From NCBI RefSeq assembly GCF_013033355.1, contig NZ_WQDY01000001.1:434001-498000 (forward strand): a stretch of DNA of 64,000 bases. The letters run 5' to 3'. The notes under the pieces are model-generated. The model searched no databases and was not told where the DNA came from. It saw only the letters and a program-made list of their open reading frames with translations. Below, piece by piece: positions 1 through 64,000 of this stretch. Origin of the DNA: Ruegeria lacuscaerulensis. Its GTDB lineage: Bacteria; Pseudomonadota; Alphaproteobacteria; Rhodobacterales; Rhodobacteraceae. The stretch's first letter is position 1. Each line of letters opens with the position of its first letter. The position numbers and the translations under genes were made by a program.

Positions 1-33
1 GAAGTCCGCGCACAACAAGGGGTGCATGACTAA
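1..33 (+). CDS. C-terminal end of the upstream gene, probably the TRAP small permease (DctQ)
   Basis: Ten codons of an open frame run from the window edge and end in TAA at 31-33. The last A of this stop is the first base of the ATG of the next gene (TAATG), the overlap usual between the small and large membrane subunits of TRAP transporters. The ten residues themselves are not diagnostic; the assignment rests on position alone. Confidence 0.55.
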   Translation, partial: EVRAQQGVHD

Positions 34-1409
34 TGGACGTCGTTCTTCTTTTCTCAATGGTCATTGGCCTGCTGCTGATCGGTGTTCCGATTGCGGTGGC
101 GCTTGGCCTCAGTTCGACCCTGTTCCTGCTGATCTATTCTGACAGTTCGCTGGCCTCGGTCGCAGGCACACTGTTCGAGGCATTCGAGGGCCATTTCACC
201 TTGTTGGCGATCCCGTTCTTTATCCTCGCGTCGTCCTTCATGACGACGGGTGGTGTGGCGCGGAGGATTATCCGGTTCTCGATTGCCTGTGTGGGGCATC
301 TTCCGGGGGGTTTGGCGATTGCGGGTGTGTTTGCCTGTATGTTGTTTGCGGCGCTGTCAGGCTCGTCCCCGGCGACCGTGGTGGCCATCGGCTCCATCGT
401 GATCGCGGGCATGCGTCAGGTCGGCTATTCCAAGGAATTCGCTGCCGGTGTGATCTGTAACGCCGGTACTCTGGGCATCCTGATCCCGCCGTCGATTGTG
501 ATGGTCGTCTATGCGGCCGCCGTTGAGGTGTCGGTCGGGCGGATGTTCCTTGCAGGCGTTATTCCAGGCCTGATGGCGGGTCTGATGCTGATGATCACCA
601 TCTATGTCATGGCCAAGGTAAAGAACCTGCCCAAAGGCGATTGGAAAGGGTGGGGTGAGATCTTTGCCTCGGCGCGCGAGGCCGGATGGGGCCTGTTCCT
701 GATTGTCATCATTCTGGGTGGTATCTATGGCGGTATCTTCACCCCGACCGAGGCGGCAGCCGTCGCTGCGGTGTACTCTTTCCTGATTGCCAGCTTTGTC
801 TACAAAGATATGGGGCCGCTCAGCACCGAAGAGGGCCAACAGAACCTGCCTTTGATCAAAAAGCCTTATGCGCTGGTAACCGCGTTCTTTCACCCGGACA
901 CCAAGCATACGCTGTTCGAGGCCGGCAAGCTGACTGTCACGCTGCTGTTCGTGATCGCCAACGCGCTGATCCTGAAACACGTTCTGACGGACGAGCAAGT
1001 GCCACAGCACATCGCTAGCGCAATGTTGTCTGCAGGTCTGGGTCCTGTGACTTTCCTGATCGTGGTGAACGTGATCCTTCTGATCGGTGGTCAGTTCATG
1101 GAGCCCTCGGGCCTGCTGGTCATCGTCGCACCGCTGGTGTTCCCGATTGCCATCGAGCTGGGAATCGACCCAATCCATCTGGGCATCATCATGGTGGTCA
1201 ACATGGAGATCGGGATGATCACACCTCCGGTCGGGTTGAACCTGTTCGTGACTTCGGGCGTGGCCGGGATGCCGATGATGAGCGTTGTGAAAGCGGCGTT
1301 GCCGTTCCTGGCCGTGCTGTTCGTCTTCTTGATCATGGTGACGTACATACCGTGGATATCGACCTTCCTGCCCAACACCTTCATGGGGCCAGAGATCATA
1401 ACGAACTAA
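33..1409 (+). CDS. dctM: TRAP transporter large permease subunit (DctM family)
   Basis: The 458-aa protein is hydrophobic throughout, with about a dozen predicted membrane segments, and matches the DctM family. Visible family features are the N-terminal segment with PIAVALGLSS, the glycine-rich SGSSPATVVAIGSI stretch near residue 110, the GILIPPSI motif near 150 and a mirrored MITPPVGLN motif near 390, which reflects the internal two-fold repeat. It would import an organic acid with Na+ together with a small permease (its end lies just upstream) and a periplasmic binding protein outside the window. A polar insertion around residues 260-295 makes it slightly longer than typical members. The substrate cannot be read from this subunit. 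A strong hairpin follows, so the gene ends its operon. Confidence 0.94.
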   Translation: MDVVLLFSMVIGLLLIGVPIAVALGLSSTLFLLIYSDSSLASVAGTLFEAFEGHFTLLAIPFFILASSFMTTGGVARRIIRFSIACVGHLPGGLAIAGVFACMLFAALSGSSPATVVAIGSIVIAGMRQVGYSKEFAAGVICNAGTLGILIPPSIVMVVYAAAVEVSVGRMFLAGVIPGLMAGLMLMITIYVMAKVKNLPKGDWKGWGEIFASAREAGWGLFLIVIILGGIYGGIFTPTEAAAVAAVYSFLIASFVYKDMGPLSTEEGQQNLPLIKKPYALVTAFFHPDTKHTLFEAGKLTVTLLFVIANALILKHVLTDEQVPQHIASAMLSAGLGPVTFLIVVNVILLIGGQFMEPSGLLVIVAPLVFPIAIELGIDPIHLGIIMVVNMEIGMITPPVGLNLFVTSGVAGMPMMSVVKAALPFLAVLFVFLIMVTYIPWISTFLPNTFMGPEIITN

Positions 1410-1410
1410 A

Positions 1411-1448
1411 GAAAAAGGCCGGACCCTCTTGGGCCCGGCCTTTCTTCT
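1411..1448. terminator. Bidirectional Rho-independent terminator
   Basis: A G+C-rich hairpin (arms 1417-1426 and 1431-1440, with one A/C mismatch, TCTT loop) is flanked by GAAAAA on the left and TTTCTTCTT on the right. It can stop both the TRAP operon and the convergent glycosyltransferase-like gene. Confidence 0.85.
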
Positions 1449-2263
1449 TACGTGCTGTATTTCTGTAGATATGTCTCAACCCAGCCAATGCTGCCAAAGC
1501 CACGGCGGCGCTTCGTTCCCCATTCCCCGACATTCTGCCCCGCCAGCCCAAGCGCTTTCGGGTTTCCTTTGAAGATAACGATTTTAGGGCGTTTTGGCAG
1601 GTTGCGGTACTTTCGGAAAATCAGATTGAACGGCCAATAGGGGACCAGGTGTATTATCCCGATACACCAATCCTTCGGGTAGCACCGACGCCGCCACGCC
1701 CGCCCTGAGATATAGTCCTGATCATTCTTGTAAGCCTTCAGGTCGCGGGCCGCGTCAAAGTCATCATACAGGTGGAACTGCTGCTTGGGTATAAATCCGA
1801 CCACAGAAGAATTCCCACGCGTGACCAGGTTCATAAGCCCCGGAACACGATCCCAGAACGCTGCGGGTATCGCACGCCACACAAAGGCGCGAAACTTTGT
1901 CATAAGGTAAAGCCCGCCGCGTTCGCGTACGCTGAGCAACAGGGGCGTGAGTTCGCCGGTTACTAAGAGATCGAGGTCAAGGAACAGCGCTGTTTCGTAG
2001 CCTTGCACAATCCGTCTGTCGAACATAAGCAATTTGGGCCATTTACCGTGAGCCCATTCCGACTGATCCAATTGGGGAAAGGACAGGGCGTGCGTCTTGA
2101 TGGCGGGATCAAGCCCGGTGGTGTCATCTGTGATGCAAATGAAGTCATGGTCTACGGGCAAATGATCCCGGACAGCCGCGAAAAGCATGTTGACATCATG
2201 TGCACTGAACGGCGTACCCCATTTCATGCACAGAACACAGGCTTTGCCAGAGGTTTCCGTCAT
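1448..2263 (-). CDS. Glycosyltransferase-like protein
   Basis: A 271-aa soluble protein without signal peptide. It starts CVLCMKWGTPFSAHDVNML, followed by an FLDLDLL segment with a DLD triplet at about 96-98, which fits the metal/nucleotide-sugar site (DxD) of glycosyltransferases of the GT-8/GT-A type. A later NDQDYIS segment also resembles those enzymes. The frame stays open to 2437, but the upstream part would run through the riboswitch of the divergent gene, and the start at 2263 (preceded by GGAAAC) gives a natural N-terminus. Donor and acceptor are unknown. It could instead be an uncharacterised nucleotide-diphospho-sugar-fold protein without transferase activity. Confidence 0.7.
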   Translation of the reverse strand: MTETSGKACVLCMKWGTPFSAHDVNMLFAAVRDHLPVDHDFICITDDTTGLDPAIKTHALSFPQLDQSEWAHGKWPKLLMFDRRIVQGYETALFLDLDLLVTGELTPLLLSVRERGGLYLMTKFRAFVWRAIPAAFWDRVPGLMNLVTRGNSSVVGFIPKQQFHLYDDFDAARDLKAYKNDQDYISGRAWRRRCYPKDWCIGIIHLVPYWPFNLIFRKYRNLPKRPKIVIFKGNPKALGLAGQNVGEWGTKRRRGFGSIGWVETYLQKYST

Positions 2264-2423
2264 CAGGTTTCCATCCGTTTTGTTGCGGCCACCGCGCGAC
2301 TTCAAGTTCACGGTGCAAAAATGCGATTTCTGCATCTTTAGAGGCGGGATGTGACGGTCAGGCTGCAGTTTTGTGAAAGAAATGCTCTTGAATGAGGGAT
2401 TTTTAGTGCCCAGATTGAGGCCC

Positions 2424-2480
2424 GAGGACGACCTCATCTAAACCTGTGTATCGTTCGGGACGACTCGAAGATATGAGAGG
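2424..2480 (+). promoter_or_regulatory. Guanidine-II (mini-ykkC) riboswitch upstream of the SMR exporter
   Basis: Two small hairpins each expose an ACGA tetraloop. The first is GAGG-ACGA-CCTC (2424-2435), the second TTCGGG-ACGA-CTCGAA (2454-2469, one G-U pair). They are 18 nt apart, and a purine-rich Shine-Dalgarno (GAGAGG, 2475-2480) follows 5 nt after the second. Paired ACGR-loop hairpins just before a ribosome binding site define the guanidine-II class, which turns on guanidine exporters of the SMR family, and such an exporter is the next gene. Guanidine would stabilise the loop-loop dimer and free the Shine-Dalgarno. Confidence 0.8.
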
Positions 2481-2487
2481 TGTCCCA

Positions 2488-2799
2488 ATGCCTTGGATTT
2501 TTCTTCTGTTCGCCGGTGTTCTCGAGATTGGCTGGGCTGTTGCCATGAAGCAATCTGCCGGTTTCACCCGTCTTTGGCCAACCGCCATTATGGGTGTTTC
2601 CATGGTCGCATCGTTCGGACTTTTAGCTTTGGCAATGCGTGATTTGCCACTTAGCACAGCCTACACGATATGGACCGGAATAGGGGCCATCGGTGCTTTT
2701 GCCGTTGGCGTTGTTTTTCTGGGCGAGGCCGTGACAGCCCCGCGCCTTATCGCAGCCGCCCTGCTTGTGGCCGGTCTGGTAACGATGAAACTGGCGTAG
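2488..2799 (+). CDS. sugE: SMR-family guanidinium exporter (Gdx/SugE type)
   Basis: The 103-aa protein has four predicted transmembrane helices, the normal size for the small multidrug resistance family. The essential membrane-embedded glutamate is in the first helix (LEIGWAVAMK), followed by the W and K positions typical of the Gdx/SugE branch rather than of EmrE-type multidrug pumps. It would work as a dual-topology dimer, exchanging guanidinium for protons. The ATG at 2488 follows GAGAGG with a good spacer; an upstream in-frame start would lie inside the riboswitch. The guanidine-II element is independent support for guanidinium as the substrate. The gene ends 2 bp from the convergent tpiA. 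Confidence 0.92.
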   Translation: MPWIFLLFAGVLEIGWAVAMKQSAGFTRLWPTAIMGVSMVASFGLLALAMRDLPLSTAYTIWTGIGAIGAFAVGVVFLGEAVTAPRLIAAALLVAGLVTMKLA

Positions 2800-2801
2800 T
2801 C

Positions 2802-3551
2802 TCAGGCGTTCTGCAATGCGTCGATAATGCCCGAAAAGTCGTCAGCCTTAAGGCTGGCGCCACCAACCAAGGCACCGTCCACGTTGGACACGGCAAAGAT
2901 ATCCGCCGCATTGCCGGGCTTGACCGACCCGCCGTAAAGCAACCGGACGGACCGCCCCACGCCTTCGCCAAACCGCCGTTCCAGACGCGCACGGATAAAG
3001 TCGTGGACTTCTCCGATTTCGTCCAATGTGGGAACTTTTCCAGTGCCGATGGCCCAAATGGGTTCATAGGCCACGATCAGGTTCTCGCCGGTGGATTGGT
3101 CCGGGATCGAGCCCGACATCTGGCCGCCAATGATGTCCAGCGTGTTGGCCGCTTCGCGCTGTTCAAGGCTTTCACCGACGCAGATGATGGCCTTTAGGCC
3201 AGCATCCATAACGGCACGCGCTTTGGCGCGAACATCTTCGTTCTGTTCGGCGTGATCTTCGCGCCGTTCAGAGTGGCCAAGGATCACCATTGATGCCCCG
3301 GCATCCATCAGTATCTGGGCGCTTATGTCGCCAGTATGGGCACCGGATGACGCGGCATGACAGTCCTGACCGCCGACCATGATCCCGGCTTCACCGACCG
3401 TTTGCGCGGCACGGTGTATCAGCGTTGCGGGTGGACAAATCAGCACATCAACTGATGGGGAAGGGTAGGTCCTTGACAGCGCCTCCAACTCGGCTAAATC
3501 CGCAGCCGTTCCGTTCATCTTCCAATTCCCTGCCGCAAGCTTGCGCCGCAT
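2802..3551 (-). CDS. tpiA: Triosephosphate isomerase
   Basis: A 249-aa cytosolic TIM barrel interconverting dihydroxyacetone phosphate and glyceraldehyde 3-phosphate. All catalytic signatures are present: AAGNWKMNG with the active lysine at residue 11, the histidine in ILGHSERR, the glutamate in AYEPIWAIGTG, and the phosphate-binding YGGSVKP near the C-terminus. Two ATGs are adjacent; the second (3551) lies 7 nt behind GGGGGAT, the first (3554) only 4 nt. The gene stands alone, convergent with the guanidine exporter and divergent from the oxygenase gene. Confidence 0.97.
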   Translation of the reverse strand: MRRKLAAGNWKMNGTAADLAELEALSRTYPSPSVDVLICPPATLIHRAAQTVGEAGIMVGGQDCHAASSGAHTGDISAQILMDAGASMVILGHSERREDHAEQNEDVRAKARAVMDAGLKAIICVGESLEQREAANTLDIIGGQMSGSIPDQSTGENLIVAYEPIWAIGTGKVPTLDEIGEVHDFIRARLERRFGEGVGRSVRLLYGGSVKPGNAADIFAVSNVDGALVGGASLKADDFSGIIDALQNA

Positions 3552-3674
3552 CATAGGATCCCCCATTTAAGCTATTGTTTGCACATCGGATAGCACCGTG
3601 CGGACACACTGACAATTCTGGTTGCGGATTAGCGGCCAAAACGGCACAACTCCCGCGCAATTTCCGAGGCCCTC

Positions 3675-4589
3675 ATGATCAACAACCTGGACCTAGAAAA
3701 ACTGGACCGACGCGAGCCCGATGAGTTGGCCCGCCTGCTGCACGCAATCGGTGAGGTGGGTTTCCTGACTGTGTCCAATACAGGCTTGGATGCATCACGG
3801 TGCACGTCGGTCATTGAAGCCTATCGACAGTTCTTTCACTTACCCGAGGCCCAGAAAGCGCGCGTTGATATGGCTAAGACTGGGGCAAACCGAGGGTGGG
3901 GCGCTTCGCAATCCGAGCAGGTCGACCCGAGTGCCAACCCCGACTTTAAAGAGGTTTTCGACTGCGGATACGAACTACCAGCAGGAAACCCCTATGCATC
4001 CAAGGACCTGAGCGTTTATGCGCCGAACCAATGGCCCGAGGCGCCGGCCGGCTTCCAAGATACCATCCAGACCTACTACACCGACGCCAGTGCAGTCGCG
4101 ATGCGCGTTCTAAGGGCAATCGCTGTGGCCCTGGGGCGAGATGCAGCCAGCTTCGACAGCGCATTTGAAACGCCCATGGCCTTGCTGCGCGGCAATTACT
4201 ACCCTCAGCGCCCCGCCTGGGCAGGGCATCAGGATTTTGGAATCGGCGCACACACTGATTATGGGTGCCTGACACTGTTGGCGACAGATGGTACCGCTGG
4301 GCTAGAGGTTCAAATGCCTGACGGAAAATGGGAACCGGCCGAAGCCCGACCCGGAACCTTCATTATCAACTTTGGTGAAATGCTGGAATTCTGGACCGAC
4401 GGTCGGGTCAAAGCCACGTTGCACCGGGTGGTAGGAGGGTCTGAGGAACGGATCTCGGTGCCGCTGTTCTTCAATCCGTCCTACGACACAAATGTTGCTC
4501 CGCCGAATTCAGACAAGGTTATTCGTGCCGGAGAACACCTGACGACGCGGTTCAACGAAACCTATGTTCACCTGAAAGAAGCGTCTTAA
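3675..4589 (+). CDS. 2-oxoglutarate/Fe(II)-dependent oxygenase, isopenicillin-N-synthase-like
   Basis: The 304-aa protein has the two-domain layout of the family: an N-terminal DIOX_N part and a C-terminal jelly roll with the iron-binding triad H193-x-D195 (GAHTDYG) and H250 (TLHRVV). R259 in the RISVPLFF stretch is placed to bind the 2-oxoglutarate carboxylate. Such bacterial proteins act on small molecules, but no substrate can be inferred here. The ATG follows GAGG. The stop overlaps the convergent Fe-S assembly gene by 4 bases. Confidence 0.92.
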   Translation: MINNLDLEKLDRREPDELARLLHAIGEVGFLTVSNTGLDASRCTSVIEAYRQFFHLPEAQKARVDMAKTGANRGWGASQSEQVDPSANPDFKEVFDCGYELPAGNPYASKDLSVYAPNQWPEAPAGFQDTIQTYYTDASAVAMRVLRAIAVALGRDAASFDSAFETPMALLRGNYYPQRPAWAGHQDFGIGAHTDYGCLTLLATDGTAGLEVQMPDGKWEPAEARPGTFIINFGEMLEFWTDGRVKATLHRVVGGSEERISVPLFFNPSYDTNVAPPNSDKVIRAGEHLTTRFNETYVHLKEAS

Positions 4590-4951
4590 CGCTGGGCCGA
4601 GAGCGTTTCGTCAAACTTGATCGACTCGCCACAACCGCAGGCATCGACAACGTTAGGGTTGCGGAACTTGAAGCCGGATTCCAGCAGCGAAACCTCATAG
4701 TCAATCTCGGTTCCGAACAGAAACATCTGTGCCATAGGGGCGATCATCACCCGTGCGCCATCCTGTTCTACGACCTCGTCATTGGCATCGGCTTCGTCCA
4801 CGTAGTCCATGGTGTATTCCATGCCTGCGCAGCCACCTTTCTTGACACCGATGCGCAGCCCGGCATGTCCACCTGATTTCATCAGGCTCACAATCTGGGT
4901 CGCAGCTTTCGGTGTGATCGTCACCGCTTGTTTGCCGGGAATGCCGAACAT
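4586..4951 (-). CDS. sufA: A-type Fe-S cluster carrier (HesB/IscA/SufA family)
   Basis: A 121-aa protein with the three conserved cysteines that hold the transient cluster: C41 in KKGGCAGMEY and C105/C107 in the C-terminal CGCGES motif. It accepts Fe-S clusters from the scaffold and passes them to apo-proteins. The extra N-terminal MFGIPGKQAV is seen in alphaproteobacterial SufA-like members. Only sufT nearby belongs to the same pathway; the main suf operon is outside the window. Start at 4951 behind GGAG. IscA or ErpA naming is equally possible on sequence alone. Confidence 0.9.
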   Translation of the reverse strand: MFGIPGKQAVTITPKAATQIVSLMKSGGHAGLRIGVKKGGCAGMEYTMDYVDEADANDEVVEQDGARVMIAPMAQMFLFGTEIDYEVSLLESGFKFRNPNVVDACGCGESIKFDETLSAQR

Positions 4952-5135
4952 AGTGGTCTCCGTTGTCGCGCGTTATCTCCAATTTAGTGCTTAGGCGAAA
5001 CAGTCTCAAGACATAGCAGCCGTGCTTACCTAACTTTTCCAGTAAGGTTGCCGTCAGACGGAACCCATGCTTGCGTTCAGACAATGGGTCGGCCTAGCCT
5101 GCGAACAGGGTATGGCAGTGGATAACGAAAGGTGC

Positions 5136-5468
5136 ATGGACATGCATAAACTCTCCAAGGTGTTGAAGGCGGGCCTGTTTATCTCGATTGCAATAGTGGT
5201 CGCAGGCGTTGCATCCGCAGCTGTGGACGGCAAGCGGCACCCGGTAAACTGTGCGACGGCCGAAGGCGACTTACGCGCCATCGCAGCAGAAAAGAAACAT
5301 GCACAGGACCAGCAAGTTGAAAGTGTCGTGTCGATATTGCCCGCAGGTGCGTTGTTGGGGCTGGTGACCGGGACGGAGAAGAAGCGGTTATCAATGCTTT
5401 CAGGCGACTACGTAAAAGCGCTGGACGAAAGGGCTGCCGAGATCAGGTCAACCTGCGACGTCAAATAA
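5136..5468 (+). CDS. Small exported protein of unknown function
   Basis: A 110-aa protein with an N-terminal signal sequence (basic start, hydrophobic LFISIAIVVAGVASA, probable cleavage after ASA). The mature part has two cysteines, one near the start (VNCATAEGD) and one at the end (STCDVK), which could form a disulfide in the periplasm. The middle is charged and helical (AEKKHAQDQQVESVV) with a hydrophobic patch ILPAGALLGLVTG. No family was recognised. Start is ambiguous between 5136 (close to AAAGG) and 5142. It is flanked by sufA and sufT, both on the other strand, with no evident functional tie. Confidence 0.7.
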   Translation: MDMHKLSKVLKAGLFISIAIVVAGVASAAVDGKRHPVNCATAEGDLRAIAAEKKHAQDQQVESVVSILPAGALLGLVTGTEKKRLSMLSGDYVKALDERAAEIRSTCDVK

Positions 5469-5497
5469 AAAACCGCCCGGTCAGAGGGGCGGTTTTT
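5467..5497. terminator. Bidirectional Rho-independent terminator
   Basis: Stem ACCGCCC (5472-5478) / GGGCGGT (5487-5493), with A-tract on the left and TTTTT on the right. It serves the small exported protein gene and the convergent sufT. Confidence 0.85.
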
Positions 5498-5518
5498 CAG
5501 CAAGATATCAGGTCGTGC

Positions 5519-5881
5519 TTACATGAAGCCCAGCTCTAAACGGGCTTCGTCTGACATCATCTCCATTCCCCAGGGGGGTTCCCAAGTTAGTTCGACATCG
5601 ACTTCCTTGACGCCCGCAACCGGCTCGACGGCTTCGACGATCCAGCCGGGCATTTCGCCTGCTACCGGGCAACCTGGTGCAGTCAGGGTCATGATCACTT
5701 TCACCGCGTTCTCGCCGGAAATGTCGATGGTATAGATCAAACCCAGATCATAGATGTTAACTGGAATTTCAGGGTCATAGACTGACCGGCAGGCCTCGAC
5801 CACTGCGTCATACAGGGGGTGCTCAATTGTCGAAGGCGCAATCAATGGCGTGCCTTCAAACTGTTCGCTGGGGTGAGTCAT
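5519..5881 (-). CDS. sufT: SUF-system Fe-S assembly protein SufT (MIP18/DUF59 family)
   Basis: The 120-aa protein consists of a short acidic N-terminal tail and one MIP18/DUF59 domain. Visible motifs are VYDPEIPVNIYDLGLIY, the TAPGCPVAGEMP segment with the single conserved cysteine, and the closing VELTWEPPW. Members act in Fe-S protein maturation as auxiliary factors, and the presence of an A-type carrier about 570 bp away fits that role. Start at 5881 behind GAGG. Length is normal for the family. Confidence 0.9.
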   Translation of the reverse strand: MTHPSEQFEGTPLIAPSTIEHPLYDAVVEACRSVYDPEIPVNIYDLGLIYTIDISGENAVKVIMTLTAPGCPVAGEMPGWIVEAVEPVAGVKEVDVELTWEPPWGMEMMSDEARLELGFM

Positions 5882-5975
5882 TCGTGCCTCGGGTCTGTTT
5901 CCTGAGCTTTTATATAGGGAAAGCTATGGGCAGCGTCCAGAGGTGGCGTGGTGCCCAAAGCGGGCACCAGTGGGT

Positions 5976-6254
5976 TCATTCGTTGATGTCGTGCCGAAAG
6001 GTCTTCACTTGACCGTGGGGCAGGGCGAACATCCGTCGCAGAACCAGCCATGCTATCAGCGACAATGCAGCAAAGATCAGCAGCAGAACCGGCAGGGACG
6101 GCGCCACACCTGGGATGATCAGCAACAACCCAGTGATCGCCGCGCCGATTGCGAAGCCCAGAAAGATGAATCCCGGCAGCACAATCTCGAGGATGCCGAG
6201 GGCCAATGCCCCCGCCAACCAAATCCACCATGTCAGCCAGAACGGGTCTGCCAT
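5976..6254 (-). CDS. NfeD-like short membrane protein
   Basis: A 92-aa protein with two or three hydrophobic segments covering most of its length (WLAGALALGILEIVLPGFIFLGFAIGAAITGLL) and a basic C-terminal tail. This is the short form of NfeD, without the ClpP-like protease domain and apparently without a full OB-fold. NfeD proteins are encoded with SPFH-domain partners, and here its ATG overlaps the stop of the SPFH gene (TAATG at 6252-6256), so translation is probably coupled. Confidence 0.88.
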   Translation of the reverse strand: MADPFWLTWWIWLAGALALGILEIVLPGFIFLGFAIGAAITGLLLIIPGVAPSLPVLLLIFAALSLIAWLVLRRMFALPHGQVKTFRHDINE

Positions 6255-7144
6255 TACTTGCCTCCCTTCAGCATCTTAAAGGCATCGCCAAACGCTTCCA
6301 AGGCATTTGCAGGCACAACGATTGTCTGCGAACCATTGCCAGCGCCCAGCGCGTTCAGCGCTTCGACTTGTTTCAACGCGACCTGGTATTGCGCGGCCTC
6401 GATACCATTGTCCTGAATGGCCTTGGCCACAACACCGGTGGCATAAGCTTCGGCTTCAGCTTCAATACGACGAGCTTTGGCGGTTTGCTCGGCCGCATAC
6501 AGCTCGGCGTCGGCGTTCAATTCGACCGCACGTTTTTGACCCTCGGCCTCGGTGACCTGTGCCCGACGGGCGCGTTCGGCGTTCAACTGCTGCAACATCG
6601 CATCGCGCGTCGCCTGATCAAGGTTCACATCCAGAATCTCGGCACGGGTCACTTCGATGCCCCAGTCATCTACGGCAGTTTCCACACTTTCCTGAATGCG
6701 GTTGATCAACTGTGCACGGTTCGACTGAACCTCATCCAGGTCCATTTTGCCGATCTCGGCCCGGACGATCCCAGCCACAGTGGTGGCAATCGCACCATCT
6801 ACGTCGCGGATGCGGTAGACGGTCTTTTCAGGCTCAAGAATGCGGTAAAAGACCGAGGTGTCGATTTGCACCAACACGTTGTCCTTAGTAATCGCGTCTT
6901 GCGTCGCATTGGGCAATTGGCGTTCCAGAATGGATATCTTGTGACGTGCAACATCAAGAAACGGAACAATAAAGTTGATACCTGGCCCAAGGACCGAGTG
7001 CAGGCGGCCAAAGCGTTCAATCACGTATTTTTCCGACTGAGGCACGATCTTAATGCCCTTGAAGATAACAACGACAATCAGAACGGCGCCAAGAACGAAA
7101 ATGATGTTCGACGAAAGCAATCCTATAATCTGGTCTTCGGTCAT
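6254..7144 (-). CDS. SPFH/stomatin-like membrane protein (QmcA-type)
   Basis: The 296-aa protein has one N-terminal membrane helix (IIFVLGAVLIVVVIFKGIKIV), an SPFH (band 7) domain from about residue 25 to 200 with the typical VPQSEKYVIERFGR and LDQATRDAMLQQLNAERARRA stretches, and a long charged coiled-coil C-terminal region rich in Ala and Glu. Family members form large oligomeric rings that organise membrane microdomains or modulate membrane proteases. The start at 7144 lies behind GAGAGGAC. It forms a two-gene operon with the NfeD-like partner. Confidence 0.93.
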   Translation of the reverse strand: MTEDQIIGLLSSNIIFVLGAVLIVVVIFKGIKIVPQSEKYVIERFGRLHSVLGPGINFIVPFLDVARHKISILERQLPNATQDAITKDNVLVQIDTSVFYRILEPEKTVYRIRDVDGAIATTVAGIVRAEIGKMDLDEVQSNRAQLINRIQESVETAVDDWGIEVTRAEILDVNLDQATRDAMLQQLNAERARRAQVTEAEGQKRAVELNADAELYAAEQTAKARRIEAEAEAYATGVVAKAIQDNGIEAAQYQVALKQVEALNALGAGNGSQTIVVPANALEAFGDAFKMLKGGK

Positions 7145-7320
7145 ATCTGTCCTCTCTTTATTGTGTACTATAGTATACATTTGGGGATTGACTTGCCCAA
7201 TTTCAAGTCAGGTATGGCGGGTATAGGATTAGATTCAAATCTATGAACGTTCGGATGTAAGGGGGAAATTTCCGAATGTGGCCGCTTTGCATCCCTTGGT
7301 GATTGCGCTATCGGACGTGC

Positions 7321-8232
7321 ATGAAACTTATTATCGACACCGATCCCGGCATCGACGACGCCATGGCCATATCTTATGCGGCGGCGGCCTCGGAAATTGA
7401 TCTATTGGGGCTGACCACCGTTTTCGGCAACACGCATGTTCACCAATCCAGCCGAAATGCGCGTTACCTTTTGCATCGACTGGCTGTAGAAGCACCGGTC
7501 GCCGAAGGTGCACCTTTCGCGCTGGGTAGGACCGATCACGCGCCATCCGAGCGTGTTCACGGTCCCGAAGGCTTTGGTGACTTGACGGATATTCCAGAGG
7601 TAGGGACAAACCATTCGCTGGACGCCGCCGCATTCCTTGTGGAAATGGCGAAAGCGCATCGTGGTGAATTGGTGGTCTGTGCCGTGGGACCGCTGACCAA
7701 CATCGCTGCGGCAATGCGCTTGGACCCCGAGTTTTCAGGCAACATCAAGCGGTTGGTCATTATGGGTGGGGCCGTGTTTTGCCCAGGTAACATTACCGAA
7801 CACGCCGAGGCTAACATTTACCACGACGCTGCAGCAGCGGATGAGGTGTTCTCTTCGCCTCCGGATACTGTTCTGGTCGGCTTAGATGTCACGCTTAAAA
7901 CCCTTTACGAAACCGCCGATTTCGAAGCGTTGGCGAGACGATCTACGGATATTGGCGGGTTCTTGCGGGATATCTCTCGGTTCTATCTCAATTTCTACAA
8001 GGAAATTGGGGGTCTTGAGGGGTGTGGGCTCCACGACTCCACGGCTGTGATCGCCTGTACGCATGATGGGATGTTCGACATGGTTGACACCGGGGTGAAA
8101 GTTACCACAACTGGCTCTGAAATCGGTGCCACGCGCCCCGACCCCTCTCGCCCGCCAATCCGAGTTTGCCGCGATGTGGATGGGGCAGGGGTTGTGCAGC
8201 TGTTCACCGAGCGCGTCGCCTCTCTTCCTTGA
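7321..8232 (+). CDS. Nucleoside hydrolase (inosine/uridine-preferring family)
   Basis: The 303-aa protein opens with MKLIIDTDPGIDDAMA, the DxDxxxDD calcium-binding signature of ribonucleoside hydrolases. A second conserved block, ICAVGPLTNIA-like, follows near residue 120, and an H-D pair (CGLHDSTAVIA) near 240 matches the catalytic histidine region. These enzymes split the N-glycosidic bond of purine or pyrimidine ribonucleosides for base salvage; substrate choice cannot be read here. The ATG at 7321 was chosen because the aspartate cluster must sit at the very N-terminus. It lies 63 bp upstream of tgt on the same strand, so co-transcription is possible. Confidence 0.92.
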   Translation: MKLIIDTDPGIDDAMAISYAAAASEIDLLGLTTVFGNTHVHQSSRNARYLLHRLAVEAPVAEGAPFALGRTDHAPSERVHGPEGFGDLTDIPEVGTNHSLDAAAFLVEMAKAHRGELVVCAVGPLTNIAAAMRLDPEFSGNIKRLVIMGGAVFCPGNITEHAEANIYHDAAAADEVFSSPPDTVLVGLDVTLKTLYETADFEALARRSTDIGGFLRDISRFYLNFYKEIGGLEGCGLHDSTAVIACTHDGMFDMVDTGVKVTTTGSEIGATRPDPSRPPIRVCRDVDGAGVVQLFTERVASLP

Positions 8233-8295
8233 CGGGTTGCATTGGGCGCGCGGATCGGGCAAACGCTGCCCGGTTCAGCGACCCCGAGGCACCGA

Positions 8296-9426
8296 ATGAC
8301 CGAACGTTTCTCTTTTGACCTGAAGGCCACCGATGGCAAAGCCAGAACCGGAGTAATCCACACTCCGCGTGGTGAAGTGCGTACTCCGGCATTCATGCCG
8401 GTCGGAACGGCGGCGACGGTCAAGGCGATGATGCCGGAAAGCGTACGTGCGACGGGTGCGGACATTCTGCTGGGCAACACCTATCACCTGATGTTGCGTC
8501 CCACCGCCGAGCGGATCGACCGCTTGGGCGGGTTGCATAAATTCATGAATTGGGATCGTCCGATTTTGACGGATTCGGGCGGCTTTCAGGTCATGTCGCT
8601 TGCCGGGTTGCGCAAGTTGACCGAAAAGGGTGTGACGTTCAAATCGCATATTGACGGCTCCAAGCACGAGTTGACGCCGGAACGGTCGATGGAGATTCAG
8701 CGGCTTTTGGGCTCGGATATCGTTATGTGCTTTGACGAATGCCCTGCGTTGCCTGCTGACCGAGACCGGATTGCCTCGTCCATGCGTCTGTCGATGCGAT
8801 GGGCGCAGAGATCCCGTGATGCCTTTGGCGACCGTCCGGGCCATGCGCTGTTCGGCATTCAGCAAGGCGGGCTAGAGCAGGATTTCCGCGAAGAATCTGC
8901 CGAAGCGTTGAAGGAAATCGGCTTTGAAGGTTACGCCGTCGGTGGACTGGCCGTAGGTGAAGGGCAAGAGGCCATGTTCGATGTTCTGGACTTTGCGCCG
9001 GATATGCTGCCGGTCGACAAGCCGCGCTACCTCATGGGTGTTGGCAAACCTGATGATATCGTTGGCGCAGTCGCTCGCGGTATTGACATGATGGACTGTG
9101 TTCTGCCCTCGCGTTCCGGCCGAACAGGGCAGGTGTTTACGCGGTATGGTGTGGTGAACATCAAAAACGCCCGTCACGCCGACGATCCGCGACCGCTGGA
9201 CGAGCAATGCAAATGCCCGGCTTGCTCGAATTATTCCCGCGCGTATCTTCACCACGTGTTCCGTTCGAACGAGATGATCTCGGGGATGCTGCTAACGTGG
9301 CACAATCTGCATTATTTCCAGAATATCATGCAGGGAATGCGCGACGCCATTGCAACTGGAATATTCGAGGCATGGCAGGCCGAGTTCCACGCGCAGCGCG
9401 CTCAGGGCGATATTGAACCGATTTGA
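8296..9426 (+). CDS. tgt: tRNA-guanine transglycosylase
   Basis: A 376-aa TIM-barrel enzyme that exchanges guanine 34 of tRNA-Asp, -Asn, -His and -Tyr for the queuosine precursor preQ1. Seen are the substrate-binding [10 protein letters not shown] block, the GIQQGG and VGGLAVGE loops, the nucleophile region [13 protein letters not shown], and the zinc site [16 protein letters not shown] near the C-terminus. ATG 8296 follows GAGG. The two tRNA-Asp(GTC) genes at 28 kb are natural substrates. Length is normal for the bacterial enzyme. Confidence 0.97.
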
Positions 9427-9539
9427 TGCCGCACATTGCGTCAGTTGTGTTAAAATCGGTGGATATTCCGGCGCGGTGCCTTGCAGTCCAAAAAACCTCG
9501 GGTCATTCTGGATCACGACATACGGCGATGAGGTTGAAA

Positions 9540-9557
9540 TGGGGTATTTGAACCCCA
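9540..9557. promoter_or_regulatory. Inverted repeat upstream of lon
   Basis: TGGGGT-ATTTGA-ACCCCA is a perfect 6-6-6 inverted repeat about 80 bp before the lon start, in the 211-bp gap after tgt. It is preceded by a GGTTGAAAT stretch. It could be a stress-regulator operator for lon or a weak terminator of tgt (no T-tract follows). Nothing else in the gap was recognised. Confidence 0.3.
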
Positions 9558-9637
9558 CCTTAAGCGTCCAAACAGGAGACGGTCGGGCGTTGCCTTTATA
9601 GGGACCAGTACCGTCTTGCCAATGATAAGGATTGAGC

Positions 9638-12046
9638 ATGCAAGAGCCTCTGAATTCCTCATACCCGGTGCTTCCGCTGCGCGATATTGTGGTTTTTCCG
9701 CATATGATCGTGCCGCTGTTCGTGGGTCGGGAAAAATCTGTTCGCGCACTGGAAGAAGTGATGCAGGACGACAAGCAGATTTTGCTGTCCAGCCAGATTG
9801 ACCCAGGTGACGATGATCCCTCGATTGATGGGATTTACCGGTCGGGTGTGCTGGCCAATGTTCTGCAACTGCTTAAATTGCCCGACGGCACCGTGAAAGT
9901 GCTGGTCGAAGGTCAGGCGCGGGTGCAGATCACCGAATTTTTGGAAAACGAAGATTTCTTCGAAGCTCGTGCCGAATATCTGACCGAGATTCCCGGTGAC
10001 GTGACGACGACCGAGGCGCTGCTGCGCACCGTCGCGGATGAGTTCGAGCGTTACGCCAAAGTCCGCAAGAACATCCCCGAAGAAGCGCTGACCGCCGTTG
10101 GTGAAACCACCGAGCCTGCCAAACTGGCCGACCTGGTTTCGGGCCATCTGGGCATCGAGGTTGAGCAAAAGCAGGAACTGCTTGAGACGCTCTCGGTTAG
10201 TGAGCGGCTGGAAAAGGTCTATGGCCTCATGCAGGGCGAGATGTCGGTTCTACAGGTCGAGAAAAAGATCAAGACCCGCGTCAAATCCCAGATGGAGAAA
10301 ACGCAGCGCGAATATTACCTGAATGAGCAGATGAAAGCCATTCAGAAGGAACTTGGCGATGGCGAGGACGGCAGCAATGAAGTTGCCGAACTGGAAGAGA
10401 AAATCGCCGAGACCAAGCTGTCGAAAGAAGCGCGCGAAAAGGCCGAAGGTGAGCTGAAGAAGCTCAAGAACATGTCGCCCATGTCGGCCGAAGCCACCGT
10501 TGTGCGCAACTATCTGGACTGGATTCTGGCACTGCCGTGGGGCACCAAATCCCGCGTCAAAAAGGATCTGGGTCGCGCACAGGACATTCTGGATGCCGAT
10601 CACTACGGCCTTGAAAAGGTCAAGGAACGGATCGTCGAGTACCTTGCGGTTCAGCAGCGTTCGAAAAAGCTGAAGGGCCCGATCTTGTGCCTTGTTGGCC
10701 CTCCGGGTGTGGGTAAAACGTCTTTGGGTAAGTCGGTCGCCAAAGCCACGGGGCGCGAGTTCATTCGCATCTCGTTGGGCGGTGTGCGCGACGAATCCGA
10801 AATCCGCGGCCACCGTCGGACCTATATCGGGTCGATGCCCGGTAAGATCATTCAGGCTTTGAAAAAGGCGAAAACCACTAACCCGCTGATCTTGCTCGAT
10901 GAGATCGACAAGATGGGGCAGGATTTCCGTGGCGACCCGGCTTCGGCCATGCTTGAAGTGTTGGACCCGGAACAGAACAGCACGTTCATGGACCACTATC
11001 TTGAGGTCGAATATGACCTGTCCAACGTGATGTTCCTGACCACGTCGAACAGTTACAACATGCCTGGGCCTCTGCTGGATCGGATGGAGATCATTCCACT
11101 GGCTGGCTATACCGAGAAAGAGAAATCCGAGATCGCCAAGCAGCACCTGATCAGCAAGCAGGTCAAGAACCACGGCCTGAAGGCTAAGGAATTTGCGCTG
11201 ACCGATGACGCGCTGCAATCCATTATCCGCACCTATACCCGCGAGGCAGGCGTGCGGAATCTGGAACGCGAGATCGCCAAGGTTGCCCGGAAGTCGCTGA
11301 CCAAGATCATCAAGAAAGAGGCTGAATCCGTTACGGTGACGCCAGACAATCTGGATGACTTCCTAGGTGTACCCAAGTTCCGATACGGCTTGGCCGAACA
11401 GGATGATCAGGTCGGTGTTGTCACTGGTCTGGCATGGACCTCTGTTGGCGGCGATTTGTTGCACATCGAGGCGCTGAAACTGCCGGGTAAAGGTCGGATG
11501 AAGACCACTGGTAAGTTGGGCGATGTGATGAAGGAATCCATCGATGCAGCCTCGTCCTATGTGCGGTCAATCTCACCGCAGATCGGTGTTAAGCCGCCGA
11601 AGTTTGACACACTGGATATCCATGTCCACGTGCCGGATGGGGCGACGCCAAAGGATGGGCCTTCGGCAGGTCTGGCGATGGTCACATCGATCGTTTCCGT
11701 GCTGACGGGTATTCCGGTGCGCAAGGACATCGCCATGACCGGCGAAGTTTCGTTGCGCGGTAATGCGATGCCGATTGGTGGTTTGAAGGAGAAACTGCTG
11801 GCAGCTCTGCGTGGTGGCATCAAAACGGTTCTGATCCCCGAGGAAAACGAAAAGGATCTGGCCGATATTCCGGATAACGTGAAGGAAGGGCTAGAGATCA
11901 TCCCGGTCTCGCATGTCTCGGAAGTGCTGAAACAGGCTTTGGTCAGCGAACCAGAGCCGATTGAGTGGGACGAAGCGGCCGAGGAAGCCGCTGCCGCTGC
12001 GGCTAAGGCTTCTGATAATTCGGCGGCTTCTGCAACGACACACTAA
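9638..12046 (+). CDS. lon: ATP-dependent Lon protease
   Basis: The 802-aa cytosolic protease has the full LonA architecture: N-terminal substrate-binding domain (start YPVLPLRDIVVFPHMIVPLFVGR) and coiled coil to about 300, an AAA+ module with Walker A GPPGVGKTS near 354-362 and LLDEIDKM as Walker B, and a C-terminal serine/lysine protease domain with the catalytic Ser in KDGPSAG (about 675) and Lys in GGLKEK (about 717). It degrades misfolded and regulatory proteins. The ATG at 9638 is preceded by AAGGA. The C-terminal tail is an alanine-rich, low-complexity extension ending in Thr-Thr-His. A strong terminator follows, beyond which the integrated element starts. Confidence 0.98.
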   Translation: MQEPLNSSYPVLPLRDIVVFPHMIVPLFVGREKSVRALEEVMQDDKQILLSSQIDPGDDDPSIDGIYRSGVLANVLQLLKLPDGTVKVLVEGQARVQITEFLENEDFFEARAEYLTEIPGDVTTTEALLRTVADEFERYAKVRKNIPEEALTAVGETTEPAKLADLVSGHLGIEVEQKQELLETLSVSERLEKVYGLMQGEMSVLQVEKKIKTRVKSQMEKTQREYYLNEQMKAIQKELGDGEDGSNEVAELEEKIAETKLSKEAREKAEGELKKLKNMSPMSAEATVVRNYLDWILALPWGTKSRVKKDLGRAQDILDADHYGLEKVKERIVEYLAVQQRSKKLKGPILCLVGPPGVGKTSLGKSVAKATGREFIRISLGGVRDESEIRGHRRTYIGSMPGKIIQALKKAKTTNPLILLDEIDKMGQDFRGDPASAMLEVLDPEQNSTFMDHYLEVEYDLSNVMFLTTSNSYNMPGPLLDRMEIIPLAGYTEKEKSEIAKQHLISKQVKNHGLKAKEFALTDDALQSIIRTYTREAGVRNLEREIAKVARKSLTKIIKKEAESVTVTPDNLDDFLGVPKFRYGLAEQDDQVGVVTGLAWTSVGGDLLHIEALKLPGKGRMKTTGKLGDVMKESIDAASSYVRSISPQIGVKPPKFDTLDIHVHVPDGATPKDGPSAGLAMVTSIVSVLTGIPVRKDIAMTGEVSLRGNAMPIGGLKEKLLAALRGGIKTVLIPEENEKDLADIPDNVKEGLEIIPVSHVSEVLKQALVSEPEPIEWDEAAEEAAAAAAKASDNSAASATTH

Positions 12047-12065
12047 ATTGAGAGTGCTGTGGAAA

Positions 12066-12092
12066 GGGCGGAGTGAAAACTCCGCCCTTTTT
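12066..12092 (+). terminator. Rho-independent terminator of lon
   Basis: Perfect 9-bp stem GGGCGGAGT / ACTCCGCCC with a GAAA tetraloop, followed by TTTTT. Confidence 0.93.
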
Positions 12093-12147
12093 CTATTCGG
12101 ATTACCAAAGCCCTGGGGCCTTTTGATGAATCGCTAAAAGGAAAAAA

Positions 12148-12190
12148 TGGTGGGTGATAAGAGATTTGAACTCCTGACATCTTCGATATG
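12148..12190 (-). repeat. Left attachment site: duplicated 3' half of tRNA-Val
   Basis: These 43 bp match 26773-26815 at 38 positions. The copy includes the CCA end, acceptor strand, T-arm and part of the anticodon arm, but no 5' half, so it is not a tRNA gene. A 14-bp identical core (CTGACATCTTCGAT, 12174-12187) is the likely crossover region. Four of the five differences are two covarying T-stem base pairs. Directly beyond the CCA the minus strand reads a T-rich tract (CCATTTTTTCC), which is what remains of a tRNA terminator, so this end looks like the original host 3' end. Confidence 0.85.
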
Positions 12191-12643
12191 TAATCGCCTA
12201 TCAAGACCTAGTAGTTAGGGAAGCCCATACCCAATAACATCAAAGGGTTATGTCTGTCACAACTTGACCCTCCATACATCCAATACTAGATGTTGTGGTA
12301 CATAAACCCACACAGGACAATTTGCCTTCCTTGAGATGAGTCAAAAGGAAAAAGGTCAGCGAAACCAAAACTCAACACCTCTTTTTTTGTGGAAAGCCGA
12401 CACTGACTAGCGGACGTTTGGTTGCGAAGATGGTTGATGAAGATCAGCCTGAAACTGGTGTCCGCACACTTCTATCGTGATCTTCAACAAAGTTAGTTGG
12501 TAAGCCTTCAACATTTAGGACAGTCTCGCCCTCTCAACGACATGCACGCTAGTCGGGTGTACACAGCAATTGTGGTCTGATTGGCGTTGCTCGAGTAACG
12601 GCTATGGCATTCAGTTTTCCAGACGTTTGGTGCCTGAAAAAGT
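12191..12643. other. Left-end non-coding region of the island
   Basis: About 450 bp without a convincing gene. It holds the left arm-type repeat (12298-12315). An AAAGGAGGAA stretch lies just inside the next gene (12667-12676) and partly pairs with CTTTCCTCTCTTT further on. A minus-strand open frame (12508-12780) has no start signal or recognisable content. Confidence 0.5.
12298..12315 (+). repeat. Left copy of an 18-bp direct repeat (candidate integrase arm site)
   Basis: GTACATAAACCCACACAG matches 26684-26701 at 17 of 18 positions in the same orientation. It starts 110 bp inside the left core; the right copy ends 97 bp from the right core. In the circular form the two would flank the core nearly symmetrically, the arrangement of arm-type sites bound by the N-terminal domain of tyrosine integrases. 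Confidence 0.6.
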
Positions 12644-14098
12644 GTGTGTTCGGATATTGAGCCTATAAAGGAGGAAGTTTCCCTAAATCTTTCCTCTCTT
12701 TTTGAAACCGCCCAATACGGAAAATGTATGCGCAAAACAAACAACGACGTAACACGTCTACTTCGACACACATTCAACAAAGCCCGGTTTGCTTCGTTAG
12801 ATCGGTCTACGGTAACCGAAGCATCGAAGAACTTTGTATCCGAGTTGATAAACCGAACTATTGCTTACGAAGCACAATACCACCCCCGAAAACGTGCCAG
12901 ACGACAGAACGACTTGGACAACTTCAAATTGGCAGTTGGAGCGTTGGCTGCCGATCTAATCAAGCACAGCGCGAATGAGGCCGCCAAAGGCTACATGTAT
13001 CGACCATCCGACAAAGACGAACTTGCACAGACCTTGGTGAGTAGTGATGCCTTTATCAAGCTTCGAACCTACTGGATGGGAATGGGGCTGATGGAAGAAA
13101 CTGGCTTTGTGCATTTCCGAGCTTCGATTGACGACAGTGACCAAAACACAACGTACAAAAAAGCGCGGAGGTTCAGAGCCACACCAGCTCTGTTGGAACT
13201 GGCCCAGAGCTACCAACTCACAGCGGCCAACGTCACCGAGCACTTTGAACGCTGTCACAGTCACGCCAGTGTCTTGCAGGTACGCAGTACCAAAGACGGC
13301 GACTACAATTTCCCAAAAGGTGGCAAGCTCATCAAGCAGAGTGGCCCCAGATTTCAGGAGCGCAGAACCGAAGTAGAGACCCTGAACAGGTATCTCGCCC
13401 GTCACAAGTTTAACCTATCAGATCAACCAATGTTGCGACGTATCTTCAATTGCGGTGACCGGAAAGGGTTCGACTTCAATCTCGGGGGCCGTTTCTATTG
13501 TGCCTCTGACGACGATTGGATGCAGATGCCGAAGGAAAAACGGAAAGCCATTATGATTGATGGTGAACCAACGTGTGAAATTGATGTTTCTTCCAGTCAG
13601 CTATCCATTCTGTACGCAATCCAAGGTGAGACCCTCGCCTATGATCCCGATCCTTATCAGATCGACGGGATATCGAGAGAGGTCACAAAACGGATCATTG
13701 TCGCCTCTATCGGGCGGGGGAAACCCCCATCCCGCTGGCCGAGGTCTTTCAACGACGACTTCATTTCCGAACATGGCTACCACCCTAGGGATCGGTACAA
13801 GCTGAAGGACGTGGTTTCGTCGATCTTGGCCCGACACCCGGTTTTGTCCAGTCTCGAACCCGAAAAACTGGATTGGGCTATTTTGCAGTTTGAAGAAGCA
13901 GAGTGTTTTCTAAAAGCAATGCAGTGCCTCTATGAGTTGCAAGACATACCGTCCCTTCCGGTTCATGACAGTCTGATCGTGAAGCAACGGGATCATGAAT
14001 TGGCGTCAACTGTGCTGAAGGATGAGTATAAAGAACGGTTGGGCTTCATCCCTCAAGTGAAGATGACCTTGGACAGTGGTTTTGCCATGGCCGCCTAA
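12644..14098 (+). CDS. Uncharacterised island protein with family-A polymerase-like motifs
   Basis: A protein of up to 484 aa. Three segments in the C-terminal half resemble, in order, the palm motifs of family-A DNA polymerases and T7-type RNA polymerases: EIDVSSSQLSILYA around D314 (motif A, DYSQIELR in PolA), REVTKRIIVASIGRG around K349 (motif B-like), and LPVHDSLIV around D442 (motif C, VHDE or HDS). A GGRFYCA...MPKEKRKAIMIDG block precedes motif A; I recall similar blocks in unannotated proteins of other mobile elements. The N-terminal half is basic and helical with no nuclease or primase signature recognised. The start is unsure: the GTG at 12644 has no good Shine-Dalgarno, and an ATG at 12728 is the next option. 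It may replicate or repair the element; polymerase activity is inference only. Confidence 0.6.
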   Translation: MCSDIEPIKEEVSLNLSSLFETAQYGKCMRKTNNDVTRLLRHTFNKARFASLDRSTVTEASKNFVSELINRTIAYEAQYHPRKRARRQNDLDNFKLAVGALAADLIKHSANEAAKGYMYRPSDKDELAQTLVSSDAFIKLRTYWMGMGLMEETGFVHFRASIDDSDQNTTYKKARRFRATPALLELAQSYQLTAANVTEHFERCHSHASVLQVRSTKDGDYNFPKGGKLIKQSGPRFQERRTEVETLNRYLARHKFNLSDQPMLRRIFNCGDRKGFDFNLGGRFYCASDDDWMQMPKEKRKAIMIDGEPTCEIDVSSSQLSILYAIQGETLAYDPDPYQIDGISREVTKRIIVASIGRGKPPSRWPRSFNDDFISEHGYHPRDRYKLKDVVSSILARHPVLSSLEPEKLDWAILQFEEAECFLKAMQCLYELQDIPSLPVHDSLIVKQRDHELASTVLKDEYKERLGFIPQVKMTLDSGFAMAA

Positions 14099-14535
14099 GG
14101 GCTATTTGAGGCTACCTTATGTAGTCCACTAGGTAAGGTACTTTATTGGGAGGGGGTACTATCCCCCTTATTGCAAGTCATCCGACACGTTGTCCTATAA
14201 GAAGTATCTTAGGCATTACTCTGAAGCGTAAGGACAGAAATGCTGTCACTGAGAACTTCGGGTTGCCTGAGCGTGTCTGGGACCTGAGCCCATCGGAATG
14301 ACTAAAAAGCGGACGAAACTGACATCGCTTCAGCCGAACAAGCGTTCTCCGCCTAAGTGCTCTAGACTAATCGTTCGATATATGGCGCAATTCTGATGCT
14401 CAAGAACTTCGGTCTTTGGTGACACTGACTGACATACATCTTTGAAACTGCTAAGCGGTGTGACAACGTTTTGCTATACTGCAAAACTGTGTGCTACTTT
14501 GCAGGCTTCAACCATGAATTTTATTAGGAGAAGAC
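14099..14535. other. Intergenic region of the island with one hairpin
   Basis: About 440 bp between the polymerase-like gene and the exported protein gene. The only clear structure is a small hairpin, AGGGGG-TACTAT-CCCCCT (14151-14168), about 55 bp after the upstream stop, which lacks a T-tract and is at best a weak terminator. No other gene was supported; a 32-codon basic frame near 14300 has no ribosome binding site. Confidence 0.4.
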
Positions 14536-15081
14536 ATGCTAACTAAACTTCTTGTTTCTGCATTTTTCTTGATTATGCCTGCGTTCAGTTTTGCTCAAAC
14601 AGCTGAGCGCAGCGTGACCATCGAAGCCGATGCGACAGTTAAGTCGGTTGACCCGGACACTCGGCTTATAGTGCTGCAAAACTCAGAGACAGGCGAAGAA
14701 GAGACCATTGTTGCAGGAGCGGAAGTCGTAAACTTCGACCAAATTGAAGAAGGCGACAAGGTCAAAGCGGTTTACACACTGGGGGTAGCTGCAAACATGG
14801 CATTCCCTGGCGAGGTCGACAGTATGGTTGAATTGGAAGGCCGGGCGGCAGAGGGATCAACACCGGGCGTAGCCGCTGGAACGATGGTCACGTTAATTCT
14901 GACTTTTGTTTCCTTCGACGCCGCGAATTCAATAGCCACTGTGACGGACAGCAGCGGCACAGAACAAATGATCGAGGTTGAAACAGAAGTTGGTCGTGAG
15001 TTTGTTGAGCAACTTAGCCAGGGAGACAGAGTAGCTCTGAGCTTCACGGAAGGTCTTGCTGTGGGAATTGTCGAAGAATAG
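14536..15081 (+). CDS. Exported two-repeat protein of unknown function
   Basis: The 181-aa protein has a classic signal peptide (MLTKLLVSAFFLIMPAFSFA, cleaved before QTAER). The mature acidic part appears to be two copies of one beta-rich unit. Residues about 30-88 (ATVKSVDPDTRLIVLQN ... EEGDKVKAVYTLGVA) line up with about 125-180 (TFVSFDAANSIATVTD ... SQGDRVALSFTEGLAVGI); both run beta-strands, D-x-x-x-x-I-x-x-L/V, then a G-D-K/R-V turn and a final strand. This looks like a tandem OB- or SH3-like periplasmic fold. The ATG follows a strong TTAGGAGAAG. It is convergent with the phosphate transporter gene. Confidence 0.8.
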   Translation: MLTKLLVSAFFLIMPAFSFAQTAERSVTIEADATVKSVDPDTRLIVLQNSETGEEETIVAGAEVVNFDQIEEGDKVKAVYTLGVAANMAFPGEVDSMVELEGRAAEGSTPGVAAGTMVTLILTFVSFDAANSIATVTDSSGTEQMIEVETEVGREFVEQLSQGDRVALSFTEGLAVGIVEE

Positions 15082-15311
15082 GTGTCCGCAGCGCAGCCTC
15101 ATCAGGCGTACGTCTTGAGATTGTTATATCGCCACCGTTGGAACAACTTGTCCAACCGCTTCAAGCGCCCCAACGAAGCCCACAGTTTTATCGTTGTGGC
15201 CGTTGTGGGGGCACGTTTGGTACAGTCGTTCCATGCGGAAATATGCAAAACAAGAATTCGTGTGGACAACAAATAACTTCGCCGCATTGCCGAAATTGAC
15301 CTATTAACCAA

Positions 15312-17096
15312 TTATGCCGCCTCTGCGGCGATTTCGACTGGTAACTGTGTCTTCGCGACCCGTTTTGTCAGTGTGTACATGTGGCGCAACTGCTCAATAA
15401 AAGTCATCAGTAGTCGAACACGCTCCAAGTACCGGGGTTCGTCGATGTTTAGTCGCTTGGCGTGCCTTTCGAATAGCTGGTCGGAAAGGGTTCTAATATC
15501 GTCTTTGAGCAAGAGCACTTCTTGGGCAGAGCGTTCGTCACTATTCCCCACAGCCTGGACTGCGAGTTCAAGACTTTCTCTCACACAAGTCCAAAGACCC
15601 TGCACCATATCTCGCGTTGTTTCACTACTTTCGGAAAAATCGCCATCGATGAAGATTTTGAGCAACCCAACCATATCCGCCTCAACGATGTCAGCTGCGC
15701 TCTCGATATTCATAATCGCGGCGACAAGTTGCTGATGGGTATCGCTCTCGCTTTCCGTGAGTGAATTTTGTCGTATTCGACCAAGATACTTCATGATTTC
15801 TGAACTTAGAATGTCCACTTCGTCGTCACGCTTTGCGACCGCATCCAACGCTCCTCTTTCGTAGCGTTGAGCCCCTTCACCCAACGCGTCCATCATTTCC
15901 AAGGCGATATGTCCGGCCCGCTCAATCTCTCTTCTGGCGTTTTCAAGTGCGATCGTGGGCGCTTCCAGCGCCGCGTCATCGAGGAATTCGGACTTAATGA
16001 TTTTATCCATTGGCTCAGGTCGATCTGGGACCAGTCTTTCCGCGAGGCGCGCGAAGGCCGTTGTGAAACCAATAAATATCATAGTGTTGAGGACATTGAA
16101 CATGGTGTTGGCATTTGCGATCTGCCGAGGAACCTCCGCCGCAAGTTTGTCTTTTCCAACCAGACCTTCCGCAGCGGCGGGCGAAACACTTACGGCTATG
16201 TCCGCAAGAATGCTCAGAAACGGAAGCCAAATTATGACGCCTGCAATATTGAACAAGACATGGACAACAGATGCGCGAACCGCTTCGACTGGCTTGCCAA
16301 GTGCCGCAAGCAAAGCGGTGACACAGGTCCCGATATTGGCTCCTAAGGCCAAAACTATCCCGGCCTGAAGAGACAGCAAACCTTCGCTTGCCATCGCAAT
16401 TGCAATACCAACAGTGGCAGCGGAGGATTGAACCAACCCAGTGAATAGTGCTCCCGCCAGAATGCCAAAAAGCGGACGTTCCATGCTAGCAAGGATTTCC
16501 AGAAAGGGTTCATAGCTGCGCAAAGGCTTCATACCCTCACTCATCAGACCCATTCCGTAGAACACCAAACCGAGGCCCATTATCATCATACCCATGTATT
16601 TGGGGCGCTCATTTTTGCTGCCAAAAGTCATAAAAAAACCTAGTGCAACTGCAATAAGGGAATACGTAGAGAGGTTGAAAGCCAGCAGCTGCGCCGTGAC
16701 AGTGCTGCCGATATTTGCTCCCATGATTACGCCGACGGATTGCGCCAATGTCATGACACCGGCGGTAACAAACCCCACGACCAACACTGTCGTAACAGAA
16801 GAAGAATTCAGTACACCGGTAACAAATGCACCGGTGGCGGCGCCCGTGAATCGATTCACTGTCAACTTCTGAAGAACATCGCGCAGGGTGTTTCCTGCGG
16901 CCTTTTTTAAGCCCTCAGACAAAAGATCCAATCCAGCTAAAAAGAGCGCCAAGCCGCCAAAAAGTCCCATCCCCAATTGGAGCCAATCTACTTGCTGCTC
17001 TGTTGTTTCTGTGGGCTGTGCATAGGCTGCATTGAAACTCAAGAAAGCGAAACTGATAAAAAGATATGGCAGCAAACGAACTATCGTTTTCGGCAT
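15312..17096 (-). CDS. Na+/phosphate cotransporter family protein (NptA/YjbB type)
   Basis: A 594-aa inner-membrane protein with a signal-like N-terminus, then two inverted Na/Pi-cotransporter repeats. The repeat signatures are LNSSSVTTVLVVGFV near residue 100 and LVQSSAATVGIAIAM near 220 (QSSS/QSSA motifs of the SLC34-like family). After the last helix comes a soluble, helical PhoU-like domain from about 380 to the end (EIERAGHIALEMMDALGEGA), as in YjbB. It would move phosphate with Na+; bacterial members can work as exporters. One repeat has Asn in place of the usual Gln. Start at 17096 behind GGGAGGGTGACCC. It lies downstream of the sulfatase gene on the same strand, after a 328-bp gap. 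Confidence 0.92.
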   Translation of the reverse strand: MPKTIVRLLPYLFISFAFLSFNAAYAQPTETTEQQVDWLQLGMGLFGGLALFLAGLDLLSEGLKKAAGNTLRDVLQKLTVNRFTGAATGAFVTGVLNSSSVTTVLVVGFVTAGVMTLAQSVGVIMGANIGSTVTAQLLAFNLSTYSLIAVALGFFMTFGSKNERPKYMGMMIMGLGLVFYGMGLMSEGMKPLRSYEPFLEILASMERPLFGILAGALFTGLVQSSAATVGIAIAMASEGLLSLQAGIVLALGANIGTCVTALLAALGKPVEAVRASVVHVLFNIAGVIIWLPFLSILADIAVSVSPAAAEGLVGKDKLAAEVPRQIANANTMFNVLNTMIFIGFTTAFARLAERLVPDRPEPMDKIIKSEFLDDAALEAPTIALENARREIERAGHIALEMMDALGEGAQRYERGALDAVAKRDDEVDILSSEIMKYLGRIRQNSLTESESDTHQQLVAAIMNIESAADIVEADMVGLLKIFIDGDFSESSETTRDMVQGLWTCVRESLELAVQAVGNSDERSAQEVLLLKDDIRTLSDQLFERHAKRLNIDEPRYLERVRLLMTFIEQLRHMYTLTKRVAKTQLPVEIAAEAA

Positions 17097-17424
17097 GGGT
17101 CACCCTCCCGTTTTCATCCGAACTGCATAGACAGGATTTAAAGTTAGCAAACTGAAGCTGGATACCTTTCTCGCCTGCTTTCCGAATCCATAAACAACAG
17201 ATTGGTCCTTGGTAGATAAAGTTGCAGGAATTCGGTCAGATTCCGAATAAACGTCGGCAGTCTGACGCAATATGCGTTTTGGACCTACTTTGTTCCAGAC
17301 ACGTCGACGGATTAAGTAATTTCCGCGCATTGCGAACAGCTTAGCAGACCTTCAAGCGAAGCAGAATCGCGCGGCATCAAGGGAACGAAGAGTTTGTGAA
17401 GAAAGTTCAACAGAACACATTTGC
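17097..17424. other. Gap between sulfatase and phosphate transporter genes
   Basis: About 330 bp. No hairpin terminator, repeat or convincing small gene was seen; it probably holds the transporter promoter. A 76-codon minus-strand frame here has no recognisable content. Confidence 0.4.
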
Positions 17425-18864
17425 TTATTCAGCGGGGATGTATGGATCCTTAGTGCCAGGCTTAATTGGAGGCTCTTTTTGAAGTGAGATTGCGTGCTGA
17501 GTAAGTTGTTTCAGAGCTGCCTGCGGTACCCAAGTCTCAGGAAACAAGACATTCTGTGTCTCACCGGGGTCTTTATAGAGATTGTAGATCCGCGGCACGC
17601 CGTAACTTACGGTACCTGTCAGAATGTTCTGCTGCTCTTTGAGGTGTACTTTCCAGTTCCGCCATTTCACGCCCCAAACGTCGTTACCCATATAAACAAT
17701 TACGCCTTCCCGATTTGATTTCTCCTTATTTCCAAGGAAAAACTCGGTCTGGTCGATACCATCTATTATCCGGTCGTCTGGAACTGAGCCGCTCGCTATA
17801 TTGGCGAATGTGGGGAATAAATCCATTTCATGAATAATTTCGTCACTGGTTACACCAGCCGGAATTTTGCCTGGCCAACGCACTGCGAACGGCACTCTCA
17901 AGCTGCCCTCGAACCCGGTGAATAGCGAGCCGCGCCAAGGACCTGCATTGCCCGGTATGAAATATTCAACGGAGGGAGTATTTGATCCTTCAGGCAAGAT
18001 TTCAGGACCATTGTCGGCCGTGAAAATAAAGATCGTGTTGTCTCGTATTCCGAGATCGTCAATCGCGTCTAATAGCATACCATTGTAAGCATCGATCTGT
18101 GCCAGCACATCTGCAAATCTACCGTTGCCGGTAGAGCCCGCAAAATCCGGATGGGGAATGAGGGGGTAGTGTGTCATTGTGTAAGGCAGGTAGAGGAAAA
18201 AAGGCGTTTCAGATGCGGCGTGACGAGCCATAAAGTCGATCGCGCGCCTAGTTAACTCACCGTCGATCAATGCCCGCTGCTCAAGATCATAGTCCAAAAC
18301 CTGCTGCGGTGTTGAACCTCGAATGCCTTCATAAATGTGGGTTCCGGCAACACCGCTTTCGGAAAACCCATCAAGGATGGACCAAGGTGTTTCGTCGCTT
18401 GAGTTTGGGATTCCGTACCACTCCTCAAAACCCTGATCAGTAGGAAATCGACCTTCTGTATGACCAAGGTGCCACTTGCCGAACATGCCAGTTGCATACC
18501 CCGCATCAGACAGCATTTCGGCCATGGTAACTTCCCACTGCACCAAGCCATATACGCCCCCTCCTAAAGGGATTGTACCATTGCCGGTCCGAACAGCGTA
18601 GCGACCGGTCATTATCGCTGCGCGTGATGGTGTGCATTGAGACTCGACGTTGAAGTTTGTGAGTCTCAAACCTTCAGCAGCCAATTGGTCTAGACGTGGA
18701 GTCGCTGCACCACGCGTTATTCCGCCGCCATTAAATCCAGGCTCGCCCCAACCGAAGTTGTCCATGAACACCAAAACAATGTTGGGTTTCTCGGACGCGT
18801 AAGCCGCCGTGCCGAACAGAGTCGTGACTGCAACTGCAAATGCTATGAATGTTCGACCCATCAT
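17425..18864 (-). CDS. Exported sulfatase (arylsulfatase family)
   Basis: The 479-aa protein has a signal peptide (FIAFAVAVTTLFGTAAYA) and the alkaline-phosphatase-like sulfatase fold. The nucleophile motif CTPSRAAIMTGRY is at residues 77 onward; its cysteine is the residue converted to formylglycine. Metal ligands are visible in FMDNFGWGEPG near 35 and FTADNGPE in the middle. A formylglycine-generating enzyme is needed and is not in this window. It probably releases sulfate from a sulfated organic compound in the periplasm. It follows the outer-membrane barrel gene with a 43-bp gap, so the two form an operon. The start is the first of two adjacent ATGs behind GGAG; a longer frame would overlap the upstream gene. 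Confidence 0.92.
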   Translation of the reverse strand: MMGRTFIAFAVAVTTLFGTAAYASEKPNIVLVFMDNFGWGEPGFNGGGITRGAATPRLDQLAAEGLRLTNFNVESQCTPSRAAIMTGRYAVRTGNGTIPLGGGVYGLVQWEVTMAEMLSDAGYATGMFGKWHLGHTEGRFPTDQGFEEWYGIPNSSDETPWSILDGFSESGVAGTHIYEGIRGSTPQQVLDYDLEQRALIDGELTRRAIDFMARHAASETPFFLYLPYTMTHYPLIPHPDFAGSTGNGRFADVLAQIDAYNGMLLDAIDDLGIRDNTIFIFTADNGPEILPEGSNTPSVEYFIPGNAGPWRGSLFTGFEGSLRVPFAVRWPGKIPAGVTSDEIIHEMDLFPTFANIASGSVPDDRIIDGIDQTEFFLGNKEKSNREGVIVYMGNDVWGVKWRNWKVHLKEQQNILTGTVSYGVPRIYNLYKDPGETQNVLFPETWVPQAALKQLTQHAISLQKEPPIKPGTKDPYIPAE

Positions 18865-18907
18865 CTTGCTCTCCAAAACGAAATTTGAGTAATGCAGGGG
18901 CTCAGGA

Positions 18908-19729
18908 TCAGAATATATATTTGACCCCGCCCTCGAAGTTCCAATCCAGTGGTTCGTCTGGTCCCAAGCCGACACCAGGGCGGCCGTAAAGAGTGACGCC
19001 GGATTTCCACGTGTATCCAACCTCCGCATCGAAAACACCGCCCTGGGTATCGTTTTCCCAATCCACAATGTATTGAGGATTCAAGAGCATATAGAGCTGC
19101 TGCTCAGGCCATTGCTTTAGGAAAAAGACATCAAATCGGGTCTCATTGACATCGTCGCCGACGTTTGATCCCACATTAAAAGCATGCTGTATGCCGGGGA
19201 AGAGCCCGGAACTCTTAATGCCGAACGGATTGAAGAACGCGTAAAATAACTGCGGACCCAATACAACGTCATCGTCGCCGAGGATGTCCTCTGACGCGGT
19301 GGGCAACCATACCTCTAATCCGTATGCGAAAGCTTGCCGAGTCTCGGGATTCAGATAGGGAACGGTCAAGACGCGAAAGTTGATATCCCCAAGGCCCGCC
19401 TCATCAAAAAAAAAGCCGGGGCCAGTAACATCAACTGATCGATGAGGAATTTTTATCCGAAACTGCCATTTACCTTTGGCGAACGGCGTTCGGTATTCAA
19501 ACGTAGTAACGTTTCCCGTGTTTCCGCCTCCTAAATCTTGATATTCATGATAAAGGCGGACGTCTTTCTGAAAATTAATCGGGTTTGTTCCGGTTTTGTC
19601 ATCTTTAGAACGGAATTTTTCGTCGGAAGCTTGTTCTGCTTCTGAAGCTTCTTGTGCCAGAGCAGGATTGATTGTCTGCAATGCGGTTAGGCAAACAGAA
19701 AACGCTAGGGACAAAAAATAATATTTCAT
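18908..19729 (-). CDS. Outer-membrane beta-barrel protein (MetA-pathway/phenol_MetA_deg-like)
   Basis: A 273-aa protein with signal peptide (MKYYFLSLAFSVCLTALQTINPALA), an acidic low-complexity linker, and then alternating polar/hydrophobic strands ending in the aromatic C-terminus GVKYIF expected for an outer-membrane barrel. The central GLGDINFRVLTVPYL and YGLEVWLPTASED stretches resemble the PF13557 family annotated near aromatic-degradation genes. It likely lets the substrate of the co-transcribed sulfatase across the outer membrane. The start at 19729 is behind CGGAG. A conserved 22-bp element lies about 95 bp upstream. Confidence 0.85.
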   Translation of the reverse strand: MKYYFLSLAFSVCLTALQTINPALAQEASEAEQASDEKFRSKDDKTGTNPINFQKDVRLYHEYQDLGGGNTGNVTTFEYRTPFAKGKWQFRIKIPHRSVDVTGPGFFFDEAGLGDINFRVLTVPYLNPETRQAFAYGLEVWLPTASEDILGDDDVVLGPQLFYAFFNPFGIKSSGLFPGIQHAFNVGSNVGDDVNETRFDVFFLKQWPEQQLYMLLNPQYIVDWENDTQGGVFDAEVGYTWKSGVTLYGRPGVGLGPDEPLDWNFEGGVKYIF

Positions 19730-19823
19730 GACGCACTCCGAATTCCATTGGGTTCGCCACTTTCTGAAGTGGCGATCAGGAAGACTTGTAGCGGTTACGC
19801 TACTATCCTTGGTCTTAGGAAGT

Positions 19824-19845
19824 CGTTGCCATTTCACGACAAAAT
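19824..19845 (-). promoter_or_regulatory. Candidate operator A, upstream of the barrel/sulfatase operon
   Basis: Read on the minus strand (towards the operon) this begins ATTTTGTCGTGAAATGG and matches 22381-22402 at 21 of 22 positions. Similarity extends outward: a TGCCG lies 3 nt before both copies and a TTCCTxAGA block follows 3 nt after both. The core fits TGTCG-T-N8-AA, close to the half-site described for the AraC-type regulator ArgR of Pseudomonas; the block 21 bp on could be a weak second half-site. Confidence 0.6.
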
Positions 19846-20012
19846 TTGCGGCACTACCAATGCAGCTTTCGCGGTTTCACATGCTAAAGTGAAGAAAACT
19901 GGCCACGCAAATTGAATATTGAGTCAAACTCTGTGGAAAGGACTACAGGCATACTCAGAAGTGAAAATGAGAAAGCTAGCGAAACAGCTTATTGAACCGC
20001 GGCAATTGGGGA

Positions 20013-21113
20013 TCATCTTCGCGGTTCTTGGATAAGCAGAGACGGAAGGCTCACAGCCTCGCTGCCTGCGACCTCTCCGAGAGAATTAGTCTCCTTCAAG
20101 CCTCGGCCAATAAGTTGAACAACCTTAGGCGACTCAGCAAATTTTCCGTGGCTCTTCGTTCCAACGTCGTCGACTTCGCTGAGATCAATTACTGAAACAC
20201 CAAGGTCTTCCAATTGCTCAATGTTTGCTTGCCCAAGTCGTGTTTGTCGTCCAGCAATTAAGCTTGAAAGCTTCAACGCGTAGTCGGCCTTCGAAGTAAG
20301 GATGTATACGTCATCTACGACTTCGGGGATCAATTGCAATTGAGCACGAAACAGGTCGAGATCGATGTCCGGTGAAGCCAGAATAATGTTCTTCAGTCGG
20401 TTCTTACGATCAAAATGGCCAGTTGTCGTTGCGTAGACAATGCCTTCCATTATGGCAAAGCTGCCCATGGACCATGCTAAGATATCAACCCTGTTCGCAT
20501 TGCTGCGCGTCAGCAAATCTGCGGCAGTCACCATTTGAACTCTAGATTGAAGTGCACTGTTAAGGTCGTAAACATATCGTGTGGCGCTAGCGTAAGATGC
20601 CCAGGAAAAAAGTACCGGAACGCCTTCGAAACCTGAGTCTTGCACGAATTGGGTTAACCTAAGTGTCGCGTCGCTCAGGGTCATATTATACCCGTGTACG
20701 AAACCTAAGATCGTTCGATCTTCTGGAGATCTTCTTTCCAATTCTCTATTCATACTTGATAGGAACTTACCGTCGGTTTCATACACCACAGGTTCAATTA
20801 CAGTGAAGTTCTTGCGCGGGTCTGGTGGATTTGTTTTCGATCTCTCTATCTTTGAGGTCGTGTGGTTAGGGGGCACGGTTACAACGACTGACGAAAGGCC
20901 GAGTTGCCCTGATCGTTGACGAGAATATAGTTCAGCTTCAACGCCACTTCGAGCTCTGGATGTCATGATGAAAACTTTATGGCTTGTTATACCCGGCACC
21001 TGGGATGGCGACACATCCGGATTTTCAATGCCAATAAGATCCGGCGGACGCGTACAACTTAGTAGTGCAAGGCACAAAACTAGGGAGAACAATGCTTGCC
21101 GAAGTATGCCCAT
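20013..21113 (-). CDS. Alpha/beta-hydrolase lipoprotein (DUF900 family)
   Basis: A 366-aa protein with a lipoprotein signal (LVLCLALLSC, lipobox cysteine near residue 20), so it is probably membrane-anchored in the periplasm. The hydrolase core shows the FVHGYN oxyanion segment and the nucleophile elbow AWSMGS, with Asp in SPDIDLD as a likely triad member; the pattern matches DUF900 esterase-like proteins. The usual first Gly of GxSxG is Ala. The start is the ATG at 21113, the preceding in-frame codon being TTG. It lies between the AraC-type regulator gene and the barrel/sulfatase operon, all on the same strand. Substrate unknown. Confidence 0.88.
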   Translation of the reverse strand: MGILRQALFSLVLCLALLSCTRPPDLIGIENPDVSPSQVPGITSHKVFIMTSRARSGVEAELYSRQRSGQLGLSSVVVTVPPNHTTSKIERSKTNPPDPRKNFTVIEPVVYETDGKFLSSMNRELERRSPEDRTILGFVHGYNMTLSDATLRLTQFVQDSGFEGVPVLFSWASYASATRYVYDLNSALQSRVQMVTAADLLTRSNANRVDILAWSMGSFAIMEGIVYATTTGHFDRKNRLKNIILASPDIDLDLFRAQLQLIPEVVDDVYILTSKADYALKLSSLIAGRQTRLGQANIEQLEDLGVSVIDLSEVDDVGTKSHGKFAESPKVVQLIGRGLKETNSLGEVAGSEAVSLPSLLIQEPRR

Positions 21114-21191
21114 CAAAAAGCGCGCTCCCTGTTAGTAAATGAGACCTCCACATTCGGTCAGGAAAGTTCCGCAAGATTTTGCAAGCTGGGT

Positions 21192-22223
21192 CTACATCAA
21201 TCGTGCTGACGCGGTTATTTCAGATCTGTATTTGCTTGGTGAAACTTCGAATACTCGTGTAAACGCGCGTGTGAAATGTGAAGTGGCGGAGTAACCAAGC
21301 TCGTTGCCAATGATCGCCACTGTCGCCTCACTTCCTCGTAAAAGCTCACATGCCCTTTGCATTCGAACTCGCTCCAATAAATCTCGGAATCCGATACCGT
21401 GTGCCTCAAGCCTACGTTGCAAGGTGCGAGGGCCCATTGCCAAAGCGCGGGCGGTTTCCTCAAGACCGCTCTTTCCATCCGGCAAGTGTATCTTGATCAG
21501 GTGAGCGACCGACCCAATAAAATCTAGCGGCAAATCTTCACCCAAATGCTTTAGGTCGGCGAGGGAAACCAGTGCATCGCCATTGGAGGCTTGAATGGCC
21601 CGTGCTTCTTCGAATTGATCCCGGTCCAAAACGAACGCAAAGCTGTCCGAACAAAAATGCACAGGCGCTTCGAATGTATCTTCATAGTCTTGCTCCCAAG
21701 GTCCACTTGAACACGCTAATTTTATGCTCTTCGGGCACCATTCAGGACCAAGATAGGCTCGAATAACGGCCTCAAGAATACGCAGGGTCATATCACCTGC
21801 TTGGCGAAAACCAACAATAGACTGGAAAAGGTTCTGATAACCTATAGTGCACTCATTTTCTGAGTACTGTACTGAGATTTCACTCCCACTTTCGTAATAC
21901 GGTAGCCCGGTTTTAAACTTAGCGATCGCACCTTTCAGCGTTTTTGCGGAAAGGACAAAATCTGCCATTGCACCGTATTCGCTCAGTTCTATTCCTTCAG
22001 TAGCCTTAAGGCCAAAAGATCGAATGCCTGTTACTTCAGCGGCGTTTCGGTACAGCCCGATAATGTCTTTCATGGGGATGACAGCGTCACGGTCGTCCAA
22101 AATTTCGTAAGGAAGAATCTGCCGATCTAACGTGCGGCGCAGCGCTTCTTCTCCACCCCAAGCTAGAATTAACTCAGGTAGCCCATTTAAATCGCTAACG
22201 CGCCCAAACGTCATTTCACTCAT
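21192..22223 (-). CDS. AraC-family transcriptional regulator
   Basis: The 343-aa protein has an N-terminal arabinose-binding-like domain of the PF12625 type (about 15-210, with SFGLKATEGIELSEYGAMADFVLSAKTL) and a C-terminal double helix-turn-helix domain from about 240. Typical blocks are ARALAMGPRTLQRRLEAHGIGFRDLLERVR and IGNELGYSATSHFTRAFTRVFEVSPSKYR. This is the OruR/ArgR-like branch, which senses small metabolites. It sits between the two gene sets that share the 22-bp element, which makes it the prime candidate for the protein that binds it. The start may be 22223 or 22214; neither has a strong Shine-Dalgarno. Confidence 0.93.
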   Translation of the reverse strand: MSEMTFGRVSDLNGLPELILAWGGEEALRRTLDRQILPYEILDDRDAVIPMKDIIGLYRNAAEVTGIRSFGLKATEGIELSEYGAMADFVLSAKTLKGAIAKFKTGLPYYESGSEISVQYSENECTIGYQNLFQSIVGFRQAGDMTLRILEAVIRAYLGPEWCPKSIKLACSSGPWEQDYEDTFEAPVHFCSDSFAFVLDRDQFEEARAIQASNGDALVSLADLKHLGEDLPLDFIGSVAHLIKIHLPDGKSGLEETARALAMGPRTLQRRLEAHGIGFRDLLERVRMQRACELLRGSEATVAIIGNELGYSATSHFTRAFTRVFEVSPSKYRSEITASARLM

Positions 22224-22690
22224 AACTAAATATCATGGCTGCGGGAGCCTTATGTCAACTTGGCGTAGATTCAGCGCTTTCCTCTAGCTTCGAGACGGAA
22301 CGCCGCCGCGCTGTGAGAAAACACGCGGCTTGATGACCATTGCAAAGCAAAGTTTTGCAATCGATCAAGCCATTGCCGGGATTTTGTCGTGAAATGGTAA
22401 CGCCGTTCCTCAGAAAGATAGAGCAAGCGAAACTTGATCATCATAACATCGGCATGAGGCTACGATCTACCATTCCAGAAGCGGTGGACGGCGACAAAGC
22501 GTATTTGCTCAATGGTTGGATTACTCAGTCCAGCCCGAGCGATTGCAATAGGTTTCCTCCGGTTTGAGAGAAACTGGTCGAATGAGACACTTGTGGCTGG
22601 CTTGGAAAGCAATCCCAGCAAGTGAGCCTCCTCGCAAGCCAATGCAAAAGCAAGCGACGTTGGAGTAGTTATGTATTTAGGGAAAGAAAA
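22224..22690. other. Intergenic region between AraC and MFS genes
   Basis: About 470 bp. It holds operator copy B (22381-22402) and, just before it, an A/T-rich imperfect inverted repeat TTGCAAAGCAAAGTTTTGCAA broken by the spacer (22341-22360 region). Short open frames on both strands here lack start signals and are not called. Operator B is nearly 290 bp from the MFS start, so a long leader or an unrecognised small gene is possible. Confidence 0.4.
22381..22402 (+). promoter_or_regulatory. Candidate operator B, upstream of the MFS gene
   Basis: A plus-strand copy beginning ATTTTGTCGTGAAATGG, 21/22 identical to the element in front of the barrel/sulfatase operon and oriented towards its own downstream gene in the same way. 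The flanking TGCCG and TTCCTCAGA blocks are also shared. Confidence 0.6.
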
Positions 22691-23986
22691 GTGAACGCCC
22701 AAATTCTGTCACTACGCGCACTATTTGTTTCTGTTGGTGCGATACAGTTAGCAACAGCAGCCCTGGGAACGCTAGTCGCTCTTCAAATCGCGTCGATTGG
22801 AGGAACTCAAGAAGCCGCTTCGATTGTCGCTGCAGCTTATTCGCTTGGGTTTATGGTTGGCTGTTTTTACATCGCTAAGCCGCTAGCTCGGATTGGGCAC
22901 ATCCGGGCCTTCACGGCGGCCGCTGCGATTTGCACGCTTTTCACTCTAATTCTGTCGAGTACCCAAGAACCAGTCATAATGGTGTTTGTTCGGTTCATCA
23001 CCGGGCTCGCGACGGCAGGTCTATACGCTATCGGCGATGCTTGGATCAATGACACTGCCGGACCTGAAAACCGAGGACGCATACTCGCAGTTTACGCAAT
23101 CGTTCTCGGCATCGTGTCGGTTCTGAGCCAAGGGATTGTCATTAACCAATCAGCCGAGCTTTCAGAAGCCTTTGTTCTTGTCTCGATGTTCTATTGCTTC
23201 GCAATTGTCGTGCTTGCAACAACGCGGACCAATCCTGCGAGTCCCGGAGGAACAGCGAATATTAGGATTAGCGAAGTCTTCAGAGAGTCGCCCACAGCGT
23301 TCGTCGGCGCTTTTATAAACGGTCTTCTAGTCACTGTTATGTTAACAGTTGTTCCGTTTCGTGCCAGCGTGCTGGGGCTCGATCCCAGGACAATTGCTAT
23401 TGGAATTGGATTGGCCTACGCGGGCCGCATTTTTTTCCAGTTCCCGCTCGGAAAAGCCTCTGACGAAATGGACCGTCGGATTTTGATTGCTGGCGTCTCT
23501 GTATTTACCGCTATGATACTGTTACTGTTCGTTGTTTTGGGCAAGGGCGACGCCGCGGCTGCCAAGGGCGACTATGGTATAGGGTGGCAGCTTTTTGGGT
23601 TTGCTTTGGTTTTCCTCTTGGGTGGCTTGCTTCTCCCAACCTATTCGTTGCTAGTCGCGCATGGAATGGATCGAACTGTGCCGGTCTACGTTCCTTCTGC
23701 AGCAGTAACGCTACTCTTCGTTTGGACGCTCGGCGGTGTGACGGGGCCTGTTCTTGCAGCAATTGTGAGTAAGTTATTTGGCGATGGAAACATATTCTTG
23801 ATGTGCTTGGTCATCGCGCTCACGTTCTCACTGTTTGTCGTTTGGCGTAGGAATCGCCGCGATAGTGTACCGCAAGCTGCTCGAGCTACTCATGTGCCCG
23901 GTACCGCGACAAGCGTTGAGATGACGCCTGAGCAAAAGCGAGTACCGGTTTCTGCCACGATTTTGGGGGCAGAAGAGGAACTATGA
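22691..23986 (+). CDS. MFS transporter (YcaD-like)
   Basis: The 431-aa protein has twelve predicted helices with the major facilitator pattern: a first half with FMVGCFYIAKPLARIGHIRAFT (motif A-like loop) and FVRFITGLATAGLYAIGDAWINDTAGPENRGRI, a central loop, and a second half with FPLGKASDEMDRR. The WIND/RGR stretch fits the YcaD-like subgroup. The start is the GTG at 22691 behind AGGGAAAGA; a longer GTG-initiated frame from 22622 has no such signal. The C-terminal 45 residues are polar and disordered. The shared operator suggests it moves the substrate or product of the sulfatase route across the inner membrane. Confidence 0.9.
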   Translation: MNAQILSLRALFVSVGAIQLATAALGTLVALQIASIGGTQEAASIVAAAYSLGFMVGCFYIAKPLARIGHIRAFTAAAAICTLFTLILSSTQEPVIMVFVRFITGLATAGLYAIGDAWINDTAGPENRGRILAVYAIVLGIVSVLSQGIVINQSAELSEAFVLVSMFYCFAIVVLATTRTNPASPGGTANIRISEVFRESPTAFVGAFINGLLVTVMLTVVPFRASVLGLDPRTIAIGIGLAYAGRIFFQFPLGKASDEMDRRILIAGVSVFTAMILLLFVVLGKGDAAAAKGDYGIGWQLFGFALVFLLGGLLLPTYSLLVAHGMDRTVPVYVPSAAVTLLFVWTLGGVTGPVLAAIVSKLFGDGNIFLMCLVIALTFSLFVVWRRNRRDSVPQAARATHVPGTATSVEMTPEQKRVPVSATILGAEEEL

Positions 23987-24185
23987 TACTTATTAGCTTC
24001 GCGAGCTTCAGCTTTGTTTCGGATAGGCGAGTGTGTCGGGTGCCGCTTGGTATCACATTGCGAAGTAGCCAAGATGAGGCCTTACACCCGCAGATACAAG
24101 CATCATCACGCGGTCACAATCCGATAAGAAAATTTTTGAAATGCAATTCACGTTAAGTGTTGGGAACTCATTGAGTGAGGAAAAA

Positions 24186-24680
24186 ATGCGCAATAAAACA
24201 AAAGCTTCTGTATTTTATCTGTGCGTAGGTTTATTTGTAGGTTGGATGGTGTATCAACCTACGGCTCAGTCTTTCGCCCAAACCGCAAGCAGGAAATGTC
24301 CAGAAAACCCCGACAAATCAGGAACCTTCACATTGGAAGGCCAAAAGAGAGGAATATTCGTCGCTTTTAGACAGGGAGAAGGCGTCCTTACTCTCAACAA
24401 CGGTCAGCAGGTTGAGTTTACAGTAAGAGGGTTGAAGTTCGGCGAAACGGGATCGAGCACCGTACGAATAAAGGGAGATGTATACGGGCTGCAGTCCTTG
24501 GAAGACTTCGTTGGACACTATGAAGGAGTCGCTGGTGGCTTCTTGCCGATGATAGAACGAAAAGACGTACAAGTGGTGAATTCTAACTGTGTGACTCTAG
24601 TTGCTAAAGTCGTTGAATCGGGATTGCGCTACTCTCTTGTAGCCGGACAGAGTTTTTTAATTGAATTCCCTGAAGAATGA
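24186..24680 (+). CDS. Small exported protein of unknown function
   Basis: A 164-aa protein with an N-terminal hydrophobic signal (VFYLCVGLFVGWMVY, then SFAQTAS) and a mature beta-rich domain: SGTFTLEGQKRGIFVAFRQGEGVLTL, VEFTVRGLKFGETG and GDVYGLQSLEDFVGHYEGVAGG. This glycine-punctuated pattern recalls small periplasmic or lipid-binding barrels such as EipA-like proteins, but I cannot assign a family. Two cysteines (KCPEN, SNCVTL) could pair. ATG 24186 follows TGAGTGAGG. It is the last cargo gene before the recombinases. Confidence 0.75.
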   Translation: MRNKTKASVFYLCVGLFVGWMVYQPTAQSFAQTASRKCPENPDKSGTFTLEGQKRGIFVAFRQGEGVLTLNNGQQVEFTVRGLKFGETGSSTVRIKGDVYGLQSLEDFVGHYEGVAGGFLPMIERKDVQVVNSNCVTLVAKVVESGLRYSLVAGQSFLIEFPEE

Positions 24681-24998
24681 GAAATGGATTTGAGTACAAA
24701 TATTTACAATCGTCCTTCGTGAGATGGTCGACTTCCAAACAACAACAATAACAACACTTAAAACCCCCGATTTTTGAAGTCGCTTTCTGAAAACCCCCGC
24801 CCCCTCATTATTCGGATATGAATTCTGTCTGGCCAACTGCCCAGCGCTATACGGCTTGCTGGCCTCTGCCGATAAACCATGCCCATGTGTCAGCTTCAGA
24901 GCGTGGCGCAAATGTCTGTCCATGGAGTCGGTCTCGACTTTTGGCAGACACCCTGCCGCAACTTCTAAAACATCATTGGCAAACAAGGAGACCATCAC
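24681..24998. other. Non-coding region upstream of the serine recombinase
   Basis: About 320 bp with a CAACAACAATAACAACA run and a near-duplicate AAAACCCCCG pair (24760 and 24790 regions), which might be part of a recombination or regulatory site of the adjacent recombinase. No gene is supported; a 113-codon minus-strand frame here lacks a family match or ribosome binding site. Confidence 0.35.
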
Positions 24999-25550
24999 AT
25001 GATGATCGGATATGCTCGCACGTCGACACTGGAACAGAAAGCATCCCTAGAGGCTCAGAGAGAGTCACTGAGGGGCGTTGGGTGCGAGAAGGTGTACGAG
25101 GAACAGATAAGCTCTGTGGCCCTCAGAGAGTCCCTCAACGCCGCTATGGAGTTCTGCCGGGAAGGTGACGTTCTGGTAGTGACCAAACTGGACAGACTGG
25201 CCCGGTCTGTGAAGCATCTCGGGGAAATTGTGGACGACCTAGAAGCAAGGAATATTGGCCTTTGGGTGCTGAACCTAGGCTTGGATACGTCAAATGCCAC
25301 CGGGAAACTGATGCTGAATGTTCTGGGTTCCGTGGCTCAGTTTGAACGGGAGATGATGCTGGAACGTCAACGGGAAGGCATCGCCAAGGCAAAGGCCGAA
25401 GGCAAGTACAAGGGAAGAAAGCCCACTGCCAGAGCTAAGGCAACGGACATTGAGCAGTTGCTTTCTGAGGGGCTTAGCAAACGGGCGATAGCCAGACACC
25501 TGAACATCTCCGAAAGGTCAGTCTATCGAGTCGTGACGTCGCTGTCCTGA
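24999..25550 (+). CDS. Serine recombinase (resolvase/invertase family)
   Basis: A 183-aa small serine recombinase. The catalytic domain covers residues 1-135, with YARTSTLEQ placing the nucleophile at Ser9, the VVTKLDRLARS block with the conserved D-R pair, and the long E-helix region NVLGSVAQFEREMMLERQREGIAKAKAEGKYKGRK. A C-terminal helix-turn-helix (LSEGLSKRAIARHLNISERSVYRVV) binds DNA. It probably resolves multimers or inverts a segment of the element. Start 24999 behind GGAG; a terminator separates it from the integrase gene. Confidence 0.95.
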   Translation: MMIGYARTSTLEQKASLEAQRESLRGVGCEKVYEEQISSVALRESLNAAMEFCREGDVLVVTKLDRLARSVKHLGEIVDDLEARNIGLWVLNLGLDTSNATGKLMLNVLGSVAQFEREMMLERQREGIAKAKAEGKYKGRKPTARAKATDIEQLLSEGLSKRAIARHLNISERSVYRVVTSLS

Positions 25551-25597
25551 CACCTCACCACCTCAATCAGATCACTTAAAAAAACAATCGTCGTACG

Positions 25598-25629
25598 AGC
25601 CGCTTTGGATAATTCTGAGCGGCTTTTTT
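25598..25629 (+). terminator. Rho-independent terminator of the serine recombinase gene
   Basis: Stem AGCCGCT (25598-25604) / AGCGGCT (25618-25624), 13-nt loop, then a run of six T. It lies about 30 bp before the integrase start, implying separate control. Confidence 0.85.
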
Positions 25630-25657
25630 GTACGCCCAGCGCAAGAAAGACCAACTC

Positions 25658-26671
25658 ATGAAACTGTACAAACGCAATGGTTCTTCATTCTGGTGGTATT
25701 CGTTCACCGTTGATGGAAAGCAATACCGGGGTTCAACAAAGCGGTTATCCAACGACAAAAAGGGGGCAAAGGCAGTCATGCAGAAAGCCTACCAAGATGC
25801 GCTTGACCGAGTTCAGTTTGCAGAGCTGCCTGAAATCAGCCTTGAGGACTGCTTTGAACATGCATTGGTTGATCTGGACAAGGAACAGTCCAGACGCATC
25901 TACAGGGCGTCCTATCGTGTCCTGTATGAATACGTTTCGTCAAAGGACATGAACGCTTCTGACTTCACGCAAGACATGCTGGAAGACTTTCTGGACTTTC
26001 GTCGTCAACAGGGCCGTAAGGAAAACACTCTGAAAGGTGATATTCGAGCGATCCGTCGTGCGTTCAACAAGCTTGAGCATCGGTACAACTGCCCGAAGCT
26101 GAAGTACCCGAGCATCAAAGGCTTTACCAAGACACGGTATCTGTCTGACCGTGAGGAAAAGATCATCTTCGATGTTCTGGCGCAGAACGAAACTATCACG
26201 GCACGTAAGGCGGAACAGCTTTGCGTGGTGCTGATTGACACGGGTTTACGCCTGATGGAAGCGGTAACTCTGGAATGGGAATTCATCGACCTGAACAGAC
26301 GGGAAATCGAAGTCTACCGGACCAAGACCGGAACGGTATCGTTGGTGCCTATCTCGCAAAGGGTTCATGACCTGTTTCGACGGTTGCATAATCAGGACCA
26401 GCCTTTCGAGGGCGTAGAGGAAGCAATCAAACTTCTGCGTAAGGTGATCCGTGACAACTGCAACAAGTCGGAGCGGGTTGTCCTGACACGGGGTAGCGCC
26501 ACGGTGCATAGCCTTCGGGATACTTATGCCAGTCGGATGGTCCAACGTGGCCTTTCGATACAGCAAGTCTCGGTCCTTCTGGGGCATTCAAATATCTCCC
26601 AGACCATGAAATACGCTCAACTTGAAAAGGTAGACGTGGTTGCTCAGGCACGTTTGGCGCTCGACGCCTGA
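25658..26671 (+). CDS. int: Tyrosine integrase of the island
   Basis: A 337-aa phage-type integrase. It has a small N-terminal arm-binding-like domain (MKLYKRNGSSFWWYSFTVDGKQ... split by the limit here), a SAM-like core-binding domain (about 55-155) and a C-terminal catalytic domain. The catalytic set is complete: R198 (DTGLRLMEA), K223 (RTKTG), H284 and R287 (HSLRDTY), H310 (LGHSN) and the nucleophile Y319 (MKYAQ). Start at 25658; an upstream frame overlaps the terminator. Its stop is about 100 bp from the tRNA-Val 3' end, the usual position for integrases of tRNA-targeted islands. An N-terminal arm-binding domain agrees with the 18-bp repeats near both ends. Confidence 0.96.
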   Translation: MKLYKRNGSSFWWYSFTVDGKQYRGSTKRLSNDKKGAKAVMQKAYQDALDRVQFAELPEISLEDCFEHALVDLDKEQSRRIYRASYRVLYEYVSSKDMNASDFTQDMLEDFLDFRRQQGRKENTLKGDIRAIRRAFNKLEHRYNCPKLKYPSIKGFTKTRYLSDREEKIIFDVLAQNETITARKAEQLCVVLIDTGLRLMEAVTLEWEFIDLNRREIEVYRTKTGTVSLVPISQRVHDLFRRLHNQDQPFEGVEEAIKLLRKVIRDNCNKSERVVLTRGSATVHSLRDTYASRMVQRGLSIQQVSVLLGHSNISQTMKYAQLEKVDVVAQARLALDA

Positions 26672-26683
26672 CGCGCAATCTTA

Positions 26684-26701
26684 GTACAAAAACCCACACA
26701 G
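26684..26701 (+). repeat. Right copy of the 18-bp direct repeat (candidate integrase arm site)
   Basis: GTACAAAAACCCACACAG, 17/18 identical to 12298-12315 and in the same orientation. It sits between the integrase stop and the tRNA. Confidence 0.6.
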
Positions 26702-26772
26702 TATGTGCGGACAATACTTCTGGGGTAGGAAAATCAGGCTGTAAAGGGCTGAAAAGTAAATGAAAAATGGAG

Positions 26773-26847
26773 TGGTGGGTGATAACGGATTTGAACCGCT
26801 GACATCTTCGATGTGAACGAAGCGCTCTACCACTGAGCTAATCACCC
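26773..26847 (-). tRNA. tRNA-Val (CAC anticodon)
   Basis: A 75-nt cloverleaf with encoded CCA. Acceptor GGGTGAT pairs with ATCACCC, D-stem GCTC/GAGC, anticodon stem CTTCG/CGAAG with loop TTCACAT (anticodon CAC), five-base variable loop, T-stem AGCGG/CCGTT with loop TTCAAAT. Its 3' half is the integration site of the island; the segment 26773-26815 is duplicated at 12148-12190. If crossover was in the 14-bp core (26799-26812), the present T-arm and acceptor strand were supplied by the island. Confidence 0.97.
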
Positions 26848-26902
26848 GTAAGGCGGCGTATTACAGCGACTTTGAAACTGCTGCAAGTGCCATTTTGGAG
26901 GC

Positions 26903-26931
26903 AAAAGCCCCGAGGTAAACTCGGGGCTTTT
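26903..26931 (-). terminator. Rho-independent terminator of the barrel-like gene
   Basis: A perfect 12-bp stem (26903-26914 / 26920-26931) with loop GTAAA, ending in a T-tract on the minus strand, just after the stop of the gene at 26936. It may also act from the plus strand. Confidence 0.85.
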
Positions 26932-26935
26932 GGCT

Positions 26936-27673
26936 TTAAAGTCCCGGCAAACCCGGAAGTTGGGTCAACACTCCGCGACGACCGAATGTGGTGCCACGGT
27001 CGTTGCCAAAGTTTACGCGAACGCCGACAGTCACATAGGCTTCGTTTGAGCTGCCCGAAACAAGCGGGGACGAGACATGAGCCACGCCTAGGTTGCCATA
27101 AACTTCGGCATTGTCAGCCGCCGCGTAAGACGCGCCAATCGCGAAAAGGTTGAAGTCCAGCGCGCCTCCAAAGTTGTCGACGATGTCGAAGCTGGTGCTC
27201 AGTTCCCAAGCGTCGGTCAGCTCGGTCTTGGCCGAGATTCCGAACAAGGTGCCATCTAGGTCCGAAGCATTGGTCAGATCCTGGCGTCCCAGGTACCCTT
27301 CGATTTCGGCGGGTCCAGCATCAAATCCAGCTTCGATCCCGTAGAATTCGAAATCCGCATCATCTAGGTCCTCCTGGCCGTAGAACAGGCCAAAGGACGC
27401 GTTGTTGGCGGTGTGCAAGTTGCCGTGCAAAGTCCAGTTGGTTGCGGTTTCACTCAGGTCTTGGAATCGCTGTACGCCAAGGTCGAGTTGTGCGCTGAAG
27501 GCGCGGCTAAACGCCAATTCTGCAGCGCCGTTTAGGTTGTAGGCATCGCCAAAGTCGGTGTCTGTAAATGTCGAGTAATCCAAATTCAGGTAACCACCGG
27601 AAATTTCCGCGGCCTGTGCGGCTCCGATTGTTGTTGATGCTGCCAAAATGCTGTAAATAATACGTTTTTTCAC
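26936..27673 (-). CDS. Exported, probably outer-membrane beta-barrel protein
   Basis: A 245-aa protein starting at a GTG behind CGGAG, with a signal peptide (KKRIIYSILAASTTIGAAQA). The mature part alternates short amphipathic strands with acidic turns (LNLDYSTFTDTDFGDAYNL, FSAQLDLGVQRFQDL, FGISAKTELTDAWELSTSFDIVDNF, AYVTVGVRVNFG), as in small porin-like barrels. The last 20 residues after the final strand are basic and end LPGLPGL rather than in the usual aromatic residue, so a periplasmic or surface role cannot be excluded. It lies just outside the island and runs towards the tRNA-Val gene. Confidence 0.78.
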   Translation of the reverse strand: MKKRIIYSILAASTTIGAAQAAEISGGYLNLDYSTFTDTDFGDAYNLNGAAELAFSRAFSAQLDLGVQRFQDLSETATNWTLHGNLHTANNASFGLFYGQEDLDDADFEFYGIEAGFDAGPAEIEGYLGRQDLTNASDLDGTLFGISAKTELTDAWELSTSFDIVDNFGGALDFNLFAIGASYAAADNAEVYGNLGVAHVSSPLVSGSSNEAYVTVGVRVNFGNDRGTTFGRRGVLTQLPGLPGL

Positions 27674-27953
27674 GTTTCTGCTCCGTTTGCTTGTTTTGTT
27701 TGCTAAGGGTCACACTATGACCTGATGAGCAGTCGTCGCTTTATCTACGTGGTGCCTGAATGTGTATCTAAACAGACCGAATTTCAGCCTGTGTGGCGAG
27801 GGTGACACAGGTTCAGGTTGTGGAGATCATGAGTCTCCCGTTGGTTTGTCGCCAGTGATCAAAAAGCGGCAGTTTTCTTTGAAACAGGCAGAGTAAGGTC
27901 GACAGGGTTTCGCAGTAAAATTTCGCAATTCAGAAAAAACTTCAAAACGCCGC
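27674..27953. other. Intergenic region between the barrel-like gene and the tRNA-Asp pair
   Basis: About 280 bp holding the promoter side of the minus-strand barrel gene and leading into the tRNA promoter. No gene, hairpin or repeat of note was seen. Confidence 0.4.
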
Positions 27954-27981
27954 TTGACGCTGCCCGAGCGTAGCCATAATA
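27954..27981 (+). promoter_or_regulatory. Sigma-70-type promoter of the tRNA-Asp genes
   Basis: TTGACG (27954-27959) and CATAAT/ATAATA (27975-27981) are 15-16 bp apart, about 35 bp before the first tRNA. The strong -35 box suits a stable-RNA promoter. Confidence 0.65.
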
Positions 27982-28013
27982 CACCCAAACGTTCAGCAAC
28001 GAACGGGCAGCGG

Positions 28014-28090
28014 GCGGTTGTAGCTCAGTTGGTTAGAGTACCGGCCTGTCACGCCGGGGGTCGCGGGTTCGAGCCCCGTCAACCGCGCCA
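28014..28090 (+). tRNA. tRNA-Asp (GTC anticodon), first copy
   Basis: A 77-nt cloverleaf with encoded CCA. Acceptor GCGGTTG/CAACCGC, anticodon stem CCGGC/GCCGG with loop CTGTCAC (anticodon GTC), T-stem GCGGG/CCCGT with TTCGAGC. It is a substrate of the Tgt enzyme encoded in this window (G34). Confidence 0.98.
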
Positions 28091-28135
28091 TCGCTGCCAT
28101 CCTTGGTCCAGGTTAAAGGCCACTAAAATAGATGC

Positions 28136-28212
28136 GCGGTTGTAGCTCAGTTGGTTAGAGTACCGGCCTGTCACGCCGGGGGTCGCGGGTTCGAGCCCCG
28201 TCAACCGCGCCA
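28136..28212 (+). tRNA. tRNA-Asp (GTC anticodon), second copy
   Basis: Identical over 77 nt to the first copy and 45 bp downstream of it. The spacer between the two is not duplicated. Probably co-transcribed from the upstream promoter. Confidence 0.98.
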
Positions 28213-28391
28213 TTTATTTGATCGAAATCTTCCCTGATCAGTCAGATAAGCACAATTCTCTGCGGACGGTTCGTGCGTTCTGTCAGGAGAGTTCGGCAAT
28301 AATTTGTTCGTTCTCACTTTGTTCTAATTTTTGTGTTGGAGACTCAGCGCCGCTCGCCTATTTCTAGGACACTTACGTTTTGGGGGCCAAA

Positions 28392-31250
28392 ATGGCTGAG
28401 CTGAAGAATATCGAGGTGCGCGGCGCGCGCGAACATAACCTCAAAAGCATTGATGTGGATATTCCGCGGGATCAGCTTGTGGTGATCACGGGGCTGTCTG
28501 GTTCGGGCAAGTCGTCGCTGGCCTTTGATACGATCTATGCCGAGGGTCAGCGTCGCTATGTCGAAAGCCTGTCGGCTTATGCGCGGCAGTTTCTGGACAT
28601 GATGGAAAAGCCGGATGTGGATCACATCAGCGGGCTGTCCCCGGCGATCTCGATCGAACAGAAGACGACCTCGAAGAACCCACGCTCGACCGTCGGTACC
28701 GTGACCGAAATCTACGACTATCTGCGCCTTTTGTTCGCCCGCGCAGGCACGCCGTATAGCCCCGCCACAGGCCAGCCGATCGAAGCGCAGCAGGTACAGG
28801 ATATGGTTGATCGCATCATGACGATGGAGGAGGGCACGCGCGGCTATCTGCTGGCCCCCATCGTGCGCGATCGGAAGGGGGAATATAAGAAAGAGTTTCT
28901 TGAACTGCGCAAACAAGGTTTTCAGCGTGTAAAAGTTGATGGCGAGTTCTATGAACTCGATACCCCGCCCACTTTGGACAAGAAATTCCGCCATGACATC
29001 GACGTGGTCGTAGACCGCCTTGTTGTGCGCGAAGGGATGGAGACTCGGCTGGCCGACAGCCTGCGCACCGCTTTGGATCTGGCGGATGGCATTGCGATTC
29101 TGGAAACCGCTCCGAAGGAGGGCGACCCGGAACGTATAACCTTCAGCGAGAATTTTGCGTGTCCGGTCAGCGGTTTCACCATCCCCGAGATAGAACCGCG
29201 CCTGTTTTCCTTCAACGCGCCATTTGGGGCGTGCCCCGATTGCGACGGGTTAGGGGTCGAGCTGTTCTTTGATGAACGCCTCGTGGTGCCGGACCAGACG
29301 CTCAAGCTGTATGACGGTGCCTTGGCCCCGTGGCGCAAGGGTAAGTCGCCCTATTTCTTGCAAACCATCGAAGCCATTGCGCGGCATTTTGAGTTCGACA
29401 AGAACACCCCGTGGAAAGACCTTCCCGCCAAGGTGCAACAGGTGTTCCTGCGCGGCTCTGGTGATGAGGACATCCAGTTCCGTTATGACGAGGGCGGCCG
29501 TGTCTATCAGGTGACGCGCAGCTTTGAGGGCGTGATTCCAAACATGGAACGCCGCTATCGCGAAACCGACAGCGCGTGGATCCGTGAAGAGTTCGAACGC
29601 TATCAGAACAACCGTCCTTGCGGGGCCTGCGAAGGCTACCGCTTGCGGCCCGAAGCGCTCGCCGTCAAGATCGCGGGTCTGCATGTGGGGCAGGTCGTGC
29701 AGATGTCGATCCGTGAGGCCTTAGCTTGGGTCGAGGACGCGCCGAACCATCTGAGCGTACAGAAGAATGAGATCGCGCGGGCGATTCTGAAAGAGATCCG
29801 TGAACGCCTTGGATTTCTGAATAATGTGGGTTTGGAATATCTTACGCTTTCGCGCTCAAGTGGTACGCTGTCGGGCGGCGAAAGCCAGCGTATTCGTCTG
29901 GCCAGCCAGATCGGCTCGGGCCTGACCGGGGTGCTTTACGTATTGGACGAACCTTCGATTGGTCTGCACCAACGCGACAATGACAGGCTGCTGGGGACGC
30001 TCAAGAACCTGCGCGATCAGGGTAATACGGTGATCGTCGTTGAGCATGACGAAGAGGCCATCCGCGAGGCCGATTATGTGTTCGATATCGGCCCCGGCGC
30101 GGGTGTGCATGGCGGGCAGGTGGTCAGCCACGGTACGCCTGAACATATCGCGGCGGATGCGGCCTCGATGACCGGGCAGTACCTGTCGGGCACGCGCGAG
30201 ATTGCTGTGCCGGGTGACCGACGCAAGGGTAACAAGAAAAAGCTCAAGGTCGTCAAAGCCACTGGAAACAACCTAAAGAATGTCACGGCCGAGTTCCCTC
30301 TGGGCAAGTTCGTCTGCGTGACTGGCGTGTCCGGCGGCGGTAAATCGACCCTGACGATTGAGACGCTGTTCAAGACGGCTTCGATGCGGTTGAACGGCGC
30401 GCGCCAGACGCCTTCGCCCTGCGAGACGATCAAAGGGCTGGAGCATCTGGACAAAGTCATCGACATTGACCAGCGGCCTATCGGGCGAACTCCGCGTTCG
30501 AATCCAGCGACTTACACCGGGGCCTTCACCCCGATCCGCGATTGGTTCGCCGGCCTGCCCGAGGCCAAGACCCGGGGGTACAAGCCCGGTCGGTTCAGCT
30601 TTAACGTCAAAGGTGGCCGGTGCGAGGCGTGTCAGGGCGACGGCGTTATCAAGATTGAGATGCACTTTCTCCCCGACGTCTACGTGACCTGCGAGACCTG
30701 CAAAGGCGCGCGGTACAATCGTGAGACGCTTGAAATCAAGTTCAAGGGCAAGTCCATTGCCGACGTCCTTGATATGACAGTGGAAGACGCGCAGGAGTTC
30801 TTTAAGGCCGTGCCTTCAATCCGCGACAAGATGGATGCGCTGGCGCGTGTTGGGCTGGGCTATATCAAGGTGGGCCAGCAGGCCACGACCCTGTCAGGGG
30901 GCGAGGCGCAGCGGGTGAAGCTGTCAAAAGAATTGTCCAAACGCTCGACCGGGCGGACGCTTTATATTCTGGACGAGCCGACCACGGGTCTTCATTTCGA
31001 AGACGTGCGCAAGCTGTTGGAAGTGCTGCATGAACTGGTCGATCAGGGCAATACAGTTGTAGTGATCGAACATAATCTGGACGTGGTGAAAACCGCCGAT
31101 CATATCATCGACATTGGCCCTGAAGGCGGTGATGGTGGCGGTGAGATCGTGGCCACCGGCACACCCGAAGATGTGGCCGCTGTTGACCGCAGTCATACCG
31201 GTCGGTACCTAAAACAGATGTTGAACCCGGAACAGGTTGCGGCTGAATAA
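28392..31250 (+). CDS. uvrA: Excinuclease ABC subunit A
   Basis: The 952-aa damage-recognition ATPase of nucleotide excision repair, working as a dimer with UvrB. Two ABC modules are visible: Walker [10 protein letters not shown] near residue 33 and GVSGGGKST near 640, with signatures LSGGESQRI and LSGGEAQRV and Walker [10 protein letters not shown] and ILDEPTTGL. The C-terminal zinc module is intact (CEACQGDG ... CETCKGARY). The first zinc module has CPVSG where Cys-x-x-Cys is usual, with ACPDCDG intact, so one ligand is replaced by Ser. The ATG at 28392 follows GGGGG. It ends 1 bp from the convergent peptidase gene. Confidence 0.98.
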
Positions 31251-31251
31251 G

Positions 31252-31908
31252 CTAGTATTGTGCGTGTCTGAGCATGTGCCAATGACGCAGCAAGGGTGGA
31301 AAGAACAGGAACACAAAGCCGAAGTTTTCGTAGGCGAATACTATCATAGGTAACCAAAGTGCGACCCCGATCAGTCCGACAAGCCCGGCAATTCGTGTCG
31401 CAGTCACAGGTTTGACCATGCGGTTAAGGACAGCGTGAAACAGACGGCCACCGTCCAACGGCATCAGGGGCAACATGTTGAATACCGCCAAAAACAGGTT
31501 CAATTGGGCGGTCACGACTAGAACCCAGCCCAGTTCGGGCGAGGTGACGAAAGGTTCCAGCAGTGAACACAATGCCCACAGCGTCAGGTTGACGATCGGC
31601 CCCATAGCGACGATCAATTCGTCTTCGTAGGATGAGGTCGAGCGGCGATGTTCGCAAAACCCGCCACCTCCATACAGGACGACGCGATTGACGGGGATAC
31701 CCTGTATCAAGCACCCCCAGGCGTGTCCGAGCTCATGCAGCAGGATTGAGGTCAATAAAATGGCCACAAAACCAAGCGCATAGGGCAGGGATTCGGGATC
31801 AAAACTGAACCCCACTATGAGCAAAACTAGAAAAATCAGACTTTGGTTTAACTGAATGGGTACGTTCCACGGTCCGCGGAACTCAAAAATCGAATTGTCA
31901 CTATGCAT
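31252..31908 (-). CDS. M50 family (site-2-protease-like) membrane metallopeptidase
   Basis: A 218-aa polytopic membrane protein with the zinc-binding HELGH motif in a transmembrane helix (SILLHELGHAWGCLI, near residue 60) and a C-terminal MPLDGGRLFHAVL that supplies the third ligand (LDG motif). No PDZ or CBS domain is present, so this is the compact form. Such enzymes cut substrates within the membrane, often anti-sigma factors; the substrate is unknown. Start 31908 lies 8 nt behind GAGG. Confidence 0.92.
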   Translation of the reverse strand: MHSDNSIFEFRGPWNVPIQLNQSLIFLVLLIVGFSFDPESLPYALGFVAILLTSILLHELGHAWGCLIQGIPVNRVVLYGGGGFCEHRRSTSSYEDELIVAMGPIVNLTLWALCSLLEPFVTSPELGWVLVVTAQLNLFLAVFNMLPLMPLDGGRLFHAVLNRMVKPVTATRIAGLVGLIGVALWLPMIVFAYENFGFVFLFFPPLLRHWHMLRHAQY

Positions 31909-31988
31909 ATTCAATCCTCGCAATAATGAGAATTGAAATGACGCTGAATTGCGTCAAAAGTAGGGAGCTAACGCAGAGGTTGTGTGAC

Positions 31989-32381
31989 TTAGTTAAGGAT
32001 ATCCGCAACGGCGCCGATCAAGTTCAGCACTTTGCGGGTCTCGGGATCGACCCGGTAGACATAGTCCCCGGCGCGGACATATGACCCTCGGTTCAAGCCA
32101 TAGCGGTACGGATCATTGATCCAGCGGTAATCGTTGTTGATGAAGTCACCGTTGCGATACAGCTTTTTTGCCTGTCCAGGTGGAACGCAGGGGACATTTT
32201 TCTTGGCCAATCCCGGAGGGCAATGCCCAGCCTTGCCTTTGGTTTGAATCACAGGTTGCGAGGGTACGCGAAAGACCTTGTCGGCGTTTTGACCGTTGCC
32301 TTTACCATTGCCTGCCATCACCGCTGCGGGCGCTGCGACAAACATGGAAGCAACCATTATTACTTTCAAAACACGGGACAT
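31989..32381 (-). CDS. Small exported protein, RcnB-like C-terminus
   Basis: A 130-aa protein with a signal peptide (MSRVLKVIMVASMFVAAPAAVMA) and a basic, glycine/lysine-rich linker. Next come a short Cys-Pro segment (GHCPPGLAKKNVPCVPPGQ) and a C-terminal module, GLNRGSYVRAGDYVYRVDPETRKVLNLIGAVADIL. The last part resembles the C-terminal half of RcnB/YohN-like periplasmic proteins. The two cysteines could pair. Function unknown. Start 32381 behind GGAGG. Confidence 0.78.
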   Translation of the reverse strand: MSRVLKVIMVASMFVAAPAAVMAGNGKGNGQNADKVFRVPSQPVIQTKGKAGHCPPGLAKKNVPCVPPGQAKKLYRNGDFINNDYRWINDPYRYGLNRGSYVRAGDYVYRVDPETRKVLNLIGAVADILN

Positions 32382-32477
32382 AGAAACCTCCGGCACACGA
32401 ATTGATATACGCCGATAGATGGCGGTCCGATCAGAGCGGGTCAACCCCGTGGGCAGTTTGTCGCCCACGGACGAAGG

Positions 32478-33350
32478 TTAACTTCTTCCTCGTTTTTCAA
32501 AACGGGGCAGCATGGCAGAGAAATCTTTGCCCAAACCGTCTTCGGATTCCACGAATTGCTGATAAAGAGCCGTAGCCGCCTGACCAAGTGGCGTATCCGC
32601 ATCTGAACTTTCCGCGGCCTGTTGGCTTAGGCGCAAGTCTTTGAGCATCAGTTCGGCGGCAAAGCCGGGCTGGTAGTCATTGTCCGAAGGGCTGGAGGGG
32701 CCGACCCCCGGTGCGGGGCAATAAGCGTTCATTGTCCAGCTATATCCCGAGGATGTGCTGACTACGTCAAACATTTTCTGTCGGTCCAGACCCAGCTTGT
32801 CTGCTAATGCAAACGCTTCACAGGTGGCAATCATGGTCACGCCCAGAATCATGTTATTGCATATTTTGGCGGCTTGACCTGCGCCTGATCCGCCGCAATG
32901 CACGGCCTTTTGTCCCATGATTTCGAACAGGGGGGCTGCCTTGCCAAAAGCGACATCACTGCCGCCTGCCATAAAGGTCAAGGTACCGGCCGCAGCCCCA
33001 CCGATCCCGCCGGATACGGGTGCGTCCACTGCCAAGACACCGGCTTGTGCAGCCTGATCGGCCACGGCGCGGGCGCTGTCGACATCCACGGTCGAGCAAT
33101 CAATCCAAACCGAACCGGAATTCATCGCAGGCAAAATATCATCCGCCACGGCCCGCAGGATCTGGCCGTTCGGAAGCATGGTGATAACAATGTCGGCACC
33201 GCCTGCAGCCTCAGCGCCCGATGAGGAAAGGGTCACGCCTGCAACATCCACATCCGCCATATCAAACCCGACCACGTCATGACCGGCTTTCGCCAGATTG
33301 GCAGCCATCGGATTCCCCATGTTCCCAAGCCCGATAAATCCGATCTTCAT
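32478..33350 (-). CDS. mmsB: 3-Hydroxyisobutyrate dehydrogenase
   Basis: A 290-aa NAD-dependent beta-hydroxyacid dehydrogenase oxidising 3-hydroxyisobutyrate to methylmalonate semialdehyde in valine breakdown. The N-terminal Rossmann motif GLGNMGNPMAANLAKAGH, the catalytic-site DAPVSGGIGGA block and the lysine in GGSGAGQAAKICNNM are all present. It starts 12 bp after the hydrolase gene behind AGGAGG, so the three genes 35544-32478 form one operon. mmsA, which takes the next step, is about 6 kb upstream. Confidence 0.95.
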   Translation of the reverse strand: MKIGFIGLGNMGNPMAANLAKAGHDVVGFDMADVDVAGVTLSSSGAEAAGGADIVITMLPNGQILRAVADDILPAMNSGSVWIDCSTVDVDSARAVADQAAQAGVLAVDAPVSGGIGGAAAGTLTFMAGGSDVAFGKAAPLFEIMGQKAVHCGGSGAGQAAKICNNMILGVTMIATCEAFALADKLGLDRQKMFDVVSTSSGYSWTMNAYCPAPGVGPSSPSDNDYQPGFAAELMLKDLRLSQQAAESSDADTPLGQAATALYQQFVESEDGLGKDFSAMLPRFEKRGRS

Positions 33351-33362
33351 TCCTCAATCCTC

Positions 33363-34394
33363 CTAGAATGTCAGTGCTTTAGCGTCCATCGGTTGAAGCA
33401 TCCTCGATACCTCGACAATGGGTACGTTCTGGTCAGGGTGCCTCCAACGCGGAGTGCGGTCTTTGTCGATAATCTGTGCGCGAATACCTTCCAGAAAGTC
33501 ACCGTGTTCCATCGCACGACTTGTAAAGCGGAACTCGTGTTCCAGCGCCTTCTGGATGGTAAGGCTGGGGGTGCGCAAGCGATGCAGGATCTCGATACAG
33601 CAGGCCATAGCCAGCGGCGAACCCCGGTTGATCAATTTAAGCGCGGCGGTTGCGAAGTCCGTTTCGCTGCCTTTGAGGCTATTGAGGATGTCTTGCAGCC
33701 GTTCGCCGTCAAAATGCGCGTCGATCTTGGTTTGCAATCCGGTCAACACGCCCTCCGGGGGTGTTTGGGCGTGGGTGGTCAGAAGGCTGGCGTCTCCGGA
33801 TGCTTCCAACAGTTCGATCAAGTCCGACCATTGAGCCATAGGGATGAAGTGATCCGCGAAACCTGCGAAAATGGCATCATCCGGGCCCATCCGATGACCG
33901 GTCATGCCAAGGTATTCGCCGACCCGTCCCGGTGCGAGCGCCAGCATCAGCGAGCTACCGACATCCGGAACCAATCCGATCCCGCATTCGGGCAGGGCGA
34001 TCTGGCTACTTTCGCCTACAATCCTGTGGCTGCCGTGACAGCCAATGCCAACGCCACCGCCCATGGTGAACCCTTGCAGAAAGCTGACGACGGGCTTTGG
34101 GAATTCAAATATCAGCGCGTTCAGGCGGTACTCATCGCGCCAAAACGTCTGGCCGTAAGCATAGTCACCGTTCTTGCCGGTCTCGTACAGTTCCGCAATG
34201 TCGCCGCCAGCGCAGAATGCCTTGTCGCCCTCGGCGTCCATAACAATAAGATCAACCGAGTCATCTTCACGCCAGTTGCGCAAAGCAGTGTCTATGGCCA
34301 TGCACATGTCATAGCTGAGCGCGTTCAGGGCTTTGGTCCGGGTCAGTGTGATCCGTCCGGCGCGACCAGTGGTGCGAATGTCGATATCAGCCAT
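33363..34394 (-). CDS. 3-Hydroxyisobutyryl-CoA hydrolase (enoyl-CoA hydratase superfamily)
   Basis: A 343-aa crotonase-fold protein. The length is typical of 3-hydroxyisobutyryl-CoA hydrolases and about 80 residues longer than plain hydratases. Visible are the CoA-binding KALNALSYDM start, the KAFCAGGDIAELY oxyanion segment near 65, the TMGGGVGIGCHGSHRI helix near 110, and the acidic LPECGIGLVPDVG near 140 that holds the catalytic glutamate. It frees 3-hydroxyisobutyrate from CoA, which the next gene product oxidises. Spacing of 7 and 12 bp to its neighbours supports co-transcription. Confidence 0.9.
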   Translation of the reverse strand: MADIDIRTTGRAGRITLTRTKALNALSYDMCMAIDTALRNWREDDSVDLIVMDAEGDKAFCAGGDIAELYETGKNGDYAYGQTFWRDEYRLNALIFEFPKPVVSFLQGFTMGGGVGIGCHGSHRIVGESSQIALPECGIGLVPDVGSSLMLALAPGRVGEYLGMTGHRMGPDDAIFAGFADHFIPMAQWSDLIELLEASGDASLLTTHAQTPPEGVLTGLQTKIDAHFDGERLQDILNSLKGSETDFATAALKLINRGSPLAMACCIEILHRLRTPSLTIQKALEHEFRFTSRAMEHGDFLEGIRAQIIDKDRTPRWRHPDQNVPIVEVSRMLQPMDAKALTF

Positions 34395-34401
34395 GGCCCC
34401 C

Positions 34402-35544
34402 TCAGCGATTGGCGAGCATCTGGCGCGACACGATCACGCGCATGATTTCGTTCGTGCCTTCCAGGATCTGATGCACGCGCAAGTCGCGGACCAGTTTCTC
34501 GATCCCGTAATCTGCCAGATAGCCATAGCCGCCATGCAGTTGCAGGCATTGATCCACCACTTTCGATCCAGTCTCGGTCACGAATTTCTTGGCCATGGCG
34601 CAGAACTTGGTGGCATCCGGCGCGCCCTGATCCAGTTTCCAGGCCGCCTGCCGTAAGAACGTTCGGGCTGCCTGCAACTCGATCTCCATATCGGCCAGAC
34701 GGAATTGCAGCGCCTGAAACTGGTCGATGGACTGACCGAACGCTTGCCGCTCGGACATATATTGCAACGTCATATTCAGCCCCGCTTGCGCGGCCCCTAA
34801 CGAGCATGAGGCGATGTTCAGCCGTCCACCATCCAGCCCCATCATCGCGTATTTGAATCCATCGCCTTCGACGCCGACAAGGTTCTCGGCCGGGATTTTG
34901 CAATCATCGAACTGCACTTGTGCTGTGGGTTGGCTTTTCCATCCCATCTTCTGCTCCAAGGCGCCGAAGGACAGGCCGGGCGCACCGTCTTCGACATAGA
35001 CCGTTGAGATTCCCTTGGGGCCGTCCTGTCCGGTGCGCACCATGCAGACATAAGCATCGGAATACCCGCCGCCCGAGATAAATGCCTTGGTCCCGTTCAG
35101 GGTGTATCCTTCATTGCTGCGGTCCGCGCGGGTTTTCAACGCAGCAGCATCCGAGCCCGAGCCCGGTTCGGTCAGACAATAGCTGAGAACGGTATTCAGG
35201 CTGAGAACATCGGGCATAATGCGCGCTTTCAGCGCATCCCCGGCGAAACTGTCCAGCATCTTGGCGCACATGTTGTGAATCGACAAAAACGCTGCAACGG
35301 ACGGGCAGGCCATCGACAACGCCTCGAAAACCATGGTGGCATCCAGACGCGACAGACCAGAACCACCGCTGTCTTCAGAGACGTAGAGGCCGCCGAACCC
35401 AAGCTCTCCGACACGGGGCCACAGGTCTTTGGGGATGGTGCCTTCGGCCTCCCACTGTCGAGCATAGGGGGCGATGTTCTCCTGCCCGAACTCATAGGCC
35501 ATGTCGAAGATCGCAGTCTGCTCTTCGGTCAAAGCGAAATCCAT
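34402..35544 (-). CDS. Acyl-CoA dehydrogenase (probably isobutyryl-CoA dehydrogenase)
   Basis: A 380-aa FAD enzyme of the acyl-CoA dehydrogenase family: N-terminal helical domain, middle beta domain with CLTEPGSGSDAAALKTRA, and C-terminal helical domain with LHGGYGYLADYGIEKLVRDLRVHQILEGTNEI. The glutamate in EGTNEI fits the catalytic base position of short-chain members. Genome context (first gene of an operon with hydroxyisobutyryl-CoA hydrolase and mmsB) points to isobutyryl-CoA as substrate. No enoyl-CoA hydratase for the following step is in the window. Start 35544 behind GGGAGGG. Confidence 0.92.
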   Translation of the reverse strand: MDFALTEEQTAIFDMAYEFGQENIAPYARQWEAEGTIPKDLWPRVGELGFGGLYVSEDSGGSGLSRLDATMVFEALSMACPSVAAFLSIHNMCAKMLDSFAGDALKARIMPDVLSLNTVLSYCLTEPGSGSDAAALKTRADRSNEGYTLNGTKAFISGGGYSDAYVCMVRTGQDGPKGISTVYVEDGAPGLSFGALEQKMGWKSQPTAQVQFDDCKIPAENLVGVEGDGFKYAMMGLDGGRLNIASCSLGAAQAGLNMTLQYMSERQAFGQSIDQFQALQFRLADMEIELQAARTFLRQAAWKLDQGAPDATKFCAMAKKFVTETGSKVVDQCLQLHGGYGYLADYGIEKLVRDLRVHQILEGTNEIMRVIVSRQMLANR

Positions 35545-35647
35545 GGCTTCCCTCCCACGCCGACGGATGAATTGAACGAGTGTTTATTTCCTAATCCTTA
35601 CAGAAATTTTTCACGGCCAGCAATTCTCAGCATCTGTCTCTTGGGGA

Positions 35648-36763
35648 TTAAAGGTCGTGGTGAAATTCCTCGATCAGGTGTTGGACAACCGCTATTCCCG
35701 GATCTTCGCCACGGGCGGATGCCTCGGCATAAACGCGTCGCTGACGTGTGGCCGATGTTCCGTTCTGCGCGATTTGTTGCAACCGCGCCAGTTCGGTCAT
35801 TGTACCAAGTGCCTCGGTGTCTTCGGCCAGTAGTCCCATCAGTTCGCCCATCAGTTCGGGCATAGGCTTGATCGAGCGGTCACCAAAGTCGATCATGCCC
35901 TCGCCGACGCCATAGCGCTGTGCGCGCCAACGGTTTTCTCCGATCAGGAACTGGTCATAGTTGCGCCAGCGTAAGTTTCTAGCTTTTAACCGGCATAGCA
36001 TCCGGGTCAGCGCCTGGACCATCGCAGCCAAAGACAAGGCGTGTTCCAGCCGGGGCTGCACGTCCATTATGCGCGTCTCAAGCGTTGGGAAGCGGTGTGA
36101 TGGGCGCAAGTCCCACCAGATTTTCGACGTGTCCTCGATCACACCTAGTTCGACCAAAATGCCCGTGGTGCGCTCATAGTCGGCCCAACTGGCCAAGGTC
36201 GGAGGCAAGCCAGTTCGGGGTAGGTTGTCGAAGACTGTCAGACGGTAGGACGACAGCCCCGTATCCTCGCCGTTCCAATAGGGGGATGAGGTCGAAAGGG
36301 CCAAAAGGTGGGGCAGAAAATACGAAAGCTGCGGCATAAGGTCGGCGCGCAGGGCAGGGTCATCAATTCCGATATGGACATGCATTCCACAGATCAGCAT
36401 TCGTCGCGCTACGCCGCCAAGTGCATGGTGCAGGGCGTCATAGCGATCTTTTCGCGTATGGCTTTGCTTTTTCCAATCGGCAAACGGATGACACGATACC
36501 GCCACTGGGGCGAGGTTGTAGTCCGCTGCACGTTTGGCCACGCAAGACCGTAAGCGTTTCAGATCCTCGCGCGCGCCGGCAATGGTCGCATGGGGGCGGG
36601 TGCCGACCTCGATCTGACATTGCAGGAATTCGGGGCTGACCTGACCTTGGAAATCGGCCTGACAGGCCTCCATCAAAGCTTCGGGCGCTTCGGCAAGCTC
36701 GAACGTGTCCCGATTGACCAGAAGATACTCTTCTTCAATGCCCAGCGTGTATTCCTGCTGCAT
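35648..36763 (-). CDS. Carboxylate-amine ligase (YbdK family)
   Basis: A 371-aa glutamate-cysteine ligase 2 (GCS2) superfamily protein. Motifs seen are the N-terminal [13 protein letters not shown], the MHVHIGIDD segment near residue 125, and [22 protein letters not shown] near 225. YbdK of E. coli has weak gamma-glutamylcysteine ligase activity; here the true amine and acid are unknown. It is separated from the valine operon by about 100 bp and divergent from the methyltransferase gene. Start at 36763. Confidence 0.92.
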
Positions 36764-36893
36764 GGTCGCCCTCGTCGGTTATTCCAAACAGTGAATACGG
36801 AAATGACCGCCTTGCCAAGTGTTTGGCTTGCGAAGCCCCCGGCGCCGGCGATAAGAACCCTTCAGTAAACAGTCCAAACCCCGGAGCGTTCGC

Positions 36894-37745
36894 GTGAAAC
36901 CCAGGAAATTCCCAAAGATCAACGACACGCTTTCGGCGCTTGGAGTTAAATTGGTCGACAAAGGACCAGAAGACGACGAGCGCGCCCGGCTTGAGGCATT
37001 TGAACGGGCAGGTGGCTTGACCCGTCCTGCTTATGCGATGTCACCTGGAATGGAGGGGTTTGATATCGCGCCTCTCATCGCAGAATACACCGAACATGCG
37101 GATGCGCTTGCGGCCCTCAAAGACCCCGAGCGCAATCAGACGGGGTATCGGGTCGGTAACGGTTACTACGATAGTCCCGATGCCGACGCGCTGTATTTGA
37201 TGATCCGCCGATTCAAACCCCGGCGTGTGATTGAGGTTGGCTGCGGAAACTCCACGCGCGTTACCCGACAGGCAATCATCGACGGCGGGCTTGAGACGCA
37301 GATCACCGCGATTGATCCCTATCCGCGTGCTGATATCGCTCATGTGGTAGATCATTTCGAGCAGAGACGGCTGGAAGAAGTGGATCCCGCGCTGTTCGAT
37401 CAGTTGGAGGCGGGCGACGTTCTGTTCATCGATTCCAGCCATGTAGTCCGCATGAGTAATGACGTCGCTCATCTGTTTTGCCGCATCATCCCTGCACTGA
37501 AACCCGGTGTGGTGATTCACGTGCATGATGTTTTTCTACCTTACGAGTATCCCAAGCGATTCTTCTATGACTGCCCTGGTTGGGGCGAGCAGTACATGTT
37601 GCACGCATTGCTACAATCTGGTTCGTTTTCAATGCTTTGGCCGGGGTATTACCTGCAACAGGATCGCCTCGATGCGGTCGAAGCTTTGCCGTTCCTGGGC
37701 GATGGTCGTGCGCAAAGCATCTGGGTGCAGATCAAAGAAAATTGA
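36894..37745 (+). CDS. Class I SAM-dependent methyltransferase-like protein
   Basis: A 283-aa protein starting at GTG (36894) behind GGAGC. After a charged N-terminal 100 residues comes a Rossmann methyltransferase core with RVIEVGCGNSTRV as SAM motif I (about 115), then an acidic strand TAIDPYPRADI, VLFIDSSHVVRMSNDVAHLF, and the late strand IPALKPGVVIHVHDVFLPY. The IDSSH and HDV segments resemble the metal- or substrate-binding spots of cephalosporin-hydroxylase/rhamnosyl-type O-methyltransferases. Substrate unknown. Confidence 0.85.
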   Translation: MKPRKFPKINDTLSALGVKLVDKGPEDDERARLEAFERAGGLTRPAYAMSPGMEGFDIAPLIAEYTEHADALAALKDPERNQTGYRVGNGYYDSPDADALYLMIRRFKPRRVIEVGCGNSTRVTRQAIIDGGLETQITAIDPYPRADIAHVVDHFEQRRLEEVDPALFDQLEAGDVLFIDSSHVVRMSNDVAHLFCRIIPALKPGVVIHVHDVFLPYEYPKRFFYDCPGWGEQYMLHALLQSGSFSMLWPGYYLQQDRLDAVEALPFLGDGRAQSIWVQIKEN

Positions 37746-37815
37746 ACTCAAAGTGATCCGCTGTGGCTGAGGCCCCGTACCCCTTTCCATAACACGCTGG
37801 AGAGGAGATACAGCC

Positions 37816-38292
37816 ATGTTCCGCCAAACACTGATGGGCGCTGCCGCCGCACTTGCACTGACTTTGCCTGTCAAGGCAAAAGCCGCTGACATTGTGGATA
37901 CCGCCGTTTCGGCCGGGTCGTTCGAAACCCTCGTTGCCGCCGTTCAGGCCGCAGGTCTTGTTGAAACGTTGAAAGGTGACGGTCCGTTTACTGTCTTCGC
38001 TCCGACTGACGAAGCTTTCGCAGCTTTGCCTGAGGGTACGGTCGAAACACTGCTTCTGCCCGAGAATAAGGACCAACTTGTTGAAATTCTGACATACCAC
38101 GTTGTTCCTGCTAAGGTCATGTCTGGTGACATTGCCGGAAAACGCGCCAAGGTTCTAACCGTGCAGGGCGACCGTCTGAGCGTGAATGCCAAGCGTGGCG
38201 TCAAGGTGAATGATGCAGAAGTCATCCAGGCAGACATCGAAACCAGCAACGGTGTGATCCACGTCGTCGATGCTGTGATCCTGCCTGAATAA
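37816..38292 (+). CDS. Exported fasciclin-domain protein
   Basis: A 158-aa protein with a signal peptide ([24 protein letters not shown]) and one complete FAS1 domain. The H1 box [17 protein letters not shown] and the H2 box [15 protein letters not shown] are both plain, with YHVV between. FAS1 domains mediate adhesion or extracellular protein contacts; here it is a stand-alone periplasmic or secreted unit. Strong GGAGAGGAG before the ATG. Confidence 0.95.
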
Positions 38293-38310
38293 TAAAGCCA
38301 AGCTTTAACA

Positions 38311-38343
38311 AAAAGCCCCGGTCCTTGTAGGCCGGGGCTTTTT
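38311..38343. terminator. Bidirectional Rho-independent terminator
   Basis: Stem AAAAGCCCCGG (38311-38321) / CCGGGGCTTTT (38332-38342), with T-tract on both strands. It separates the fasciclin gene from the convergent L,D-transpeptidase gene. Confidence 0.92.
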
Positions 38344-38344
38344 A

Positions 38345-38944
38345 TCAGACCAGACGGACTTGGGTTCCGACCTGGACCAGAGGGTACAATTCTTCGACAT
38401 GCTGATTGTATAGGCCTATACAGCCAGACGAACTTTGCCGGCCAATTTTTCGCGTATCATGGGTGCCATGCACCAGATAGGCGGGCCAACCCAAATACAT
38501 AGCGCGCGTTCCAAGTGGGTTCCCCGGTTCTCCGCCTTCCATTCGAATAGGGAGATCAGGATCACGCTCGCGCATCGAAGCGGTAGGCGTCCAGCTTGGA
38601 TTTTCGCGCTTGCGTACGACTTCGGTATAGCCGCGCTTGGTCAATTCTTCGCTCATGGGAACCGAACTGGGGTACAGTTTGTAAGTCCCATCAGGCCCCC
38701 AATAGTGCACCGCGCGGCTTGTGATATCCGCCAACAATGCACCTACTCCGAGTTCATCGAAGTGATCCTGCCAGTTTTGTTGTGAGAAAGATGAGACGTT
38801 TCTACGAACCGGAAGCTGAGTGCTGATTGCATCTTCGTTTTGCGGGAACGCATCCAAACTTTGCGCGCGCACCAAAGCAGGTGTGGCCACTAGGGTCGCT
38901 ACGCCCAGCACCGCAGAGCGACGGGTCATTCTGGATTTCGACAA
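38345..38944 (-). CDS. L,D-transpeptidase (YkuD domain)
   Basis: A 199-aa exported protein. The N-terminus MSKSRMTRRSAVLGVATLVATPALVRA has twin arginines before a hydrophobic stretch, suggesting Tat export. The YkuD domain occupies roughly residues 75-199 and ends with the catalytic HGTHDTRKIGRQSSSGCIGLYN, i.e. the His and the Ser-x-Gly-Cys nucleophile. It makes 3-3 peptidoglycan cross-links or attaches proteins to the wall in the periplasm. Start 38944. Confidence 0.94.
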   Translation of the reverse strand: MSKSRMTRRSAVLGVATLVATPALVRAQSLDAFPQNEDAISTQLPVRRNVSSFSQQNWQDHFDELGVGALLADITSRAVHYWGPDGTYKLYPSSVPMSEELTKRGYTEVVRKRENPSWTPTASMRERDPDLPIRMEGGEPGNPLGTRAMYLGWPAYLVHGTHDTRKIGRQSSSGCIGLYNQHVEELYPLVQVGTQVRLV

Positions 38945-39049
38945 TTTTGCCTCCGGATCAGGAACTGCTCAAACAATAGTTTGTGCTGAAAATATTCCTG
39001 TTGATCGGGTTTTTCCAGATATAGAGGCCTGAATTTATCGTGAAGCGTT

Positions 39050-39082
39050 AAAAAAAAAAACCGGCCCGCTTTGGGCCGGTTT
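39050..39082 (-). terminator. Rho-independent terminator of mmsA
   Basis: Stem AAACCGGCCC (39058-39067) / GGGCCGGTTT (39073-39082) with a 5-nt loop. On the minus strand it is followed by a tract of about twelve T. Confidence 0.92.
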
Positions 39083-39096
39083 CGTAGGCAGGTGAC

Positions 39097-40596
39097 TTAG
39101 TCCATCGCTTTGAAGTTAAACTCGCCACCTTCTTTGATGCCCGACGGCCAGCGGGCCGTGACGGTTTTGGTGCGGGTGTAGAATTTGAAGCTGTCAGGGC
39201 CGTGCTGGTTCAGATCACCGAACATGGATTTCTTCCAGCCGCCAAATGTGTGGTAGGCCAACGGCACCGGGATCGGAACGTTGACGCCGACCATGCCGAT
39301 GTTGATCCGGCTGGCAAAGTCACGTGCAGTGTCACCATCACGTGTGAATATCGCAGTACCGTTGCCGTATTCGTGGTCCATTGCCAGACCAATCGCCTCT
39401 TCGTACGAACCTGCACGCACGGTGGACAAAACCGGGCCGAAGATCTCTTGCTTGTAGATATCCATTTCCGGCGTCACGTGATCGAACAGGTGCGGGCCAA
39501 CAAAAAAGCCATCTTCATAGCCTTGCAGGCTGAAATCACGGTTGTCGACGACCAACTTGGCACCTTGTTCCACGCCAGAGTTGATCAGACCCAGAATGCG
39601 TTCTTTTGCGGCGGCCGTCACGACGGGGCCCATATCCACGTCGTCACCTGCCGTATAGGGACCGACCTTCAGTTTCTCGATGCGCGGGATCAGCTTTTCG
39701 ACAAGCGCGTCTGCAGTGTCGTCACCGACCGGAACAGCAACCGAAACGGCCATGCAGCGTTCGCCAGCGGCACCGAAACCGGCGCCAACAAGCGCGTCGG
39801 CAGCCTTATCCATATCGGCATCGGGCATGACGATCATGTGGTTCTTGGCCCCACCGAAACACTGCGCCCGCTTACCATTCGCTGAGGCGCGGCTGTAGAT
39901 ATACTGCGCAATCGGAGTCGAACCTACAAACGAAACACCTTGGATGATCTCGCTGTCCAGAAGGGTGTCGACTGCTTCTTTGTCGCCATTCACAACCTGG
40001 AACACACCTTTCGGAAGACCCGCTTCGATGAACAGCTCGGCCAGCATCAACGGGACCGACGGATCACGTTCTGAAGGTTTCAGAACAATGGCGTTGCCGC
40101 ACGCCAGCGCGGGGCCTACGTGCCACAAAGGCATCATGGCCGGGAAATTGAACGGCATGATCGATGCCACGACGCCAAGGGGCTGACGCATCGAATAGAT
40201 GTCAATGCCGGGGCCGGCGCTGTCTGTGTACTCACCCTTCAGCATATGAGGGGCACCGACACAGTATTCGATCACTTCCAAACCGCGTTGCAGGTCGCCT
40301 TTGGCGTCCGGAATGGTCTTGCCGTGCTCGCGGCTTAGGACTTCGGCCAGCTTGTCCATGTCACGGTTGATCAGCCCAACCATGGCCATCATCACGCGCG
40401 CGCGTTTTTGTGGGTTGGTTGCGCCCCAAGCGGGTTGCGCTGCAGCTGCGCTTTCGATGGCGGCTGTGGTTTCGGCAGCGCTGGCCATCGGGCATTTGTA
40501 TTGCACTTCACCCGTGGCCGGGTTGAACACATCGTCAAAGCGACCGGATGTGCCGGCGACATTCTCACCGTTGATGAAATGGGACAGTTCGGTCAT
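39097..40596 (-). CDS. mmsA: CoA-acylating methylmalonate-semialdehyde dehydrogenase
   Basis: A 499-aa aldehyde dehydrogenase family member converting methylmalonate semialdehyde to propionyl-CoA, the last specific step of valine degradation (also malonate semialdehyde to acetyl-CoA). Signatures include MPFNFPAMMPLWHVGPALACGNA, KPSERDPSVP, the GSTPIAQYIYSRA nucleotide site, and the nucleophile in GERCMAVSVAV; the usual glutamate base of hydrolytic ALDHs is replaced by Asn in GGAKNHMIV, as expected for the CoA-dependent type. Start 40596 behind GGAGGAATT; an upstream frame to 40710 overlaps the divergent LysR promoter. It is probably controlled by that LysR protein. Confidence 0.97.
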   Translation of the reverse strand: MTELSHFINGENVAGTSGRFDDVFNPATGEVQYKCPMASAAETTAAIESAAAAQPAWGATNPQKRARVMMAMVGLINRDMDKLAEVLSREHGKTIPDAKGDLQRGLEVIEYCVGAPHMLKGEYTDSAGPGIDIYSMRQPLGVVASIMPFNFPAMMPLWHVGPALACGNAIVLKPSERDPSVPLMLAELFIEAGLPKGVFQVVNGDKEAVDTLLDSEIIQGVSFVGSTPIAQYIYSRASANGKRAQCFGGAKNHMIVMPDADMDKAADALVGAGFGAAGERCMAVSVAVPVGDDTADALVEKLIPRIEKLKVGPYTAGDDVDMGPVVTAAAKERILGLINSGVEQGAKLVVDNRDFSLQGYEDGFFVGPHLFDHVTPEMDIYKQEIFGPVLSTVRAGSYEEAIGLAMDHEYGNGTAIFTRDGDTARDFASRINIGMVGVNVPIPVPLAYHTFGGWKKSMFGDLNQHGPDSFKFYTRTKTVTARWPSGIKEGGEFNFKAMD

Positions 40597-40673
40597 TGCG
40601 AATTCCTCCGGGTTGTTTGGGCGCAGAATAGGCTTGCATAAATCGCGTGAACAGAGGCAATAATTCAAAAATA

Positions 40674-40691
40674 TTTTGCAAAAATGCAAAA
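40674..40691. promoter_or_regulatory. LysR-type operator between mmsA and the LysR gene
   Basis: TTTTGCA-AAAA-TGCAAAA is a perfect 7-4-7 inverted repeat and contains a T-N11-A core (T at 40677, A at 40689), the LysR-box pattern. Its right arm runs into the Shine-Dalgarno of the LysR gene, which would permit autorepression while activating divergent mmsA. Confidence 0.6.
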
Positions 40692-40700
40692 GGAGGAGCG

Positions 40701-41603
40701 GTGGTTCCAAACTGGGATGACATGCGGGTGTTTTTGGCCGTTGCGCGTGAGGAAAGCCTATCAGCCGCAGGTCGGCGTCTTAAGATCGACCCGGCGACGG
40801 TAGGGCGCAGGGTCGCACGGCTTGAGGCATCGCTGGATGCGCCTTTGTTTACCAAGTCGCAGCAAGGTTATGTTCTGACGCCAATCGGGGAACGCTTGCT
40901 TGATCACGGCTTGAAGGCCGAAGAAGCCATGCGGGCCGCATCCGGTTCAGTCTCGGGATCATCCAAGACACTGAGTGGCCAAATCAGGATCGGTGCTCCG
41001 GATGGCTGCGCTACGTATCTTTTGCCACAAGTCTGCGCGAAAATCTGCGACGCAAATCCCGAATTGGATATTCAGATTCTGTCTTTGCCCCGTGTGATTA
41101 ACCTGTCCCGCCGTGAGGCGGATATGGCCATAACGGTCAGCGCGCCCACGGCTGGCCGGTTTCTGGTGCAAAAGATCACGGACTACCGGCTACATCTGGT
41201 TGCCAGTCAGGAATACCTGAATGCGCAAGCCAAAATTGAGAACCTGGAAGCTCTTAGAAGGCATCGATTTATTGGCTATATCCCGGATATGATTTTTGAC
41301 CGGGAACTCGACTATCTGGTCGATATCGGGGTTGAACGAGTTGCCCTTGCATCGAATTCGATATCGGTTCAGCTGGGGCAAGCATCGCTCGGGTCAGGGG
41401 TTTGTGTGGGGCACGATTTTGCGCTGCCATTCCATCCAAACCTGCGGAAAATCCTGACGGATCAGCTTAGTCTGACCCGCAGGTATTTTCTAATCCGACA
41501 TCAGGGTGATCAACGAAATGAACGCTTGAACCGGTTCGCACAGGCTTTGACTGCCGGAATCCGCGAGGAAGTCGTGCGTCTGGAAGCTGAAGCTTCACCT
41601 TGA
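40701..41603 (+). CDS. LysR-family transcriptional regulator, divergent from mmsA
   Basis: A 300-aa protein with an N-terminal winged helix-turn-helix (NWDDMRVFLAVAREESLSAAGRRLKIDPATVGRRVARLEASLDAPLF) and a C-terminal LysR effector-binding domain. The start is the GTG at 40701, 5 nt behind AGGAGG, which puts the helix-turn-helix at the normal place. The divergent arrangement with mmsA and the palindrome in between suggest it regulates mmsA, perhaps in response to a valine-pathway intermediate. Confidence 0.93.
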   Translation: MVPNWDDMRVFLAVAREESLSAAGRRLKIDPATVGRRVARLEASLDAPLFTKSQQGYVLTPIGERLLDHGLKAEEAMRAASGSVSGSSKTLSGQIRIGAPDGCATYLLPQVCAKICDANPELDIQILSLPRVINLSRREADMAITVSAPTAGRFLVQKITDYRLHLVASQEYLNAQAKIENLEALRRHRFIGYIPDMIFDRELDYLVDIGVERVALASNSISVQLGQASLGSGVCVGHDFALPFHPNLRKILTDQLSLTRRYFLIRHQGDQRNERLNRFAQALTAGIREEVVRLEAEASP

Positions 41604-41663
41604 CACATATGGGCATTCCGGCAACGCTTTGTAAAACAGCGAGTTATTTCGGAGGTTTCGCAC

Positions 41664-42101
41664 ATGCTGGTTCAGGCCATTCTGAAATCAAAGGCTACGG
41701 AAGGGGTCGAAACGGTTACGCCCGATCTCACTGTGTCCGATGCGGCAAAAATCCTTGCAGAAAAGCGGATCGGGACGGTTGTGGTCTCTGAAGACGGGGG
41801 GGAAACGGCATCTGGAATTTTGTCGGAACGTGATATTGTGCGAGAGTTGGCTGCAAGTGGAAGTGGTTGTCTGGCGAAACCGGTCAGCGCTTACATGACC
41901 AGCGATCTTGTAACTGCGACGCGTCAGGACTCGGTTCAGGATGTCCTCAGCCGCATGACCGAAGGGCGTTTCCGCCATATGCCTGTCGTCGAAGATGGCA
42001 AGCTGATAGGTATCGTAACACTTGGGGATGTGGTCAAAGCACAGCTTTCGGAATTGGCGATGGAGAAAGAGGCGCTTCAGACAATGATCATGGGCCACTA
42101 A
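41664..42101 (+). CDS. CBS-pair domain protein
   Basis: A 145-aa soluble protein made of two CBS motifs forming one Bateman module, with DAAKILAEKRIGTVVV / GILSERDIVRELA in the first and VQDVLSRMTEGRFRHMPVV / IGIVTLGDVVKAQL in the second. Such stand-alone modules bind adenine nucleotides and report energy state to a partner, which is not identifiable here. Start behind TCGGAGG. It is followed after about 85 bp by coaD. Confidence 0.93.
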   Translation: MLVQAILKSKATEGVETVTPDLTVSDAAKILAEKRIGTVVVSEDGGETASGILSERDIVRELAASGSGCLAKPVSAYMTSDLVTATRQDSVQDVLSRMTEGRFRHMPVVEDGKLIGIVTLGDVVKAQLSELAMEKEALQTMIMGH

Positions 42102-42186
42102 TTTCAGACAGGGCCAAAGCGCCCTATTGCACCCGCGGCAGAGTTGTGTTTGCTTGCGCCGAAATTTTATTGCGCAGGAGGGCGCG

Positions 42187-42678
42187 ATGCGGGTCGCATT
42201 ATATCCCGGAACTTTTGATCCGATCACACTGGGCCATATCGACATTATTCGCCGTGCTGCTGCGATGGTCGACAAGCTTGTGATCGGTGTAGCAATCAAC
42301 CGAGACAAGGGCCCGTTGTTTTCTTTGGAAGAGCGCGTCGCTATGATCGAAGCCGAGTGCGCCCAACTATCCGAGCAGACCGGTACAGTGATTGTCGCGC
42401 ATCCCTTCGAAAACCTGCTGATCGATTGCGCACGCGACGTTGGAGCGCAAACCATAGTGCGCGGATTGCGGGCCGTGGCTGATTTTGAGTACGAATTTCA
42501 AATGGTTGGAATGAATCGCGCGCTGGATGATTCAATCGAAACGGTCTTTCTGATGGCTGAGGCGCGCCATCAGGCGATCGCGTCCAAGCTGGTCAAGGAA
42601 ATTGCGCGTCTGGGCGGGGACGTATCCAAATTCGTTACGCCCCGCGTTGCCACAGCCTTACAGAACCGATTAAGCTGA
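42187..42678 (+). CDS. coaD: Phosphopantetheine adenylyltransferase
   Basis: A 163-aa enzyme catalysing the fourth step of CoA synthesis (4'-phosphopantetheine + ATP to dephospho-CoA). The nucleotidyltransferase signature GTFDPITLGHID (TxGH with His17) is at the N-terminus, RGLRAVADFEYEFQM near 90 and the C-terminal SKLVKEIARLGGDVSKFV are also typical. ATG 42187 follows AGGAGG. Its end overlaps the convergent GAPDH gene by 9 bases. Confidence 0.97.
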   Translation: MRVALYPGTFDPITLGHIDIIRRAAAMVDKLVIGVAINRDKGPLFSLEERVAMIEAECAQLSEQTGTVIVAHPFENLLIDCARDVGAQTIVRGLRAVADFEYEFQMVGMNRALDDSIETVFLMAEARHQAIASKLVKEIARLGGDVSKFVTPRVATALQNRLS

Positions 42679-43674
42679 CGCACCCATTGCCATTGCAGTA
42701 TCCAGCATGCGGTTGGAGAAACCCCACTCATTATCATACCAGGCCAGAACCCGGACCAATGTTCCGTCGGTTACCTTTGTTTCGGCCAATGACACGGTCG
42801 AGCTGTGGGAATCGTGATTGAAGTCGACCGATATCAAGGGGCGTTTCTCAGCCGCCAGAACACCCGGGATCTTCTCGGCAGCAGCGACAAACAAGGCATT
42901 TACCTCATCCTCGGTCGTTGGGCGTGAAACCTCGGCAACAAGATCAACAACCGAAACATTCGGGGTTGGAACCCTAATGGCTTGTCCCGTCAGTTTCCCT
43001 TGAAGTTGTGGAAGCACCAAGCCCACTGCGGCGGCTGCGCCGGTTGTTGTAGGAATCATCGATAATGCCGCAGCGCGGGAAAGGTAGGGGTCTTTGCCGG
43101 CGGTATCATGGACGGGTTGGCTGGCGGTATAAGCATGGACGGTTGTCATGTTGCCATGCACAATTCCCAGGCCATCGTCCAACGCGGCTGCAACTGGCGA
43201 CAGGCAGTTGGTCGTGCATGATGCATTTGACACGATAATGTCATCGGCTGTCAGTTCGTGATCATTCACTCCATAAACTACGGTTTTGACGCCGCCATCC
43301 CCGCGTGCGGGGGCTGAAATCAGCACCTTGCTTGCCCCGTTTTCAAGATGACGAGCTGCGGCTTCTCGCGTGCGAAACACTCCAGTGCACTCCAACACGA
43401 CATCAATATCCGACCAGTCCAGTTTTTCCGGCTCACGCGCGCTTGTCAGGCGAATAGGGCCAGCGCCCACATCCAAGCCAGCTTCGGTGAGCTTTACAGG
43501 TTTGAAATACCGGCCATGGACGCTGTCGAATTCAAACATATGTGCGTTCATCTCGGGTTTGGCGAGATCATTGATCGCGACGATTTCAACGTCTGTCCGG
43601 CCATTTTCCATCACGGCGCGCAAGACGCCACGTCCGATCCGTCCAAATCCATTGATTGCAAGCTTGAGTGTCAT
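42670..43674 (-). CDS. gap: Glyceraldehyde-3-phosphate dehydrogenase, NAD-type paralog
   Basis: A 334-aa phosphorylating GAPDH with the Rossmann motif AINGFGRIGRG and the active-site SNASCTTNC (Cys153). After the second beta-strand it reads IVAINDLAKP; the Asp at that position binds the adenosine ribose 2'-hydroxyl in NAD-dependent enzymes, so glycolytic, NAD-linked activity is likely. A second, dissimilar GAPDH gene lies upstream on the same strand. A perfect palindrome GTTAGCGCTAAC sits 33 bp before the start. Start 43674 behind CGGAGCGG. Confidence 0.96.
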   Translation of the reverse strand: MTLKLAINGFGRIGRGVLRAVMENGRTDVEIVAINDLAKPEMNAHMFEFDSVHGRYFKPVKLTEAGLDVGAGPIRLTSAREPEKLDWSDIDVVLECTGVFRTREAAARHLENGASKVLISAPARGDGGVKTVVYGVNDHELTADDIIVSNASCTTNCLSPVAAALDDGLGIVHGNMTTVHAYTASQPVHDTAGKDPYLSRAAALSMIPTTTGAAAAVGLVLPQLQGKLTGQAIRVPTPNVSVVDLVAEVSRPTTEDEVNALFVAAAEKIPGVLAAEKRPLISVDFNHDSHSSTVSLAETKVTDGTLVRVLAWYDNEWGFSNRMLDTAMAMGASA

Positions 43675-43706
43675 GATCCGCTCCGTCGCGTGTCGTCCAA
43701 TAAAAG

Positions 43707-43718
43707 GTTAGCGCTAAC
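43707..43718. promoter_or_regulatory. LacI-type palindrome upstream of the NAD-type gap gene
   Basis: GTTAGCGCTAAC is a perfect 12-bp palindrome with the central CG typical of LacI-family operators. It resembles the site I recall for CceR, the central-carbon regulator of Rhodobacter. Similar sites precede the other GAPDH gene. Confidence 0.6.
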
Positions 43719-43756
43719 AAAGCTAAAACAGTCAAAAAGTCAAGCAAAACCTAATC

Positions 43757-43900
43757 TCATCGCCAGAATGCGATCCAATCCAGAAAGTCGTAGAGTTTTT
43801 TGCCCAAGAAAAGCAGATGCTCGGTTCCATAGACGGCGACATCGGCAATCATGATGCCCAGAATCAAAAAACCCAGCCAGATAGCGATTTGATTGGTCAT
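43757..43900 (-). CDS. 47-aa single-span membrane protein between the two gap genes
   Basis: A short frame from ATG 43900 to TGA 43757 encodes 47 residues: MTNQIAIWLGFLILGIMI forms one transmembrane helix, followed by a short hydrophilic turn and an aromatic/basic tail (GKKLYDFLDWIAFWR). The ending with alternating W/F and the terminal Arg resembles a conserved hypothetical found in related genomes, as far as I recall. GGGG lies before the ATG. It has no known function; position between the GAPDH genes could mean co-regulation, although a hairpin separates it from the upstream one. It is too short for most gene finders. Confidence 0.6.
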   Translation of the reverse strand: MTNQIAIWLGFLILGIMIADVAVYGTEHLLFLGKKLYDFLDWIAFWR

Positions 43901-43918
43901 CAAGGCCCCGAAGAGAAA

Positions 43919-43945
43919 TGCCCGCCCAGATAACCTGAGCGGGCA
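43919..43945 (-). terminator. Hairpin terminator after the NADP-type gap gene
   Basis: Stem TGCCCGC (43919-43925) / GCGGGCA (43939-43945). On the minus strand the 3' side continues TTTCTCTT, a weak T-tract. Confidence 0.7.
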
Positions 43946-43971
43946 AAAAGGTTCAAGAATTCAAACGGGTC

Positions 43972-44973
43972 TTAGTTAAGGCGGCCCATCGCCACAGCAA
44001 CATCGGCCATGCGAACTGAGAAGGCCCATTCGTTGTCGTACCATGCCAGAACGCGCACCATGCGGTCATTGACAACACGGGTCTGGTCCGGAGCGAAGAT
44101 CGAGCTTTCCTCGGTGTGGTTGAAATCTGTCGAGACCAGTGGAGCAGGTTCGTAACCCAGAACGCGCTGCATGTGACCTTGCGAGGCTTCACGGACAATC
44201 GCGTTCACCTCATCCACAGTCACATCGCGACCGGCGCGGAATGTTAGGTCAACAGCGGATACATTCGGGGTCGGAACCCGGATTGCCGAGCCATCCAGAC
44301 GACCTTTGAGGTTCGGCAGAACCTCACCCAGCGCCTTGGCAGCACCGGTAGAAGTCGGGATCATCGACATAGCGGCAGCGCGAGCGCGGTACAGGTCGCT
44401 GTGGCGACGGTCCAGCGTAGGCTGGTCGCCAGTATAGGCGTGGATCGTGGTCATGATGCCATGTTCGATCCCGACGCCTTCGTCCAGAACCTTGGCAAGC
44501 GGAGCAAGGCAGTTCGTGGTGCAAGACCCGTTCGAGACCATTTTATCGTCAGCAGCCAGACTGTTGTGATTCACGCCATAGACGATGGTTTTATCTACAT
44601 TCTTGCCCGGTGCGGACAGCAGAACCTTTTGCGCCCCACGCTCAAGGTGAGTCTTGGCCTTCAGGCCGTCATTGAACTTGCCGGTGCACTCCAGAACGAC
44701 GTCGCAACCTTCCCAGTCCAGCTCGTTCATGTCGTAGGTCGAGAACATTTCCATAGGGCCGCGGCCCAGATCCATGGTGTTGCCCTCGATCGAGACGTCG
44801 CGGGGGAAGCGCCCGTGGACGCTGTCATATTTCAGCAGATGCGCCGTGGTTTCCAGCGGGCCGGTTGCATTGACCTTGATCACTTCGATGTCGTTGCGGG
44901 CCGATGCCGCGATATGCGACAGGGTGCAGCGGCCGATACGGCCAAAACCATTGATGCCGACCTTGATGGTCAT
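43972..44973 (-). CDS. gap: Glyceraldehyde-3-phosphate dehydrogenase, GapB-like paralog
   Basis: A 333-aa GAPDH with VGINGFGRIGRC and active-site SNGSCTTNC (Cys151; the third residue is Gly instead of Ala). After the second strand it reads IKVNATGPLETTAHLLKYDSVHG, lacking the ribose-binding Asp and resembling the NAS segment of the NADP-accepting GapB of Bacillus; APGKN and the HAYTGDQ block also match that branch. It therefore probably prefers or accepts NADP and works in gluconeogenesis or the Calvin cycle. Two degenerate copies of the LacI-type palindrome lie 90-120 bp upstream. Start 44973 behind GGAG. Confidence 0.95.
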   Translation of the reverse strand: MTIKVGINGFGRIGRCTLSHIAASARNDIEVIKVNATGPLETTAHLLKYDSVHGRFPRDVSIEGNTMDLGRGPMEMFSTYDMNELDWEGCDVVLECTGKFNDGLKAKTHLERGAQKVLLSAPGKNVDKTIVYGVNHNSLAADDKMVSNGSCTTNCLAPLAKVLDEGVGIEHGIMTTIHAYTGDQPTLDRRHSDLYRARAAAMSMIPTSTGAAKALGEVLPNLKGRLDGSAIRVPTPNVSAVDLTFRAGRDVTVDEVNAIVREASQGHMQRVLGYEPAPLVSTDFNHTEESSIFAPDQTRVVNDRMVRVLAWYDNEWAFSVRMADVAVAMGRLN

Positions 44974-45061
44974 ATGACGTCTCCAAAATGCGCTTGCGTT
45001 GCAGGCGATATAGCGGCCCTAACGCGTTCTCAAAAGAGTAAAAGTGACATATTTTTAACGT

Positions 45062-45092
45062 GTTAGCGCAAACCTTCTCCGGTATCGCTAAC
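45062..45092. promoter_or_regulatory. Tandem LacI-type sites upstream of the GapB-like gene
   Basis: GTTAGCGCAAAC (45062-45073) matches the palindrome at 43707 at 11 of 12 positions and GGTATCGCTAAC (45081-45092) at 10 of 12. They are 19 bp apart centre to centre, between the GapB-like gene and the divergent DUF808 gene. Confidence 0.5.
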
Positions 45093-45155
45093 GCTTGCGC
45101 TAGCTGAAAGATCAGGTAGGGTCCACCTGCGGCTGGTTACAGGAAGGAACTAGGC

Positions 45156-46094
45156 ATGAGCGGTCTTTTGGCATTGCTGGACGATGTTGCCGGAATTGCA
45201 AAAGTTGCGGCATCGTCGGTTGATGATGTTGTTGCTGCGGCGGGCAAGGCCGGGGCCAAAACGGCGGGTGTAATCATTGACGATGCCGCCGTGACGCCGA
45301 AATACGTGCAAGGTTTCGCCCCGGCGCGCGAGTTGCCGATCATCTGGCGCATCGCGCGCGGGTCGGTTTTCAACAAGATCGTACTGCTGCTGCCCGTTGC
45401 GCTGTTGCTGGCTAATTTCGCACCTTGGCTGATCACGCCTTTGCTGATGCTAGGCGGATCATATTTATGTTTCGAGGGGGCTGAGAAAATTTTCCATGTC
45501 CTCTTCCCCCATGGCAGCCACGTCATCGACGAGGATATGAAAATCCGTGATCCGGGCCATCTGGAAGAGCAAAAAGTCAAAGGCGCAATAAAGACCGATT
45601 TCATCTTGTCGGCCGAGATCATGACCATCGCGCTTGCCGCCATCGAGGCGCCGAACATCTGGATGCAGGCGGCAACGTTGGCTGTTGTCGGGATCGGTGT
45701 GACGGTGGCGGTCTATGGCTCGGTGGCGTTGATCGTGAAGATGGACGATGTGGGCCTGTTTCTGGCGCAGAACGCACCAACCCCGATCGGGCGCGGAACC
45801 GGGCGAGGCTTGGTCAGAGCCATGCCGATTGTAATGAAAGTACTCTCTATCGTCGGGACCGCCGCGATGCTGTGGGTCGGCGGGTCGATCATCATCCACG
45901 GGCTCGAGGTTTTGGGCTTTGGCTGGCTGGGCCACCACATTCACGACTGGGCCTATGCGGTGGGCCATATGGTTTCTGCTCAATACGAGGGCGCCGTGAA
46001 GTGGATCGCCAAGGCCGCCATGGACGGAGTATTCGGACTGGCTTGGGGGATGGTACTAATCCCCCCGGCGACGAAACTGCTAAAATCACACTGA
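45156..46094 (+). CDS. DUF808 family membrane protein (YedI-like)
   Basis: A 312-aa protein with a soluble N-terminal 70 residues (MSGLLALLDDVAGIAKVAASSVDDV, the family signature) and six or so membrane helices. The conserved GGSYLCFEGAEKIFHVLFPH and GLGWGMVLIPP-like ends are present. YedI-like proteins have no established function. Start 45156 behind AAGGAACT. It is divergent from the GapB-like gene across the LacI-type sites. Confidence 0.93.
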   Translation: MSGLLALLDDVAGIAKVAASSVDDVVAAAGKAGAKTAGVIIDDAAVTPKYVQGFAPARELPIIWRIARGSVFNKIVLLLPVALLLANFAPWLITPLLMLGGSYLCFEGAEKIFHVLFPHGSHVIDEDMKIRDPGHLEEQKVKGAIKTDFILSAEIMTIALAAIEAPNIWMQAATLAVVGIGVTVAVYGSVALIVKMDDVGLFLAQNAPTPIGRGTGRGLVRAMPIVMKVLSIVGTAAMLWVGGSIIIHGLEVLGFGWLGHHIHDWAYAVGHMVSAQYEGAVKWIAKAAMDGVFGLAWGMVLIPPATKLLKSH

Positions 46095-46103
46095 ACAATA
46101 ATA

Positions 46104-46130
46104 TCCGCGCCGCAGTTTTGGCGACGCGGA
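46104..46130. terminator. Possible terminator between DUF808 gene and the convergent exported-protein gene
   Basis: TCCGCG (46104-46109) pairs with CGCGGA (46125-46130), with a short inner CGC/GCG stem. There is no strong T-tract on either side. Confidence 0.4.
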
Positions 46131-46136
46131 TTGTCG

Positions 46137-46487
46137 TTAGAACCCGTTAGTGTTGCCTTTTACCACGACGCCAGATCCGTCAATCTTACCATCTTTGACC
46201 AGGGTAACGGCGGCTCCGTCAATTTTCAGGTCCCAGCAGTTTTTGGGATCATCGCCATACTGAAAGCACATCCCATTATCTGTTGCTTCCCACTTGCCCG
46301 AATAGCCTTCGCCTTTGATGGTACCGTCGGCTGCATAATACTCGGTAAACGCGCCTGACAGCATACCGCCTGCATATGTGCGGTCGGCCATCGTTTTTTG
46401 AATTTCTTCCTTGCTGGCGAAATCCCCCGCGAATGCTGGGGCGGCCAGGATCACTGCTACGGCGCTCAGTACGGCGTGTTTCTTCAT
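46137..46487 (-). CDS. Small exported protein of unknown function
   Basis: A 116-aa protein with a clear signal peptide (MKKHAVLSAVAVILAAPAFA) and a compact mature domain containing ADGTIKGEGYSGKWEATDNGMCFQYGDDPKNCWDLKIDG. The G-x-Y/W-x-G pattern followed by a Cys-x-x-Y...N-C-W pair is seen in small periplasmic lipocalin-like or PliI-like folds; the two cysteines probably pair. Family not assigned. Start 46487 behind GGGAAG. Confidence 0.78.
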   Translation of the reverse strand: MKKHAVLSAVAVILAAPAFAGDFASKEEIQKTMADRTYAGGMLSGAFTEYYAADGTIKGEGYSGKWEATDNGMCFQYGDDPKNCWDLKIDGAAVTLVKDGKIDGSGVVVKGNTNGF

Positions 46488-46595
46488 TTCTAAACTTCCC
46501 TGTAACTGCATTGCCTCCAGCACTTAAGGCGTTACGGCCTACGAAATAGGGCAGGTGGGATCACGTCGCCTCACCAGTCTGTGAGGGTGGGGCGC

Positions 46596-46624
46596 AAAAA
46601 AAAGGCGGCCTATGCGGACCGCCT
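46596..46624 (-). terminator. Rho-independent terminator of tkt
   Basis: Stem AGGCGG (46603-46608) / CCGCCT (46619-46624); on the minus strand followed by eight T. Confidence 0.85.
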
Positions 46625-46649
46625 GTTTCCTTTGGACTGACGTCGGGAA

Positions 46650-48671
46650 TTAACCCAGCAGTTCCTTGACTTTGGCAACGGTGGCCTCGGCAGTGATGCC
46701 GAAATGCTTATACAGCTCACCAGCAGGGGCTGAAGCACCAAAGCCCGACATGCCGATGAACCCAGCTTTGGCTTCACGGCCACGCTCGCCCAGCAGCCAG
46801 CGGTCCCAGCCACCGGCGCGGACGGCGGCCTCAATCCCGACGCGGACGGCGCCGGCGGGCAGCACGCGCTTGCGATAGGCTTCGTCCTGCTCGGCGAACA
46901 ACTCCATACAGGGCATGGAGACGACACGGGTGCCGATGCCTTCGGCCTCAAGCATCGCCTTGGCTTCCATCGCCAGCGACACTTCAGAGCCGGTGGCAAT
47001 CAGGATGGCCTGACGTTTGCCCTCGGCCTCGGCCAGAACATAGGCGCCTTGCGCGGACAGGTTCTTGGTTTTGTGATCCTTGCGCACGGTCGGCACGCCC
47101 TGACGGGTCAGCGACAGGACCGAGGGGCTTTCCTTGAAGGTCAGCGCCAGTTCCCAGGCTTCTGCTGTTTCAACCGTGTCGGCGGGGCGGAACACATAGG
47201 TGTTGGGCGTCGCGCGGCTGATGGCCAGATGTTCGACCGGCTGGTGGGTCGGGCCGTCTTCGCCCAGACCGATCGAATCGTGAGTCATCACGAAGACCGA
47301 AGGGATTTTCATCAACGCTGCCAGACGCATCGACGGACGCGCATAGTCGGTGAAGGCCATGAACGTGCCGCCATACGGGCGGATGCCACCATGTAGCGCC
47401 ATGCCGTTCATCGCAGCGGCCATGCCGTGTTCGCGGATACCGTAATGGATGTAACGGCCCTTGCGATTTTCCGGCAGGAACACGCCCATATCAGCAGATT
47501 TGGTGTTGTTCGAGCCCGTCAGGTCGGCCGAGCCGCCCACGGTCTCGGTCATGATCGGGTTGACTACGTTCAGAACTTTCTCCGATGAGGCGCGGGTGGC
47601 CAGTTTCGGTTGGTCTTCTGAGGCTTGTTTCTTGAACGAGCGGATCGCGCCGGCCAGTTTCTTGGGCGCTTCAAACGCATAGGCGCGGTTGAACTCGGCC
47701 TGCTTGCGTTCCGAGATTTGTGCGAAACGTTCTTCCCATGCCGCGCGCTCTGCGGAGCCGCGTGCACCGATGGCTTCCCATGCGGATTTCACATCGGCGG
47801 GGATTTCAAACGCGCCATGCGGCCAGCCATAGCCGTCTTTGGCGGCTTTCAACTGATCCTGATCGGTCAGCGCACCGTGGCCTTTCGAAGTGTCCTGCGC
47901 TGCGTGACCCAATGCAATGTGGCTTTCGCAGGCAATCATGGTCGGCTTATTCGACTTTTTCGCCTGCACGATGGCCGCGTCGATGGCCTGCGGATCGTGT
48001 CCGTCAATCTCGATCACATGCCAGCCTGAGGCCGCGAAACGGCGCACCTGATCGGTGCGGTCTGCGATGTCCACGGTGCCGTCGATGGTGATGTTGTTGT
48101 TGTCCCAGAAAACAATCAGCTTGCTCAGCTCATGACGTCCGGCAAGGGTGATGGCTTCTTGGCTGACCCCTTCCATCAGGCAGCCGTCGCCCGCGATCAC
48201 ATAGGTATAGTGGTCAACGACCTTCTTACCGTATTGCGCGCGCTGGATTTCCTCGGCCATTGCAAAGCCTACAGCGTTCGAGATGCCCTGACCCAATGGG
48301 CCGGTGGTGGTCTCGATGCCATTGACCAAGAAGTTCTCGGGGTGGCCCGCGGTTTTTGCGCCCAGCTGGCGGAAGTTTTTGATCTCGTCCAGAGTGACGT
48401 CAGCGTGGCCTGTGAGATAGAGCAAGGAATAGATCAGCATCGAACCGTGACCTGCAGATAGGATAAACCGGTCGCGATCGGGCCAGTTCGGCGCCGAGGC
48501 GTCAAATTTCAGGTGCTTTTCGAACAGCACGGTCGCGACGTCGGCCATGCCCATCGGCATGCCGGAATGGCCGGAATTGGCGGCGGCGACGGCATCAAGG
48601 GTCAATGTGCGGATGGCCGCAGCTTTGTCCCAATGTTCGGGGTTTGCATTGCGCAGCGCAGTCAGGTCCAC
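46650..48671 (-). CDS. tkt: Transketolase
   Basis: A 673-aa thiamine-diphosphate enzyme of the pentose-phosphate and Calvin cycles. Landmarks are the [16 protein letters not shown] start, the TPP motif [13 protein letters not shown] near residue 155, the GHG loop SAGHGSML and the C-terminal pyrimidine domain with [19 protein letters not shown] and [16 protein letters not shown]. Start is a GTG at 48671 behind AAGGAATAACGCCC. It is the third carbohydrate-metabolism gene in this segment after the two GAPDH genes, but in its own transcription unit. Confidence 0.97.
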
Positions 48672-48905
48672 GGGCGTTATTCCTTTGGATTACAGGCAGA
48701 TTGCGCGCTGAATACCACTCAGTCCTCAAAGTGCAAGCAGAACCGGGGGTTACAAGGGCGAACTGCTTCAAGAACGCGGCTCAAGTATTTGAAAGCAAAC
48801 AGTGGGTATTTTCCGCGCCATTCGGTTAGACTAGACCAATTCGTGAATTAAGTTGATTCGGATGAACCGCAGCACACGGAACCTTGATAAAGAGGTGGCA
48901 GGGGC

Positions 48906-49703
48906 ATGAGCCAGATCGAAGAATTACAGCGCCGTATTGTTGTCGCGATGGAACGTATCGGTGCAAGCGTGGACGCCATGGGTGCAATGTCAGAACCTCC
49001 GCGCGCGCAAGATGAAACGCTGCGTGCCGCGCTGGATGACGAACGTGTAGCAAATGCGCAATTGGAAGAGCGTCTTAGAGCCCTCAAGCAACGTCATGAA
49101 CAGGAAGTCGACGCAATGCGCGCCGATATGGAGAGCTTGCGTTCGGTTCCTGCTGAACACCCGGAAAATGGAGCTTTGCGCGAGCAATTGGCTGAAGCAA
49201 CCGCGAAACTGGCCGCGGTGGAAGCCGCCCGCGCAGAGCTTGCGGACGCCAAGGCGGCCTTGGAAGATCAGGACGAGCTTGCTGTTTTGAAGGCGGAGAA
49301 CGATCGGTTGAAGGCGACTGCAAGCATGGCAGAGGAGTTGAAGGCCGAGAATGCGCGTTTGAAATCGGAACTGGCTGATAGCGAGCGGGTCGCTGAGTTA
49401 AGTGCCGAGCTTGAGATGTTGCGCGCTGAACGCAGTAGTCATGGCGCGGCTATGTCCCGTTTGGATGACGATCTGCAGCGTATGCGCAAGGCTAATGAAC
49501 AGTTGCGCAATTCGGTCGATGAACTGCGCGCTGCGTCCGAGGGCGGTTTGCCGGATGCCGAACTTCTAAATCGCGCAACAGTAGCCGAACTGGAAGCGAC
49601 CCGAGCCGCTCAGGCCACGGACGCGGCCGAAGCGCATGCTGTGCTGGCGCGACTAGAGCCGCTTTTGTCGCAAGCCAAGCTGGCTGAAGGAGAGGTGGAG
49701 TAA
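48906..49703 (+). CDS. Coiled-coil protein preceding zapA
   Basis: A 265-aa, almost entirely helical protein with heptad-like Leu/Ala/Glu repeats from about residue 40 to 215 (for example EELKAENARLKSELADSERVAELSAELEMLRAERS). No signal peptide, membrane segment or enzymatic motif is visible. Its stop overlaps the zapA start (TAATG), so the two are probably translated together. That, and its form, suggest a partner of ZapA in Z-ring organisation, analogous to ZapB; this is inference from position. Divergent from tkt. Confidence 0.8.
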   Translation: MSQIEELQRRIVVAMERIGASVDAMGAMSEPPRAQDETLRAALDDERVANAQLEERLRALKQRHEQEVDAMRADMESLRSVPAEHPENGALREQLAEATAKLAAVEAARAELADAKAALEDQDELAVLKAENDRLKATASMAEELKAENARLKSELADSERVAELSAELEMLRAERSSHGAAMSRLDDDLQRMRKANEQLRNSVDELRAASEGGLPDAELLNRATVAELEATRAAQATDAAEAHAVLARLEPLLSQAKLAEGEVE

Positions 49704-50098
49704 TGCCCGAGGTAACCATTCAAATCGGTGGGCGGGGTTTTGACGTTTCATGTCAGGACGGGGAAGAAGTGTTCCTGCAAGCCGCCGCTAAGATGTTGGA
49801 CGACGAAGCACAGGTTCTTTCTGATCAAATAGGACGAATGCCCGAGTCCAGAATGCTGCTGATGGCCGGCCTCATGCTTGCTGACAAAACGGCCGCGTCG
49901 GAAGATCAGATTAGTTCCCTGCAAGCAAAATTGGCCGAGGCCGAGGCCGAAATTCAGGCTTTGCGCAACAAACCGCAGCCTGAACCCGAAAGGGTCGAGG
50001 TAGCGGTTGTGCCGCCTTCCGTGACAGACACGCTAGCTGAATTGGCGGCTAGGGCCGAAGCGCTTGCCTCGGTTGTGGAAGAAAAGACTGCGGGATGA
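49703..50098 (+). CDS. zapA: Cell division protein ZapA
   Basis: A 131-aa protein that stabilises the FtsZ ring. The N-terminal globular part PEVTIQIGGRGFDVSCQDGEEVFLQAAAKMLDDEA is typical, followed by a helix (RMLLMAGLMLADKTAASEDQISSLQAKLAEAEAEIQALRNK) that forms the tetramer coiled coil, and a short proline-rich tail. Its ATG overlaps the coiled-coil gene and its stop overlaps the mliC start. Confidence 0.93.
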   Translation: MPEVTIQIGGRGFDVSCQDGEEVFLQAAAKMLDDEAQVLSDQIGRMPESRMLLMAGLMLADKTAASEDQISSLQAKLAEAEAEIQALRNKPQPEPERVEVAVVPPSVTDTLAELAARAEALASVVEEKTAG

Positions 50099-50442
50099 TG
50101 TTGCGTCGGATATCTGCTGTTTTCGTGGCGACGGTGTTGGGAAACACCGCTTGGGCGGAACTCGACGTTCTCCCTGTTACCTTCACCTGCGACAATGCCG
50201 TTCCGCTTGAGGTGGTGTTCTTTAATGCCTCGGACGGCTCGAGCGCCGCGGCCATGCTGGTCGACAATCAACTGATCGCGTTAGAGCAGAGTATAAGTGG
50301 ATCGGGAATCCAGTACAGATCCGAAGGCAACGGCGGCACCTATATTCTGCGGTCTAAAGGTTGGGATGCAACGGTCAGCTTTCTGGCGACAGGCGATGCC
50401 GCCAGCGAGCAGGTTATATTAGAGAATTGCTCCAGCCGGTGA
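50095..50442 (+). CDS. mliC: MliC/PliC-type lysozyme inhibitor
   Basis: A 115-aa exported protein with a signal peptide (MMLRRISAVFVATVLGNTAWA) and a single MliC domain: the strand TFTCDNAVPLEVVFF, the loop SGSGIQYRSEGNGGTYILRSKGWDATVSF with the SGxxY element that enters the lysozyme active site, and a second Cys (ENC) to pair with the first. It protects peptidoglycan from host C-type lysozyme. No lipobox, so it is soluble periplasmic (PliC-like). Start is in ATGATG overlapping the zapA stop. A lysozyme inhibitor in an operon with zapA is unusual. Confidence 0.85.
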   Translation: MMLRRISAVFVATVLGNTAWAELDVLPVTFTCDNAVPLEVVFFNASDGSSAAAMLVDNQLIALEQSISGSGIQYRSEGNGGTYILRSKGWDATVSFLATGDAASEQVILENCSSR

Positions 50443-50805
50443 TCAGGCGTTTGCTTCGCGGATCTTGTCGGCGGCTTCTTTGTTGTAACCAACGCCGTTG
50501 TCATCAAACAGCGTGTCCAGCTCACCCGACAGGGTCATCTCGGTGATGATGTCGCAACCGCCGACGAATTCGCCTTTGACGTAAAGCTGCGGCACGGTCG
50601 GCCAGTCGGAATAATCCTTGATGCCCTGACGGACCTCTTCATCCGCTAGAACGTTCACGTCGGCATAGTCGACGCCCATATAGTTCAGCACACCAGCCAC
50701 GCGGGACGAAAACCCACACTGAGGCATTTCCTTGGTGCCCTTCATATAAAGCACCACATCGTTGGCTTTGACGGTTTCGTCGATCTGGGTTTTCACGTCA
50801 GTCAT
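50443..50805 (-). CDS. grxD: Monothiol glutaredoxin (Grx4 type)
   Basis: A 120-aa protein with the CGFS active site ([14 protein letters not shown]) and the [40 protein letters not shown] block typical of class II glutaredoxins. Such proteins bind a bridging [2Fe-2S] cluster with BolA partners, and bolA is encoded two genes upstream. Start 50805 overlaps the stop of the preceding small gene (ATGA). Confidence 0.96.
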
Positions 50806-51053
50806 TTCGCGTTTCCTTTGCTCTTCGGCATCATCGCTTTGGCGAAGTCTTGTGGGTCTTTTGGAATATGGGTCTGCGTTGAACGAATTGCACCGTCATG
50901 CGACTTGTAAGACGAGTGCAGAATGTGTTTGTCCTGCGCAGGCAGAGATCCTCGTCCTGTTTTGCGGCCGGTCTTTGAGTGGTTCCACGCTAACAGTCCG
51001 ATTAGCAGGACAAAGACAGAAATCGCAATTGTGAGTGCGATCAAATGCTCCAT
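50802..51053 (-). CDS. Small membrane protein between bolA and grxD
   Basis: An 83-aa protein with one N-terminal transmembrane helix ([20 protein letters not shown]) and a basic, polar tail containing [17 protein letters not shown] and [19 protein letters not shown]. Its start is 1 bp after the bolA stop and its stop overlaps grxD, so it is translated with both. Function unknown; it may tether or serve the BolA-Grx pair, by position only. Confidence 0.85.
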
Positions 51054-51054
51054 G

Positions 51055-51291
51055 TTACTCCGGCACTTTTGTAGTCAGCGCCAGCGCGTGCAACTCTCCA
51101 TCTGGGCCGTCCATCTTACCTTTCAAGGCCGCATAGACCGCCCGCTGTTGTTGAACCCGGTTTTTGCCGCGAAAGCTTTCGTCCACGACCATGGCTGACA
51201 TATGCACGCCGTCGCTGCCGCCGACCTGAATTTCCGCATCGGGAAAGGCTTCGCGCAGCAGGTGTTCGATTTCGTGGGCGCTCATCGGCAT
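51055..51291 (-). CDS. bolA: BolA family protein
   Basis: A 78-aa single-domain BolA/YrbA-type protein. The core SAHEIEHLLREAFPDAEIQVGGSDGVHMSAMVVDESFRGKNRVQQQRAVYAALKGKMDGPDGELHALALTTKVPE matches the family in outline; the stretch is the class II KH-like fold with the invariant His (LHAL). It forms a [2Fe-2S] heterocomplex with the monothiol glutaredoxin encoded two genes on. Start 51291 is 8 nt behind AGGAG; longer in-frame starts lack one. Confidence 0.94.
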   Translation of the reverse strand: MPMSAHEIEHLLREAFPDAEIQVGGSDGVHMSAMVVDESFRGKNRVQQQRAVYAALKGKMDGPDGELHALALTTKVPE

Positions 51292-51364
51292 GTAGGTCAC
51301 TCCTGAAGGTCTTTCCCAAGATGTAGAGCGCCAAAGCGGGGCGCGCAAGTGGTCCTGAGACGAC

Positions 51365-51393
51365 AAAACCCGCGCCGGTCCAAGCGCGGGTTT
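51365..51393 (-). terminator. Rho-independent terminator of purL
   Basis: Ten-bp stem AAACCCGCGC (51366-51375) / GCGCGGGTTT (51384-51393), followed on the minus strand by TTTTG. It separates purL from bolA. Confidence 0.85.
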
Positions 51394-51416
51394 CATCTTG
51401 GTTTGCGAAGGCGATA

Positions 51417-53576
<2,160 letters not shown>

Positions 53577-53676
53577 CTTCTGTCCTGTGTCCAAATGGGC
53601 CGAGATTGCGCGCCTTGTAGGGCAAGGATGCGCCCGTGGGAAGGGTCAAGTCAGCGCAGGCGTTACGCGCCAAAGT

Positions 53677-53705
53677 AAAACGGAACCGACCAGAGGCCGG
53701 TTCCG
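53677..53705 (-). terminator. Rho-independent terminator of the MscS-family gene
   Basis: Stem CGGAACCG (53681-53688) / CGGTTCCG (53698-53705), followed on the minus strand by TTTTAC. It lies between the channel gene and purL. Confidence 0.8.
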
Positions 53706-53729
53706 CCTATTTTGCAGTCAGGTTTTGGC

Positions 53730-55979
53730 TTAGGCCGGGTTCTGCTGTTGGTTCGCTGCGTCGGCAGCCGCGGCGCCAACGGCGGCTTTCTGCTCTTCAG
53801 TCAGGTGGTCGGCGTCTTCCAGGCCCGGAATGGCAACACGCACCTCACGGCGGGCAAAGTCGATGCCGTTTTCCTTGAACGAGGCCTTCACCCGGTTGAA
53901 GATTTCTTTGCGCAGCGTGAACTGCTTGCCTGGTTTGGCCATAAACTTGCCCCTGATGATCATGCCCACATCGTCGAAATCGAATACGCCTTGTGATTTG
54001 AAAGGCTGCAGGAACCCGTCTTTATGGGTTTCGTCGGCCATCATCTCGGCTCCGATCTTCTTGAAGATCTTCTTGACCTTGTTGGGATCAGTGTCGAAAG
54101 GCACGGTGAATTTCAGCTTCATGATGACCCAGTCACGGCTGTAGTTGGTCAGCTTCTGGATCTCACCATAGGGGATGGTGTGGACTGGGCCTCGGTGGTG
54201 ACGCAGCTGCATGGACCGGATCGAGATCTTTTCGACCGTGCCGGTGGTGCCGCCCACATCGACGTATTCGCCCACGCGGAAAGCGTCATCGACCAGGAAG
54301 AAAATCCCACCAACGATATCTGCTACCAGCTTCTGTGCCCCAAAGCCGATGGCCAGACCCAGAACACCAGCACCGGCCAGCAGTGGTGTGATGTTGATGC
54401 CCAACGCGCCCAGCGCCAACAACACAAAGATCACTGCAATCGCGACCTGCGCGGTGACTCGTAGCAGCGGCAGCACCGTCGCCAGACGCGAGCCACCGGC
54501 ACCGCCACCTTCGCCAGCCTCTTCATCAGGACTTTGGCCATTGGCGGTGTGTTCTTTGGCCAGACGGCGGTTGATCCACAGCGATATGACCTCATTAAGT
54601 ATATAGCCGATGGCGATAATAATGAAAAACTGCACCAGTTTGCTGCCGGACTCATCTCCGCCACCAGCGATTTCCTGAAGGTTCAGATCCCACGCGCGTG
54701 AAATCATCAAAATGACCAGAATACCGGCCAAAACGCGCCCGATACGGATGTAGCTGCGCTTGGTCGATTTATACGCGCGTTCGGCTACCGGACCTTCACC
54801 TAGCATCGGAGGTTGCAAGTGACGCACCAGACCGCGGATCAGCGTATCCAGTGCGGGCGCTATCAGCAGCCAGAACATAGTGGTGAAATGCGCACCTTGC
54901 AGCAACAGCGATCGAAGAACTGGATCTCGCTGTGCGGCTAGGAATTCAACCAGCAGCCAGATCACCGCTGAAACGCCAATGGCGAAATAGGGGTAATAGT
55001 AGGCAACTTCCTCGTCAAACTTGGTGTGATCCGGGTCAGTGCCCAGCATCATCTGCGTCAGGCCTTCGCGAGCTTTCCAGGCGATGACACCAATATAGAT
55101 GTGAATGCCTGCGTTCAGCCAGAAACCGATACGGGTTTCGCCGGGGGTGATGCCGTTAAGCGCGTTGAAGTGCACTGTAAACAGCGTCAAACCGATCAGG
55201 ATCAGCAACCCAATCAGGTTGCGGTGCAGGAACCTTGCCCAATGATCGTCAATGTTGACCAGTCGGTAATGCGGCTGGTTGGGTGCCAGTACGAAACGCG
55301 ACGCAGCAGCACCTAGACGGGGAACCCAGATCAGATAGAAGACGAAAGGTGCGGCATAAGTGATCTGTTCTGGCGTCATCAATCCACGCCCAACTGCTCG
55401 GATGACTACGTAAAACACTACCAGTCCGGCGATTTCTCGGCAAAAGCGGCGGAACAGAAAACGAACAGCTCCCCGCAGGTCGTTGTCTTGGTGCAGGCCT
55501 GAATTTTCGTGCCATTTTCGCGTCAAGAGGTAGAACAGCTTCTCAGCAATGAAACCAACGACCAATACGCTAAGAACAATACCCATCAGGGTCAGGGCGC
55601 CTGTTGAACCAAATGTGCCGATAAAGTTCTCGGTAGCATGAACCTGAGCGCTGATGAGGTTCGGAATGGTCGTCAACACATGCGTCCACGAGGCAACCAT
55701 TGCCTCCCAGATGGCATTTAATTCCTTGATGGGGTCTTCGCGGTCAGCGGCTTCGGCGGCGCGTTCCTCTGCAACGGCGTCTAGCCGGTCCAGCAAAATG
55801 GCGCGAACCTGGTCGTCAGACATCCGCGCGACCAGATCATCCACCTGTTGAGGTGTCAGGTCTTCGGGAATAGCGATAGGCGTAGTCGGGCTGGTTGTGC
55901 TGCTTTCTTGTGACAGCACTGGCCCCGACAGGCAAATGACGGAAATGATCGCCAAAATGAGGCGAATGGGGTGAAACAT
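53730..55979 (-). CDS. Large MscS-family mechanosensitive channel
   Basis: A 749-aa inner-membrane protein with a signal peptide (MFHPIRLILAIISVICLSGPVLS) and a Q/E-rich periplasmic N-terminal part that could be helical (about 30-100). About eight transmembrane helices come next, then the MscS core: the pore helix region PLLAGAGVLGLAIGFGAQKLVADIVGGIFFLVDDAF and the beta domain with VEKISIRSMQLRHHRGPVHTIPYGEI. A C-terminal alpha-beta domain and a Q/A-rich tail finish it. This is longer than classical MscS (286 aa) and resembles the MscK/YbdG-type enlarged channels. It opens on osmotic downshock. The start is the ATG at 55979, 9 nt behind GAGG. Confidence 0.94.
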   Translation of the reverse strand: MFHPIRLILAIISVICLSGPVLSQESSTTSPTTPIAIPEDLTPQQVDDLVARMSDDQVRAILLDRLDAVAEERAAEAADREDPIKELNAIWEAMVASWTHVLTTIPNLISAQVHATENFIGTFGSTGALTLMGIVLSVLVVGFIAEKLFYLLTRKWHENSGLHQDNDLRGAVRFLFRRFCREIAGLVVFYVVIRAVGRGLMTPEQITYAAPFVFYLIWVPRLGAAASRFVLAPNQPHYRLVNIDDHWARFLHRNLIGLLILIGLTLFTVHFNALNGITPGETRIGFWLNAGIHIYIGVIAWKAREGLTQMMLGTDPDHTKFDEEVAYYYPYFAIGVSAVIWLLVEFLAAQRDPVLRSLLLQGAHFTTMFWLLIAPALDTLIRGLVRHLQPPMLGEGPVAERAYKSTKRSYIRIGRVLAGILVILMISRAWDLNLQEIAGGGDESGSKLVQFFIIIAIGYILNEVISLWINRRLAKEHTANGQSPDEEAGEGGGAGGSRLATVLPLLRVTAQVAIAVIFVLLALGALGINITPLLAGAGVLGLAIGFGAQKLVADIVGGIFFLVDDAFRVGEYVDVGGTTGTVEKISIRSMQLRHHRGPVHTIPYGEIQKLTNYSRDWVIMKLKFTVPFDTDPNKVKKIFKKIGAEMMADETHKDGFLQPFKSQGVFDFDDVGMIIRGKFMAKPGKQFTLRKEIFNRVKASFKENGIDFARREVRVAIPGLEDADHLTEEQKAAVGAAAADAANQQQNPA

Positions 55980-56089
55980 CGAATCTGTCCTCGAACTCAC
56001 GTCTTGATGATTTTTTCGTGATAATAGGGATAAGTGTCAGATTTTCCCAGATGTTTCCCCTGTGGCATGCGAAAATCTGAAGTTCGAAC

Positions 56090-56118
56090 AAAAAAAAGGC
56101 CGAGCACTAAGCTCGGCC
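56090..56118 (-). terminator. Rho-independent terminator (minus strand)
   Basis: Perfect stem GGCCGAGC (56098-56105) / GCTCGGCC (56111-56118), loop ACTAA; on the minus strand followed by eight T. It could end the LysR transcript, whose gene stops about 140 bp earlier. Confidence 0.88.
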
Positions 56119-56142
56119 GTAGTCCAACAGGGAGGTATGAAG

Positions 56143-56199
56143 ATGATGAGCGTTTCAGCATCACCGTCTTCGAGTGCTCATTTAGGGATCAGTTTATGA
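56143..56199 (+). CDS. Possible 18-codon leader-like open frame
   Basis: ATG 56143 is 6-7 nt behind a perfect GGAGGT (56131-56136), so a ribosome could start there. The frame encodes a short Ser-rich peptide and stops at TGA 56197-56199. A second mini-frame begins within that stop (ATGA, 56196) and ends in Cys-Cys at 56225. Such coupled mini-frames occur as leader peptides, but chance is likely and no gene follows on this strand before the LysR stop. Confidence 0.2.
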   Translation: MMSVSASPSSSAHLGISL

Positions 56200-56257
56200 A
56201 CGATCAAGATGTTTCATGCTGTTGAGTGATCATGCCCGCTATGCTTAAGGCGCATAG

Positions 56258-57163
56258 CTACAGCTTTCCCAACTGCTTCAACTGTTTACGTTGCGCAATA
56301 ATTTCGTCCTGAACGAAATCGCGGAACGCGGCCACGCGCTTGGAGTGCCGCAGTTCTTCTGGGTAGGCGAGATAAACGGGGACATCCGCAGTTTCGATAT
56401 CTGCCAGAAGCGGAACGAGGTGGGGGAAATCTTGTGTCACGTAGTCTGGCAACACGCCGATGCCCAAATTGTGCAGTACGCCTTGTAGAACACCGAAATA
56501 GTTGTTCACCGTCAGCAAGGACCCCGGATTATAAGTCATAAGATGCCGCACCATGGCAGCGCTTGCCCCAGCTTGTGGGGCAGCGGGGGTCTGGCAGATC
56601 AGTCGATGGTTGGAAATGTCTTCCAACGTTTGAGGGGTGCCGTTTTCCTCAATGTACTCCTGTGTCGCGTATAGCTGCATCTGAACTGTCATCAGTCTTT
56701 TGCGCACCAGATCTGCCTGGCTGGGTTCTTTCATCCGAATGGCCACGTCGGCTTCGCGCATGGGAAGATCCAGAACCCGCTCTTCCAACATCAGGTCAAT
56801 GTTGAGGTCGGGATACTGTTCGTACAGCTTTGGCAGACGCGGGGCCAACCACAGGGTTCCAAAACCGAAAGTTGTGGTGACGCGAAGAACACCAAAGACT
56901 TCTTCTTCGCTGTCGCGAATGCGCGCTGCCGCTGCGTCCAGGCGTTTAGACATGGCCGAGGTGGCGTCAAACAACAACTCACCCTGTTCGGTCAGGATCA
57001 GGCCACGCGCGTGGCGATGAAAAAGAGTCGAATCAAGAGACTCTTCCAGCGCTCGGATTTGTCGACTGACGGCGGATTGCGACAGGTTCAGCCTATCGCC
57101 CGCATGGGTCAGGCTGCCCGCATCTGCAACCGCGTGAAATATCCTAAGCTTATCCCAATCCAT
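56258..57163 (-). CDS. LysR-family transcriptional regulator, divergent from the indolepyruvate oxidoreductase gene
   Basis: A 301-aa protein with an N-terminal helix-turn-helix (LRIFHAVADAGSLTHAGDRLNLSQSAVSRQIRALEESLDSTLFHR) and a C-terminal effector-binding domain. It is divergent from the oxidoreductase gene and its promoter region holds a strong palindrome with a T-N11-A core, so that gene is its probable target. Start 57163. Confidence 0.94.
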   Translation of the reverse strand: MDWDKLRIFHAVADAGSLTHAGDRLNLSQSAVSRQIRALEESLDSTLFHRHARGLILTEQGELLFDATSAMSKRLDAAAARIRDSEEEVFGVLRVTTTFGFGTLWLAPRLPKLYEQYPDLNIDLMLEERVLDLPMREADVAIRMKEPSQADLVRKRLMTVQMQLYATQEYIEENGTPQTLEDISNHRLICQTPAAPQAGASAAMVRHLMTYNPGSLLTVNNYFGVLQGVLHNLGIGVLPDYVTQDFPHLVPLLADIETADVPVYLAYPEELRHSKRVAAFRDFVQDEIIAQRKQLKQLGKL

Positions 57164-57265
57164 CGCCGCAACTTTCGTTATCCTTCGGAACGCCTATATG
57201 AAATAGGTAACAACTTCTACATTCAAACGGTGAAATCCTTATGTTTTATGGGAAAATCCCTATAC

Positions 57266-57284
57266 AGGTCATAGATTATGACCT
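57266..57284. promoter_or_regulatory. LysR-type operator, perfect palindrome
   Basis: AGGTCAT-AGATT-ATGACCT is a perfect 7-5-7 inverted repeat containing T-N11-A (T at 57269, A at 57281). It lies between the LysR gene and the oxidoreductase gene, about 50 bp from the latter's start. Confidence 0.7.
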
Positions 57285-57332
57285 AATATGCAATTAAAGA
57301 TAGCACACTGATCTGACGTGGGGAGGCGTTTG

Positions 57333-60300
57333 ATGAGTAAGCCACAAGTAACTTTGAATGACCGGTTCGATCTGGAAAAGAACCAGGTTTTGTTGAATGG
57401 CACCCAAGCGCTGGTGCGTCTGATGCTTATGCAAAAGGCGCGGGATCGTCAGGCCGGGCTGAATACTGCCGGGCTTGTAACCGGCTACCGTGGTTCTCCG
57501 CTTGGGGCGGTTGATCAACAGATGATGCGCGCCCAAAAGCAATTGGCCGAAAGCGATGTTACCTTTCAATACGGTCTAAACGAAGATTTGGCTGCAACTG
57601 CTTTGTGGGGCAGTCAGCAGGCGGGCCTTCGAGGGGATGGCAAGTTTGATGGGGTTTTCGGTCTTTGGTACGGAAAAGGGCCCGGAGTAGACCGTTCCGG
57701 CGACGTGATGCGCCACGCCAACATGGCGGGCACCGCGACGCATGGCGGCGTATTGATGGCTATGGGGGATGACCATACCGGTGAAAGCTCGACCGTGCTG
57801 CATCAGTCAGAATGGTCGCTAGTTGACATGTATATGCCGATCGTCAGCCCCGCAGGCGTACAGGAAATTCTGGATTATGGTGTTTATGGCTTTGCCCTTA
57901 GCCGGTTTGCCGGGGTTTGGGTCGGTCTAAAGACCATGAAGGACACGATCGAGGTCACCTCGGTCGTGGATGGCAGCGCAGATCGGATGTCCGTTGTCGT
58001 CCCTGACTTTGATATGCCTCAGGACGGGTTGAACATCAGGCTGGTGGACACGCCGCACCTGCAAGAGGCACGACTGATAGACTTCAAACGCTTCGCGGCC
58101 GAGACGTTCTCGCACGCCAACAAGATGGACAAACGTGTCTGGGGCAAACCCGGCGCAAAAATCGGGTTTGTTGCCGCAGGCAAGAACTGGTTGGATTTGG
58201 CCCATGCGCTGTCTCTTCTGAACATCGATGAAGCCGAGGCCGAGCGTTTGGGCATCACGACGTACAAGGTCGGGCAGACATTCCCATTGGACATGGCCGG
58301 GTTCCACGATTGGGCAGAAGGTCTGGATCTGATCGTAATCGTCGAGGAAAAGCGCAAGCTGATCGAGGTTCAGGTTAAAGAGGCAATCTTTGACGACCGT
58401 CGGGGGCGTCGTGTGTATGGCTGGTATAAGGGCGGTGCGGGTACTCTGCATCGCGAAGAACTGTTCCCGACCCGAGGGGCATTGGACCCCAACATGATCG
58501 CTGAAAAGCTTGGCGAAATTCTGATTGAGGAAGGCCGTGACACCGATGGAGTTCGCGCCGGATTAACCAAGCTGTCCGAGGCCCGGCGTGCCGACAACGC
58601 GGAGGAGATCGCAACGCGTCTGCCGTATTTCTGTTCGGGATGCCCGCATAACAGTTCGACCAAGGTGCCGGATGGAAGCCGGGCCTATGCCGGGATCGGT
58701 TGCCACTACATGGTCCAGTGGATGGACCGCAGCACCTCGGGCTTTACGCAGATGGGTGGAGAAGGGGCCAACTGGATCGGGGAAGAGCCGTTCTCGACCA
58801 CGGATCACGTTTTCCAGAACCTTGGTGACGGAACTTATAACCACTCGGGCGTTCAAGCGATCCGCGCGGCCCTGTCGGCTGGCACCAACATCACGTTCAA
58901 AATTCTGTTCAACGATGCCGTCGCGATGACTGGAGGTCAGGGAAATGAAGGCGATCTGACCGCGGAACGGATTGTGGCAGAGGTTAAGGCTATGGGCGTC
59001 AAAGACGTCGCGCTGGTCTATGATGAAAAGGAAGATGTGAACTTCAAAGCCTTGCCTGCAGGTGTCGAAACACACGAACGCGCCGAGCTGATGCAGGTCC
59101 AGGAAAAATTGCGCGGTGTCGAAGGTGTCTCGGTCCTGGTTTATGTACAGACCTGTGCCGCCGAAAAGCGCCGCCGTCGTAAGCGCGGTACCTTTCCTGA
59201 CCCCGACAAGCGGGTATTTATAAACACCGATATCTGCGAAGGTTGCGGCGATTGCGGTGTTCAGTCGAACTGTGTGTCGATTGTGCCCAAAGAGACTGAA
59301 CTCGGCCGGAAGCGCGCGATCGACCAGTCCAGTTGCAACAAAGACTTTTCCTGCCTCAAGGGGTTCTGCCCGTCCTTCGTGACGCTGGAAGGTGCGAAAA
59401 TCAGCAAGGAGGCAACCACCGAGATCGACCTGCCAGACCTTCCGATGCCGACACTGCCTAAGATCAAAGGCACGCATAACGTGGTCATCACGGGTATCGG
59501 CGGTACGGGTGTTGTCACGCTTGGTGCTGTTTTGGCTCAGGCCGCTCAGATCGACGGCAAAGGAGCCGGGATGATGGAGATGGCCGGGCTGGCGCAAAAA
59601 GGGGGTGCCGTACACATCCATTGCCGTCTGGCCAACCGGCCTGAAGATATCAGCGCGATCCGCGTCGCCACAGGAGAAGCCGATGCGTTGATAGGTGGTG
59701 ATCTGGTGGTCTCTGCCGGGGCCAAGACACTGGGATTGACCCGGTCGGGGCAAACTGGTGCCGTCGTCAACAGCCACGAAACGGTCACTGGTGATTTCAC
59801 ACGCGACACCAAGTTCCGGATTCCGGGTGATCGTCTCGAGCTGGCTTTACAGGCGCGGTTGAAAGAGGATGTCTGGCTGTTCGACGCAACTGATCTGGCG
59901 CGGGTAGTGATGGGCGACTCGATCTATTCCAACATGATGGTGTTCGGGGCCGCTTGGCAGCGTGGTTTGCTTCCGATCAAACATTCGGCTGTCCTTCAGG
60001 CGATCGAACTGAACGGAACGGCTGTAGAGCGAAACAAGCGGGCTTTTGATATCGGTCGCTGGGCGGTTCTGTATCCGGAAAAAGTCGCGGAGATTCTGCG
60101 GCCCAGTGTGGCTGAACTACCCAAGACGCTGGATCAAATGATCAGTTTTCGCGCCGATCACCTGACCGCTTATCAAAGTGCGCGGCTCGCGAAACGGTAC
60201 CGCAGACTGGTCGAAACATTCGAAGATAAGGGTATCCGTGAAGCCGTTGCAAAAGGGTATCATAAGCTGCTGTCTTATAAGGATGAATACGAGGTCGCGC

Positions 60301-60752
60301 GTCTTTTGTTGTCCAGCCGCGAAAAAGCGGAGACCGAATTTGATGGTGACTTCAAGATGACGTTCCACCTCGCGCCGCCGATCCTTGGTGGTACAGGCCC
60401 GGATGGTCGGCCGCGCAAAAGAACTTATGGCGAGTGGATGCTGGGGCCATTGAATCTGATGACCCGGTTGAAAGCCTTGCGTGGGACGCCCCTGGATATA
60501 TTCGGGTACAGCGCAGAACGCCGAATGGAACGAGCTCTGATCAAGCAATACGAGCGTGATCTCAAAGAGATCACTCCGCTGATCAGTTCTGAGACCCGCG
60601 ATGCCGTCATCGCTTTGGCCGAACTGCCACTGGATATTCGCGGCTTCGGCCCGGTGCTTCAGGAAAACGAAGCCAAGGCAGCGAAACGCCGAGAGGAACT
60701 TTTGTCAACGATCCGTAGCGGAGGGCCCAATTTGCGCGCAGCGGCCGAGTAA
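57333..60752 (+). CDS. Indolepyruvate:ferredoxin oxidoreductase family protein (fused)
   Basis: An 1139-aa fusion of the two subunits usually encoded separately as IorA and IorB, oxidising aryl- or other 2-oxoacids to acyl-CoA with ferredoxin. In order: a pyruvate-oxidoreductase-like N-terminal domain (VTGYRGSPLGAVDQQM), a TPP-binding domain with GDGTYNHSGVQAI and FNDAVAMTGGQGNEGD near 500-530, a [4Fe-4S] site CEGCGDCGVQSNC near 635, and from about 710 the gamma domain with ITGIGGTGVVTLG and EMAGLAQKGGAVHIHCR. The C-terminal 250 residues carry no other known domain. Start 57333 behind GGGGAGG. It is expressed under the divergent LysR regulator, probably for aromatic amino acid catabolism. Confidence 0.95.
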   Translation: MSKPQVTLNDRFDLEKNQVLLNGTQALVRLMLMQKARDRQAGLNTAGLVTGYRGSPLGAVDQQMMRAQKQLAESDVTFQYGLNEDLAATALWGSQQAGLRGDGKFDGVFGLWYGKGPGVDRSGDVMRHANMAGTATHGGVLMAMGDDHTGESSTVLHQSEWSLVDMYMPIVSPAGVQEILDYGVYGFALSRFAGVWVGLKTMKDTIEVTSVVDGSADRMSVVVPDFDMPQDGLNIRLVDTPHLQEARLIDFKRFAAETFSHANKMDKRVWGKPGAKIGFVAAGKNWLDLAHALSLLNIDEAEAERLGITTYKVGQTFPLDMAGFHDWAEGLDLIVIVEEKRKLIEVQVKEAIFDDRRGRRVYGWYKGGAGTLHREELFPTRGALDPNMIAEKLGEILIEEGRDTDGVRAGLTKLSEARRADNAEEIATRLPYFCSGCPHNSSTKVPDGSRAYAGIGCHYMVQWMDRSTSGFTQMGGEGANWIGEEPFSTTDHVFQNLGDGTYNHSGVQAIRAALSAGTNITFKILFNDAVAMTGGQGNEGDLTAERIVAEVKAMGVKDVALVYDEKEDVNFKALPAGVETHERAELMQVQEKLRGVEGVSVLVYVQTCAAEKRRRRKRGTFPDPDKRVFINTDICEGCGDCGVQSNCVSIVPKETELGRKRAIDQSSCNKDFSCLKGFCPSFVTLEGAKISKEATTEIDLPDLPMPTLPKIKGTHNVVITGIGGTGVVTLGAVLAQAAQIDGKGAGMMEMAGLAQKGGAVHIHCRLANRPEDISAIRVATGEADALIGGDLVVSAGAKTLGLTRSGQTGAVVNSHETVTGDFTRDTKFRIPGDRLELALQARLKEDVWLFDATDLARVVMGDSIYSNMMVFGAAWQRGLLPIKHSAVLQAIELNGTAVERNKRAFDIGRWAVLYPEKVAEILRPSVAELPKTLDQMISFRADHLTAYQSARLAKRYRRLVETFEDKGIREAVAKGYHKLLSYKDEYEVARLLLSSREKAETEFDGDFKMTFHLAPPILGGTGPDGRPRKRTYGEWMLGPLNLMTRLKALRGTPLDIFGYSAERRMERALIKQYERDLKEITPLISSETRDAVIALAELPLDIRGFGPVLQENEAKAAKRREELLSTIRSGGPNLRAAAE

Positions 60753-60753
60753 A

Positions 60754-60771
60754 TCGTCACAACACTGTCAC
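60754..60771 (+). promoter_or_regulatory. Possible Pho box upstream of the acyltransferase gene
   Basis: TCGTCAC-AACA-CTGTCAC gives two 7-bp units 11 bp apart, the spacing of PhoB half-sites (consensus CTGTCAT-N4-CTGTCAT). The second unit matches at 6 of 7 positions, the first at 4 of 7. It lies about 60 bp before the next start. Confidence 0.35.
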
Positions 60772-60832
60772 GGTCACTAGGCAAGATTGTTAGCCGCACA
60801 TAGATTGCAGGCAGCAAGTTTCGGAGACAACC

Positions 60833-61711
60833 ATGCCCTCGCGCCGCCACGTCGCTCGTGACATTTCTTATGCCCATTCCGCCGAAACGAAAGGCGGACG
60901 GATGGTGATCAAACTGATGGAGAATACCACAGGCCGCATGCGCCTGATCAAGCGTGCGGATGGGTACGAGCACGAGGTCGCGCAGGGGCGCGATTTCTGG
61001 TCGGTTATGGTGGACCGGTATGGTTTGTCGCTGGATGTAGTCGGTGGCGCGTTATCCAACATCCCTCAGACCGGTCCGCTGATCCTGATCGCCAACCATC
61101 CTTACGGCATTCTGGATGGGATGATGATGGGCCACATCCTGTCTCAGGCTCGGGGCGATTTCCGCATACTGGCCCATCGCGTATTCCGCAAAGCCGAAGA
61201 TTTGAACCGCATCATCCTGCCGATCTCGTTCGATGAGACGAAAGAGGCGATGAAGCTGAATCTGGATACCCGCAAAACCGCGCTGAATTATTTGGATGAG
61301 GGTGGAGCGATCGGGATTTTCCCCGGTGGCACGGTTAGCACCGGGGTCAAACCGTTCTCATACCCCATGGATCCGGGTTGGCGCGGGTTTACGGCGCGCA
61401 TGGTCGCCAAGTCGAACGCAACGGTGGTGCCGGTATTCTTTGAGGGCCACACCTCGCGCCTGTTTCAGGTCGCCAGCCATCTGCACAACACTTTGCGCAT
61501 GGGCTTGCTGATCAAAGAGTTCAAAAAGCGCGTCGACACTCCGGTCAAAGTGGTGGTCGGAGAGCCCATTGGCCGCGACGTTTTGGACCCTCTTGCCAAG
61601 GACACGCGCAAGATGATGGATTTCCTGCGCAAAGCCACGTATGAGCTGTCTCCAACGCCGTTGGAGTCCTATGACTACGGCTATGAGTTTGAGGAACGGC
61701 ATCGCGCCTGA
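60833..61711 (+). CDS. Lysophospholipid-acyltransferase family protein
   Basis: A 292-aa protein of the PlsC-type acyltransferase superfamily. The HX4D catalytic motif is in [16 protein letters not shown] (about residue 83), and the substrate block is FPGGTVST near 160 with [13 protein letters not shown] after it. It could transfer a fatty acyl group to a lysophospholipid or a lyso-ornithine lipid. A candidate Pho box upstream would fit lipid remodelling under phosphate limitation, but this is inference. Start behind GGAG. The next gene, murI, begins 8 bp after its stop. Confidence 0.88.
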
Positions 61712-61719
61712 AGGGGCTA

Positions 61720-62529
61720 ATGGCAGTAGGTATTTTTGATTCTGGTTTGGGCGGTCTGACCGTTCTGGACGCCGCGCAGAAACGTCTGCCGGACTTGGAT
61801 TTCCTGTACTACGCGGACAGTGCGCACGCTCCGTACGGCGTGCGGGATGCACAGAACATCTATGAGCTTACACGCGGCGCGGTTAATGAGCTTTGGAACC
61901 GGGGCTGTGATCTGGTGATTCTGGCCTGCAACACGGCCAGCGCCGCGGCTCTGCGCCGGATGCAGGAAGAGGGCGTGCCCGAGGGCAAGCGAGTGCTCGG
62001 CGTCTTTGTGCCTTTGATCGAGGCGCTGACCGAACGGCAATGGGGAGACAACAGCCCTCCGCGCGAGGTTGCGGTCAAGCATGTGGCTCTGTTTGCAACG
62101 CCTGCGACGGTCTCTAGCCGAGCGTTCCAACGCGAACTGGCTTTCCGCGCCATCGGTGTGGATGTCGAGGCGCAGGCCTGTGGCGGTGTGGTCGATGCCA
62201 TCGAAGACGGCGATATGATCCTGGCCGAGGCGCTGGTGCGCAGCCATGTGGACGCGCTCAAACGTAAAATGCCCGAACCGCAGGCGGCCATTCTGGGCTG
62301 CACCCATTATCCGCTGATGGCTGACGAGTTTCAGGCCGCACTGGGTGAGGATGTGCAGGTATTCAGCCAGGGCGCATTGGTCGCCGAAAGCCTTGCGGAT
62401 TATCTGGAACGTCATCCAAACATGCGGGGCGGGGGGCAGGGCGGATTCCTGACAACCGGCAAGCCCGACACGGTCAGCGACCGCGCAACACAGTTCCTGC
62501 GACGACAAATCACGTTCGAGGCTGTCTGA
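61720..62529 (+). CDS. murI: Glutamate racemase
   Basis: A 269-aa enzyme making D-glutamate for peptidoglycan. The two catalytic cysteines are visible in [12 protein letters not shown] (near residue 70) and [10 protein letters not shown] (near 190), with the N-terminal [13 protein letters not shown] substrate loop and [11 protein letters not shown]. The start is 8 bp after the acyltransferase stop, so probably one transcript. Confidence 0.97.
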
Positions 62530-62624
62530 CTTAGGTCAAGGACGCCCAGCCTTGTGCTGATTTATTCCCGGACCGTCGCATCGGCGGTCGTGACATGTGA
62601 CACCACGCAAACAAGAGGTCTGAT

Positions 62625-63653
62625 ATGACCCATAAAATCGCAATTCTAGGGGCTTCGGGCTATACAGGCGCTGAACTGGTACGGCTGATTGCCAAACACC
62701 CCAACATGGAGATCGCCGCGTTGGCCGCCGAGCGGAAGGCTGGGATGACCATGGCGCAGGTCTTTCCGCATCTTCGCCACATGGACCTGCCGACCCTGTG
62801 CAAGATTTCCGAAATCGACTTTTCGCAGATCGACCTGTGTTTCTGTGCCTTACCTCACAAGACCAGTCAGGAAGTGATCCGCGATCTGCCCAAGACCCTC
62901 AAGATCATCGACTTGTCCGCCGATTTCCGTCTGCGTGATCCGGCGGAATATGAAAAATGGTACGGCAACCCACATGCCGCTCTGGCGCAGCAGGACGAGG
63001 CAGTCTACGGCTTGACCGAGTTTTACCGCGACGACATCCGCAGCGCCCGTCTGGTGGCGGGCACTGGCTGTAACGCGGCGACGGGGCAATATGTGCTGCG
63101 CCCGCTGATCTCGGCCAATGTGATTGATCTGGATGACATCATTCTGGATCTTAAGTGCGCAGTGTCCGGCGCGGGGCGGTCGCTCAAGGAAAACCTGCTG
63201 CACGCCGAACTTAGCGAGGGGTACAACGCCTATGCCGTCGGCGGAACGCACCGCCATCTGGGTGAGTTCGATCAAGAATTCTCGGCATTGGCAGGCCGTC
63301 CGGTCAAGGTGCAGTTCACGCCGCATCTGGTGCCCGCGAACCGGGGGATTCTGGCCACCACCTATGTCAAGGGCGATCCGGCCAGCGTGTACGAGGCGTT
63401 GACCAAGACCTATGAAAACGAACCCTTTATCCAGATGCTACCCTTTGGCGAGACGCCATCGACCCACCACGTGCGGGGCTCGAATTTTTGCCATATCGGT
63501 GTAGTGGGCGACCGGATCGAACGTCGCGCGATCGTGATCGGTGCTCTGGATAACCTGACAAAAGGTAGCAGTGGCCAAGCCTTGCAGAACGCCAACCTGA
63601 TGTTAGGTGAAGCTGAAACAACGGGCCTGATGATGGCCCCTCTGTTCCCATGA
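62625..63653 (+). CDS. argC: N-acetyl-gamma-glutamyl-phosphate reductase
   Basis: A 342-aa enzyme of arginine synthesis reducing N-acetylglutamyl phosphate. The Rossmann start is [17 protein letters not shown], the active-site cysteine is in [15 protein letters not shown] (the usual GCYPTA region is here GCNAAT), and the histidine is in the later [16 protein letters not shown]. The remaining segments ([17 protein letters not shown]) are normal. It precedes ccmE by 7 bp. Confidence 0.95.
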
Positions 63654-63660
63654 GGATATC

Positions 63661-64000
63661 ATGAAGTCGCTCAAAAAACGCCGTCGCGTACAGATCATAC
63701 TGCTGGCAGTCGTGGCCCTTGTGTCATCTACAGCATTGATCGGCTGGGCTTTGCAGGACGGTATCAACTTTTTCCGCTCGCCTAGCGAGGTAATCGCAGA
63801 GCCGCCAAAGTCCACCGAAGTGTTCCGGATTGGTGGTTTGGTCGAAGAGGGCTCGATCGTTCGCGGGCAGGGTGAAACGGTGACGTTTGTCGTAACCGAT
63901 GGCGGGGAAAGTGTACCAGTCGCTTTCACAGGCGTATTACCGGACTTGTTCGAAGAAAACCAGGGCATGATCGGGACTGGTTCTTATGTGAATGGCGTAT
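63661..64000 (+). CDS. ccmE: Cytochrome c maturation protein CcmE (start only)
   Basis: The window ends within this gene; 113 codons are visible. It begins with a basic stretch (MKSLKKRRRVQ) and one signal-anchor helix (IILLAVVALVSSTALIGWAL), then the OB-fold of the heme chaperone with FRIGGLVEEGSIVRG, VTFVVTDGGESVPVAFTGVLPDLFEENQGMIGTGSYVNG. The heme-binding His lies beyond the edge. It passes heme to CcmF for c-type cytochrome assembly. The ATG at 63661 follows GAGG. Confidence 0.94.
   Translation, partial: MKSLKKRRRVQIILLAVVALVSSTALIGWALQDGINFFRSPSEVIAEPPKSTEVFRIGGLVEEGSIVRGQGETVTFVVTDGGESVPVAFTGVLPDLFEENQGMIGTGSYVNGV

Follow-up and report, generated by a model that had tools for sequence, protein, structure and literature searches.

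A TV-Pol-type family-A polymerase on a bounded, tRNA-Val-integrated element of Ruegeria lacuscaerulensis

Which kind of polymerase, if any, is encoded by the gene at one end of an integrative element in Ruegeria lacuscaerulensis, and what could it do for that element? The gene occupies positions 12644-14098 (forward strand, 484 aa, GTG start) of the window, that is, the whole stretch of 64,000 nucleotides that was analyzed. The initial annotation had read it as a single-gene, family-A-like polymerase of a mobile element and had considered such a gene to be new. This last point has to be withdrawn: TV-Pol, an integrase- and resolvase-linked family-A-like polymerase of bacterial islands, was described in 2008 by Iyer, Abhiman and Aravind (PMC2579912), and its phage branch was described as divPolA2 in a 2024 paper (PMC11348598). 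The gene is a further TV-Pol of the kind linked to resolvase and integrase, and its island has well-defined ends. What the present data add is the nesting of divPolA2 in this family (under midpoint rooting), the loss of a steric-gate residue in 72/73 palms, and a winged-helix-like order of elements in the N-terminal half.

Single-sequence searches with the window protein returned no family in Pfam, only sub-threshold matches in NCBIfam (RepA_IncFII, 13 bits vs a cut-off of 70), one insignificant match among the PDB sequences and, in PHROGs, phrog_4756 alone (function unknown, 4.9e-30). The same phrog is matched by 24/24 rows of alignment A1, which consists of 24 sequences and from which the A1 profile was built. 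The protein has one match in its own genome, the ORF itself. Six genome contigs hold relatives at 48-80% identity, and relatives occur in 24/198 genomes of the same taxonomic family as well as, with the A1 profile, in 24/398 genomes of a phylum sample (own genome included in both counts). With tblastn (E up to 0.01), matches occur in 190 phage records (50,697 searched) and in 3 plasmid records (72,556 searched). Six scans of viral_contigs gave nothing in three cases, two near-copies of the query in one, and three and five relatives in the remaining two. In BFVD, eleven rows have E <1e-14, one of which is titled DNA polymerase of phage Barba31A.

Ten residues are invariant in A1 (24/24), namely R266, G282, R283, R300, D314, Y338, R345, K349, H441, and D442. 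In a broader set, used for residue counts and a tree and comprising 73 distinct near-full palms out of 107 ORF hits, D314, D442, R283, R300, Y338, and K349 are found in 73/73, followed by R345, H441, and G282 (72/73 each), R266 (69/73), and D336 (68/73). Motifs A, B and C thus stand in the ORF in family-A order, as had been claimed, with D314, K349 and D442 kept in every palm. Motif A covers residues 312-325 (13577-13618, forward strand; catalytic D314, codon 13583-13585; steric-gate position Q319), the core of motif B is R345xxxK349 (13676-13690, forward strand; placed by conservation and alignment to PolA), and motif C covers residues 437-448 (SLPVHDSLIVKQ; 13952-13987, forward strand) with H441-D442 at codons 13964-13969. 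An extra signature beyond these three motifs of the initial annotation is a G-R hairpin upstream of motif A (residues 281-286 with G282 and R283; 13484-13501, forward strand), which was aligned to the TGR motif of Pol I. This constancy bears on whether the palm could be a degenerate, non-catalytic fossil. Short fingers, a missing proofreading domain, the sporadic spread within the taxonomic family, and an in-frame stop that interrupts at least one copy (L004, 9926-11329) would fit such a relic, but all 73 palms keep both Asp as well as the Arg and the Lys despite identities of 20-86% between the window palm and the 32 palms aligned to it, and a fossil is therefore hardly credible.

The assignment to family A was examined by profile comparison and by structure prediction. 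When 33 palms were aligned by hhalign to 18 PolA-type sequences, the match extended over 190 columns (E = 1.3e-4, probability 54%) and placed the hairpin Arg, D314, R345/K349, and H441-D442 opposite their Pol I counterparts. The PolA alignment (A9) comprised 17 of 24 fetched PolA loci and T7 DNA polymerase; L128 and L131 were left out because the wrong ORF had been picked, and five others were left out to limit near-copies. PolA was hence aligned through motifs A, B, and C, whereas six T7-like RNA polymerases aligned through motif C alone (E 0.0036). Among all PDB sequences, the A1 profile ranked DNA polymerase nu at the top (E 0.045, motif A-B region), chain m4D2 second, and mitochondrial RNA polymerases from the third place onward (E 0.34, motif C region); the rest includes an amidotransferase, ribosomal L35, aspartyl-tRNA synthetase, and a putative regulator, and all of these matches are weak when taken singly. 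A palm profile gave T7 DNA polymerase -0.1 bits and did not report T7 RNA polymerase. The A1 profile had no match in the record of T7 or in that of Ma-LMM01, which the 2008 paper mentions as a phage with TV-Pol (PMC2579912).

An AlphaFold2 model built from 15 sequences reached a mean pLDDT of 81.8 and a pTM of 0.69. Its best 50 Foldseek matches in the PDB, which are those listed, are all family-A DNA polymerases by title (best E 1.7e-5), including KlenTaq and its variants, the apicoplast and Aquifex enzymes, theta, and DpoZ; a further 699 matches have E >0.001, and the TM-scores, taken by query length, are low at 0.20-0.32. The structural check suggested in the initial annotation thus came out in favor of a palm. 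Together with the PolA profile alignment, this agrees with a family-A-like palm on an integrative element, and three kinds of evidence concur that the window protein is, as judged from sequence and predicted model, a family-A palm. As for the thumb, which in TV-Pol consists of two antiparallel helices, the model shows one long helix (residues 235-251) before the hairpin, and a homologous thumb is absent from divPolA2 according to the divPolA2 section of the 2024 paper (PMC11348598). The model also touches on the start codon. Residues 1-33 have pLDDT <50, and the alignment with L001 and L002, the nearest relatives, begins only at about residue 31, so that the GTG start is doubtful and the ATG at 12728 (M29) may be the true one.

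Two positions of the active site depart from Pol I. Five residues after the motif A Asp, PolA-type rows have Glu in 18/18 and T7-like RNA polymerases Gly in 6/6; we take the Glu of PolA to be the steric gate of Klenow against rNTPs. The 73 TV-Pol palms have His (36), Gln (9, with Q319 in the window), Tyr (7), or others at this position and Glu in just 1/73, i.e., the steric-gate Glu of Pol I is missing in 72/73. Eight residues after the motif B Lys, Tyr is present in 18/18 PolA-type and 6/6 T7-like sequences, and the TV-Pol palms have Asn (34), Gly (19), Phe (9), or others, with Tyr in 3/73. Judged from the sequences, the two changes could possibly relax the choice of sugar or give space for an initiating nucleotide, and the loss of the steric-gate Glu leads to a direct prediction on sugar selectivity.

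The same positions are relevant to another reading, in which the protein is a single-subunit RNA polymerase that transcribes the genes of the element. This was raised for divPolA2 in the divPolA2 section of the 2024 paper, where RNA polymerases appear besides DNA polymerases among the structural matches (PMC11348598). The missing steric-gate Glu is shared with the T7-like enzymes, PF00940 (RNA_pol) matches 2/24 members weakly (best E 0.012), and the profile search ranks mitochondrial RNA polymerases after DNA polymerase nu. On the other hand, all six T7-like enzymes possess the motif B Tyr, which only 3/73 TV-Pol palms have, the hhalign match to these enzymes spans motif C only, and every listed fold match is a DNA polymerase. 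We consider an RNA polymerase quite unlikely.

The N-terminal part (about residues 34-232; 12743-13339, forward strand) was delimited on the predicted model. In the full model, helix 88-108 is followed by strand 118-121, helices 124-127 and 134-147, and strands 150-155 and 174-179. This order (helix-strand-helix-helix-strand-strand) is, as we assume, that of a winged helix, and the element order of the model suggests that the N-terminal half resembles one. Modelled alone, the domain reached a mean pLDDT of 79.1 and had no significant fold match in the PDB (best E 0.98), its weak matches including MarR-type proteins and a heat-shock-factor domain. The strands of the present model differ from the 2008 prediction for the TV-Pol N-terminal domain, which was all-helical (PMC2579912). 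A link to plasmid initiators of the RepA type (PF10134) was also tried and rejected, as the profile matched the N-terminal alignment with E 0.29 over 16 columns; the PF10134 profile was made from 8 of 12 fetched loci, the ORF picked in the other four not being an initiator by eye.

Does the gene belong to an element with recognizable ends? It lies in a 14.6-kb element that is inserted in tRNA-Val(cac) and flanked by copies of the 3' end of the tRNA. The left copy, attL (12148-12190), is the displaced 3' part of the tRNA gene, and the right copy, attR (26773-26815, 88% to attL), lies inside the restored 3' end of tRNA-Val(cac) (26773-26847, reverse strand), the insertion target, whose present 3' end would have come from the element. 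The direction of this exchange can be read from a congener. Among the lon loci of 12 congeners (about 1.5 kb on each side, tRNA scan), only that of L164 shows tRNA-Val(cac) intact, immediately downstream of lon; the BLAST comparison in L162, L163, and L168 covered the wrong side of lon, these loci being reversed. Window positions 12143-12187 are identical to the intact tRNA-Val region of L164 in 45/45 positions, whereas the tRNA region at the right end (26773-26865) is 92% identical over 93 nt; attL would thus preserve the original chromosomal 3' end, the new one having been brought by the element. L164 is a partial empty site, as the other neighbor of its tRNA is unmatched in the window. The differences in the T-stem of the new 3' end vs the congener are, by eye, paired changes, so that the tRNA-Val should stay foldable.

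The recombinases that had been placed at the other end of the island are confirmed there by Pfam matches and by the att repeats: a small serine recombinase (24999-25550, forward strand; PF00239 Resolvase, 2.7e-41) and a tyrosine integrase (25628-26671, forward strand; PF00589, 1.8e-20, and PF13102). A candidate integrase arm site of 18 nt (12298-12315, forward strand) recurs as a second candidate copy (94%) at 26684-26701 (forward strand), and the motif is absent from six related loci searched. According to the ORF list and Pfam, cargo fills positions 14536-24680 and includes a secreted-looking protein, a Na/Pi cotransporter, a sulfatase, a DUF900 hydrolase, an AraC-type regulator, an MFS transporter, and two ORFs of 309 and 179 aa without Pfam match. 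The ORF at 14536-15081, 437 bp after the TV-Pol gene, has a sub-threshold match to the OB-like PF16450 (22.3 vs 23 bits), and its start is secreted-looking by eye. A Pfam scan of 10 island ORFs found no helicase, nuclease, or primase, and the initial annotation was right in that exonuclease, primase, and helicase partners are absent from these ORFs. As a side observation, a 22-nt inverted repeat (95%; 19824-19845 and 22381-22402) encloses about 2.5 kb of the cargo.

Two sister elements with defined ends were found in congeners. In Ruegeria atlantica (L002), a 7.0-kb element (9519-16567) occupies tRNA-Val(tac) between repeats identical in 40/40 positions, and in R. arenilitoris (L001), a 10-kb element (9355-19366) occupies tRNA-Lys between 66-nt repeats at 97%. 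Both carry TV-Pol at the left and the serine recombinase and integrase at the right. The window integrase shares 88% identity with its L002 counterpart and 38% with the one in L001, and the window TV-Pol is 80% identical to that of L001 (its sister row in the tree) and 73% to that of L002. Since the integrase is thus nearest to L002 and the TV-Pol to L001, TV-Pol and integrase modules seem, on these identities, to have been exchanged between elements residing in different tRNA genes. Within the L001 element, a 233-nt direct repeat (80%) was noted at 13934-14166 and 16057-16289.

The genes around TV-Pol raise the question of whether it is itself cargo, i.e., a repair or anti-phage polymerase rather than the replicase of the element. 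Defence-like genes are indeed carried by L002 (AIPR/AbiU) and L001 (a DUF2971/PDC-S31 protein, besides an HATPase), and a C5 methylase and PDC-M33A adjoin TV-Pol in L005, where element ends were not found. Repair is also an option for the phage members in the divPolA2 section of the 2024 paper (PMC11348598). However, the window element, L001, and L002 all keep TV-Pol but differ in cargo, and 15/37 loci have an integrase at most 1 kb away from the gene. A constant TV-Pol amid differing cargo and so close to an integrase does not behave as would be expected of a cargo gene, and this reading is considered unlikely. On a Sphingomonas plasmid (L039), Vsr, HNH, and methylase genes adjoin TV-Pol, the ends of that element being undefined.

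The adjacency to integrases was counted over 37 loci (the window, 6 genome contigs, 2 plasmids, 8 IMG/VR contigs, and 20 genome regions; phage records, the remaining same-family hits, and phylum-wide hits were left out) by means of a local integrase profile seeded from three examined loci. Including the 15 loci mentioned above, an integrase lies within 5 kb in 24/37 and within 10 kb in 27/37. Serine recombinases were found in the stretches of 19/37 loci and either or both recombinases in 32/37; for four of the five loci with neither, a contig end is at most 0.5 kb away. The 24 same-family genomes have 4-27 integrase matches each (PF00589, among the matches listed), so that, as a rough estimate, chance would place an integrase 10 kb or less from any particular gene in about 1/10 of cases or fewer. 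L003, L005, L006, and L054 share the order tRNA, integrase, TV-Pol on the same strand; att repeats were found in none of L003, L005, and L054, and L006 has only a 30-nt repeat unlinked to a tRNA. In L064 (2236-10834), a pair of TV-Pol genes on opposite strands is separated by about 6 kb, and two integrases lie in this interval.

How does the window gene compare with known families? The literature search yielded no paper on the window element and none for phrog_4756, and divPolA2 only in PMC11348598. TV-Pol was described with a lambda-type integrase, a gamma-delta-type resolvase, and restriction-modification genes as neighbors, and was predicted to prime and to polymerize (PMC2579912). The window protein shares with it the minimal family-A core, the Arg of the hairpin (R283, 73/73), the two catalytic Asp, the RxxxK, and an Asp of the fingers, which is taken to be D336 (68/73), and the islands share the lambda-type integrase and gamma-delta-type resolvase, with restriction-modification neighbors in relatives. 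From the D5-linked subset of TV-Pol it differs in that a D5-like helicase is not among the 10 ORFs of the window element. A figure legend of the 2008 paper names Roseovarius nubinhibens (PMC2579912), whose genome has exactly one family member (L005, 47% identical to the window protein). The window protein would thereby be related, as judged at the level of the species, to a TV-Pol member named in 2008.

CCPol, which comes from a different class of element and was counted as TV-Pol by Iyer in 2008 (PMC2579912), is the member with reported activity. According to the 2020 paper, it polymerizes DNA in vitro and can also prime when combined with its partner MP, and the authors were aware of no other biochemically characterized TV-Pol (PMC7581432). 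CCPol-MP and PolA-SSB resemble the window gene as family-A polymerases of chromosomal mobile elements and in a priming role, which for the window gene is a proposed one, but have an OB-fold partner and a helicase in the same operon (PMC7581432 and PMC10061031, in their available parts), neither of which was seen in the window element. Likewise, the ORFs downstream of TV-Pol in L001, L002, and L005 are, by eye, other genes than an OB-fold partner. Pipolins (piPolB) are also mobile elements with their own polymerase (PMC10061031, available part), which is of family B, whereas the 50 listed PDB matches of the window protein are all of family A.

We therefore return to the role of the gene. TV-Pol probably serves to replicate the tRNA-targeted integrative element that carries it, priming and copying the element once it is excised, a reading to which we assign a probability of roughly 0.6. 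The integrase would cut out the element as a circle, the N-terminal domain would bind element DNA, and the palm would begin DNA synthesis and extend it, by which either the excised circle would be replicated or a second strand made after entry of single-stranded DNA. A host helicase would serve, since the element shows no helicase gene of its own. This reading draws on the invariant catalytic residues, the family-A match, the element ends, the integrase and resolvase, the recombinases found in 32/37 loci, and the two sister elements, with the activity of CCPol as an analogy. No conserved partner gene was seen beside TV-Pol, which counts against a priming role, as CCPol required its partner MP for priming (PMC7581432, available part). 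Moreover, members in barbaviruses coexist with a regular DNA polymerase and primase according to the divPolA2 section of the 2024 paper (PMC11348598), so that replication would not be the sole possible role. The hhalign probability of 54%, the low TM-scores, and the missing match in Ma-LMM01 weigh against this reading as well.

A bolder form of this reading is tentative and rather doubtful: TV-Pol could be a self-contained initiator, primase, and polymerase, whose winged-helix domain would sit on the origin and whose gate-less palm, which has neither the steric-gate Glu of Pol I nor the motif B Tyr, would start without a primer and without a helicase or partner from the element. Within family A it would then correspond to piPolB, driving tRNA-targeted islands of 7-15 kb and having been taken up by phages, and these islands would carry swappable defence or metabolic cargo. 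For the 2008 prediction of priming and polymerization, the locus offers a clean test case, with a bounded element, one recognizable replication gene, a 7-kb sister, and a congener with an intact tRNA.

Finally, the phage branch can be tied to the island family. With the window protein as query, tblastn hit H1 (E 8e-8) falls on the gene of AUR84708 (MG592441), the representative of divPolA2 that was modelled in the 2024 paper. As in the window protein, divPolA2 combines a palm with an unusual N-terminal domain and lacks an exonuclease; it differs in that its phages have their own regular polymerase and in that an integrase is unmentioned in the divPolA2 section of the paper (PMC11348598). The main text of that paper names TV-Pol once, in the Background. 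In the tree of 73 palms, under midpoint rooting, nine phage rows fall into one starred set of ten (97/87) together with one bacterial row, and with this root phage divPolA2 nests inside the island TV-Pol family. The phage genes would accordingly have to be read differently. Phage genomes may hold more than one member, as three were found in Vibrio phage vB_CoeS_P1 (PV206818, L037) and two in PWH3a-P1 (HQ634156, L053).
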